IMG/VR virus record: IMGVR_UViG_3300005536_000013
Location: 1 to 35,167 of that record
Reading direction: 5' to 3' (one strand)
Length of the DNA stretch: 35,167 nucleotides
From: a virus
Positions 1-35,167 of the stretch are shown piece after piece (positions within the stretch are counted from its first letter, which is position 1; the number at the start of each line of letters is the position of its first letter). The notes under the pieces were generated by a model. It had not been told where the DNA came from, ran no database searches, and was given only the letters and a program-made list of their open reading frames with translations. The translations under genes and the position numbers were made by a program.

Positions 1-171
1 AAGTGGACGTTGCACGAGCGGCGGACGATGGCCTCGCATGCCTGGGACCCACACGATTGGCGCCACGACGGTCCGGTGAGCTTCGAGCATGCCACGGCTT
101 GCCGGTGCGGGTCCAAGTGGGTGACGCAGCTCGGGTATTGCCAGAAATGTGGCCGGGCCCGATGCGTATAA
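1..171 (+). CDS. Zn-ribbon-like small protein, 5' end cut by window
   Basis: The reading frame is open from base 1 to a TAA at 169-171, so the gene may begin before the window. An internal ATG at 28 would give a 47-residue protein. The C-terminal half carries CRCG, then about 15 residues later CQKCG, a CxC...CxxC pattern typical of small zinc-ribbon folds. Aromatic and His-rich residues (AWDPHDW) precede it. The 3' end overlaps the ATG at 162 of the next gene by 10 bases, so the two are probably co-translated. I do not recognise the family; metal binding is inferred from the cysteines alone. Confidence 0.5.
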   Translation, partial: KWTLHERRTMASHAWDPHDWRHDGPVSFEHATACRCGSKWVTQLGYCQKCGRARCV

Positions 172-398
172 GCCCGCTGCGGAATATGGTGCTCGTGCGG
201 TTAGTGCCCGAACCCGCCCCGAGCGGGTTACAAGTGGTGCGGGACGCGAAGGCGGTGCGCGCCGCGACGATCCTGGCGTGTGGGCCGGAAGTCCGGGACT
301 TGCAGATAGACCAGGTGGCGCTGGTCAACATCGTCACCGCGACGCAGGTGGACGGGTGCTATTTGGTGCCCGCCCCGAGCATTCTGGGGACGTTGTGA
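162..398 (+). CDS. GroES-like co-chaperonin-fold protein (first copy)
   Basis: The protein has 78 residues, slightly shorter than bacterial GroES (about 95). It follows the GroES order. An SPLRNMVLVR start at residues 4-13 matches the canonical 'RPLHDRVIVKR' strand. A shortened mobile-loop region follows (PAPSGLQVV, 18-26). Then come an 'ILACGPE' strand (37-43, like GroES 'VLAVG'), 'IDQVALVNI' (49-57, like 'VGDIVIF') and a closing 'YLVPAPSILGTL'. Members cap GroEL-type chaperonins; phage versions such as T4 gp31 adapt the host chaperonin for capsid folding. The ATG lies inside the end of the upstream gene, and its TGA overlaps the GTG of the next gene. Homology is judged by eye and the partner chaperonin is not in the window. 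A non-chaperone beta-barrel is possible. Confidence 0.68.
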   Translation: MRISPLRNMVLVRLVPEPAPSGLQVVRDAKAVRAATILACGPEVRDLQIDQVALVNIVTATQVDGCYLVPAPSILGTL

Positions 399-562
399 CG
401 CCCGAGCAGATTGCCCAATTGAGCGCCCGGGAGCAAGCCATTTTTTGTGAGGGAGTGGTGGCGGGGATGGCCAAGGCGCCGCCCGCGCCGATCAAAGATA
501 CCGGCTGGGGGTGTGGGGTGTGGCTGGCCATTCTGCTCGCACTCGCCGCCCTCAGCCAGTGA
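395..562 (+). CDS. Small single-span membrane protein between the GroES-like genes
   Basis: This 55-residue protein has a GTG start (395) overlapping the TGA of the GroES-like gene, and its own TGA overlaps the GTG of the second GroES-like gene. The first 40 residues are polar (PEQIAQLSAREQAIFCEG, then a Pro/Ala stretch). The C-terminus is a hydrophobic run of about 14 residues (VWLAILLALAALS), long enough for one membrane span or an amphipathic tail anchor. It is kept as a gene because the two GTGA junctions fit so neatly. A longer reading of this frame starting at 149 is a shadow of the GroES-like gene. Function unknown. Confidence 0.6.
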   Translation: MTPEQIAQLSAREQAIFCEGVVAGMAKAPPAPIKDTGWGCGVWLAILLALAALSQ

Positions 563-888
563 CGCCCGCTCGCGGCCTGGTGCTGGTGCGCCCCGTCGAA
601 ACCCCCGAATCGCTCCCCGGTAGCCGTATTGTCTTGACCCCGCAGACGCGCACCGAGTGGACGGCGGGGCAGATGGAAGTCGTGGCGATTGGCGCCCCGG
701 CGTATTGCAAGGATGCGGAGTGCGAGCGGGATCACTTCTTGTATCGCGATACCGGGGAGCCGACGCATTGCCCGGCCTATTCGGTGGGCGACTGGGTGCT
801 CGTGCGCCATCGAGCGCTCTTGGAAACTGACCAGGAGGGGCTCTTCGCCTGCCACCAAGACGATCTCTTAGCGGTGCTCAGTTCATAG
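559..888 (+). CDS. GroES-like protein with Cys/His insertion (second copy)
   Basis: The protein has 109 residues from the GTG at 559, which overlaps the preceding TGA. The GroES-type order is visible: ARGLVLVRPV (4-13), a loop ending in SRIVLTP (22-28, equivalent to the GroEL-binding 'GGIVL' loop), MEVVAIG (39-45), YSVGDWVLVRH (74-84) and a closing CHQDDLLAVLSS. An insertion between the third and fourth strands (about 46-73) carries C50, C55, H59, H70 and C71 and may bind a metal. It is only distantly similar to the first copy at 162-398, so it is not a recent duplication. The stop codon sits inside the first unit of a short repeat array. A head-associated beta-barrel is an alternative. Confidence 0.68.
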   Translation: MTPARGLVLVRPVETPESLPGSRIVLTPQTRTEWTAGQMEVVAIGAPAYCKDAECERDHFLYRDTGEPTHCPAYSVGDWVLVRHRALLETDQEGLFACHQDDLLAVLSS

Positions 889-928
889 ACGATTCATAGA
901 GGATTTTCATAGAGGATTCATAGAGGAA
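882..928. repeat. Four short direct repeats TTCATAGAsGA over the stop codon
   Basis: TTCATAGACGA, TTCATAGAGGA, TTCATAGAGGA and TTCATAGAGGA begin at 882, 893, 907 and 918 (spacings 11, 14 and 11). A related CTCATAGACGG lies in the loop of the terminator just downstream. The TAG stop of the second GroES-like gene is inside the first unit. On the minus strand each unit reads TCCTCTATGAA. That resembles the start of the minus-strand gene at 1454 (GGCTCTATGAAT), so slippage duplication of a start-like element is one explanation. Confidence 0.75.
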
Positions 929-929
929 A

Positions 930-960
930 ATCGCCCCAGCCTCATAGACGGTGGGGCGAT
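930..960 (-). terminator. Hairpin terminator between convergent modules
   Basis: ATCGCCCCA (930-938) pairs perfectly with TGGGGCGAT (952-960) across a 13-base loop, giving a 9-bp GC-rich stem. On the minus strand the stem runs into a short T tract (GATTTTCCTC), as expected for intrinsic termination of the minus-strand operon that ends at 1024. On the plus strand there is no T run, so it would act there mainly as a hairpin. Confidence 0.72.
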
Positions 961-1023
961 CCGGCTCCCGGCTCAGGACCAGGACTTACGCGGGACTTGG
1001 CAGACCCGACCGGACCCTACCGA

Positions 1024-1257
1024 TTAGTCCCCCAAGTGCGCGGCGACGGCCTTTTGCGCCAGGTCGCGGGTGGCGAAGGTGCCCAGCTCGGCGAAGTTCA
1101 CGACGGCGACATAGCCCGAGAATTGCGCCCCATCGGCGGCCCGCTTGACCACACTGGACACGACGGCGCTCGGATACTTCGGGTGCGTCCAGTGACAGCC
1201 CACGCGAGCGGCGATCCATTCGCCAGTTTCGGTCGGAAGATCAGAGAACTGGGGCAT
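1024..1257 (-). CDS. Hypothetical small protein, last gene of the minus-strand module
   Basis: This 77-residue soluble protein starts with MPQFSDLPTE. It has a mixed alpha/beta appearance, with a Val/Ala-rich centre (YVAVVNFAELGTFATRDLAQKAVAAHLGD) that could form a strand-turn-helix end. The ATG at 1257 lies two bases after the TGA of the upstream gene (1260-1262), consistent with coupling; a longer frame upstream of this ATG is a shadow. The terminator hairpin at 930-960 lies about 60 bases past its stop. Family not recognised; the position suggests an early or accessory phage gene. Confidence 0.72.
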   Translation of the reverse strand: MPQFSDLPTETGEWIAARVGCHWTHPKYPSAVVSSVVKRAADGAQFSGYVAVVNFAELGTFATRDLAQKAVAAHLGD

Positions 1258-1259
1258 CG

Positions 1260-1454
1260 TCAGGTGTCCCGACTTGGCAGATGGAGAGCCACGGTATCGG
1301 CCTGTTCGGTCTTTTCGAGGAATCCCTCCAAGACATTGGCGATCCGTGCCAACTGGTAGGCCGTCTCGTACTGCGCGGCCTGCTCCCATGTCTCGTTGTC
1401 GCCCTTGCGGCGCACGAGATCAAAGTTGCGCTGTGGGTATTGCTGGCGATTCAT
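1260..1454 (-). CDS. Hypothetical 64-residue charged helical protein
   Basis: The start codon is preceded by AGGAGG with a 4-base spacer on the minus strand, a strong ribosome binding site. The protein opens with MNRQQYPQRNFDLVRRKGDNETWEQ. It continues with a helix-prone stretch (QYETAYQLARIANVLEGFLEKTEQ) with regular Leu/Ile spacing that could be one amphipathic or coiled-coil helix. It is followed without a real gap by the gene at 1257. No family recognised. Confidence 0.75.
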   Translation of the reverse strand: MNRQQYPQRNFDLVRRKGDNETWEQAAQYETAYQLARIANVLEGFLEKTEQADTVALHLPSRDT

Positions 1455-1462
1455 AGAGCCTC

Positions 1463-1699
1463 CTAGGCGTTGTAGTAGGTACGCTTGAGAATGGCGCCAA
1501 TCGGGTCACGCTTTGGCGTGAAGCTCGCCAACGGATAGCCCGCTTCGAGCTGGGCTATCTCCAGCGCGTGAAGTCGCCGCGTGCGTTCCCAGCCCCGGCG
1601 TTGGGGGGCATGGGTCGCGCAGTAGACGTAGCCCTTTTCGCCGATGTGCGTCACGCGCTCGGGGCAATCTTTCGTCATGTCGCAAGTGAGGTGTCGCAT
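1463..1699 (-). CDS. Small zinc-finger-like protein
   Basis: The 78 residues start at the ATG at 1699, chosen because AGGAGG lies 7 bases upstream; a TTG at 1705 would sit almost on the Shine-Dalgarno sequence. The N-terminus has Cys6 and Cys11 (TCDMTKDC), then about 15 residues later YCATH, a CxxxxC...CxxH arrangement suggesting one zinc site. The rest is basic and helical (RRGWERTRRLHALEIAQLEAGY), which would suit nucleic-acid or protein binding. It sits mid-operon in the minus-strand module. Function unknown. Confidence 0.77.
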   Translation of the reverse strand: MRHLTCDMTKDCPERVTHIGEKGYVYCATHAPQRRGWERTRRLHALEIAQLEAGYPLASFTPKRDPIGAILKRTYYNA

Positions 1700-1785
1700 G
1701 GTCAAGCCTCCTGAGTAGGCGGTATTCGCTACAGGGTGAAAGCCTAGCGCCGGGCTTGCACCGGCGCCCCCGCGTGGCTACGGGA

Positions 1786-1950
1786 CTAGGCGCGCTTCAC
1801 TTGCTCGGCCAAGAGCCGGGGCCGCTCGAACGCCCAATGCGGATCATTGAGCAGCGTCGCTATCGTCTCATCGGAGAGCGCCGCGAAGAAATCATCATTC
1901 CAGCACGGGACCATCGTGCCTCGCTTGAGTGCTTGCGTCAGTGGTTTCAT
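1786..1950 (-). CDS. Hypothetical 54-residue protein
   Basis: This short gene starts with ATG at 1950, with AGGAGG about 9 bases upstream inside the shared upstream element (1960-1987), and ends with TAG at 1786-1788. The product begins MKPLTQALKRGTMVPCWND and ends in a charged helix (RPRLLAEQVKRA). It has one Cys and three Trp/Phe pairs and no membrane segment. The strong ribosome site and the conserved upstream element are the main support. Function unknown. Confidence 0.7.
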   Translation of the reverse strand: MKPLTQALKRGTMVPCWNDDFFAALSDETIATLLNDPHWAFERPRLLAEQVKRA

Positions 1951-1959
1951 GTGGTGTGC

Positions 1960-1987
1960 CCTCCTGAGGGGCTATAGAGTGAACTAC
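1960..1987 (-). promoter_or_regulatory. Start-associated sequence, copy B
   Basis: This is a 28-base element upstream of the gene starting at 1950. Read on the minus strand it begins GTAGTTCACTCT and ends CCTCAGGAGG, so it contains the Shine-Dalgarno sequence and also the end of the preceding gene's stop codon. It matches copies at 2159-2187 and 2632-2660. Confidence 0.65.
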
Positions 1988-2151
1988 AGGTTGCTCACGG
2001 TGACGACCATGCCGGGGCGGTCCAGAATGGCGAGCGAGCGCCGCAGCAAGCACCCGCAATCATACCAGAACGCTGAGGCACGCATAATCGGGGAGCGCCA
2101 GCGGATACAGAATCGCGCCGGGCAGCCACAACTGCAAGTTGGGAGCTTCAT
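1984..2151 (-). CDS. Cys-rich 55-residue protein
   Basis: The ATG at 2151 follows AGGAGG at good spacing within shared element copy A; the stop is TAG at 1984-1986. The N-terminus has four cysteines close together (TCSCGCPARFC), and a DCGC follows about 15 residues later. Six cysteines in 55 residues suggest a metal-binding or disulphide-stabilised mini-protein. The remainder is basic (RRSLAILDRPGM). Family unknown. Support comes from the ribosome site and from spacing identical to its neighbours. Confidence 0.62.
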   Translation of the reverse strand: MKLPTCSCGCPARFCIRWRSPIMRASAFWYDCGCLLRRSLAILDRPGMVVTVSNL

Positions 2152-2158
2152 GGGAACG

Positions 2159-2187
2159 CCTCCTGAGAGCGTGAGAGAGTGAACTAC
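2159..2187 (-). promoter_or_regulatory. Start-associated sequence, copy A
   Basis: This is a 29-base element upstream of the gene starting at 2151. On the minus strand it reads GTAGTTCACTCT, a variable five or six bases, then CTCTCAGGAGG. The first bases overlap the stop codon of the gene ending at 2184. Confidence 0.65.
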
Positions 2188-2624
2188 GCGAGCACTGGAA
2201 CTAGGAGCGATTGCACTCCCGCGAGAATCGCCGACTTCAGGGTTGCCATATCATCGTAGGAGGCTTCGAGCGCATCCCGAAGCGCGAGCGGCGAGACTCC
2301 TTGCAATACCTTGGCGCCGCACACAAACACTGTATCGCCATGCTGGAGCTTTACGGGATTACTGGTCTTTGTGTGATACTTCGTGACCGTGCCGCCACAG
2401 GAAGCGCTTGTCACGATCGCCGGCACGAAGCGCACCGAGCCAGCATAGGCGCCCATCAGCAGGTTGTTATACGTGCGCTGCTGGCGGATCACCACAAAAT
2501 CGCCCTTGCTCGCCGCTACGGGAGCGCGCGAAGACTTGGGAGTCTCACACTCACACTCGGTAATGACGCTGGTGGGGTCGCCTGCATCGCAGACGGGGCA
2601 GATATTCGAGGCGTTGCGCTTCAT
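2184..2624 (-). CDS. Putative zinc-ribbon protein, first gene of the minus-strand module
   Basis: The 146-residue protein starts at the ATG at 2624, after AGGAAGG. The N-terminus has CPVC (9-12) and CEC (24-26), a likely zinc ribbon. Next comes a beta-rich domain (GDFVVIRQQRTYNNLLMGAYAG, then SVRFVPAIVTSASCGGTVTKY). The C-terminal helix is LALRDALEASYDDMATLKSAILAGVQ. It is the first gene after the candidate promoter at 2869-2896, so it should be the most strongly expressed of the group. I do not recognise the family; a regulatory or host-interaction role is possible but only inferred. Confidence 0.75.
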   Translation of the reverse strand: MKRNASNICPVCDAGDPTSVITECECETPKSSRAPVAASKGDFVVIRQQRTYNNLLMGAYAGSVRFVPAIVTSASCGGTVTKYHTKTSNPVKLQHGDTVFVCGAKVLQGVSPLALRDALEASYDDMATLKSAILAGVQSLLVPVLA

Positions 2625-2631
2625 TGGGCAC

Positions 2632-2660
2632 CCTTCCTGAGAGGGTAGAGAGTGGACTGC
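2632..2660 (-). promoter_or_regulatory. Start-associated sequence, copy C
   Basis: This is a 29-base element upstream of the gene at 2624. On the minus strand it reads GCAGTCCACTCTCTACC and then CTCTCAGGAAGG. It is the only copy that does not overlap a preceding stop codon, so its conservation here is not explained by coding constraint. Confidence 0.65.
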
Positions 2661-2838
2661 TTACAAGGGGAAAGATAGGGTTTTGTCCTCGAGACACCAG
2701 TAAACAAAGACCGAAGCTTGTGTACCAGGACGTTAAAGCCCTCTAAGGAGGCAATCCGGCACTCGCGCCTATGATGGGCCGCAGTCGATCATCTACATGA
2801 GTCGGCAGGAGAAATCCTCGCAAGTTGCACTGTCTGCA

Positions 2839-2852
2839 AGTGAGCGCTCACT
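2839..2852. promoter_or_regulatory. 14-bp palindrome, candidate operator with lac-Osym core
   Basis: AGTGAGCGCTCACT is a perfect inverted repeat with a central CG. Its 12-base core GTGAGCGCTCAC equals the core of the idealised symmetric lac operator. LacI-family repressors generally bind palindromes with a central CG. It lies just downstream of the expected start site of the minus-strand promoter, centred near +17, where a bound repressor would block transcription. Confidence 0.6.
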
Positions 2853-2868
2853 CACATAAGCAGCGGCC

Positions 2869-2896
2869 TTGATACTCATAGGGTGGCTACTGTCAA
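2869..2896 (-). promoter_or_regulatory. Sigma-70-like promoter for the minus-strand module
   Basis: On the minus strand a perfect TTGACA (complement of 2891-2896) is followed after 16 bases by TATCAA (complement of 2869-2874), a 4/6 match to TATAAT. The predicted start is near 2862. It faces the minus-strand operon and is the best consensus match I found in the control region. Confidence 0.55.
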
Positions 2897-3085
2897 CTCT
2901 TACCTAATGCTGTCATGAGACTGTCACCTGTGGATTAGTCGAGCTCCCGAGACCCGCCCGACCCCCTTTGCATTTCAAGAGGAGTCGCTGCACCCCTAGA
3001 ATCATGCGTCCTACCAGAAAGCGTATCGGGGTAGTGTGTCGTTTTAACGCATTGTGCAAGAGGGGGAGAGGGGTACATTGGAGGG

Positions 3086-3232
3086 ATGAAAGCCTACATC
3101 AAGCAGACGACGACGATCTACACGCAGGGGGATGGGTTCCCGAAGATCGAGCCCCCAGACGGGTATTACCTCGCGTTCGCCGAAGTCCGGGGCGACAACT
3201 GGCATCTCATTTGGGCACCATTACTCACATGA
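3086..3232 (+). CDS. Hypothetical 48-residue protein
   Basis: This is the first plus-strand gene after the control region. ATG at 3086 follows GGAGGG closely, and the stop is TGA at 3230-3232. The product starts MKAYIKQTTTIYTQGDGFPK and ends LAFAEVRGDNWHLIWAPLLT, alternating beta-prone and polar residues as in a small beta sheet. A longer frame from 2968 crosses it but has shadow-like composition. Function unknown. Confidence 0.6.
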   Translation: MKAYIKQTTTIYTQGDGFPKIEPPDGYYLAFAEVRGDNWHLIWAPLLT

Positions 3233-3245
3233 GGGAAAACTAGCT

Positions 3246-3302
3246 ATGGAGATGTGTGACGGGGTGGTGTACTGGGGGCCGTACGACGAGGAGGACGAAT
3301 GA
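3246..3302 (+). CDS. Possible 18-residue leader peptide
   Basis: ATG at 3246 opens an 18-codon acidic peptide (MEMCDGVVYWGPYDEEDE) whose TGA overlaps the ATG of the next gene (ATGA at 3299-3302). It may serve only to couple translation. It is too short to judge by composition, so it is reported with low confidence. Confidence 0.25.
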   Translation: MEMCDGVVYWGPYDEEDE

Positions 3303-3535
3303 ACGCCATTCGGGCATTTTGGGGGTCCTGCGGCAACCGGGGGTGGCAGCGCTGGCGGATGCTGGGGCAATATCTCTGGTACACCGAGTTGGGGTGGGCG
3401 CGGCGCTGGTGGTGTCGGTGGCGGCATCGGGCCCAATGGAATACGGGGTGGCGATGGGAGATGCGGGCGCAGTTGATCGAGCAGCCGAAACCGGGGCAGC
3501 ACTACTGTCCCCGATGTGATGCGTATGACGACTAG
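3299..3535 (+). CDS. Trp-rich small protein with CPRC motif
   Basis: The protein has 78 residues, starting in an ATGA overlap with the preceding tiny ORF. About 11 of the 78 residues are Trp, spaced through a basic central region (WQRWRML, LGWARRWWCRWRHR). The C-terminus is PGQHYCPRCDAYDD, a half zinc-knuckle. G-rich DNA inflates TGG codons, so composition alone does not prove the gene. The overlapping frame at 3256-3519 looks less protein-like (long Ala/Val/Gly runs). It ends one base before the convergent epimerase gene. Function unknown. Confidence 0.5.
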   Translation: MNAIRAFWGSCGNRGWQRWRMLGQYLWYTELGWARRWWCRWRHRAQWNTGWRWEMRAQLIEQPKPGQHYCPRCDAYDD

Positions 3536-3536
3536 G

Positions 3537-4628
3537 CTACCCGAGCAGGTGGTCCACAATGCGGGGGGCCGCATGGCCGTCGCCGAAGCAATGGCTGGGG
3601 TCCGGGCGTGTCGTGAAGCCCAGGGCCCAGTCCAAGCCGTCGAGAATCCCTTGCTCGGTGCGACCGACGACTTTCGCCAAGCCCGCTTCGACGGATTCGG
3701 GGCGGTCGGTTTTCTCACGGGCCACGATACAGGGGATGCCTAACGCCGCGGCCTCCTCTTGGACCCCCCCGGAGTCGGTGATCACGGCACGGGATGTGGA
3801 TAACAGGTCGGCGAAGAGTGCCGATCCGAGCGGGGCCATGAACACAAGATTCTGCCACCCGGTCTTGGGGAGCGCTTCTTGGACGTGCGGGTTCGGGTGC
3901 GTGGGCCAGACGAATTCAAGGTCTGGCGTCCGTTGAGCGCCTTTCGTGATCCCCGCGACGAGGTGGCGCAGCGGCCCCCCAAAACTCTCCCGCCGATGGA
4001 GCGTCACTAAGACACGGTCCTGGACTTCCGTGGTGGGCTGGGTATGAGCGTAGAGGGCGTCGATCCCCGAATTGCCCACTTCCCAAGCGTCCGTCCATCG
4101 GGCGCGAGCCCATTTCGGGGCGTCTTCTAATTTCCCCGTGGCGGGGCCGTCTGTGTTCATGAGATTCCGCATTGTATGGGCCGTAGGCGCAAAGAGCAGC
4201 GTCGCTATTTGGTCAATTTCGTCGCGGAATGCCTCCTCGGGCCAAGGGTCCTGATAGTCGCCCGTCCGAACACCCGCCTCGACATGCGCGATGGGGATTT
4301 CCAGCGCCGCCGCCGCTTGCGCTCCAGCATACGCCGATGCCGTGTCCCCTTGCACCATGACGAGGTCGGGACGGGTTCGCGCCCATTGCGCTCGGAGCGC
4401 GCCGTTGCAAGTTGCCGCATACTTGAGAGGATCGTTGTCACTCGGAAGCCCCAGACTGACGTGGGGCGCCATCGTAGATTCGGCTGGGGTGCCACGGAGG
4501 AGACTGGTATGCTGGCCGGTGGAGATGATGGTGGGTTCGACACCGCGCCGTCGCAGTTCTGCCACAACGGGGGCGAGCTTGATCGCTTCGGGGCGAGTCC
4601 CAAACACTACCGCGAGTCGCGGGGGCAC
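3537..4628 (-). CDS. wecB: UDP-N-acetylglucosamine 2-epimerase (non-hydrolysing)
   Basis: The 363-residue protein is of usual family length. The family interconverts UDP-GlcNAc and UDP-ManNAc in the cytoplasm. Signatures in order are FGTRPEAIK (9-17), VQGDT (92-96, Asp95), HVEAGVRTG (115-123, Glu117), PEEAFRDEID (130-139, Glu131), TLHRRESFG (209-217, His211), HPNP (244-247), DSGGVQEEA (285-293) and TDRPESVEAG (307-316). All the catalytic Asp/Glu/His positions of the WecB family are present, so it should be active. A short insertion lies around residues 158-180. The GTG at 4628 keeps the N-terminal strand intact, but its GAGGG lies directly against it. It is alone on the minus strand among plus-strand genes, so it needs its own promoter. 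It probably feeds the glycan cassette or alters a host polysaccharide. Confidence 0.94.
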   Translation of the reverse strand: MPPRLAVVFGTRPEAIKLAPVVAELRRRGVEPTIISTGQHTSLLRGTPAESTMAPHVSLGLPSDNDPLKYAATCNGALRAQWARTRPDLVMVQGDTASAYAGAQAAAALEIPIAHVEAGVRTGDYQDPWPEEAFRDEIDQIATLLFAPTAHTMRNLMNTDGPATGKLEDAPKWARARWTDAWEVGNSGIDALYAHTQPTTEVQDRVLVTLHRRESFGGPLRHLVAGITKGAQRTPDLEFVWPTHPNPHVQEALPKTGWQNLVFMAPLGSALFADLLSTSRAVITDSGGVQEEAAALGIPCIVAREKTDRPESVEAGLAKVVGRTEQGILDGLDWALGFTTRPDPSHCFGDGHAAPRIVDHLLG

Positions 4629-4683
4629 CCCTCAATGTAACCCCATCGGTGGCGTTTTGCACCTGTTGATACTAGGTTAGGGC

Positions 4684-4887
4684 ATGAGCAAACTCGCCGC
4701 CATCGAAGCCCGCGCCACCCAATATCCCGCCAGCACCAACGATGTCGTCTGGCTGGTCGCTCGGGTGCGCGAACTTCGGTCAGTCTTGGATGATGTGCTG
4801 CAAGACATGGGCGTCGAGGATGCCCCCTACTACGATGCTGCGACAGCCGCCCTTGCTGCGCTGGACGCGCCAAACCTACCCCAATGA
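4684..4887 (+). CDS. Hypothetical small helical protein upstream of the terminase genes
   Basis: The 67-residue protein begins MSKLAAIEARATQYPAST. It is almost wholly helical by composition, with a Leu/Val-patterned centre (WLVARVRELRSVLDDVLQDM). This pattern is common in small phage proteins of the 'ELR...LDDVL' kind annotated only as hypothetical. Its stop overlaps the next start (ATGA at 4884-4887), so it is coupled to the small-terminase candidate. The 55-base gap to the divergent epimerase gene has no convincing promoter. Function unknown. Confidence 0.75.
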   Translation: MSKLAAIEARATQYPASTNDVVWLVARVRELRSVLDDVLQDMGVEDAPYYDAATAALAALDAPNLPQ

Positions 4888-5450
4888 CCTGGCACCCCGA
4901 AACCCTGACCGATCCCTCCCAAGCCAAAACCTCGGCTTCGACCAATACCGAGGCCCCGTGGGAGCCCCTGAAAGGCTTAAGCCCCACCCATATCGAAATG
5001 ATCAAGCAGCACGTCAAGGGGATTTCGATTTCGCGCATCGTCTTGAACTTCAAACGCTACGGCGTGAACTACTCGTCACGACACATCAGCCGGGTGCTCC
5101 AATCCCAGCAGGGCAAAGAGTACGCCTCACTCTATTCCGCCCACTTCCACGGGGGGACGGTCGATATGGTCGAGACCGGACGCGACCATATGCCCGAAGC
5201 CGTCTATACCGAGCTCGACCTGATGCGGAATCCGCTCGTGGGCGAACGCCACAGATTGGGCGCCGCCCAAGACCTGATGGATCGTTTTGGCCCTCCCAAG
5301 ATTTCTCGGCAGGAAACCGAGCAGCGCCAGCCGACGACCGTGGTGATCAACCTCTTGCCCTCGCAACTCTCGCAATTCCTGTTGCCGCCCCCGATGATCG
5401 AGGCCGAAACGGTCCAACTCCTTGTCGAGCCCGCTGCCAGCGACGACTAG
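4884..5450 (+). CDS. Putative terminase small subunit
   Basis: The protein has 188 residues. Residues about 32-75 look like a helix-turn-helix domain (LSPTHIEMIKQHVKGISISR, then a basic helix ending SSRHISRVLQS), as expected for packaging-site recognition. A helical region (108-140, ending GAAQDLMDRFGPPK) and a hydrophobic Pro/Leu-rich tail (TTVVINLLPSQL) would suit oligomerisation and contact with the large subunit. It lies directly upstream of the large terminase gene and overlaps it by about 29 bases, the usual position. The assignment rests on the HTH appearance and synteny; no strict signature exists for this family. Confidence 0.65.
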   Translation: MTWHPETLTDPSQAKTSASTNTEAPWEPLKGLSPTHIEMIKQHVKGISISRIVLNFKRYGVNYSSRHISRVLQSQQGKEYASLYSAHFHGGTVDMVETGRDHMPEAVYTELDLMRNPLVGERHRLGAAQDLMDRFGPPKISRQETEQRQPTTVVINLLPSQLSQFLLPPPMIEAETVQLLVEPAASDD

Positions 5451-7083
5451 CTTCCAGCAGAACTCGCCCGAGTGGCACATGTGGCGCTCGCGGGCGATGG
5501 CTGACCTGTATTTCTTCGCGGATGTGATTCTCGGGTACGGCGATAAAGTGCCGATGGTCCCCGCCGAACATCTCCTGATGTGCCGCTTCGTCGAACGCCA
5601 CACCGGGAACCCCCTGATCGACCACGCTCCCTACCAATTGGTCTTAGTCCCGAGAGAAGTCGGGAAGACGACGATCATCACCCAAGCCCGACCGATTCAG
5701 GAACTCTGCCGGAATCCTGAAACGTCCTTTCTCTTGGGGAACGAAAAGGAAGACAACGCCAAACTCTTCCTCGGGGAAATCAAACGCCAGTTCGAGACCA
5801 ATGAACTCCTCCGGGCCCTGTTCCCCGAGTTGATCCCCGCGAACATGAACGACACCACCTGGAGCGCGACGAAGATCATCGTCGAACGCCCCGGCGGACG
5901 GAAAGAACCCTCGGTCTTCGTCACAGGCGAAGGCGGCACCGTGACGGGCTTACACCCCGATCACATCATCGTGGACGATATGCTCTCGAAAGAGGCCATG
6001 GAAAACGCCCGCGTCGGCGATTCCAGTGTCATGGGCCGGGTCAATCGCTGGGTCAACACCCTTCCCCAACTCCTCTCCTCGAACGCGAAACCGTTTCCCT
6101 CGATCACGTTCGTCGGGACGCGCTGGTGGGTGGGGGATTCCTACGAACACGTCGAGAAAACCTTCGGCCACGGGGAGTCCCGGCAGTACGTGGCCCTCCG
6201 GGCGAAGAACGCCGAAGGGCACACCGTCGATATGCCGGTCGAAAACTGCTACCGGGTCGGCGACTTGGCCGTCTTCAAACGCTCGGGCTCGGAAAATGGC
6301 CGGGTGGCCTTTCCCTCCAAGTGGCCCGCCGACCGCATGGCGAAACTCCGCTTTGAGGACCCCGCGACCTTTGCCTGTCAGGTGCAGAACGACCCCGCCG
6401 ACGAAGCGGTGGCGGTCTTCAAGATGTCCTGGCTCGACCAAAAGCGGTTCCTCTGGCTCGACGACCGCACGGTCCAGTTCACCGCCATGACGGGGAAAAA
6501 GCGCCAGCTCCGGGTGACGGACTTGGATATCCTGATGTTCGTCGATCCCGGTGGCTTTGGCTCGGCGAACGTGGAAGACCGGGCGAGGGCGGCGATTGTC
6601 ATTACCGGATCGACGGGGGGCGGGGAGCATCTACTCTTGGAGGCGTGGTCCGAGCATGAGACCTTCCTCTCGGCTATTCAGCAGGTGATTCAGTTCGCTT
6701 CCCGGTATGGGCCCCGGAAGATCATCGTGGAGTTGGCGGGGCAGCAGGCGGCTTTTATCGAACTCTTGCGGCGGACCGCGCAATCTGCCGGAATTGTATT
6801 ACCTTTGCAGGTGGAGCGGCCCGGGACCAAGGCCAAGGCGAATCGCATCTTGGAATTGGAGCCCTATTTCCAGCAGGGGCATCTCTACGTCGCCAAGACT
6901 CCGGCGATGGCGGAATTCCTCGAACAGTACCAACGTTTCCCGCGCACGATACGAGTCGATATCCTGGATGCGCTGGCCTATGGGCCGCGCTTTTGGAAAC
7001 GCGAGCAGATCGGCGCCGCGAACGTGGAAGAGCGGAGAGCCAAAGAACTCGAAGCCTATCGCGCCCGGAGATACGGAGGCTGA
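5422..7083 (+). CDS. Terminase large subunit (packaging ATPase/nuclease)
   Basis: The 553-residue protein couples ATP hydrolysis to DNA packaging and cuts the concatemer. The Walker A region is the terminase-type PREVGKTT (77-84), Walker B is HIIVDD (181-186), and the coupling motif is FVGTRWW (230-236). The C-terminal RNase H-like nuclease has FVDPGGFG (Asp375), IVELAG (Glu437) and VDILDALAY (Asp513/Asp516), the acidic triad expected for two-metal cleavage. The listed start is a TTG at 5422 overlapping the small-subunit gene; ATG at 5479 would lose 19 residues and neither has a strong ribosome site. The conserved 'DLYFFADVILGYGD' N-terminus is kept by both. All motifs are intact, so it should be functional. 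Confidence 0.95.
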   Translation: MSSPLPATTSFQQNSPEWHMWRSRAMADLYFFADVILGYGDKVPMVPAEHLLMCRFVERHTGNPLIDHAPYQLVLVPREVGKTTIITQARPIQELCRNPETSFLLGNEKEDNAKLFLGEIKRQFETNELLRALFPELIPANMNDTTWSATKIIVERPGGRKEPSVFVTGEGGTVTGLHPDHIIVDDMLSKEAMENARVGDSSVMGRVNRWVNTLPQLLSSNAKPFPSITFVGTRWWVGDSYEHVEKTFGHGESRQYVALRAKNAEGHTVDMPVENCYRVGDLAVFKRSGSENGRVAFPSKWPADRMAKLRFEDPATFACQVQNDPADEAVAVFKMSWLDQKRFLWLDDRTVQFTAMTGKKRQLRVTDLDILMFVDPGGFGSANVEDRARAAIVITGSTGGGEHLLLEAWSEHETFLSAIQQVIQFASRYGPRKIIVELAGQQAAFIELLRRTAQSAGIVLPLQVERPGTKAKANRILELEPYFQQGHLYVAKTPAMAEFLEQYQRFPRTIRVDILDALAYGPRFWKREQIGAANVEERRAKELEAYRARRYGG

Positions 7084-7084
7084 C

Positions 7085-7258
7085 ATGGCGACCAAGCAGG
7101 CAGGCGGAACCCCGGAGAAAGTCCAGCAGAACGACGGGACGGAGAATCGTCGCGCCGACCCCAAGACGAAATCCGCGAGCCCCAAGGAAGCGGGCAGCGG
7201 GAAGACGCGCTGGGGCGCGGTGGATTCCTACGGGGAGAGCGCCCATGAAACCCCCTGA
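7085..7258 (+). CDS. Small Lys-rich disordered protein (paralogue 1)
   Basis: The 57-residue protein starts two bases after the terminase stop. It is low in complexity and rich in Lys, Gly, Asn and Pro (MATKQAGGTPEKVQQNDG), so probably disordered. Near the C-terminus is WGAVDSYGES, which matches WKGGVDHFGEE in the next gene. No domain is recognisable. The position between terminase and portal suggests a role in head assembly or packaging, but this is inference only. Confidence 0.7.
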   Translation: MATKQAGGTPEKVQQNDGTENRRADPKTKSASPKEAGSGKTRWGAVDSYGESAHETP

Positions 7259-7385
7259 CCCCAAGCCCGAAGAGAAAAAGAAAAGCCCGCAGGCAGAACG
7301 TGCCGTGGTGAAGCCGAAGGAGAAAAAGCCCCCGACCGAAGAAGCGTGGAAGGGTGGCGTCGATCACTTTGGGGAGGAGGTCTAG
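7245..7385 (+). CDS. Small Lys/Pro-rich disordered protein (paralogue 2)
   Basis: The 46-residue protein overlaps the preceding gene by 14 bases and is followed immediately by the ATG at 7386. It is highly charged with KPP and EKKK runs (KPPDPKPEEKKKSPQ). It ends with WKGGVDHFGEEV, resembling the C-terminal motif of its upstream neighbour. The GGGGAGGAGG just before its stop serves as the ribosome site for the next gene. Function unknown; the conserved tail may be a short linear binding motif. Confidence 0.7.
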   Translation: MKPPDPKPEEKKKSPQAERAVVKPKEKKPPTEEAWKGGVDHFGEEV

Positions 7386-7616
7386 ATGCCAGTCAGTAAG
7401 AGCCGCGCCGCGAAAACCGCCCGCCGGGGGAACGGCAAGAACAGCGAGGCCCCCGCTGGGGAGACGTGGGACAAGAAATCCGGCCCCGACAAGCACGATG
7501 GTCGCGCCAACACGAACGCCGGAGACAAGGGCAAAGAGCCCGGCGGACGCTGGAGTCCCGCGTACTACGAGACCCCCGCCGTGGTGATCAGTCGGGATAA
7601 CATTCGGAAGCCCTAG
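7386..7616 (+). CDS. Small basic disordered protein upstream of portal
   Basis: The 76-residue protein has its ATG directly after the previous TAG, with a strong GGGGAGGAGG upstream. The first 60 residues are Lys/Arg/Gly/Asn-rich (KSRAAKTARRGNGKNSEAP) and look disordered. The end (RWSPAYYETPAVVISRDNI) is more ordered. The stop TAG overlaps the portal GTG (TAGTG). It is the third of three consecutive small charged proteins between terminase and portal. Function unknown. Confidence 0.72.
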   Translation: MPVSKSRAAKTARRGNGKNSEAPAGETWDKKSGPDKHDGRANTNAGDKGKEPGGRWSPAYYETPAVVISRDNIRKP

Positions 7617-9616
7617 TGCCTGCCAGTATCGCGTGGGGCCCGAAGCGGGAAGCGAAATTTATTGAATACATCGGCGCCGAGCTGCACGACGGCATCGCCG
7701 CCCGCGACCCGCTCCTGCAACAATGGCTCCGCTGGTTGGAGATGTACGCCGCGCCCGCGACGCAAGGGCAGAAAAACTTCCCGTATGAGGGCGCCGCGAA
7801 CTACGTCCTCCCGCTGACCGCCACCGATGTCGATCAACTCTTCGCGAAATTCGTCCAGACGATTCACGCCCCGGAAGACTTGTGGACGATCTCGCCGATG
7901 AACGAGCGGTGGGTCGATGCCGCGAAGCCCCTGCAAGACATGCTGACCTGGCTCGACCGGAACCTCCTCCACATGTACAACGTCAACACCCGCGTCATGC
8001 TGGAAATGACGAAACTCGGCACGGCGATCTACAAAACCGGGTGGGACTATCAGCGCTACCCCACGCTTATGTATGACGACGCCGGGCGGGTGGTGAAAGC
8101 GGAGAAAATCCGTGGGGTGCCGTTCGTGGATCACGTCCGCCTCGCCGATTTCGTCGTCCCCGCCTACAGCTACGCGATTCAGCCCGACGACCAAGGCGGC
8201 GCGCCGTGGGTGGGCGAACGGCACCGGAAGACCCCCGCCCAACTGCGCCGCTGGGCGAATGGGTCGAGCCCCCTCTTGCCGCCCGTGGACGCGGAGACCT
8301 TGAACCTCATCATCAAGTTTGAGGAATCCGGGGCCACCGATTACGACGAGTACGTGCGGAAAGCGGAGCGCGAAGTCTCCGGCGCGAGACTCCCGACCTC
8401 CGAAAGCCAAGAGTGGGATAAATCCGCGACCCAGATGACGGGGCAGACGGGGAGCGCGGGGACGAAAACGGTGCGGGAGATCGAACTCTGGGAAATCCAC
8501 GCCCGCGCCTCGACGAAGAGCGACGCCGGGGATGAGGATATCGTCATCTGGTATCACCAGCCCACGCGGAAGATCATTCGGGGGATGTACAACCCCTACA
8601 CGCACGGGAAGCGGCCCTACGAAGTCGTGCGGTATTTTCCGGGCGAGGGGTTTTACGGCATCGGGGTCTGTCAGCAGAAGGAAGTCTTCCAGCGCATGGC
8701 CTCGGACCTCTTCAATTTCAACTGGGACAATGTGCTGCTCGCCAATTCGCGCATGGTGGTCGCGAAAAGTGGCTCGAATATCGCCCCGGGAGAGCCGTTC
8801 TATCCGAACAAGGTCTGGATCGTCGATGACGACGTACAAAAGTCCTTCGGGGTGTTCCCGATGGCGGATATTTACCAGAGTTTGCCGCTCCTCCAGAGTA
8901 ATGTGCAGGCCTTGGGCGAGCGCCGCACCGGCATTTCGGATATCCAACTCGGCAACATCCAAGAACTCCCCGGACGCACCCCGGCGACCACGATGTTGTC
9001 CCTCTTGCAGGAGGGAAACCGTCGCCCGGATTTGACGATCAAGGGCCTCAGGTATCAGGGACTCTCGACGGTCGGCCTCCGCATCGTGCAACTCGTCCAG
9101 CAATACGCCTCGGGGCCCGTGAATGTCGGCGGTCAGCAACTCTTGGGGCTCGTGGCGAAGACGCTCGGGATGCCGGAGGGCCAAGAAGTCTTCCAGAAGC
9201 TTTCGACGCCGATGGAAGACGCCGCCATGGGGATCGGGGTGTCGATCACGGCGACCTCAGGGAGCGCGAACAAGGAAGTCGAGCGTCAGGCCTACATGGG
9301 GCTCTTGCAACTCGCCGGAACGTTGTACCCACAGTTCATCCAAGCCGTCTCGCTCGCCCAGCAAGGCGCGGGGACGCCGATTGCCGATGTCGCCTTGCAG
9401 AGCGCCAAGGGACTGTCGGAATTGTTCCAGCGCTTGTTGGAGCAATATGACGTGCGGAATCCGGAAGACATGATGCCGTTTAACGATCAGATCGCGGCTG
9501 AAGTAGAGCAACAAGGCCAAGCGGTGCCACAACCGGGAATGGGTGGGCCTGAACAGGACCCGATGCTGGCGGCGCTCATGGGAGGGGGCGGCAATGGCAA
9601 CATGCTCGGTTCCTAG
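7616..9616 (+). CDS. Portal protein
   Basis: The 666-residue protein has a GTG start in a TAGTG overlap. Portal dodecamers form the DNA channel at one head vertex, bind terminase, and later hold the tail. Family-like features include the N-terminal 'NFPYEGAANYVLPLTATDVD' region (about 59-78), where portals carry a Pro-Gly-Ala-Asn turn. Also seen are 'MTKLGTAIYKTGWDYQ' (wing strands) and 'RYFPGEGFYGIGVCQQ' (near 342-357). A long helical stem/crown region ends in a Gln/Gly/Met-rich tail. The length fits the larger portals of P22-like phages. Its 3' end overlaps the homing endonuclease gene by 23 bases. Identified by pattern, size and synteny next to terminase. Confidence 0.88.
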   Translation: MPASIAWGPKREAKFIEYIGAELHDGIAARDPLLQQWLRWLEMYAAPATQGQKNFPYEGAANYVLPLTATDVDQLFAKFVQTIHAPEDLWTISPMNERWVDAAKPLQDMLTWLDRNLLHMYNVNTRVMLEMTKLGTAIYKTGWDYQRYPTLMYDDAGRVVKAEKIRGVPFVDHVRLADFVVPAYSYAIQPDDQGGAPWVGERHRKTPAQLRRWANGSSPLLPPVDAETLNLIIKFEESGATDYDEYVRKAEREVSGARLPTSESQEWDKSATQMTGQTGSAGTKTVREIELWEIHARASTKSDAGDEDIVIWYHQPTRKIIRGMYNPYTHGKRPYEVVRYFPGEGFYGIGVCQQKEVFQRMASDLFNFNWDNVLLANSRMVVAKSGSNIAPGEPFYPNKVWIVDDDVQKSFGVFPMADIYQSLPLLQSNVQALGERRTGISDIQLGNIQELPGRTPATTMLSLLQEGNRRPDLTIKGLRYQGLSTVGLRIVQLVQQYASGPVNVGGQQLLGLVAKTLGMPEGQEVFQKLSTPMEDAAMGIGVSITATSGSANKEVERQAYMGLLQLAGTLYPQFIQAVSLAQQGAGTPIADVALQSAKGLSELFQRLLEQYDVRNPEDMMPFNDQIAAEVEQQGQAVPQPGMGGPEQDPMLAALMGGGGNGNMLGS

Positions 9617-10046
9617 TTGCCCGCGCCCCGTTCTCGCGCGTACGTGGTGCGGCATGCACTACCAGCGCTGGACGAAATACGGCGATCCGCTCGCGGCGAC
9701 ACCTCGGAGAACATGGGGTTGGGAGCATAAAAGCACCGTCCATGCGAGCGTCAAACCGTCCCAACGCGACTTGGCGTGGGCCGCCGGTTTTCTGGAGGGC
9801 GAAGGATCGTTTGGCTGGAATAACGGCGGGAAGGTTGGCGCGGTGCAGATCAATCAAGAGCCTGTCCAGCGCATGCTGGCGCTATTCGGTGGTGCGCTGC
9901 GGATATATCGGCAGCAACCACGGCGTATTTGGGAATGGTATGCGACTGGCTCCCGAGCGCGCGGTATCGCCATGACCCTGTATCCGTGGATGAGCGCCAA
10001 ACGCCAAGGGCAAATTCGAAAGGTCGTATGCTCTCAGGAATCCTGA
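9594..10046 (+). CDS. LAGLIDADG homing endonuclease with N-terminal zinc finger
   Basis: The 150-residue protein has an N-terminal domain with C4, C9, C19 and H22 (CSVPSCPRP...WCGMHYQRW), followed by KYGDP. This is the zinc-finger module commonly found at the front of phage HNH endonucleases. Residues 60-73 (LAWAAGFLEGEGSF) match the LAGLIDADG helix with its acidic GEG. A later YPWMSAKRQGQIRKV resembles the end of a single-motif LAGLIDADG domain, which works as a homodimer. The family cuts long asymmetric sites and spreads selfishly. It overlaps the portal gene by 23 bases and the next gene by 19, so it is packed in without clean borders. It could also have been domesticated as a DNA-binding protein. 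Confidence 0.8.
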   Translation: MATCSVPSCPRPVLARTWCGMHYQRWTKYGDPLAATPRRTWGWEHKSTVHASVKPSQRDLAWAAGFLEGEGSFGWNNGGKVGAVQINQEPVQRMLALFGGALRIYRQQPRRIWEWYATGSRARGIAMTLYPWMSAKRQGQIRKVVCSQES

Positions 10047-10510
10047 AGAAATTCTGGGATTCACGGATCAAACCGCTGCTGCCGTCGAGCAAGCCGGAGC
10101 CCTCGCTGCCGCTGGGGGTCAGCCGGGAGGCCCTGGAGCAAATCCAGAGGCTAACGGAGGCGATCCCCTACAAGCACTACTCGGCGGCGTTGGCGGCGCT
10201 GTATGAGAACAACCTCGCGGCGATTCTCCGTGGGTTACCACACGACGCGTACATGTTTCAGTGCGGCGTCTGTTTCGCGCTTGAGCAAATTGCCAAGTTG
10301 CCCGACGACCTCACCCTTAAACTGCGAGAGTTAGATGCCCGACACACCCACGCAACCCCCGACACCCCAGACGCCAGCGCCGTCTTCACCAACAGCCCCT
10401 TCTGGCACGCCTTCGAGCAACGCCGAGCTCGCCAATATGGTGGCCCCGGAGTACCGCTACCCGGACAACGATTCGGTCCCCCAGTATCTCCGGGGCAAAA
10501 CGGCGAGTGA
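10028..10510 (+). CDS. Hypothetical helical protein downstream of portal
   Basis: The 160-residue protein's first part (about 1-105) is convincing. It has a basic amphipathic start (MLSGILKKFWDSRIKPLLPS) and helices with regular Leu/Ala spacing (REALEQIQRLTEAI, YSAALAALYENNLAAIL, CFALEQIAKL, LTLKLREL). This resembles the small helical proteins often found beside portal genes. After base 10335 it shares DNA with the scaffold-like gene for 176 bases in another frame, and its tail there (Pro/Gly/Arg-rich) may not be under selection. Function unknown; a portal- or head-associated role is suggested by position. Confidence 0.65.
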   Translation: MLSGILKKFWDSRIKPLLPSSKPEPSLPLGVSREALEQIQRLTEAIPYKHYSAALAALYENNLAAILRGLPHDAYMFQCGVCFALEQIAKLPDDLTLKLRELDARHTHATPDTPDASAVFTNSPFWHAFEQRRARQYGGPGVPLPGQRFGPPVSPGQNGE

Positions 10511-11153
10511 CGCCGCCCAACTCCTGTCGAGCATCGTGGACAACATTGGCCGGGGCACCAATCAACCCCAGGCGCCCCAAGACCTGCCCCCGGCAGCGGA
10601 TGACGAGTATGTGACGGCAGGCCACCTGAAACAAGCGCAACGGGAAGCCCTGAATCAGGTGTCCCCGTGGCTCCAGACGGTGGCGGATCAGCAGGCGACG
10701 ATGGCCTACAACGTCATCAAGGGGAAACACGAAGACATCTTCCGAAAGTACGAGCCGGAAGTCATCGGGGTGCTCCAGGCCGTCCCCCGGCGGAACTGGA
10801 CCCTTGACGTAATCGAGAAAGCCGTTACTATGGTGAAAGGTAGTCACGTCAACGAGCTCCTGGCCGAACGTACCCGCGAGCTCGAAACGACGATGCACTC
10901 GACGATGCGCTCGACTGGCCGCGCGGGCTCGATGGCAGATTCCGAACCCACAGAAACGGTAGCTGCGTTACTGGCAAAAACGCCGGAGAAATGGCGTGCG
11001 GAGGCTCAAGCCGTGGGGATTACCCCGGCCCAGGTCTACGAGTTCTGCCAGAGCAACGATCTGACGCCGGACGAATTCTTCAAGCAATTCGGGTCCGGCC
11101 TCGTGACGGATGCGGTGCAGGACGTGAGCTTCAAGCGGGGGGCCTCACAATGA
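10335..11153 (+). CDS. Putative scaffold / capsid assembly protein
   Basis: The protein has 272 residues. The N-terminal 30 are Pro/Thr/Ser-rich and disordered. They are followed by acidic-amphipathic helices (EYVTAGHLKQAQREALNQ), a helical block (YNVIKGKHEDIFRKYEPEV) and a charged C-terminal part ending DVSFKRGASQ. This layout (disordered start, helical coiled centre, basic C-terminus) and the position between portal and capsid are typical of scaffolding proteins, which shape the procapsid and then leave. No sequence signature is decisive; it could also be a minor head protein. It starts inside the preceding gene and overlaps the next by 4 bases (ATGA). Confidence 0.6.
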   Translation: MPDTPTQPPTPQTPAPSSPTAPSGTPSSNAELANMVAPEYRYPDNDSVPQYLRGKTASDAAQLLSSIVDNIGRGTNQPQAPQDLPPAADDEYVTAGHLKQAQREALNQVSPWLQTVADQQATMAYNVIKGKHEDIFRKYEPEVIGVLQAVPRRNWTLDVIEKAVTMVKGSHVNELLAERTRELETTMHSTMRSTGRAGSMADSEPTETVAALLAKTPEKWRAEAQAVGITPAQVYEFCQSNDLTPDEFFKQFGSGLVTDAVQDVSFKRGASQ

Positions 11154-11755
11154 AGGTACCGATCGTGTTTTCTGAACCGCCGCCTGAATTCGGGGAACTG
11201 AAAGAGAGTCCCGAGTTCCGCGACGTGCATACCATGAATTCCGATCTGACCTACGTGCCGGGCTTCAGTGACCTCAAGGTGGCCCGCGACCGCGCCATCA
11301 TCGAAGTCCGACAGGGCCGCCTGCGCGCGAGTGAAGTCCCGAGCCTCCCCTACAACCTGCGCTGGGCCCGTTGCCAGAACAAACGCGGCGACCCCGACAG
11401 CCGGAAAGTCGTCCGGGCAGGCAATCGCGGGTACAAGGCCGTGACCAAGAACGATGTGGGGGAAGGCCAACTGCTCAAGGAATTGCCCGCTGGGGCGACC
11501 TTCAATGCGGCGGGCGTCGTCCAACTGGGCGACACGATCTTGATGGTCGCGCCCGCCGACCGAGTGGCCCGCAACGAGTTTGCGAAGCGCGCCCGCACGG
11601 AGGCGGCCACGAAAGGCGCCGAGGCGGGCTTTGAAGCGGCTCTGGAGTCGGTGGGGGGACAGCCCTCCCGGGGCGCCGCGCCGTTCATCAAGAAGGAAGT
11701 CGGCCAGCGTGTGCGTGCGGAATTAAACCCGAAACCGAAGATCGACGGGAAGTAG
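11150..11755 (+). CDS. Hypothetical head-region protein
   Basis: The 201-residue protein starts at the ATG at 11150 in an ATGA overlap with the scaffold-like gene. It begins MKVPIVFSEPPPEFG. The middle contains YNLRWARCQNKRGDPDSRKV and then GNRGYKAVT. A beta-prone stretch follows (AAGVVQLGDTILMVAP), then an Ala/Arg-rich helix (RARTEAATKGAEAGFEAALE). The upstream extension of this frame before 11150 is a shadow. No family is recognised; gene order suggests a virion or assembly role. Confidence 0.72.
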   Translation: MKVPIVFSEPPPEFGELKESPEFRDVHTMNSDLTYVPGFSDLKVARDRAIIEVRQGRLRASEVPSLPYNLRWARCQNKRGDPDSRKVVRAGNRGYKAVTKNDVGEGQLLKELPAGATFNAAGVVQLGDTILMVAPADRVARNEFAKRARTEAATKGAEAGFEAALESVGGQPSRGAAPFIKKEVGQRVRAELNPKPKIDGK

Positions 11756-11765
11756 GAGGTATCTA

Positions 11766-12248
11766 ATGCCTGGTTTAGGACTAGTTCCTGCGCGCGGTAA
11801 CTGGGAGTCGAGATGGTTCGAGGTCCTCAGTACCGCGACATTCGCCAAAGGGTCGCTGGTCAATTTCGGGGCTGGCTATCAGCTCAAGGAATACGCCTCG
11901 ACCGACTCCGCCATGGTCGGCATCTCGGCTTCCGCCTCCACGGGGTCGCAAGCGCTCGGCGGGGTCAACAAGGTACAAGTCTATCTTCCCGCGCCGGGCT
12001 GCACGGCCTACTCCGATCTGACGACCGGCGTGGTGGCCTCCGATCTGTCGGTCGGCAAGAAAATCCTCATCTACAAACAAGGCAACCTGATGTCCTACGC
12101 CTCGACGGTGATGGGCCATGCCTCGCGGCATTCCGCCGTCGCGCAGGTCGTAGGACCCATCGACGCCGACCTCTCGCGCGTCGAGGTGGCCTTCAACATG
12201 GAGAACGTCGGCTTCTACTCGACGAGCTCCACGACCTGGGTCAGCTAG
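11766..12248 (+). CDS. Putative capsid decoration or minor head protein
   Basis: The 160-residue protein follows a strong ribosome site (AGGAGG, 6 bases before ATG). It is beta-rich with many Gly/Ser/Ala/Val. A strand pair around 'KGSLVNFGAGYQLKEYAS' is followed by 'TAYSDLTTGVVASDLSVGKK' and a final beta hairpin ending in Ser/Thr. Small beta-rich proteins immediately before the major capsid gene commonly decorate or stabilise the head. That is synteny, not a signature. It has no signal peptide or membrane segment. Confidence 0.65.
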   Translation: MPGLGLVPARGNWESRWFEVLSTATFAKGSLVNFGAGYQLKEYASTDSAMVGISASASTGSQALGGVNKVQVYLPAPGCTAYSDLTTGVVASDLSVGKKILIYKQGNLMSYASTVMGHASRHSAVAQVVGPIDADLSRVEVAFNMENVGFYSTSSTTWVS

Positions 12249-12257
12249 GGGGACTGA

Positions 12258-13169
12258 ATGATCACGAGATCGCAGTATCTGGTCTTCCTGGAGCCCAAGC
12301 TCTCGAACATCTGGCACGAGGCGTTTCCCGCCCGGCCGGTCGAGTACACGGGGTTCGTCAATGTCCGCACCACCCGGAAACGGACGGTTACGGACGCCAA
12401 GACCGGGGACTTCGGGCCCTTGCGCCTCAAGGCGGAAGGCGAAGCCATCATCTACGATGATCCGCTCGCCGTGCAGACGGTCGAGTACACCCCCGTCCGG
12501 TTCGGCCTGGGCTACAAGATCACCCAGGAGATGCAGGACCACGAACTCTACGGCCAGGTGGACAAGTACGAGCGGGCGCTGATCAAGAGCGCCATCGACC
12601 TCCAGGAAGTGAAAGCCGCGCTGCTCTTCAACAACGGCTTCGGCACCACGGACGACGATGGGTTCGAGGCCACGGGCTTCGACGGGCTGCAACTCTTCTC
12701 CACCGCCCATACCCGCCTCGATGGGGGGGCGACGTGGCGCAACCGCCCATCGACGGACGTAGACCTCTCAGTCACGGGGCTCCAGAACGCCCTGATCGAC
12801 ATCGAGAACACCGTGGACGACCGGGGACGCCCGCAGTATCTCCGCCCGAAGCTCATCCTCATCAATCCCGAGGATCGCTTCACGGCGAAGGAAATCCTGG
12901 AGTCCGAGTACAAGCCGGGCACGGCGAACAATGAGATCAACGCCCTAAAGGACGAGGGGCTCTCCTTCCAGGTCTCGCACTACCTCTCGGACACGGATGC
13001 GTGGTTCGTGATTTCCGACCAGCACGACTGCAACCTCGTGTGGGATCAGAAGCCTCGGGGCGGGATGGAAGAGGACTTCGACAGCGAATTCATCAAGCGC
13101 AAAGTGGTGGAGGGGTTTGCCGTCGGACACGGCGAAGCGCGCGGCGTCTGGGGCACCTCGGGAGGCTGA
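12258..13169 (+). CDS. Major capsid protein
   Basis: The 303-residue protein has HK97-type and Mu-gpT-like features. There is an N-terminal helix (ITRSQYLVFLEPKLSNIWHE). The central block EVKAALLFNNGF is followed by FDGLQLFSTAHTRLDGG and a spacing-conserved 'DLSVTGLQNALIDIENTVDD'. Then come RPKLILINPEDRFTAKEIL and YKPGTANNEINALKD, with a C-terminal strand 'SDTDAWFVISDQHD'. It assembles the icosahedral head; the size is near the lower end for such proteins and no separate protease domain is seen. It sits at the expected place downstream of the scaffold candidate and just before a terminator, consistent with high expression. Confidence 0.87.
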   Translation: MITRSQYLVFLEPKLSNIWHEAFPARPVEYTGFVNVRTTRKRTVTDAKTGDFGPLRLKAEGEAIIYDDPLAVQTVEYTPVRFGLGYKITQEMQDHELYGQVDKYERALIKSAIDLQEVKAALLFNNGFGTTDDDGFEATGFDGLQLFSTAHTRLDGGATWRNRPSTDVDLSVTGLQNALIDIENTVDDRGRPQYLRPKLILINPEDRFTAKEILESEYKPGTANNEINALKDEGLSFQVSHYLSDTDAWFVISDQHDCNLVWDQKPRGGMEEDFDSEFIKRKVVEGFAVGHGEARGVWGTSGG

Positions 13170-13172
13170 TCC

Positions 13173-13541
13173 ATGCCCTCACAAGACCTCGGGACGGCGC
13201 TGTCGCATGGGTTGTCGATCTACACCACCGGCAACTCGGCGGTCAGTGCCTATGGCCCGATCATCGGCGCGAATGTCGCCGTCATCGCCCTGACCGTCCC
13301 CGCGATCCTGAACAGCACGTCGGTGGATACGACCTTCGCCGTACCGGGGGCGGCGGTCGGGGATGGGGTCATCTTGCATCCGCCCTCCGCGATCTCCGCC
13401 GGGGTCACGGCGTTCGGGTTCGTGCCGAGTGCGGGCAATGTGACGATTACGCTGACGGCATCGGGAATAACCGCCGTTCAGACGGCCCAAACGTGGGGCG
13501 TGTCCCTGATGCGCCGGAGCTTCATTACGAGCATTCGGTAA
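13173..13541 (+). CDS. Small beta-rich virion protein after capsid
   Basis: The 122-residue protein starts three bases after the capsid stop. It is rich in Ala, Val, Thr, Ser and Gly with repeated beta-type strands (AVSAYGPIIGANVAVIALTV, VDTTFAVPGAAVGDGVILHP, VTITLTASGITAV). It has only a short basic end (MRRSFITSIR). It lies between the capsid gene and a strong terminator, so it is likely co-transcribed with capsid and could be a decoration protein or an immunoglobulin-like accessory. Family not recognised. Confidence 0.7.
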   Translation: MPSQDLGTALSHGLSIYTTGNSAVSAYGPIIGANVAVIALTVPAILNSTSVDTTFAVPGAAVGDGVILHPPSAISAGVTAFGFVPSAGNVTITLTASGITAVQTAQTWGVSLMRRSFITSIR

Positions 13542-13568
13542 GCGGAGCGGAGCGAACCAGCAGGCCAG

Positions 13569-13604
13569 TGGGTCGGGCTCAAGCGGCCCGGCCCATTTTC
13601 TTTT
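13569..13604 (+). terminator. Strong intrinsic terminator after the capsid operon
   Basis: TGGGTCGGGCT (13569-13579) pairs with GGCCCGGCCCA (13585-13595) over a 5-base loop, giving an 11-bp stem with two G-U pairs. TTTTCTTTT follows directly. It separates the packaging/head block from the following virion genes. Confidence 0.85.
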
Positions 13605-13615
13605 GAGGAGGCGCC

Positions 13616-13972
13616 ATGTATCTCAGCAAGTACACCCAACTCTTGACCTCCGGCTCGACCTCCACGAGTGGCTGGTGGTTCGTGGGCGACTTCAACAGCG
13701 TCGTCGTCTCCTGGAGTTCCTCGGCGTCTCTCGGTCCCTCACGGATTACGATCCAGACGACCTGGGACGACGGGTTCCAGTCGGCGCTCGCGGGGCCGAC
13801 CTCCACCACCAACGTCTCGCTCGTGACGGGGATCAACATGATCGGGAACACGCCCGGCCAAGCGTCGATCACCTCCGATGGCAACTATCGCTGGCTCCGG
13901 GCGACCGTCGCCCCGGCGAACCAGAGCGATGCCTCGTTCGGGACGGTGACGTTCACGGGCACGCGGTTCTAA
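13616..13972 (+). CDS. Ser/Thr-rich beta protein, probable virion component
   Basis: The 118-residue protein starts at the ATG at 13616, just after GAGGAGG in the sequence trailing the terminator. More than a third of it is Ser and Thr, with Trp-containing strands (GWWFVGDFNSVVVSWSSSAS, ITIQTTWDDGF) and a Gly/Phe-rich end (FGTVTFTGTRF). The look is of a secreted-type beta sandwich without a signal peptide, as in head-fibre or tail-accessory proteins. It overlaps the next gene's upstream region tightly. Exact function unknown. Confidence 0.75.
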   Translation: MYLSKYTQLLTSGSTSTSGWWFVGDFNSVVVSWSSSASLGPSRITIQTTWDDGFQSALAGPTSTTNVSLVTGINMIGNTPGQASITSDGNYRWLRATVAPANQSDASFGTVTFTGTRF

Positions 13973-13973
13973 T

Positions 13974-14522
13974 GTGCTGGGACTGCTGATGTCCATCCTG
14001 ACCCTCTACGGGGCGAACCCAGAACAGTCGGGGTCCTCGGCGGGACTTTTGACGCTCTCCACCCCAGCCGCCTCGACCTCGACGACCGGGTGGATTCAGA
14101 GCACGCACTCGGCGGGGTTCTTCTCCCGGCTCTCGTTTCGCCAAGAACGCGCCGACGCGACCTTCACGACGACCGTGGAGCCCTCCGGGGCCCCGCTAGG
14201 CTTGGCGATGGATTGTTTCCGGCTCTCCGATGTGACGACGGGCGATTTCAGCGCGGGAACGTGGTACAGCGCCGTGAGTGTCATCGGAGTGACTTCTGGG
14301 GGCTTTCAGGATGGGCGCGCCCAATTTCGGGTGTGGCGGAGCGCCAATGCCGATGGGACGACGGCGACGGAGATCACCGCTGGGCGGATGGTGGGGTCCC
14401 TCGTGACGAATCTCTCGACGACCGTGGCACAGTCCTCTAGCGCCTCGACCCAGGTCGGGGCTTTCAGCGTCAGCAATGAATATCTGTTTCTGCAAGTTGC
14501 CTGGGAATCGACCAGCACCTAA
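13974..14522 (+). CDS. Ser/Thr-rich beta protein, probable virion component
   Basis: The 182-residue protein as listed starts at GTG 13974; the internal ATG at 13989 (MSILTLYGANPEQSG) is equally likely, and neither has a clear ribosome site. It is beta-rich with polar strands (AGLLTLSTPAASTSTTGWIQ, FRVWRSANADGTTATEI) and a closing hydrophobic strand pair (NEYLFLQVAWESTST). It lacks a signal peptide and membrane spans. Composition and position match its neighbours in the 13616-17397 block. No family recognised; a structural role is inferred from context. Confidence 0.72.
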   Translation: MLGLLMSILTLYGANPEQSGSSAGLLTLSTPAASTSTTGWIQSTHSAGFFSRLSFRQERADATFTTTVEPSGAPLGLAMDCFRLSDVTTGDFSAGTWYSAVSVIGVTSGGFQDGRAQFRVWRSANADGTTATEITAGRMVGSLVTNLSTTVAQSSSASTQVGAFSVSNEYLFLQVAWESTST

Positions 14523-15368
14523 ATGGCGATCACTTATGTGGGGGCGAGTGGACTGGGGTCAGTGGCGGCAAATCCGCCGACCGTCAACATTACGCTCCCC
14601 GCGCTGATCGTGAACGACATCATCGTCATTCAAGTGATGTCGAAGAACCTCACGCTCCCGGCGAACGCCCTTGATACGCCGACGGGCTACACCGAAGTCG
14701 GGACGCGGGTCACCATCAATGCAGTCGCGAACGCCGACGACATGCACACCGCGATGTTCTGGAAACGGGCGACGGCGAGCGATTCGGGGGCGAGCGTCAC
14801 CATCAGCCGCGCCGGGACTTCGACGCTGAACTTGGAAGGGATCGCCTACGTCTTTCGCGGCTGCGTAAAGAGCGGCGATCCGTTTGATGCGGCGGGGATC
14901 GTGACGAACGGGGATATCAACCCCGATACCGATATCGAGTTTGCCGCGTTCGACCCGGCGGCGGATCGCCACGTCGTGTACTTCGCGTGGCACGCGGACG
15001 ACGTAACGACGACGCCGACCGACATCTCGAACGGCGGCTTCACGTTCACGTTCCGCGACGAGCAAGAGACGACCGTTGGGACGGACTGTACCTCCTTGCT
15101 GTGGTCGGCGGATCACGATGGGACGGCCTTGGCCGCCGTGAACAAGGCCCTCACCACGACGGCGGGGAGTTCGATTGGCTACGTCTTTGCCTTGATCCCG
15201 GGCGGGGGCGGTACGGCCTCGGACGATGTGCTCCTACGCTTCGGGTCGCTCGACAGCACGACGGGGACCGGGCTCGTGACCACGAGTTTCACCGCCACGG
15301 GCGGAGCGGCGACCGTGACCGGAGGGATGATGTTGCCCTATTACCTCCAACTCGTGCAGGATATCTAG
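14523..15368 (+). CDS. Beta-sandwich virion protein
   Basis: The 281-residue protein starts MAITYVGASGLGSVAANPPT, an opening common in phage structural proteins of jelly-roll type. Strands alternate with Asp/Thr/Gly loops, for example PALIVNDIIVIQVMS, ATASDSGASVTISRAGTST, IAYVFRGC and ADRHVVYFAW. It is Thr/Ser/Ala-rich throughout, with a Gly-rich linker (IPGGGGTASDD) before the C-terminal strands. The ATG immediately follows the upstream TAA. I infer a tail or head-fibre component; no enzymatic residues are evident. Confidence 0.75.
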   Translation: MAITYVGASGLGSVAANPPTVNITLPALIVNDIIVIQVMSKNLTLPANALDTPTGYTEVGTRVTINAVANADDMHTAMFWKRATASDSGASVTISRAGTSTLNLEGIAYVFRGCVKSGDPFDAAGIVTNGDINPDTDIEFAAFDPAADRHVVYFAWHADDVTTTPTDISNGGFTFTFRDEQETTVGTDCTSLLWSADHDGTALAAVNKALTTTAGSSIGYVFALIPGGGGTASDDVLLRFGSLDSTTGTGLVTTSFTATGGAATVTGGMMLPYYLQLVQDI

Positions 15369-16397
15369 ATGGCCTTCTTGATTGAACGGGATGAAGCGAC
15401 GGCGGGGCGGCGGTTTGTGCCGTTCCACCTCTTTGCCTCGACCGGCACGGGGCCGTTTACGGGCGGGTCGAATATCACGATGCTCGGCTCGCTGAACGGC
15501 GCGGCGCAACTCTCGCTTGGGTCGGTCTCGGCGGTCTCCGCCAATGCGGGCCAGTACGGCTACCAACTCAGCGCCTCGAACGTCTCGACCTTGGGGAGTC
15601 TCGCGCTCTATACCGACAACGTGGCGCATTTCGCCCAGCACGTCGCTACCGTCCAAGTGGTGAACAACAATCCCATGAGTTTCCAGTCCGGGGTCATCAT
15701 CGCGGGCGGGTCCTACTCCTCGACGACGGTGCGGCTCGATCTCGTGGCGTACTCCGGGGCCACGGTCGGGGCGGGGAACTTCGCCCCCGGTGTCTATTCG
15801 GGGGTCTCGTTCTCGATCCGGGATTCAGGGATTGCAAACACCTCATTCCAAGAGACGACCTACTCGCGCGTCACCGTGCAAGGTGTTGTCAACGTCGATT
15901 CGGGCGTCTCGATTCGGGCGGGGACGCATTCAAGCGTGACGATCCAGGGACTCTCGAACTACGCCAATATCTCGAACGTGACGTTGCACGCGGGCACGCA
16001 CTCGAACGCCACGGTGCAGGGTATCTCCAACTATGCGAACATCTCCAACGTGACGCTCCATGCGGGGACGCATTCCGATGTGACGATCCAAGGGGTGACG
16101 CTCTTGAACTCGACCGTGACCCTGCGGGCCAACACGCATTCGGGGGCGACGATTGACGGGGTGATGTTCCTCTCGCCTGCGGGGGAGCGGTCCAATGCTT
16201 CCTCCCTGCTCTCGACCAACATGGGTGGGACGACCCCCCGGCTCTTCCAGCAAGGCTGGGAACTCTTGCGGAACAAGGTCACAATCTCGGGCTCGACGAT
16301 GACGGTGTTCAAGGGGGATGACGCGACGAGTAGCTGGACGGCCACGATCTCGACGGGTACCGCGACGGTGTACGGCGTGACGCCGGGGATCGCCTGA
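15369..16397 (+). CDS. Virion fibre-like protein with tandem repeats (paralogue A)
   Basis: The 342-residue protein has an N-terminal beta domain (1-100) with 'AVSANAGQYGYQLSASNVST'. A middle domain has AYSGATVGAGNFAPGVYSG, and 22-24-residue repeats built on 'THSxVTIQGxxxxxxSNVTL' cover about residues 163-254. The C-terminal domain contains LLRNKVTISGSTMTVFKGDD and WTATIS. The N-terminal motif, the middle motif and the C-terminal domain recur in the gene at 16540, so the two are paralogues. Beta-strand repeats with regular Asn/Thr/His suggest an elongated beta fold such as a fibre or needle. The stop overlaps the next ATG (TGATG). Confidence 0.78.
   Translation: MAFLIERDEATAGRRFVPFHLFASTGTGPFTGGSNITMLGSLNGAAQLSLGSVSAVSANAGQYGYQLSASNVSTLGSLALYTDNVAHFAQHVATVQVVNNNPMSFQSGVIIAGGSYSSTTVRLDLVAYSGATVGAGNFAPGVYSGVSFSIRDSGIANTSFQETTYSRVTVQGVVNVDSGVSIRAGTHSSVTIQGLSNYANISNVTLHAGTHSNATVQGISNYANISNVTLHAGTHSDVTIQGVTLLNSTVTLRANTHSGATIDGVMFLSPAGERSNASSLLSTNMGGTTPRLFQQGWELLRNKVTISGSTMTVFKGDDATSSWTATISTGTATVYGVTPGIA
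15855..16169. repeat. In-frame 66-72 bp tandem repeats
   Basis: Units start at 15855 (22 codons), 15921 (24), 15993 (24), 16065 (22) and 16131 (partial). Each encodes [GTN]T[YH]S-x-[VA]T[IV][QD]G followed by a variable linker and a 'S-x-V-[ST]-[IL]-[RH]-A' strand. The second and third units share 13 identical residues (SNYANISNVTLHA), yet seven of these codons differ synonymously. The duplication is therefore old and held by selection on protein sequence. Confidence 0.85.
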
Positions 16398-16546
16398 TGC
16401 CCCTGATCCTCGCGCCCTACACGCTGGGGAGCCAGCTTCCCGCTGCCCCCACGCTGGTCGGTGGGGGAGCCTACGCCGTCCGTCGGCGACGCTATGTGGC
16501 CTACATGACGGCAATGCTCGCCTGTCTCCTGGTCTTGGCATGCTAG
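16397..16546 (+). CDS. Small protein with C-terminal membrane segment
   Basis: The 49-residue protein has its ATG in a TGATG overlap with the preceding gene and a stop that overlaps the next start. It has a Leu/Pro/Gly-rich beginning (MPLILAPYTLGSQLPAAPTL), a basic RRRR patch and a hydrophobic end (YVAYMTAMLACLLVLAC). It would insert as a C-tail membrane protein with the basic patch inside the cell, or could be a small holin- or virion-like peptide. No family recognised; it is accepted because of the exact overlaps on both sides. Confidence 0.55.
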   Translation: MPLILAPYTLGSQLPAAPTLVGGGAYAVRRRRYVAYMTAMLACLLVLAC

Positions 16547-17397
16547 ATATCAACACGTCGGAAACCTCAGCCTCCCTGCGGAGAGTCCCAATCTGGCTCG
16601 TCGGGTCCGATGGGACCACCCCGCCGTCCACACAGGCCGGAGGCCAGCCGCAGATCAACTGGCTGCCCCGGGGGGCGACGACCGTCAACACCTCGGCCAC
16701 CCTGTCCCTCGTCTCCGTGAATGCGGGCGAGTATTACGTGGAGCTCACTGCCTCCGAAGTCTCCTGTCCGGGCGTGGCGGCGATTCACTATCGGAGCGCG
16801 GCGGCGATTCCGAACTCGACCTACTTCAAGTGTGTCCGCTACGACTCGAACGACTCGATGCGGCTTGGGTTGTTCTCCTTGCCCAATGCGGCAGCGGAAG
16901 CGGCGGGCGGGCTGATTACGGTCGGCACCGGCACGGGGCAACTGAACGTCTCGGCGGGATCGGTCGGGATTCTCGCGGCGACGCATTCCGGGGTCACGAT
17001 TGACGGCGTGAACCGGATCAACTCCAGCGTGACCATCGCGAACGCCACCTACTCTAGTGTCACGGTACGGATCGAGCCCGTGAGCTACTCGGGGGCCACG
17101 GTCGGGGTGAGCAACATCGCCGCCGGGTCGTACTCCGGGGTGAGTGTCGAGGTCACGAATATTCTCCAATCGGCGCGCTCGCTGATTGCCGACGACCTCT
17201 TGCGGCGCGATATTGCCGCTGGGGCCTTCGGCGGGCGGAGCGTCCAAGACGCCCTCCGCTTCCTGCGGAATCGGTTCCTGATCGACGGCTCGACCATGAC
17301 GGTCTATACGGAGGATGACACGACGAGTGCGTGGACGGCGAGTGTGACGACGACGGCGGATATCGCCATCACCGGCTCTGATCCGGGAGGCCCATGA
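16540..17397 (+). CDS. Virion fibre-like protein (paralogue B)
   Basis: The 285-residue protein shares its layout with the gene at 15369: an N-terminal beta domain with 'SVNAGEYYVELTASEV', a central 'THSGVTIDGVNRINSSVTI' repeat-like stretch, VSYSGATVGVSNIAAGSYSG, and a C-terminal domain with FLRNRFLIDGSTMTVYTEDD and WTASV. It has fewer repeats than paralogue A. Its Asn-rich strands are typical of extended fibre proteins. The ATG overlaps the end of the small membrane-protein gene, and its stop overlaps the adaptor ATG (ATGA). I infer a virion role; heteromeric assembly with paralogue A is possible. Confidence 0.77.
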   Translation: MLDINTSETSASLRRVPIWLVGSDGTTPPSTQAGGQPQINWLPRGATTVNTSATLSLVSVNAGEYYVELTASEVSCPGVAAIHYRSAAAIPNSTYFKCVRYDSNDSMRLGLFSLPNAAAEAAGGLITVGTGTGQLNVSAGSVGILAATHSGVTIDGVNRINSSVTIANATYSSVTVRIEPVSYSGATVGVSNIAAGSYSGVSVEVTNILQSARSLIADDLLRRDIAAGAFGGRSVQDALRFLRNRFLIDGSTMTVYTEDDTTSAWTASVTTTADIAITGSDPGGP

Positions 17398-18059
17398 TTC
17401 TTTCGCTCGGTCAAGTCTGTTCGCGGGCCACGGAAATGGCGGGCGGGCGGGTTGATTGGACCCTCTCCGATGCGTCGTTCTACGCCAACATGGCGGCGCA
17501 GGAAGTCTCGCAGTTCGCGGGGCATCTCCCGAAAGAGGCGCTGGCGGTGTCGAGTACGACCTCAGGCGAAAACCGCTACGCCCTGCCGAGTGATTTCGAC
17601 TATCCCACGGCCTTGACGCTCTTTCAAGGATCGAGCGCCACGACAGGTAGCCGGATGACGACGAGTATCCCCTTGATCGGGCGGGATGCCAACTGGGCGG
17701 ATAGCCGCAGTATCCCGGACGACGGGATGCCCGAAAACTACGTCTTGTATTCGACGTTCTTCGAGCTCTACCCCTCCCCGAATAGCGGGTACTCGCTGCA
17801 ATTGCGCTATGTCCAGCGCGCCCCGACACTCGTCGATTCGACGGAGACCCTGATGCTCGATGACCGCTGGCATCCGGCGTGGCTCTACAAGACGGTGGAA
17901 CTCTTGGAAGCCTCGCGCAACAACATCGAGGCGGAGGCGATGGCGCGAAACCGCTATCTGTCCTACATCAACACGATTCCGAGCGACCGGCAGATCAAGC
18001 AGCGGGACCGGAACTCGATGTATCTGCGCTTCACGCGCACCCAGTTGGGCGATAGCTGA
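17394..18059 (+). CDS. Head-to-tail adaptor-like protein
   Basis: The 221-residue protein has GGGAGG upstream of ATG 17394. The N-terminus is helical (MILSLGQVCSRATEMAGGRV), with 'FYANMAAQEVSQF' and 'ENRYALPSDFDYPTAL' strands and a Tyr/Leu-rich 'SGYSLQLRYVQRAPTLVDS' segment. The C-terminal helices are acidic-basic (WLYKTVELLEASRNNIEAEA) and end with basic residues. Proteins of this appearance, with 'LPxDF' and 'DDRWHPAWLYKTVEL', bridge portal and tail in podovirus-like phages. The assignment is by pattern and position only. The stop overlaps the next ATG (TGATG). Confidence 0.65.
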   Translation: MILSLGQVCSRATEMAGGRVDWTLSDASFYANMAAQEVSQFAGHLPKEALAVSSTTSGENRYALPSDFDYPTALTLFQGSSATTGSRMTTSIPLIGRDANWADSRSIPDDGMPENYVLYSTFFELYPSPNSGYSLQLRYVQRAPTLVDSTETLMLDDRWHPAWLYKTVELLEASRNNIEAEAMARNRYLSYINTIPSDRQIKQRDRNSMYLRFTRTQLGDS

Positions 18060-18274
18060 TGCCGAGACATCCCCTGAATTTGGGCTCCACCTCGCTTGCG
18101 GCCCCCGCCCCACCGCCGGTGCCGCCGTTCTGGGTGCCCGTTACGTCAGGGAGCCTCATGTGGCAGGCGGTTCGGGGCGGGCAGATGCCGCGCTTTGAGC
18201 ACGTCTGGCCCCAGGAGTCTGGGGCGGAGCAGCAGTTTGTGAAGATCACGGACCCGCCGACGGGGACGCCATGA
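18059..18274 (+). CDS. Hypothetical Pro-rich 71-residue protein
   Basis: The protein starts in a TGATG overlap with the adaptor gene. It has a Pro/Ala-rich segment (SLAAPAPPPVPPFWVP) and a Trp/Phe-containing end (PRFEHVWPQESGAEQQFVK). It is probably a small virion or assembly protein in the tail module, but nothing diagnostic is seen. The stop overlaps the next ATG. Kept because gene spacing and codon use match its neighbours. Confidence 0.55.
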   Translation: MPRHPLNLGSTSLAAPAPPPVPPFWVPVTSGSLMWQAVRGGQMPRFEHVWPQESGAEQQFVKITDPPTGTP

Positions 18275-18390
18275 CGGCCTCGTCCACGACCGTCGGCAAA
18301 GATTTCATCTTCCGGGTGCAGACGGTGTACCCGTGGCTTGTGGCGACTGGGACACCCGTGATCATTAGCTCGCGGCTCACGACCATATGA
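18271..18390 (+). CDS. Hypothetical 39-residue protein
   Basis: ATG at 18271 overlaps the preceding stop, and its TGA overlaps the tailspike ATG (ATGA at 18387-18390). The product is MTASSTTVGKDFIFRVQTVY followed by a hydrophobic, Thr/Ile-rich end (VATGTPVIISSRLTTI). It may be a genuine tail micro-protein or only a coupling ORF. Function unknown. Confidence 0.45.
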   Translation: MTASSTTVGKDFIFRVQTVYPWLVATGTPVIISSRLTTI

Positions 18391-20798
18391 GCAATCTCTC
18401 CGCGTTTCCGATGATACAGGAGCGGAGCGAGGCCACGCCGGGCCTCTGGAACAATCCGTTCAGCATCATCTCGGCCAACATCGAGGCGATCAATTCCGAT
18501 CTGACGATCAATTTCGCGTCGGGGAATACGCTCAGTGTGTTCTCCTCGGTAGACGCTTCGGAGAACCTCCATGCGGGGAACCGCATCGGGATTGGGGCCA
18601 CGCCGTCGTCGGACAGTGTTGAAGTCCTGACGATTGGGGCGAATTCCAGTCTGTCGGATTACATCCTATTCCACGATCCGAGCGGGGCGAAGTCCAACTA
18701 CATCATCGGCTCGCGGGTCGGGGGGACGGCGGATGGGCTGAATCTCTACGACCTGTCCGGCCAGACGATGATCGTGGGGTTCTCCAAACAGAGCACCAAG
18801 TTCTACAGCCCCGTGGTGGGGACGTTCTTCGACTTGGGTGGGACGGTCTTCAACGTCAAGAGTTTCGGAGCCATCGGGGATGGGGTGGCGGATGACACCC
18901 AACCGATTCAAGATGCGATCAATTTCGCCAATGGGCGTGTGGTGTATTTGCCCGCCGGGACGTACCTCATTACGTCACAGCTCAGTCGGGTCAATCGGGC
19001 GGTATCTGGGGTGTCCAGTAATATCCCGGGCCTCAAGTTGCAGGGCGATGGGATGTATAACAGCGTCATCGACAGCCGGGTCACCAATGGGTTTGCCATC
19101 GTCTGCGATTCGACGGTCACAGAGGTGTTCCAGTGGGGCGGCTATATCCGGGATCTGTCCATCAGCCCCGGAGTCGCGGCCTCCAATAACGGCGGAATCT
19201 CGCTGACCTGTTGCTGGGAATTCTCTATCATCAATGCTCGGATCAACAGTTTGACCAGTGACGCCATTTATATCCCGTTACGGAATGACCTGAGCGCCAA
19301 TGTGGATGAGTACGCCTCCCAGTTCATGCGGATCGCCAACTGCTTGATCACGGGTAATCACGGGTGGGGATTCAACGGGGCCGGGAACATCGCCTGGTCG
19401 GGGACGATTGATGGATGCTACTTCATCAATAACCGAGGTGGAGGAATCTACATCGCCGCGCCCCAGTGTGCGGTCCGCAACAGTTCTTTGGCCGCCAATG
19501 GCATCAACGCCAATGGCGGGATGTGGTTGGACAGTTCTTTTGGCGGACTGGCGGGCAACAAAGTCCTCTCGAATGAGTTCGACAGCAACTACTCCTATTG
19601 TATTCTGGCAGAGGGAGTAGGGGCGGAGATTTCTGAGAATCGCTTTATCGCCACACTCTCGGGGGCCTCGATGCAACCCCCGCAAGGGGTCATTCTAGGC
19701 GATGCCTCCGAGTTTCTGATTAAGGGAAACCATGTTCGGACGACCAGTACCAACACACGACCCTTTACGGCATTCAACCTCTTGGCGGCGTCTAGCGACA
19801 ATGTTCTTCTCAACAACCATCTCTCCGCTGGAGACAATACCTCTGGCCTAACCCGATATATCAATAACGGCTCCCGGAACCGCATCATGGACAGCGGGGC
19901 GTGGATTACGGGGCTGAGCGTGGCCACGGGGACGGTAAATCTTACCGACAGTACGAATGCCAATCCGGTCGTCATTACGAGCAACAATACCACGCTTGGG
20001 GTGTTCCCAGTGATCGTTAGCCAAATCGGGGGCGGCGGCGCGATTGACTTCCAACGTGGGGCGGCAACGCTCGGAGGGGTCGGAGGTCGGGCGGCATGGT
20101 CGGGGACTACCAGTAACGACATCGCCATCGGGGCTCGGACCAATAGTGGGGTGTTCATCTTCACCAATAACAGCACCACCCCCAGTCTGAGCATCGAGAG
20201 TACCAGTACGGTCGGGTTTGGAGTTGGGAAAGCGACATGGGCGTTTACCGGCAACGCCAACGCCATTGACCTCTACAATAGCGGAGGTAACAACACCTAT
20301 TCCGCCATCAATCGCCAATTGTCTGCCGCAGACAATTCCTACCAGGCCCAGGTCAGGTTCGCCCGCACCGCGACTGGAGGCAATTACGGCAGTACGATTG
20401 CCTTTCTGGCAGAGGCGGATGCGGCGGGCAAGAGTATGCTGACCCGCCTCGAAATACGCAACGAGAATGTGGTGGTGTCAAACGCACTCGGTCTGCCTGC
20501 TGGAAGCGCCCAGACGGGAAGTATGTTCTTTTCCTCGGAGAGTTCGCTGGGGGTCTACCGCTCTGGCATTAGCACGATCGCAATATCCCGTGGCACATTC
20601 GATCTCGCCACCAATGCGGTCCGGTTCTCCATGCGAACCCTCGCTGCCTCTGCCGTCACAGTCAGTGCCGCCAATACCAATGTCGCCACCAACGAAGTGG
20701 TGTTCACCGTGGGAGGGGCCTCTGGGGCGTCGCTGGCTGTTCACTCGGGGGGCACGGTTTACATCTTCAATTCCGACATCAGCGCCAAAGCTACATGA
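18387..20798 (+). CDS. Tailspike with pectate-lyase-type beta-helix
   Basis: The 803-residue protein has an N-terminal virion-attachment region (1-150) containing short trimer-like strands (SVFSSVDASENLHAGNRIG). Residues about 153-200 are the pectate-lyase-3 entry: FNVKSFGAIGDGVADDT, a helix, then RVVYLPAGTYLITSQL. A right-handed beta-helix follows to about residue 480, with stacked Asn/Ile/Gly rungs (FSIINARINSLTSDAIYIP, NRGGGIYIAAPQ, GNHVRTTS). The C-terminal 300 residues are a repeat-rich beta domain. Such spikes bind and often cut surface polysaccharide; the active site cannot be fixed from sequence. No C-terminal self-cleaving chaperone was seen. It is the last tail gene before the glycan cassette, which starts in an ATGA overlap. 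Confidence 0.88.
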   Translation: MSNLSAFPMIQERSEATPGLWNNPFSIISANIEAINSDLTINFASGNTLSVFSSVDASENLHAGNRIGIGATPSSDSVEVLTIGANSSLSDYILFHDPSGAKSNYIIGSRVGGTADGLNLYDLSGQTMIVGFSKQSTKFYSPVVGTFFDLGGTVFNVKSFGAIGDGVADDTQPIQDAINFANGRVVYLPAGTYLITSQLSRVNRAVSGVSSNIPGLKLQGDGMYNSVIDSRVTNGFAIVCDSTVTEVFQWGGYIRDLSISPGVAASNNGGISLTCCWEFSIINARINSLTSDAIYIPLRNDLSANVDEYASQFMRIANCLITGNHGWGFNGAGNIAWSGTIDGCYFINNRGGGIYIAAPQCAVRNSSLAANGINANGGMWLDSSFGGLAGNKVLSNEFDSNYSYCILAEGVGAEISENRFIATLSGASMQPPQGVILGDASEFLIKGNHVRTTSTNTRPFTAFNLLAASSDNVLLNNHLSAGDNTSGLTRYINNGSRNRIMDSGAWITGLSVATGTVNLTDSTNANPVVITSNNTTLGVFPVIVSQIGGGGAIDFQRGAATLGGVGGRAAWSGTTSNDIAIGARTNSGVFIFTNNSTTPSLSIESTSTVGFGVGKATWAFTGNANAIDLYNSGGNNTYSAINRQLSAADNSYQAQVRFARTATGGNYGSTIAFLAEADAAGKSMLTRLEIRNENVVVSNALGLPAGSAQTGSMFFSSESSLGVYRSGISTIAISRGTFDLATNAVRFSMRTLAASAVTVSAANTNVATNEVVFTVGGASGASLAVHSGGTVYIFNSDISAKAT

Positions 20799-21457
20799 GG
20801 CTCGTCACCGCGTTGCTGGTGCGCGATGAGGCCAATCGCTATCTCACCCGCGTGCTTGAACGGTGTCTCTCGTTCTCCGATGAAGTGTTGGTCTTGGACG
20901 ACGGCTCCACCGACGACACGGTCAAAATCGCCCAAAATTTAGGATGTTTGGTGAAGCAGCGTCCCCAATCCGGGATGTGGGGGAACGAGGCCCCTGCCCG
21001 GGCGGAACTCTGGGAACGGGGGGCGAAGCTCACCAAGGACGGCTGGCTCCTGATCTGCGATGCCGATCAGATTCTCCACGGAGACCCGCGCCCGCTTTGC
21101 GATACATGGGAGTTCAACTCTTGGGCCTTCGTGCTCTGCGATATGTGGAGCCCCACGCACTACCGCACGGATGGCTACTGGCAGGCGCATCTACACCCGC
21201 GCCCGTGGATGATTCGCCCCAGCGCCTTGGGGCCGAACTTCGTCCCCCAATGGAATGGCCGGGGAATGCACGTAGGTCATTTCCCCCCGAACGCGCCGCT
21301 CGCTTGCGGAATCGCCCCCCCGAGCCAATATTTCTGGGAGCACCTAGCCTATAGTACCCCGGAACATCGGGAAGCAAAGTTGGCGAAGTATCTCGAAGTG
21401 GCGGACCACCTTTCACCTGGGGAACTGGCGCATGCCAGAAGTATTGCGGACACATAG
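20795..21457 (+). CDS. Family-2-type glycosyltransferase
   Basis: The 220-residue protein carries GT-A nucleotide-sugar signatures: RLVTALLVRDEANRYL (2-17), VLVLDDGSTDDT (31-42) and the metal-binding ICDAD (87-91). The C-terminal half has an aromatic cluster (DGYWQAHLHPRPWMIRPSA) and GRGMHVGHFPP, where acceptor-side residues usually sit. It is short for the family (usually 250-350), probably a single GT-A domain without membrane anchor. The ATG overlaps the end of the tailspike gene, so it is co-translated with it. Donor sugar and acceptor cannot be read from the sequence. Confidence 0.85.
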   Translation: MRLVTALLVRDEANRYLTRVLERCLSFSDEVLVLDDGSTDDTVKIAQNLGCLVKQRPQSGMWGNEAPARAELWERGAKLTKDGWLLICDADQILHGDPRPLCDTWEFNSWAFVLCDMWSPTHYRTDGYWQAHLHPRPWMIRPSALGPNFVPQWNGRGMHVGHFPPNAPLACGIAPPSQYFWEHLAYSTPEHREAKLAKYLEVADHLSPGELAHARSIADT

Positions 21458-21469
21458 GCAGCACGCTGC

Positions 21470-22726
21470 ATGACGGTCCAACTCGAAGCCCTCCCTGATC
21501 ATCGCACCACCACCATCGTTGTTGGGACTTCCGTCAGAAAGAGCCTCGAAGTCTTACGCCCTTTCCTGGATTCGTTGGCGTGGCAAGACCTCCCGCCGCG
21601 CACCCAACTCCTCCCCATCTTCGTTCCCGACTGGCCCCAGAAAGACCCCGCTGAAGATTTCCTCCGCACCTGGGTCCAAGAACGCGGGGGGGAATGCTTG
21701 CGGGGCGTGCCCCAGACCGCCGGGGACTTCGCGGATAGCCCGAACTTCGACTCCCATCAATGGGGTTTGACGGCCATGCGGAGGGTCGGGGCGAACAAGA
21801 ACAAGATTCTCCGGCGGGCCTTGGAGTTGAAAGCCGATGCCGTCTGGCTCGTGGATGCCGACCTGATCTTGGATCGCACGACCCTGGCCTCCCTGATGGG
21901 GGCCGAGAAGCCGATTACCACCGCCGTGTATTGGACGCACTGGACCAAGCGGGGCTTTGAGACACGGCAGATTCACGCGTCCCCGCAAGTCTGGCTTCGG
22001 CACCCGTATGAGCTTTCAGGCCGGGGGATGGATGAAGCGGAGTTCCGCCAGAAACTCATCTCCCGCGAACTCACCCGCGTCTGGGGGTTCGGGGCCTGTA
22101 CCTTGATCGCCCGGAAAGTGTTGGAGGCGGGGATCACCTTCGACCCGCTCCCCGATGTCCCGCAGCAGGGCCTCATGGCCGGTGAAGATCGGCAGTTTTG
22201 TATCCGGGTCGAGCGGGGGCATATCGAAGCCTTCGCGGACGCGTGGCCCGACATTATGCATCTCTACCATGCTGACCAGCACGTCCCCCAAATCCCCGAG
22301 ATGGTGAAGCGGCTCGGCACCGAGCACCCCCAGAAAGCCTCGCTCGGCGATTTGGTCTCCCTGAAACTCGAAGCCTTGGAGCCCGTCCCCCACGGCAACG
22401 GGGGATTTCAGGCGATGCCGAGACAGCACATCCGGGGACGCTTGGGGCAGATTGCCTTGATGCCGGAACTCGAAGAGGCGGTGTATTCGCTCGCGCGGGG
22501 AGAGACGCGGATCGTGCCGGTGCATTTCCCGGCTCACCACAGCCTCCCCTACTTCCGGGGGCGCCGCCGTCTGATTCGCCTCACGCTGGTCGATACGAAG
22601 CCATTCGGATTCCCCCCGGTGCTTGACGCGGAACTCTTCGTGGGACCGAAGTCGGGGCGCTGGATGGACACGACCACCCTGACCGCCGAGCAACTGAAGG
22701 GGATGGAAGCGGTGGCCCGTGGCTAA
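21470..22726 (+). CDS. GT-A-type glycosyltransferase with extra C-terminal domain
   Basis: The protein has 418 residues. The N-terminal strand is TTTIVVGTSVRKSLEVLRPF, followed by VWLVDADLIL (126-134) with the DxD motif, WGFGACTLIARKV (205-217) and LMAGEDRQFCIRV (235-247), the acidic acceptor-side motif. His264 and His267 (MHLYH) are placed like a metal-binding His. The last 130 residues (VYSLARGETRIVPV through the Arg-rich GRRRLIRLTLVD) do not match the GT-A fold and are unassigned. The next gene's GTG lies within its final codons. A membrane-free soluble transferase is likely. Confidence 0.8.
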   Translation: MTVQLEALPDHRTTTIVVGTSVRKSLEVLRPFLDSLAWQDLPPRTQLLPIFVPDWPQKDPAEDFLRTWVQERGGECLRGVPQTAGDFADSPNFDSHQWGLTAMRRVGANKNKILRRALELKADAVWLVDADLILDRTTLASLMGAEKPITTAVYWTHWTKRGFETRQIHASPQVWLRHPYELSGRGMDEAEFRQKLISRELTRVWGFGACTLIARKVLEAGITFDPLPDVPQQGLMAGEDRQFCIRVERGHIEAFADAWPDIMHLYHADQHVPQIPEMVKRLGTEHPQKASLGDLVSLKLEALEPVPHGNGGFQAMPRQHIRGRLGQIALMPELEEAVYSLARGETRIVPVHFPAHHSLPYFRGRRRLIRLTLVDTKPFGFPPVLDAELFVGPKSGRWMDTTTLTAEQLKGMEAVARG

Positions 22727-23555
22727 CCCCCAGCAAATCCAAATCCCCTCGGGCTTCGTCTGCGTCACCACGTTCGGCATGATCACCCAACAAACGGTGC
22801 AGAGCCTCCTCGCGGCACGGTCGTTTTCGGAGAAGCAGGGCCTCCAGAACATCCAATGGGAAATGATCCCCGGGACGCTCGTCGAGAAAGCCCGGAACGA
22901 AGCGGTGCGCCGGATGCTCCGGGGCGGCCACGGGTGGATACTCTTCATCGACGGCGATTGTACGTTCGACGAGCACGCCATCATCTCCATGCTCCAAGCG
23001 GCCTATGGGGAGATGCCTGCCGCCGATGCGATGGGCGCCTGGTGCCCGCTGCGGGGCGAACTGGCCCTCCCGACCATCGACACGGGCACGGGGACGTGGG
23101 AAAGTCACTACCCGGGCTCGGGGATTCTCCCCGTCATGCGGACGGGGGGGGCGTTTCTCTTGGTCAAGCGCCACGTCTTCGAAGCCCTGAAAGACCCGTG
23201 GTTTCGGATGCGGGTCCCCGCGCGGGCGATGGACTTCCTCGCGGAGACGGACAACTGGCTCCGCATCAAGTTCGACGGGAAGAATCCCTTCCGAGAGTAC
23301 GGAGACTTCTGGGCGCGGGCCGAGAAAGCGGCCCAAGACGATCCCAGCATCGTGATCGAGAACTTCGTCCCCGTGGAAGTGGGGGAGGATTCAGGCTTTT
23401 GCGACCGGGCGAAGCTCGCGGGCTACAATTTGTTTGTGAACACGAACATCGCGTGCGGGCACGTCGATGCAAAAGTGCTGACATGGGCTGACCATAAGAA
23501 GGCGATGGACGATGCCATGAAATGGCAGCGGCTCGCCTCGGGGCTCTTGGCGTGA
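22719..23555 (+). CDS. GT-A-type glycosyltransferase
   Basis: The 278-residue protein has a GTG start inside the previous gene. Signatures are ILFIDGDCTF (74-83, DxD-type), a nearby PGTLVEKARNEAVRRM helix (51-66) typical of this phage and archaeal subgroup, GGAFLLVKRHVF (143-154) and VGEDSGFCDRAKLAGY (221-236), with CGH at 246-248 for metal binding. It resembles the preceding transferase in its second-half motif (GED..FC), so the two may share ancestry. Substrate not determinable. Its TGA overlaps the cupin's GTG, tying it to sugar processing. Confidence 0.84.
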   Translation: MANPQQIQIPSGFVCVTTFGMITQQTVQSLLAARSFSEKQGLQNIQWEMIPGTLVEKARNEAVRRMLRGGHGWILFIDGDCTFDEHAIISMLQAAYGEMPAADAMGAWCPLRGELALPTIDTGTGTWESHYPGSGILPVMRTGGAFLLVKRHVFEALKDPWFRMRVPARAMDFLAETDNWLRIKFDGKNPFREYGDFWARAEKAAQDDPSIVIENFVPVEVGEDSGFCDRAKLAGYNLFVNTNIACGHVDAKVLTWADHKKAMDDAMKWQRLASGLLA

Positions 23556-23926
23556 GGTTCCACGAAGATGCGCGGCGGCGGTTCTACGGGGATATCTTCG
23601 ACACTCCAGACGGCGATATCAACGTCGTCTATCTCACCCCCAACGTCCCGATTGCCTGGCACCGCCACCAGCACCAAGACGATCATCTCTGGCTTGTCTC
23701 GGGGCTCCTGCGGGTGCGGTGGTTCTCCGAAGAGACCGGGGAGCATCTGGAACACGCGATGGTGGCGTTACCGGGAGCGCGGAGCGTCGTGACGATTCCT
23801 CGGGGCTGGTGGCATGGCTACTGCGCCGTCGCCAAGAACACCGTGCTCCTCCAGTTCAACGGGCCGGGGAAATGGACGGGCGAAGATGAGGAACGGAAGT
23901 CCCTGAAGGACAAGCCGTGGGACTAG
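23552..23926 (+). CDS. RmlC-like cupin, putative sugar 3,5-epimerase
   Basis: The protein has 124 residues from the GTG at 23552, overlapping the previous TGA; the upstream ATG at 23522 adds only shadow residues. The fold signature is a cupin barrel: INVVYLTPNVPIAWHRHQHQ with three His, DDHLWLVSGLLRVRWFSEET, then VTIPRGWWHGYCAVAKNTVL with the second His. RmlC and related enzymes have a similar 'vPxGxxHGF' closing motif and epimerise 4-keto-6-deoxy sugars. It is shorter than RmlC (about 180), so it may be a ketoisomerase or sugar-binding cupin. It is placed between the transferases and the C-methyltransferase/dehydratase pair. Confidence 0.7.
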   Translation: MRFHEDARRRFYGDIFDTPDGDINVVYLTPNVPIAWHRHQHQDDHLWLVSGLLRVRWFSEETGEHLEHAMVALPGARSVVTIPRGWWHGYCAVAKNTVLLQFNGPGKWTGEDEERKSLKDKPWD

Positions 23927-24135
23927 TCGAGGATTTCGCGACCGTCATTGATCTTGCGGCCTCGCTCGAAGGGACCACCGTCTCGCCCCGGGTCAAGACG
24001 CGCATCTGCCGCGCCTACGACCGCGCCATCGAGAAAGCCTTGTGTATCAGTTGGGATGGGAAGCATGACCCCGCCTACATCAACCGTTCTCTCTTTCGCC
24101 ATGCCGAACGCGGGGCGCGGGACTACCTCCCATGA
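23917..24135 (+). CDS. Hypothetical 72-residue protein in the glycan cassette
   Basis: A GTG start at 23917 overlaps the cupin gene. The protein is helical and mildly charged (EDFATVIDLAASLEGTTVSP, RVKTRICRAYDRAIEKALCI) with a His/Arg-rich end (RHAERGARDYLP). It has no catalytic motif and no membrane span. It is tied to the cassette by overlaps on both sides and could be an accessory subunit, but the function is unknown. Confidence 0.65.
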   Translation: MGLVEDFATVIDLAASLEGTTVSPRVKTRICRAYDRAIEKALCISWDGKHDPAYINRSLFRHAERGARDYLP

Positions 24136-24278
24136 GCAGCGTCCTGACTTGTCGCTGGGATCATAGCTTCCCATGGAAGTACCGGGATACCTCCTTTGAC
24201 TCTATCGGGCATTTGATCTGCCCGAGTTGCGCTACCGAACTCGAACGGGTCTGGGCCCTTGTACGCACTCCATACTAA
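24132..24278 (+). CDS. Small CxxC/His protein in the glycan cassette
   Basis: The 48-residue protein starts in an ATGA overlap. It has TCRWDH near the start and ICPSCATELERVW in the second half, so one Cys, one His and a CxxC that could bind a single zinc. It overlaps the start of the C-methyltransferase gene by 20 bases. It reads like a minimal Zn ribbon such as often precedes longer phage genes. Function unknown. Confidence 0.6.
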   Translation: MSSVLTCRWDHSFPWKYRDTSFDSIGHLICPSCATELERVWALVRTPY

Positions 24279-25467
24279 GTGCCGGGCGTGTGGGTCTCTG
24301 GACCTCCGCCAATACTTGGACTTGGGCCTCCAAGCCCCGGCGAATGCCCTCCGCCCCGCAAGCGCCTTACGCTCCCCGGAGTTTCAGGCCCCCCTGTCGG
24401 TGCTCTGGTGTGGCGACTGCGGGCTCTCGCAACTCGCCCAAGTGGTGGACCCCGATCTCCTCTACCGAGATTATCCCTTCCGGGCGGGAGTCTCGTCCAA
24501 GTGGCGGGAGCATTGCGAGGCGATGGCCGATGGGCTCGACTTGGAGATCGGGGATTTCGTCGTCGATATCGGCGCGAACGATGGGACGTTCCTCGACGCC
24601 TGCCTGACGCGGGACGCGAAAGTCTTGGGCGTTGATCCGTGCCCCGTCTCGGATGCCGTCCCCATGCTCCCTGTTCTCTGGTCCGAAGAAACCGCCCGGG
24701 GCTTGGTGCGGATGCACGGCCATCCCGATGTGATCACCGCCACGAATGTTTTTGGGCATGTCGATGACGCGGCGGATTTCCTCCGGGGGCTGGCAGTGGC
24801 GTTGCCCGTGACCGGCTACGCCCTGATCGAATGCCCCCACATCTTCCCGCTCCTAGAGCAGACGGCGTTCGATACGATCTACCACGAGCACCTGTCCTAC
24901 TGGTCGCTCCGGCCCCTGGAACGCCTCTGTGAACAGACGGGCCTCCGGGTGGTGGACGTGGAGATGTTCTCAGACCTCCACGGGGGGACGATGCGCTACA
25001 CCCTCGTCCCGGACACTTCCCCGTGGCACGTCCAAACCTCCGTGACGGGGCTTCGTATTTTGGAAGCGGCCCACTTCGCCGAAGGGCTGGTGCCCTATCG
25101 CGACTTCGCCGAACGCGCGTGGCGGAATATCCTCCTCTTCAAGCAAGCCCTCCAAGAAGAGCGGGACGCCCGGTGGCGCATTGCCGGGTATGGGGCCTCA
25201 GCCAAGGGGAACGTCTTACTGCAAGCCGCTGGCGTCCGCCGGGACTTGCTCTCGGTGATTGTGGATGACACCCCGGCCAAGTGGGGGCTCTACACCCCAG
25301 GCACCGAGATTCCAATTCAACCCCCCGACGCCTTGCGGGAAGCCGACATCTTGGTGCTCTTGTCGTGGAACAACGCCGAGGCGTTGAAAGCCAGCGCGTT
25401 GAAGCAAGGCTTCCGGGGGCGGTTCTTCGTCCCTCATCCTGACCCCCATTTCGAGGACGCCGCATGA
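24259..25467 (+). CDS. Sugar C-methyltransferase (NovU/TylC3-like)
   Basis: The 402-residue protein has the usual family length. It has an N-terminal zinc domain with CRAC (8-11) and CGDC (51-54). The SAM-binding motif is VVDIGANDGT (101-110), followed by ITATNVFGHVDD (159-170). The diagnostic IYHEHLSYWSL is at 207-217, and the C-terminal Rossmann-like GYGASAKGNVLLQ at 310-322. These mark NDP-sugar 3-C-methyltransferases, which add a methyl to C3 of a 4-keto-6-deoxy sugar to make branched sugars. The start is TTG at 24259. Its 3' end overlaps the dehydratase ATG. The substrate is presumably the 4-keto product of the neighbour at 25464. Confidence 0.9.
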   Translation: MYALHTKCRACGSLDLRQYLDLGLQAPANALRPASALRSPEFQAPLSVLWCGDCGLSQLAQVVDPDLLYRDYPFRAGVSSKWREHCEAMADGLDLEIGDFVVDIGANDGTFLDACLTRDAKVLGVDPCPVSDAVPMLPVLWSEETARGLVRMHGHPDVITATNVFGHVDDAADFLRGLAVALPVTGYALIECPHIFPLLEQTAFDTIYHEHLSYWSLRPLERLCEQTGLRVVDVEMFSDLHGGTMRYTLVPDTSPWHVQTSVTGLRILEAAHFAEGLVPYRDFAERAWRNILLFKQALQEERDARWRIAGYGASAKGNVLLQAAGVRRDLLSVIVDDTPAKWGLYTPGTEIPIQPPDALREADILVLLSWNNAEALKASALKQGFRGRFFVPHPDPHFEDAA

Positions 25468-26411
25468 AAGTCGTCGCGGTCACCGGCTGTCTCGGCTTCC
25501 TCGGCTCCCATGTGGTCGAGCTCTTGGTGCAGCATGGCTACCGGGTCTATGGGATCGACGCCGAAACCTACGCCGCGAATACCGATCTCTTGGATAGTTG
25601 GACGGGATTCTCCGACATCTTCAAGTACCAGAAAGCCGACATCTGCGAACTCGACCATCTGACCGACGTGGATGCGGTGATTCACCTCGCCGCCGAGACG
25701 CACGTCGATAACTCGCTTGTCGATGCGACGAAGTTCACCCGAACGAACATCCTCGGGACGCATCGGCTCCTAGAACTCTGCCGGGGCCGACGGCAGTACC
25801 AGATTCCCCTCTTCCTCCACGTCTCGACCGATGAAGTCTATGGGTCGGTGGAGGTAGGGTGTACCGAAGAGGACGCCCCGCTCCGGCCTTCGAGTCCCTA
25901 CGCCGCCTCCAAAGCCGCCGCCGATCTCCTCGTGCAATGCTACGGCCATTCCTTTGGGGTACCGTATCGGATCGTCCGGCCCTCGAACCTCTACGGGCTC
26001 CGGCAGTATCCCGAGAAACTGATCCCCAAGGCCGTGCGGCACCTGGGGCTCGGGCGACCGATCCCCATCCATGAGGGGGGGAATGCCCGGAGGTCCTGGC
26101 TCCACGTTGAGGACTGCGCGGAGGCGATTCTCTCGGTGCTCCAGTATGGGGGGAACGGCGAGACGTACAACGTCGGGGGGAATACCGAAGCCTCCGTGAA
26201 AGAGATCGCCTCGGCGGTCGTCAAGGCCTTCCACGGCCCGGACGCGAATCCCGCCGACTATCTGGACTTGGGCTATACTCGTCTTGGGCTCGACAGTCGC
26301 TATCATGTGGGAGATGCGAAACTCCGGGCGCTGAAATGGGCCCCGCATGGTAACCTCTGGGACGACCTGCCCGATTTGGTGGCCCGGGAGCGCAAGTCGT
26401 TTCGGTGGTGA
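25464..26411 (+). CDS. NDP-glucose 4,6-dehydratase-like SDR enzyme
   Basis: The 315-residue protein is in the extended short-chain dehydrogenase family. NAD binding is at GCLGFLGSH (8-16). IDAETYAANTDLL (31-43) resembles the RmlB 'TYAGN' signature. HLAAETHVDNS (74-84), HVSTDEVYG (119-127) and YAASK (146-150) supply the catalytic Tyr/Lys and the Thr-Asp-Glu dehydratase triad. A C-terminal region with RRSWLHVEDCAEAI is typical of sugar-nucleotide binding. RmlB proteins are about 350 residues, so the C-terminus is slightly trimmed. It should convert NDP-glucose to the 4-keto-6-deoxy form; the exact base and sugar are not fixed. It is the last cassette gene before a tail fibre. Confidence 0.88.
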   Translation: MKVVAVTGCLGFLGSHVVELLVQHGYRVYGIDAETYAANTDLLDSWTGFSDIFKYQKADICELDHLTDVDAVIHLAAETHVDNSLVDATKFTRTNILGTHRLLELCRGRRQYQIPLFLHVSTDEVYGSVEVGCTEEDAPLRPSSPYAASKAAADLLVQCYGHSFGVPYRIVRPSNLYGLRQYPEKLIPKAVRHLGLGRPIPIHEGGNARRSWLHVEDCAEAILSVLQYGGNGETYNVGGNTEASVKEIASAVVKAFHGPDANPADYLDLGYTRLGLDSRYHVGDAKLRALKWAPHGNLWDDLPDLVARERKSFRW

Positions 26412-26447
26412 GGAAATGCATTAGATTGCAGCAACCGAGGAGGGCCC

Positions 26448-27038
26448 GTGCCGACCATTGAATGGACTGAAGGCGATCCCGCTGGTAGCGAATCCCTTGG
26501 GTTGGGCGACAATAGGATTCGATCCCTCAAATCTTCTGTCCGGGTCGGCCTCGATGCCGAGCACGTCTGGCCCTCCGCGAGCGGGGATGCGGGCGTCCAC
26601 CGCCAAGGCTCCGCCCGGCCCTACTACGGTACCCAATCCCTCGTCAGTTCGACGGGCACCGATGCGCGGCTCATGCAGACTTCCGATACCTCGCGGCTCT
26701 TCGGGGTCGGCTCAGGCGGGACGACCTTCCTCGGCGGCCCGACGGCCATTTCGGCGGGGAGTTATCCCGGCACCGTGCCCCAACGGGCGATTTGGGTCGA
26801 AGAGTTCGGGCAAGGCAAGACCGTCTCGGGGCTGACGACAGTCTCCTTTCCCAATTCCGGGTTCAGTACCACGCCCTTCGTCCAGATCACCGCGTACAAC
26901 ACCAATATCGTCGCGCAGATTATGACGCTCACCTCGGTCTCCGCCACGCAGTTTGGCGTGCGCTCGTGCGCGACCGACTTGGGTGGCACGAGTAGCACGA
27001 CGTTCTTTTGGCGGGCCATCGGCCAGCGGACCTTGTAA
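26448..27038 (+). CDS. Tail fibre-like protein with H-type-lectin-like C-terminus
   Basis: The 196-residue protein has a GTG start after GAGGAGGG. The N-terminal region is short and polar (TIEWTEGDPAGSESLGLGDN). From about 125 on it has a compact beta domain: TVSFPNSGFSTTPFVQITAY, then SVSATQFGVRSC and a closing TTFFWRAIGQ. This strand pattern and the 'WxAIG' ending occur in C-terminal receptor-binding domains of phage tail fibres. It lies directly between the glycan cassette and the nozzle-like gene. Receptor binding is inferred. Confidence 0.68.
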   Translation: MPTIEWTEGDPAGSESLGLGDNRIRSLKSSVRVGLDAEHVWPSASGDAGVHRQGSARPYYGTQSLVSSTGTDARLMQTSDTSRLFGVGSGGTTFLGGPTAISAGSYPGTVPQRAIWVEEFGQGKTVSGLTTVSFPNSGFSTTPFVQITAYNTNIVAQIMTLTSVSATQFGVRSCATDLGGTSSTTFFWRAIGQRTL

Positions 27039-28684
27039 TGCCGTTCTACGGAGCGCCGCTCCAAGTGGCCCCCCGCTCGCTGACGAGCGTGCTCCTCGTC
27101 GAGCCCACCTTGGGCCTCGACGCCTCGCAACCGGCGGTCGATGCGCCCCTCGGCAGTACCCCAAGCTCCGAGAACATGATCTTCCGGGAAGGGGCCTTGG
27201 AGCCCCGCCCCGATCTCCAACTCCGCAATACGAATCCCCAGCCGATGGCCGTGCCCGTCACCGGGGGATGGGAATTCGCCGATGTCTTGAACAACCGCTT
27301 CCCCGTGATTTCGGGGACCTCGAACCTCGCGTGGTACTCCAATGGCTCCTGGAGCCAGTTGAGCTATGTCAGCGCGGGCGGCGTGGATTCTGTCCCGGCA
27401 GGCTCGACCACCTCCTACTGGGATGCGACCCAGATTTACTACGACCAGCAAGACCAGCACATCGGCGTCTTGGCGAACGGCTCCTACCAAACCCTCTACT
27501 GCTGGCAATCCGGGACGACGGTCTTCTCCACGCTCACGGGCGCCCCACAGGCGAAGTACGTCACCGCGTTCGACAACTACCTCGTGGCGTTTAACCTTCG
27601 AGACCCCGGCTCGGGGACCTCGGATTACGTCCAGCGCGTCCAGTGGTCGGACCGGGGCTCGGCGTCCAGTTGGACCGGCGGCCTGTCGGGGTTCGAAGAT
27701 TTGCTCAGTATGCGCGGGGCAGGGACGCGGATCGTCGCGCAGGACAACCGCCTGATTCTCTTTTCGGATGCCGAGATTTGGCAGGGCTATCCCTCGAACT
27801 TCCCCTTCGTGTTCCGCTTCGAGCCCTACGACCGCTCGGTCGGCTGTCCCTATCCCTGGACGATTACCTCGACGCCCTTGGGGATTGTGTTCCTCTCCCG
27901 GAACCTCGATGTCTATCTCTTGCCGAAAGAAGGCGGGACCGCCAGACCTATTGGGGGGAGAATCCATCGGTCGATTCGCCAAGCGATGGATGTCCCCGAA
28001 CGTGCGTTTGGCCTCTACGATTTCTCGACGATGCAGTACCAGCTCTACTACCCGACCTTGGGCGGGACGGGATTTCCGCAGCAGGCCATTTACCTGAATC
28101 TCGATGAAGGCTCCTGGGCCCCGCAGACCTTCGATCCCCAAGCGGGCGGGCTTTCGCTGACGCGGGGATTTACGGTCACGGGGCTCGCGACGAGTTCCGC
28201 CGCGACGAGTTGGGACGCCGCTGGCGCGGCGGGGTTGACGTGGGACACCGCCCCGGGGACCTGGGATAGCTACAACACCGGCACGACTTCGGCGGATCGG
28301 CGCGATGTCTATCTGGGCGCCTCGGGCGGGACGGTGTATTTCCTGAGCTCGACGGCAACGACCGACAACGGGACGCCGGTGCCGAATCGCTGGCGGAGTA
28401 CCGCGCTCTGGGGCGAATTCCCCGGGAAGCAAAAGACGGTCACCGAATGGCGGGCGGATTACCAAGCGGACACCGCGTCGGTCCTGACGGTCAAGTTCTC
28501 CCAGAATCAGGGCGGAAGTTTCGAGCAAGGCGTCGGGGTGACGCTCCCGGCGGTCTCGGGCGCCTCCCAAGCCGTGGCGTATCCGTACATCCCCGCCCGC
28601 TTCCCGCAATTCGAGGTGACGAGTGAGGGCCAGCGGTATCGGCTGTATCGCTTCTGGGTCACGGCGCGGATGGGCGGGCGGTGA
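27038..28684 (+). CDS. Tail nozzle/stabilisation-like protein
   Basis: The 548-residue protein starts at the ATG at 27038 (TAATG overlap); an in-frame start at 27008 is a shadow extension. Strand-turn repeats of about 45 residues with Gly/Trp/Tyr (SNLAWYSNGSWSQLSYVSAG, YYDQQDQHIGVLANGSYQTL, YVTAFDNYLVAFNLRD, GIVFLSRNLDVYLL) suggest a beta-propeller. The plug proteins of short-tailed phages, such as P22 gp10 and T7 gp12, have this form. It ends in a basic strand pair. Assigned by fold appearance and by position ahead of the ejection-type genes. Confidence 0.68.
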   Translation: MPFYGAPLQVAPRSLTSVLLVEPTLGLDASQPAVDAPLGSTPSSENMIFREGALEPRPDLQLRNTNPQPMAVPVTGGWEFADVLNNRFPVISGTSNLAWYSNGSWSQLSYVSAGGVDSVPAGSTTSYWDATQIYYDQQDQHIGVLANGSYQTLYCWQSGTTVFSTLTGAPQAKYVTAFDNYLVAFNLRDPGSGTSDYVQRVQWSDRGSASSWTGGLSGFEDLLSMRGAGTRIVAQDNRLILFSDAEIWQGYPSNFPFVFRFEPYDRSVGCPYPWTITSTPLGIVFLSRNLDVYLLPKEGGTARPIGGRIHRSIRQAMDVPERAFGLYDFSTMQYQLYYPTLGGTGFPQQAIYLNLDEGSWAPQTFDPQAGGLSLTRGFTVTGLATSSAATSWDAAGAAGLTWDTAPGTWDSYNTGTTSADRRDVYLGASGGTVYFLSSTATTDNGTPVPNRWRSTALWGEFPGKQKTVTEWRADYQADTASVLTVKFSQNQGGSFEQGVGVTLPAVSGASQAVAYPYIPARFPQFEVTSEGQRYRLYRFWVTARMGGR

Positions 28685-28941
28685 GCGATTTTCGCCGGAT
28701 TGCCAGTCCACCGTCTGATCTCACGGGTCCCTTGGGAACGTATCTGCGCGAAGTCGCCCGCGCCATCAACGATATCCCCGCGCTCTCGGCCTTCTCGGAC
28801 GCCATCGGGCCGAACAGTCATCTCTCCGGGTATCCGGGGGACTTGGCGGTGAATCTCACGAGCGCCAATACAACGCTGCGGCTCTGGCAACTGGGCGGGT
28901 CCTTGCGGCGCCCCTCCACCACGGGATGGAACCCTGTCTAG
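28681..28941 (+). CDS. Hypothetical 86-residue tail-region protein
   Basis: GTG at 28681 overlaps the preceding TGA. The protein has a helical start (SPPSDLTGPLGTYLREVARAIN) and a Ser/Thr/Leu-rich second half (LAVNLTSANTTLRLWQLGGS). It lacks cysteines and membrane spans. Its position after the nozzle-like gene suggests a small tail component; no family recognised. Its stop TAG lies two bases before the inferred start of the glycosyltransferase. Confidence 0.62.
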   Translation: MSDFRRIASPPSDLTGPLGTYLREVARAINDIPALSAFSDAIGPNSHLSGYPGDLAVNLTSANTTLRLWQLGGSLRRPSTTGWNPV

Positions 28942-28942
28942 T

Positions 28943-29530
28943 ATTGCGTGCATCATCATCGCCACGCTCAAGCGGCGGAAGCTGCTGGACGAGTTGGTGC
29001 TTCCAAGTGTCCTCGCCCAAGGCATGGATGAAGTGGTGGTAGTCGGGGATTATCACTCGGGGGAGGGATATCGGCATCTGCCGTTTCACCCGCTCACCGG
29101 GACCACCATCGACGCCTTGTTCAAGCGGGACGTGGGGGCGGTCGCCACATCGAGCGACTGGCTGTTCTATCTCTGCGACGATCACCGCGTCCACCCCGAC
29201 TTCTCGAGAGACCTCCTCCAATTCATGCAGGCCACTCCCCTCGGGACGAAGGATGTGATCGTCCCGGCGCGGTTCTGCACCCGAGGGGAGGAACAGATCG
29301 GCTTGAACATGGGCTGGCCGGGGTACTTGGGGCGGGCGTATATCGGTGGGCATGGGGGGATTTTCCCCCGCGCAGCGGTGCAGGATGTCCCGTGGAGCCT
29401 TGCGCCGTGGTCGCCCCAGTGGGACTACCTGCACTCCAGAATCTTGATCGAGCGGGGATACAATTTCCACTACATGAGTGGCGACTGCTACATTGAGGAT
29501 GTAGAACCGAATAGCGAGCCGTGGCTCTAG
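28943..29530 (+). CDS. Glycosyltransferase-like protein, non-standard start
   Basis: About 195 residues are coded if translation begins near 28943. A conventional start (TTG 28994) would remove the conserved first strand: frame residues before it read IACIIIATLKRRKLLDELV, the classic family-2 opening. VVVVGDYHSG follows, then SDWLFYLCDDHRVHPDF with the DDH metal site, and GGHGGIFPRAAVQ. No ATG, GTG or TTG lies in frame between the upstream region and 28994. ATT (28943) or CTG (28934) is therefore the likely start, with GGGATGGA upstream. It overlaps the methyltransferase by 10 bases. Substrate unknown; it may work with the cassette at 20795. Confidence 0.75.
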   Translation: MACIIIATLKRRKLLDELVLPSVLAQGMDEVVVVGDYHSGEGYRHLPFHPLTGTTIDALFKRDVGAVATSSDWLFYLCDDHRVHPDFSRDLLQFMQATPLGTKDVIVPARFCTRGEEQIGLNMGWPGYLGRAYIGGHGGIFPRAAVQDVPWSLAPWSPQWDYLHSRILIERGYNFHYMSGDCYIEDVEPNSEPWL

Positions 29531-30195
29531 TGCGCGCCGAAGACCTTCCCCCCGCCACCATGATCACCCTCTTGGAGCATACGGTGAACTTTTCCCTGCC
29601 CATCCCCGAAGAATTCAATCTCATGGCCCGCCGCGCCGCTTTTCCGCTCCCGAGCCTCCGCGAGGAATGGGACCTCGGCAACTACCTCTCCGGCTCGACG
29701 GAGCCGTGGAACGTCGAAATCCTCGCGGCGCTCTTGAAGGCGTCGAACGCGAACACCGTCTTGGAGTGCGGGGGGTATCTCGGGTGTACCTCCGCGTGGC
29801 TGGCGATGACCTTGCAGGCAATGGGCGGAGGGACGTTCCACATCGCGGAGCTCGAAGCCGACCGGGCCTTAGCCTGTGACAAGCGGCTCTCCGAACTGCC
29901 CATCCCGGAGGTGGTCTGGCGCGTGTGGCAAGACGACGTGTTCAATGTGATCGCGGCGCAGCCCGACGAATCCATCGACTTCGCCTGGGTCGATGACAAT
30001 CACGAGAAAGAGCATGTGGACCGGGAACTCGCGGCGTTGATTCCGAAGATGCGTCGGCCTCGGGGGTTGATCACCGGCCACGATGTCTGGGGGTCCACGG
30101 ACCTTCAGGAAATCTTCGTGAAGCACGGCGGGTATGCATTGGACTTTCCTCGGCTGGGACTAGCTGGGGGGATCGGGGTACTGCAAGTCCGATGA
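29521..30195 (+). CDS. SAM-dependent class I methyltransferase
   Basis: The 224-residue protein has a GTG start overlapping the previous gene. The SAM-binding motif is VLECGGYLGCTSAWLAM (about 80-96). A second acidic strand is FHIAELEADRALACD, and FAWVDDNHEKEHV holds the metal-type Asp cluster of the small-molecule O-methyltransferase group. LITGHDVWG follows. These features match Methyltransf_24-type enzymes, which often methylate sugar hydroxyls. The target is unknown; lying between a glycosyltransferase and a GNAT protein, glycan modification is plausible. Confidence 0.82.
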   Translation: MALVRAEDLPPATMITLLEHTVNFSLPIPEEFNLMARRAAFPLPSLREEWDLGNYLSGSTEPWNVEILAALLKASNANTVLECGGYLGCTSAWLAMTLQAMGGGTFHIAELEADRALACDKRLSELPIPEVVWRVWQDDVFNVIAAQPDESIDFAWVDDNHEKEHVDRELAALIPKMRRPRGLITGHDVWGSTDLQEIFVKHGGYALDFPRLGLAGGIGVLQVR

Positions 30196-30920
30196 CGCTC
30201 CTCGCGGTGCCGTTCCAGCCCTTGAACGTCAACGAGCGCACCGCTGAATCGCTCTTGAACGGGATGCTCTCGGTCCCCGCCATCTTCCCCGCGCCGGGGA
30301 ACCTGGAAGAGCGCCGGGTCTTGATCGCCTCGATTCTCTCCGACCCCTTGAACCGCGTCTGGCTCGTCTGGCAAGGCGGGGGGCTCGTGGGTTGCTTACT
30401 TTTGACCCACATCGTGCCCCAAGTGGACGCCCAATGTCACTTCGTGTTCTTCGACCGTACCCTCTTCGGGCGCCGGACGCTCCTTTGGAACTTGATGGGG
30501 AAGGTCTTTCAGGAATACGATTTGCAGCGCTTGACGGTCGAAGTCCCCGAGTATCTGACCCCCCTCTATAAATTCGTCCGCAAAAAGCTTATGTTCAGGT
30601 TGGAAGGGGAACCGACGGCGAGTGCCCATCCCCTGACAGAGAAGGTGAAGATCGCCGTCAAGCCGTATGTGAAGGACGGCACCGAGTGGGTGGCCCGTTT
30701 GGGCTCCCGTCGTGAGCGCGCCTGCTTGAATCCCGAAACCCAAACGTGGACTGATATGATCCGGCTCCGGCTGTTACGTTCGGAGTACGAGCAGGAGGCA
30801 CATGCCAGCCGGGGAACCGAAAGCGCTCGTTCCGAAGGACCTGCGGGGGGTCCGCAAGCAACAGATCGGCTACCTCCAGGACCCGCAGTCGTTCCTGAAG
30901 TTGCTCGGAGGACTGGGTAG
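30192..30920 (+). CDS. GNAT-like acetyltransferase
   Basis: The 242-residue protein starts at the ATG overlapping the previous TGA. The middle reads as a GNAT core: RVWLVWQGGGLVGCLLLTH (strand), then FDRTLFGRRTLLWNLMGKVF with the Arg/Gly-rich CoA-binding turn and following helix, EYDLQRLTVEVPEY, and PLYKFVRKKLMFRLEGE as the typical end. The last 40 residues, after 30802, share DNA with the next gene in another frame and are probably not a functional domain. An acetyl-CoA-dependent role on sugar or protein is inferred; the Arg/Gly signature is imperfect. Confidence 0.62.
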   Translation: MTLLAVPFQPLNVNERTAESLLNGMLSVPAIFPAPGNLEERRVLIASILSDPLNRVWLVWQGGGLVGCLLLTHIVPQVDAQCHFVFFDRTLFGRRTLLWNLMGKVFQEYDLQRLTVEVPEYLTPLYKFVRKKLMFRLEGEPTASAHPLTEKVKIAVKPYVKDGTEWVARLGSRRERACLNPETQTWTDMIRLRLLRSEYEQEAHASRGTESARSEGPAGGPQATDRLPPGPAVVPEVARRTG

Positions 30921-31491
30921 TCCCCAAAGTCCCCTCCAGATGCAAGGCGCGGATGCCTTGGGGACGATGCTCCGCCAGCCCACCCCGGAACAGCGGGCGC
31001 TTGATGTTTCCATGCCCGCCCTGCAAGCGATGCTCACCGGGCAGGGTCCGCAGTTCGAGCAGGATATCGGACTCGCCAATCAGCAAGGCGGACGGTTCGG
31101 CTCGGGGAACGCGATTCTCCGGGGGGAAGCCCTCCGCAATCTCTTCAACATGCGAACGCAGGTCGCGCAGACGCTCGGGCTCTTAAGCCAGGGGGCGGGG
31201 AGCGCCAATCGCGGCCTCGCTGGGCAGGCGTTTGGGATGGGCCAGCAGCAGGCGGGCCAGATGGATATCGAAACTCAGCGGCGCATCCAAATCCTGATGC
31301 AACTGCTGGGGGCGGGACAACAGTCCGCCTTCAATGTGCCCATTCAGCCGGGCAAGAGTTTCCTCGATACGCTGGGGCAGATTGGGTCCATCGCGGCCCA
31401 GTTTATTCCCGGCACCAACACCGGGAAAGCGGCCACGGGGAGCGGACCAATCCCCATCTCTGACGCTTCCTACGGCGGGGGGTACGCTTGA
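30802..31491 (+). CDS. Internal virion (ejection-type) protein, small
   Basis: The 229-residue protein follows a strong AGGAGG. It is Gln/Gly/Leu-rich: helical QQIGYLQDPQSFLKLLGGLG, then PALQAMLTGQGPQFEQDIGL and RTQVAQTLGLLSQGAGS. The Ala/Gly-rich amphipathic pattern and the Gln runs resemble internal proteins that are packed in the head and injected ahead of DNA in P22-like phages. Together with the next two genes it forms a three-gene ejection-like set. The TTG of the next gene overlaps its end. Not identified by signature. Confidence 0.6.
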   Translation: MPAGEPKALVPKDLRGVRKQQIGYLQDPQSFLKLLGGLGSPQSPLQMQGADALGTMLRQPTPEQRALDVSMPALQAMLTGQGPQFEQDIGLANQQGGRFGSGNAILRGEALRNLFNMRTQVAQTLGLLSQGAGSANRGLAGQAFGMGQQQAGQMDIETQRRIQILMQLLGAGQQSAFNVPIQPGKSFLDTLGQIGSIAAQFIPGTNTGKAATGSGPIPISDASYGGGYA

Positions 31492-32738
31492 CCATTCCGA
31501 TTGCGCCGCCGAATATCGGCACCACTGGCGTCGTCGAACAACCCGGGGCAGGGCAGGGATTGCAACTCATTGCCTTGGCGCTCCAGAAACGGCGGGAGTT
31601 GGAACAGGAACGCCAGGAGCTCGCGCAGCGGCGGGAGCAATTTGAACTCCACAAGAAAATCGCGGGGAAGCAACTCGCGGGAATGGAGATCGACCAAGAG
31701 CAAAAGTTACGCGAGATGAAGGCACGAGAAGACGACCTCGCAGACCGCGATGAGGCGTTGCGGATTTGGACCGGGGGGCTCACACAACACAACGACCCAG
31801 CGGCCTGGGGACGAATCATCGCCGGGGTGAAAGATGATGGCGTCGCGACGCATTTGATGAGCCGCCTGAGTGAGATGGCGACACTCCAGAACACGCAGGC
31901 CAGCGCCCAAGGTACCGACCTCCGCAACCAGCAAACGGTCATGGGGATGGAGGAAGATCGCCAAATCCATGGCATCATCCAAAAGCTCTCCAATCGGCCT
32001 TGGGATCGGCGCACCATTAGTGAAGCCGTCGGGCGGGTCGTGGCGATCAACCCCCAGAAGGCGGGGCAGGTCGCGACGGCGCTCGGGTCGCTCCTGCCCG
32101 ATGTGGCGCCGCACATCAATGATGACGGTACCGTGTCATGGGTTCCCAAAGCGCCGGGGGCGGTCGAGGGAGCCCCCGTGCAACCGGCGCGGGCCACCGA
32201 CGAACAGAACAAACTCGCGACGTATGGGGTGCGGGTGCTGGAAAACAATGCCCGGATGACCGAATTGGAACAACAGTTTCCCGGTATTGGCCAGCGGGTG
32301 GATGAGAAAATGAGCAATGTGCGGAGTCTCGAACAGTATCCCGGGGTGGGGCGGACGTTGGCGACCAAGGCCCTCCGCGTCGCAGTACGGGGGATGTCGC
32401 CCGAGGAGCGGGAATATTGGAATCTGCGCACCGACACGGGCAATGCGTTCTTGCGTCGAGCAACTGGCGCGGCGATGAACATGGAAGAGTTGGACCGGGA
32501 AACCTCGCCCTATGTCCCGATCTCCGGGGAAGATGAGGGGGGCGTGCAGGCCAAGCAGGCCCGGCGCCTCCAGCAAGGGCTCCTCTTTGTCCAGCAGTCG
32601 GGGAATGCCTTTCGGCCCAATGCGTTGAGCCCCAAGGCGCGGCAGTCTCTCTTGCAGAACATCGCCCCGCATCCCGGCTACAGCCCCGACAATCCCTTCC
32701 ATCCGCAACCGGGGACGACCACGGTGCCACGGCCATGA
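31488..32738 (+). CDS. Internal virion protein with N-terminal coiled coil
   Basis: The 416-residue protein has a TTG start overlapping the previous TGA. Residues about 33-90 are a charged coiled coil (KRRELEQERQELAQRREQFE and onwards, Glu/Gln/Arg/Lys heptads). A helical middle has GMEEDRQIHGIIQKLSNRPW, and a helix-rich C-terminal third includes RTLATKALRVAVRG and LNPKAR-like turns. It ends in a Pro-rich tail. Overall a long, soluble helical protein, as expected of an ejection protein. Family not firmly recognised; no lytic-transglycosylase residues seen. Confidence 0.65.
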   Translation: MTIPIAPPNIGTTGVVEQPGAGQGLQLIALALQKRRELEQERQELAQRREQFELHKKIAGKQLAGMEIDQEQKLREMKAREDDLADRDEALRIWTGGLTQHNDPAAWGRIIAGVKDDGVATHLMSRLSEMATLQNTQASAQGTDLRNQQTVMGMEEDRQIHGIIQKLSNRPWDRRTISEAVGRVVAINPQKAGQVATALGSLLPDVAPHINDDGTVSWVPKAPGAVEGAPVQPARATDEQNKLATYGVRVLENNARMTELEQQFPGIGQRVDEKMSNVRSLEQYPGVGRTLATKALRVAVRGMSPEEREYWNLRTDTGNAFLRRATGAAMNMEELDRETSPYVPISGEDEGGVQAKQARRLQQGLLFVQQSGNAFRPNALSPKARQSLLQNIAPHPGYSPDNPFHPQPGTTTVPRP

Positions 32739-33910
32739 CGCCCCCACTTCTACCTATCCCCATGCCACCCCGGCAACTCCCCGATGCCGAACTCTGGGAG
32801 TATTACCGGGCGCGGGGCCTCACCCCAGAAGCGGCGACCCTACATGTCAACCGCCGTCGCCAAGCGCGGGAAGGACAAGCGCGGGGCTTCTCGGAACGCC
32901 CACCCCAGCCGGGGCATGAAACGCCGAAGTTGAGCGCCGTAGTTCGCAATGCGGCCCAGACGGCCACGGGGGGATTCGCCGATGAGTTGGTTGGGGCGAT
33001 GATGGCGATTAGTGATCGGCGCCAGCCCGTGACCCAGGCAAACATCCAAGGCCAAACCGACATCGCGCGACAGCAATTGGCCGAATCTCGCGTGGAACAT
33101 CCGTGGCTCAGTGCGGGAGGGACGTTGGCTGGCGCGGCGCTCAATCCCCTGAACAAACTGTTAGGGCCGCTCACGGCGGGCCTAAGCCCCACCGCCGCCG
33201 CGACGACGACCGGGGCGGTCTTGGGAGGCTTGCAAGGATTCGGGGAGGGCACGGGCTCTGCGAAAGAACGGCTCCCCTCGATGGCGCTGGGGACGGGCGT
33301 AGGGGCAGTGGGGGGCGTGGTGCTCAGTAAGACGATTGGTAAACTCTGGCCCAGCATGAAAATCATTGGCCGGAATATCCGCCGCGCCTTCGGGAAAAAG
33401 GCGTCCCCGGAAGAGTTGATGGCGATGACTGAGGCGGCGGTACGCAAACAACTTGCCGGGCAACCCCCCGAAGTGGTCGAGGGACTATTGGAGCGTTTGC
33501 GGGCCGCTGGGCAAGTGGGTCCCAAGCCTCCTCCTCCCCCACCGCCACCGACCACACGGCCCGGGGAAACGATTACGCCCACGGTGCGGATGGCGCCAGA
33601 CCCGATGGAGGCCCTCCCGGCTTATGCGCGCGCGGGGAATCCCCGGGATTTGCCCATCGGCCCGACCCCCCGAGGCGTGGGGGGCCATTCCTATACCGGG
33701 ACCTATCCCGCAGGCACGGGCAACGTTCCCGGACGCACCGCCCCGTCCCCGACCGGCGGGCCCAGCACTCAGGCGATGCAACTGAAGCAACTCCAACTCC
33801 TCGCCCAGATGCCAGAGGGGGAATTCCAATCCGTGGCGGGATTGTTTCCAGAAGAGATTATCCAGCAACTCCGCGCCATCCGGGCACAGTTTGGCTTAGG
33901 GGGCCCGTGA
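32735..33910 (+). CDS. Ejection-like protein with hydrophobic Gly/Ala segment
   Basis: The protein has 391 residues. The N-terminal 40 are Pro/Arg-rich. Residues about 127-205 are long Gly/Ala/Leu-rich stretches (SAGGTLAGAALNPLNKLLGP, TTGAVLGGLQGFGEGTG, GTGVGAVGGVVLSKTIG) that could insert into a membrane, a hallmark of DNA-transfer proteins in short-tailed phages. A basic segment (IIGRNIRRAFGKKAS) follows, then a poly-Pro linker and a helical C-terminus with Gln/Leu (MQLKQLQLLAQMPEGEFQ). It is third of the ejection-like set, so membrane-channel formation is plausible. The next gene starts in a GTGA overlap. Confidence 0.68.
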   Translation: MTPPLLPIPMPPRQLPDAELWEYYRARGLTPEAATLHVNRRRQAREGQARGFSERPPQPGHETPKLSAVVRNAAQTATGGFADELVGAMMAISDRRQPVTQANIQGQTDIARQQLAESRVEHPWLSAGGTLAGAALNPLNKLLGPLTAGLSPTAAATTTGAVLGGLQGFGEGTGSAKERLPSMALGTGVGAVGGVVLSKTIGKLWPSMKIIGRNIRRAFGKKASPEELMAMTEAAVRKQLAGQPPEVVEGLLERLRAAGQVGPKPPPPPPPPTTRPGETITPTVRMAPDPMEALPAYARAGNPRDLPIGPTPRGVGGHSYTGTYPAGTGNVPGRTAPSPTGGPSTQAMQLKQLQLLAQMPEGEFQSVAGLFPEEIIQQLRAIRAQFGLGGP

Positions 33911-34122
33911 ATCCCGATGTCAAGGTCACGCTCGATATTGCCCAGCTCGTGATCTTGGGCGGGCTCGTCTGGGGGCTCGCGAAAATGAGCGCCTCGGTGG
34001 ATTCGCTCCGGGCCGTTACCACGGACCTGACCCGGGGACTGGAGAAAATCGGGATGACGCTCTTTGATATGGTCAGCCGCGTGCGGGTCTTGGAAGATCG
34101 TGATCGGCGAGCGGAGACATGA
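33907..34122 (+). CDS. Small membrane protein with coiled-coil tail (holin candidate)
   Basis: The 71-residue protein has a GTG start. Residues about 9-28 are hydrophobic (LDIAQLVILGGLVWGLAKMS), long enough for one membrane span. A helix with heptad-like Leu/Val/Ile (VDSLRAVTTDLTRGLEKIGM) and a charged end (RVRVLEDRDRR) follow. One membrane segment plus a helical tail is compatible with one-span holins or membrane-anchored accessory proteins. It is the first of three consecutive small genes that may form the lysis block, but none is proven. Confidence 0.6.
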   Translation: MNPDVKVTLDIAQLVILGGLVWGLAKMSASVDSLRAVTTDLTRGLEKIGMTLFDMVSRVRVLEDRDRRAET

Positions 34123-34355
34123 TCGTGCTCTCCCTCGTGGTGGCGATTGGCCTCGTGCTCGCGCAGGGCTGCGCGGTCTGGGCGTTCCTGCGGTTCGTCA
34201 AGAGCTTCGGGGCCTACACGGAATCCCATCAAGCGATGACCAACGCCCTGCTCTACACCCACGAATCGAATTGCTTGGTGCATGAAGCGAATCTCAAGGT
34301 GCTCGCGAAGTTACAGGAGTTACACGTCTCATTGAAACGGCAGGAGGTCGCATGA
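34119..34355 (+). CDS. Small N-anchored membrane protein (spanin/holin candidate)
   Basis: The 78-residue protein starts in an ATGA overlap. The first 22 residues are a membrane span (MIVLSLVVAIGLVLAQGCAV). The rest is helical, with His/Lys/Glu (HESNCLVHEANLKVLAKLQE, LHVSLKRQEVA). The single N-terminal anchor with a long soluble helical domain resembles a Rz-type inner spanin, but no lipoprotein partner is evident (the AQGC near the anchor is not a good lipobox). Function is inferred from topology only. Confidence 0.6.
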   Translation: MIVLSLVVAIGLVLAQGCAVWAFLRFVKSFGAYTESHQAMTNALLYTHESNCLVHEANLKVLAKLQELHVSLKRQEVA

Positions 34356-34591
34356 CCACGAAACCCAAGGCTCCGAGAAAATCCAAGGCTGCGCCCTATT
34401 GGTGGTTTGGGTCCGAGACCATCGACGCTTTGAAGGAACGCCTCGGCGCAGCGGGCCCCGGCACCCGGTTGGAAGTCCGGCTCGATGGCAAGAAGATGAC
34501 GCTCCGCGTGGTGCCAGCGGGCGTGACCACAGCGGATGCCGCCGGGGACGATTTGAACAAGAGCAACATCTGTCCGCCTATCTGCCCCTAG
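34352..34591 (+). CDS. Hypothetical small basic protein
   Basis: The 79-residue protein starts at ATG 34352 in an overlap after AGGAGG. It has a basic N-terminus (TTKPKAPRKSKAAPYWWFGS) and a beta-prone middle (RLEVRLDGKKMTLRVVPAG). It ends in CPPICP, two Cys that could pair or bind metal. No family recognised. It is kept as a gene because of the strong ribosome site and chained overlaps. Confidence 0.65.
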   Translation: MTTKPKAPRKSKAAPYWWFGSETIDALKERLGAAGPGTRLEVRLDGKKMTLRVVPAGVTTADAAGDDLNKSNICPPICP

Positions 34592-34602
34592 CGGCCACCA
34601 GC

Positions 34603-35121
34603 ATGGGCTTCCTGCCCGTGCTCTGGGTGACCCTGCGGCGGGACCGGCGACTGGAATGGTGGTGGCTGGCGCTCGCCTTCAGCGTCTCGGGGCTCGCCGA
34701 CCTGGCCTCTTACGGTCCCCATCCGCTTGTGGCGCCGTGGATTGCCGCGACGGTCTATCCCATTCTCCAAGTGGGGATGATCGGGGCCGTGCTTGTGTCC
34801 CGCCCCGAGGCGGAACTCTTGATGCTGGCCCTCATCGGGGCGGGGCTCTTGGGCCTCTGGGTGGAAGGCATTGGCCCGAGCCTCCTCCTCGAAACGGTGG
34901 CCGATGGAGCCGTCGTCGGCCTCGTCTGGCCGCGCCGAGACTTGGGGAAGTTGCGCGGGGCGCTCCTCGTCGGCTTCGGGGGTGGGTGGCTCGCGTGGGT
35001 GGGGTATCTGTTTGTCCCCGGTCTCGCGATGTGGGGGGTCTATCAAGGCGTGCGCGTGGCCGGTCTCGGGCTATTCTGTTGGGCGAGCCTCCAGACGAAA
35101 CCCGTGCTGCGAGTGGCGTAA
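34603..35121 (+). CDS. Multi-span integral membrane protein
   Basis: The protein has 172 residues from the ATG at 34603. Five or six hydrophobic stretches alternate with short loops (MGFLPVLWVTLRR, WWWLALAFSVSGLADLASYG, WIAATVYPILQVGMIGAVLV, LLMLALIGAGLLGLWVEGIG, GALLVGFGGGWLAWVGYLFV, VYQGVRVAGLGLFCWASL). The frame is open upstream, and HLSAYLPLAATS just before the ATG would lengthen the first span, so the true start may be earlier. The stop overlaps the next ATG. It is unusual among phage structural genes. A role in lysis or superinfection exclusion can only be guessed. Confidence 0.68.
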   Translation: MGFLPVLWVTLRRDRRLEWWWLALAFSVSGLADLASYGPHPLVAPWIAATVYPILQVGMIGAVLVSRPEAELLMLALIGAGLLGLWVEGIGPSLLLETVADGAVVGLVWPRRDLGKLRGALLVGFGGGWLAWVGYLFVPGLAMWGVYQGVRVAGLGLFCWASLQTKPVLRVA

Positions 35122-35167
35122 TGGCGGAACGCCCCGTCCATCCCGATTTGGCCGCGCTCACCGTCGA
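35121..35167 (+). CDS. Gene start cut by window edge
   Basis: ATG at 35121 overlaps the TAA of the membrane-protein gene. Only 15 codons are visible (MAERPVHPDLAALTV). A VHPDL string occurs near the start of some M15-type peptidoglycan endopeptidases, and the genes just upstream are small membrane proteins, so a lysis enzyme is possible. This is a weak hint from five residues. Confidence 0.4.
   Translation, partial: MAERPVHPDLAALTV

Follow-up and report, generated by a model that had tools for sequence, protein, structure and literature searches.

A tail-coupled glycosyltransferase cassette, a candidate virion glycosylation module, in an uncultured podophage lineage

Gene content of the locus

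The window analysed here is a stretch of viral DNA of 35,167 nt. An ORF and composition check of the window confirmed the predicted genes at about the positions given in a preliminary description, all of them on the + strand; their GC3 is coding-like, and most adjoining ends overlap. A tailspike with a pectate-lyase-like beta-helix (18387..20798; PF12708, E=2.8e-16) is followed by the glycosyltransferase genes GT1 (20795..21457), GT2 (21470..22726), and GT3 (22719..23555), a cupin (23522..23926), a sugar C-methyltransferase (24259..25467), and an RmlB-type NDP-glucose 4,6-dehydratase (25464..26411). GT1 begins within the tailspike gene, with a 4-nt overlap at the stop, and most genes of the run overlap likewise; cupin and C-methyltransferase are separated by an interval of 332 nt. 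Two small ORFs occupy this interval, one of 72 aa (23917..24135) that matches no family and one of 48 aa (24132..24278) that appears zinc-ribbon-like, with the motif FPWxY...CPxC...W read by eye from the translation; counterparts upstream of the C-methyltransferase were seen in the same way in three relatives (G001, G006, and G011). Further downstream lie a putative fibre (26448..27038) with a conserved N-terminus and a variable C-terminus, homology in relatives being mostly restricted to residues 1–140, and a nozzle-like tail protein (27008..28684; phrog_3287, virion structural protein, E=2.5e-25). A scan with the single nozzle sequence was almost empty. The second described set, GT4 (28934..29530), a SAM methyltransferase of the Methyltransf_24 family (29521..30195; PF13578, E=2.2e-12), and a GNAT-like protein (30192..30920), is present behind the nozzle, the start of GT4 having been listed too far 3'. 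Promoter and terminator scans of the window yielded counts close to shuffled expectation, and a near-identity DNA search against known phages gave no match.

GT1 is a GT-A glycosyltransferase of the GT2-family Pfam and matched PF00535 above the cut-off (E=1.4e-7). GT2, which has a C-terminal extension, and GT3, a member of phrog_1574 (E=3e-16), are remote GT-A proteins: PF00535 was matched by 5 of the 15 GT2 family members and by 11 of 14 for GT3, the window copies giving no match or sub-threshold matches only. DxD and ED motifs are conserved in both, DxD and GED of GT2 in every full-length homologue, and catalytic motifs are intact throughout the family, as would be expected of the transferases of a virion-glycosylation system. 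No match was obtained for GT2 in a protein search of 50,697 phage records or for GT3 in a sequence search of the PDB. For the AF2 model of GT2 (pLDDT 86), the best PDB match was COLGALT1, with Z 23.8 over 249 residues, whereas general bacterial GT-A proteins did not exceed 16.6; RmlT, TarP, and LPS-type glycosyltransferases were matched as well, with just moderately lower scores. The model also aligned to LH3 residues 293–540, a region that may not be the LH3 catalytic domain. The GT3 model (pLDDT 79) was structurally closest to STIV A197 (Z 17.3), with GalNAc-T2 second in Foldseek. These modelled likenesses leave the acceptor unfixed. No transmembrane segments were found, indicating soluble glycosyltransferases.

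Homology of GT4 extends upstream of the TTG at 28994, placing the true, non-ATG start near 28934–28943. This GT-A-like protein matched PF13632 below the cut-off (E=0.0018), and its DDH and WD motifs are invariant across 8 homologues. In one relative (G012, 30555–31757), GT4 and the SAM methyltransferase form a single ORF. The GNAT assignment is weak: 5 of 10 family members matched the acyl-CoA N-acyltransferase family phrog_4470 (best E 0.009). Homologues occur in 9 relatives and recur behind the nozzle. Identity with T7 gp13, which occupies the same slot, was considered; a profile comparison against one T7 sequence gave no match, and the GNAT-like label was kept.

The C-methyltransferase contains the zinc-binding N domain, the SAM domain, and the C-terminal domain of the TylC3 family (PF08421, PF13489, and PF08484) as well as the YHEH motif. 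Its best PDB matches are TylC3 and TcaB9 (4rv9, E=1e-81; 3ndi), suggesting a sugar 3-C-methyltransferase that probably places the methyl branch at C3. RmlB carries the STDE and YxxxK motifs of its SDR family, and its best PDB matches are dTDP-glucose 4,6-dehydratases (E down to 4.5e-71). As the best NCBIfam model, TIGR01181, scored 264.5 against an equivalog cut-off of 365.1, dTDP-glucose is the likely, not the certain, substrate. A further gene (3537..4628), in the minus-strand arm that precedes the terminase, encodes a WecB-type non-hydrolysing UDP-GlcNAc 2-epimerase, predicted to supply UDP-ManNAc, with an equivalog match to TIGR00236 (E=7.4e-78, 262 bits, cut-off 210), PDB matches to UDP-GlcNAc 2-epimerases, and the motifs GDT, VEAGVR, PEEAFR, and HRRE. 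This gene is absent from the preliminary list. The cupin had been labelled RmlC-like; it gave no match to the RmlC family PF00908, for which controls were positive in 11 genomes, nor in a sequence search of the PDB, and its nearest family is WbuC (TIGR04366, 32.6 bits, below the cut-off of 42). A nucleotidylyltransferase was looked for and none was found; activated sugars are therefore host-derived. Thus, the earlier idea that the phage builds its own sugar stands as far as sugar-modifying enzymes are encoded, and has to be restated as a reshaping of host NDP-sugars.

Conservation and inheritance in related phages

GT1-GT2-GT3 adjoin tail genes in 9/9 relatives that were selected by MCP and whose contigs span the site; in every informative relative they lie directly behind tail genes. 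They were not found in distant relatives. GT1–3, GT4, the SAM methyltransferase, and the GNAT-like gene recur in nearly the same order, and since this synteny occurs in independent contigs, the arrangement is not due to chance. The synteny comparison suggested earlier thus revealed the same genes beside tail genes in all relatives. Identity of GT1–3 correlates with that of MCP, portal, and TerL (rho 0.74–0.88, permutation p=0.0005), from which we conclude that GT1–3 follow the inheritance of the capsid genes. For GT2 and GT3, conservation is close to the level of TerL and portal; GT1 identity is 41–55% in most relatives and 35–37% in two (G018 and G020). GT1 and GT2 form one ORF in five relatives (G012, G013, G014, G015, and G019). 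Location within or adjoining the structural module, together with co-inheritance, is the pattern expected for a virion-glycosylation system. On these comparisons, the window is a member of an uncultured podophage lineage with GT1-GT2-GT3 as a core module.

The nucleotide-sugar genes are the only part that varies between relatives: the occurrence of cupin, C-methyltransferase, RmlB, and WecB is patchy, and the genes carried by other relatives include a NodB-like deacetylase, a cytidylyltransferase, and epimerases of other kinds. WecB homologues with 39–46% identity occur in G011–G015, and none was found in the complete G007. No cupin homologue was detected by tblastn in the relatives, so that the cupin does not count among the conserved genes of the cassette. 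RmlB and the C-methyltransferase, present as described, are exchangeable accessories outside the core. A scan of bacterial genomes with an MCP profile led to one contig of 4.5 kb that had been binned with a Planctomycetota MAG, evidence too weak to assign a host.

Possible roles of the cassette

With modest confidence we favour the reading that the cassette is a late-expressed virion glycosylation module, the activity, sugar order, and acceptor of which we infer. The phages probably coat their own particles with a home-made glycan, the host surface being the less likely target. GT1, GT2, and GT3 would be translated directly behind the tailspike, GT1-GT2 as one bifunctional chain in some relatives, and together with GT4 and its methyltransferase would act in the cytoplasm while virions are assembled, adding sugars sequentially to a structural protein of the phage. 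As donors, they would use NDP-sugars of the host after remodelling by accessory enzymes of the phage: RmlB would convert host dTDP-glucose to a 4-keto-6-deoxy sugar, the TylC3-type enzyme would then add the methyl branch, WecB would yield UDP-ManNAc, and the SAM methyltransferase would probably cap the glycan. More tentatively, the system may be an obligate, vertically inherited protein-glycosylation machine, core to the lineage, in which the glycosyltransferases, some of them fused, are fixed and the nucleotide-sugar genes can be exchanged, giving each phage a different branched-deoxysugar or ManNAc-based coat independent of the tailspike.

The preliminary description had argued for late, tail-coupled placement and for virion modification over host takeover. 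The former agrees with the overlap of GT1 and the tailspike stop and with the conserved synteny beside tail genes; the latter is favoured by co-inheritance with the capsid, replaced tailspikes, the structural likeness of GT2 and GT3 to glycosyltransferases acting on proteins or virions, soluble enzymes, and the failure to find GtrA or an integrase. The acceptors it named fared less well. Tailspike bodies could not be aligned between phages (1 of 91 pairs aligned over half), which leaves the tailspike, its body being replaced between relatives, an uncertain acceptor. As these bodies are unrelated among carriers of the trio, we would not expect the acceptor to be specific for one host glycan. 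The Ser/Thr-rich block (13616–17397) has an S+T content of 21–31%, yet the space it occupies, from MCP to gp4, shrinks to about 0.9 kb in the trio-bearing G015 and G019. With so little room the block cannot be an obligate target and was rejected. Because both candidates are replaceable, a conserved virion protein, such as MCP, the decoration protein, or the nozzle, is the more likely acceptor.

We consider it rather unlikely that the glycosyltransferases instead act late on the host surface, altering LPS, capsule, or a lipid-linked repeat and so masking the tailspike receptor, a change by which superinfection would be blocked and progeny kept from attaching to debris. The cassette adjoins the tailspike and fibre genes, in a region associated with host range; WecB, RmlB, and C-methyltransferase are typical of O-antigen or capsule synthesis; the wall teichoic acid glycosyltransferases RmlT and TarP are among the structural matches; and the nucleotide-sugar genes differ between phages. 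Moreover, a conserved host target, such as the undecaprenyl carrier or LPS core, would also explain conservation of the trio. However, the trio is conserved although tailspike bodies, and hence probably receptors, are unrelated; the cassette is tied to late tail genes and not to an early module; and no membrane anchor was found. The GtrA flippase and integrase that mark Gtr-type serotype conversion gave no match in 8 records with positive controls, the window itself being incomplete.

A mixed cargo of unrelated metabolic genes, accumulated at a late site that tolerates insertion and lacking a joint function, would account for the patchy cupin, C-methyltransferase, RmlB, and WecB and for their varied substitutes, but is improbable given the recurring order of GT1–3, GT4, SAM, and GNAT genes, co-inheritance of GT1–3 and GNAT with capsid genes, and the GT1-GT2 and GT4-SAM fusions. 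Glycosylation of hypermodified DNA bases against restriction appears very improbable. We know of no role for branched deoxysugar enzymes in base modification, and the genes sit among tail genes. No thymidylate-synthase-type hydroxymethylase (PF00303, controls positive) and no TET/JBP protein (PF12851, searched without a positive control) was matched in 8 records, and no GT2 or GT3 member is listed with the TET-associated glycosyltransferase family in Pfam. On the other side, TET-associated glycosyltransferases are among the lower-ranked viral structural matches, one G007 translation reads as a probable cytosine DNA methylase, and viral DNA-hypermodifying glycosyltransferases exist (Pyle 2024, as cited in PMC12619734).

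Phage glycosyltransferases are usually regarded as patchy accessory genes. In this lineage, three or four are co-inherited with the capsid genes, and it is the sugar-making genes that are exchanged. Should the glycosyltransferases act on virions, the phages would offer a natural system for altering the sugar coat of a particle, which would affect adsorption, stability, and defence. They would also supply compact, soluble glycosyltransferases, GT1-GT2 fusions among them.

Comparison with known systems

The deoxysugar pathways of TylC3/TcaB9 and RmlB share enzyme families and motifs with the cassette, which differs in its position in a phage late operon and in lacking RmlA-type and RmlC-family enzymes. 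Serotype-converting gtr clusters of temperate phages likewise comprise phage-coded glycosyltransferases; here, no GtrA flippase or integrase was found and the enzymes are soluble. In Synechococcus phage ACG-2014f, a GT3-like protein, a family 2 glycosyltransferase, and a nucleotide-sugar epimerase adjoin tail collar genes. However, this phage is a T4-like myovirus, its GT3 homologue is just 25% identical, and no GT1-GT2 pair or C-methyltransferase is annotated. STIV A197, the top structural match of GT3, is an essential viral glycosyltransferase with a GT-A fold, proposed to glycosylate the STIV major coat protein (PMC10551542). It differs as a lone enzyme of an archaeal tailless virus, with donors presumed to come from the host and 19% identity to GT3. 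Mycobacteriophage glycosyltransferases glycosylate the virion, where capsid and tail-tube subunits carry the glycans (Freeman et al. 2023, as described in PMC12619734 and PMC10955285). Phage-encoded glycosyltransferases are the shared element, whereas the present lineage combines four of them with RmlB, a C-methyltransferase, WecB, a further methyltransferase, and GT1-GT2 fusions in a podophage tail operon.

Gene order in the window

The window, a 35,167-base virus record with no end repeat in it, carries on its plus strand genes for TerL, portal, scaffold, a decoration-like protein, MCP and the Ser/Thr-rich block, followed by a gp4-like adaptor, the tailspike, the cassette, a putative fibre, the nozzle and a small protein, and finally by GT4, a SAM methyltransferase (29521-30195), a GNAT-like protein (30192-30920) and later genes. 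Three GT-A glycosyltransferases, the trio GT1 (20795-21457), GT2 (21470-22726) and GT3 (22719-23555), open the cassette ahead of a cupin, a sugar C-methyltransferase (24259-25467) and an RmlB-type dehydratase (25464-26411). Neighbouring cassette genes mostly overlap or directly adjoin, GT1 starting four bases within the end of the tailspike gene, and no clear transmembrane-like stretch was found in any of them. Gene order and overlaps thus bear out the preliminary description, which had placed a sugar cassette beside the tailspike and tail genes. The genes it listed are present, but it left out a WecB-type epimerase (3537-4628) on the strand opposite to the cassette. GT4 (from about 28934) exists as described, with its true start upstream of the TTG originally assigned, while the supposedly RmlC-like cupin is WbuC-like instead, and RmlC (PF00908) gave no match.

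The putative fibre (26448-27038), with an N-terminus common to relatives and a variable C-terminus, may be a second receptor-binding protein, on the far side of the cassette from the tailspike. Directly 5' of the C-methyltransferase lies a 48-aa ORF (24132-24278) with FPWxY and CPxC motifs, and similar ORFs precede this gene in three metagenomic relatives (G001, G006, G011). A LAGLIDADG-like endonuclease ORF (motif by eye) occupies differing positions within the head module of the window (9543-10046), G006 (14682-14984) and G007 (7303-7956), which suggests a mobile insert. The MCP frame of the assembled G001 contig (9607-10515, locus L117) has one stop codon in the translation of the matched range.

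Spread and inheritance of the transferases

Metagenomic relatives were gathered by MCP, TerL, C-methyltransferase and GT2 scans. One of them, G007 (contig 3300046727_000402; 47.4 kb), has a 127-bp direct repeat at its ends and looks complete; as in the window, its order is tailspike region, GT1, GT2, GT3, C-methyltransferase, RmlB, nozzle, GT4, SAM, GNAT. Adjoining GT1-GT2-GT3 genes were found in 13 IMG/VR contigs from the GT2 scan and in locus L235 from the MCP scan. The MCP-based sample was chosen independently of the cassette, and the trio occurred in nine of nine loci that had an MCP at least 42% identical and a contig covering the site; it falls outside the 10-kb locus in G006 and G007, and partly so in G013, and was read there from the wider contig comparison. 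In G018 and G020 the trio is on the opposite strand to the nozzle. A further 20 records were scanned with the GT2 and GT3 profiles, and 19 were without a match; most of these have an MCP about 30–35% identical, and they include the cultured Planktothrix phage Pag-Yong1 as well as two closer relatives (G040, G041) with contigs too short to tell. G023 (MCP 37%) gave a weak partial match. In seven distant records, a search with the profiles of the whole module picked up TerL and MCP but no GT1-4, SAM, GNAT or WecB gene.

Pairwise identity for GT1-3 correlates with identity for MCP, for portal and for TerL (rho 0.74–0.88, permutation p = 0.0005), as would be expected under vertical inheritance, and conservation of GT2 and GT3 is close to the level seen in TerL and portal. 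In five relatives (G012, G013, G014, G015, G019) a single ORF of about 625 aa encodes both GT1 and GT2, and in G012 one ORF likewise covers GT4 and the SAM enzyme; these natural fusions link the parts to each other.

Exchange of sugar-supply genes

The RmlB/C-methyltransferase pair was detected solely in the subclade nearest the window, with the C-methyltransferase in G001, G006, G007 and G011 and RmlB homologues (49% identical) in G007 and G011. WecB is patchily distributed. Translations read by eye revealed different SDR genes between GT4 and GNAT in other relatives and, between GT4 and the SAM/GNAT genes, a NodB-like deacetylase in G012 (34287-35012) and a cytidylyltransferase-like gene in G015 (16079-16495), the latter two probably representing other sugar chemistries in sister phages. 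Because GT1-3 are co-inherited with the capsid genes whereas RmlB/C-methyltransferase and WecB are patchy, the transferases are fixed and the sugar supply is swapped between relatives.

RmlB contains STDE and YxxxK motifs, its best matches being dTDP-glucose 4,6-dehydratases, and the C-methyltransferase matched TylC3 and TcaB9 over its full length. No 4-ketoreductase was identified. The predicted donor would be a C-methylated 4-keto-6-deoxy sugar. Since NTP_transferase (PF00483) was not found in eight records (14 of 14 controls positive), the activated sugar must, to judge from gene content, be host-derived. Translations of the G007 early arm also revealed a DNA cytosine methylase (44613-45929; L105) and, on the minus strand, an FkbM-like methyltransferase (34178-35026; L104).

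Candidate acceptors and known systems

The AF2 model of GT2 (pLDDT 86) matched human collagen galactosyltransferase COLGALT1 (Z 23.8), followed by LH3 (Z 20), Mimivirus R699 (18.6) and yeast Mnn9 (18.5), compared with at most 16.6 for bacterial GTs. The GT3 model (AF2, pLDDT 79) matched STIV A197 best (Z 17.3), tied with LH3 (16.7), and GalNAc-T2 came next in Foldseek. A197 is essential, and glycosylation of the STIV coat protein by it has been proposed (PMC10551542). As modelled, the matches are mostly protein- or virion-linked transferases, the fold alone being no proof of the acceptor. The Ser/Thr-rich block (13616-17397), put forward with the tailspike as candidate acceptor, is not an obligate target, since G015 and G019 leave just 0.9 kb of room for it. 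A repeat-containing Ser/Thr-rich protein family, present in two copies in the window (15369-17397), is encoded in G014 (6967-7788) and G015 (49512-50219) between the TerL and portal genes and is probably a movable structural module.

Tailspikes, taken as the largest ORF between gp4 and GT1, were alignable over more than half their length in one of 91 pairs, while the trio was alignable throughout. Enzymes matched to a single host surface glycan should vary with the tailspike; the trio does not. A less likely role is alteration of the host surface by way of an acceptor conserved among hosts, but neither GtrA nor integrase was found in eight records (controls positive; the window is incomplete). 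That the GTs modify phage DNA is unlikely, as searches for partner enzymes gave no match in eight records, the TET search being one without a control. Both the co-inheritance and the GT fusions contradict a reading of the region as mere cargo with no joint function.

Virion glycosylation by phage enzymes is already described for mycobacteriophages (see PMC12619734), and in Synechococcus phage ACG-2014f, too, GT and nucleotide-sugar genes adjoin tail genes. New here is a lineage-wide, capsid-linked GT set of predicted function, with fusions and exchangeable sugar genes.
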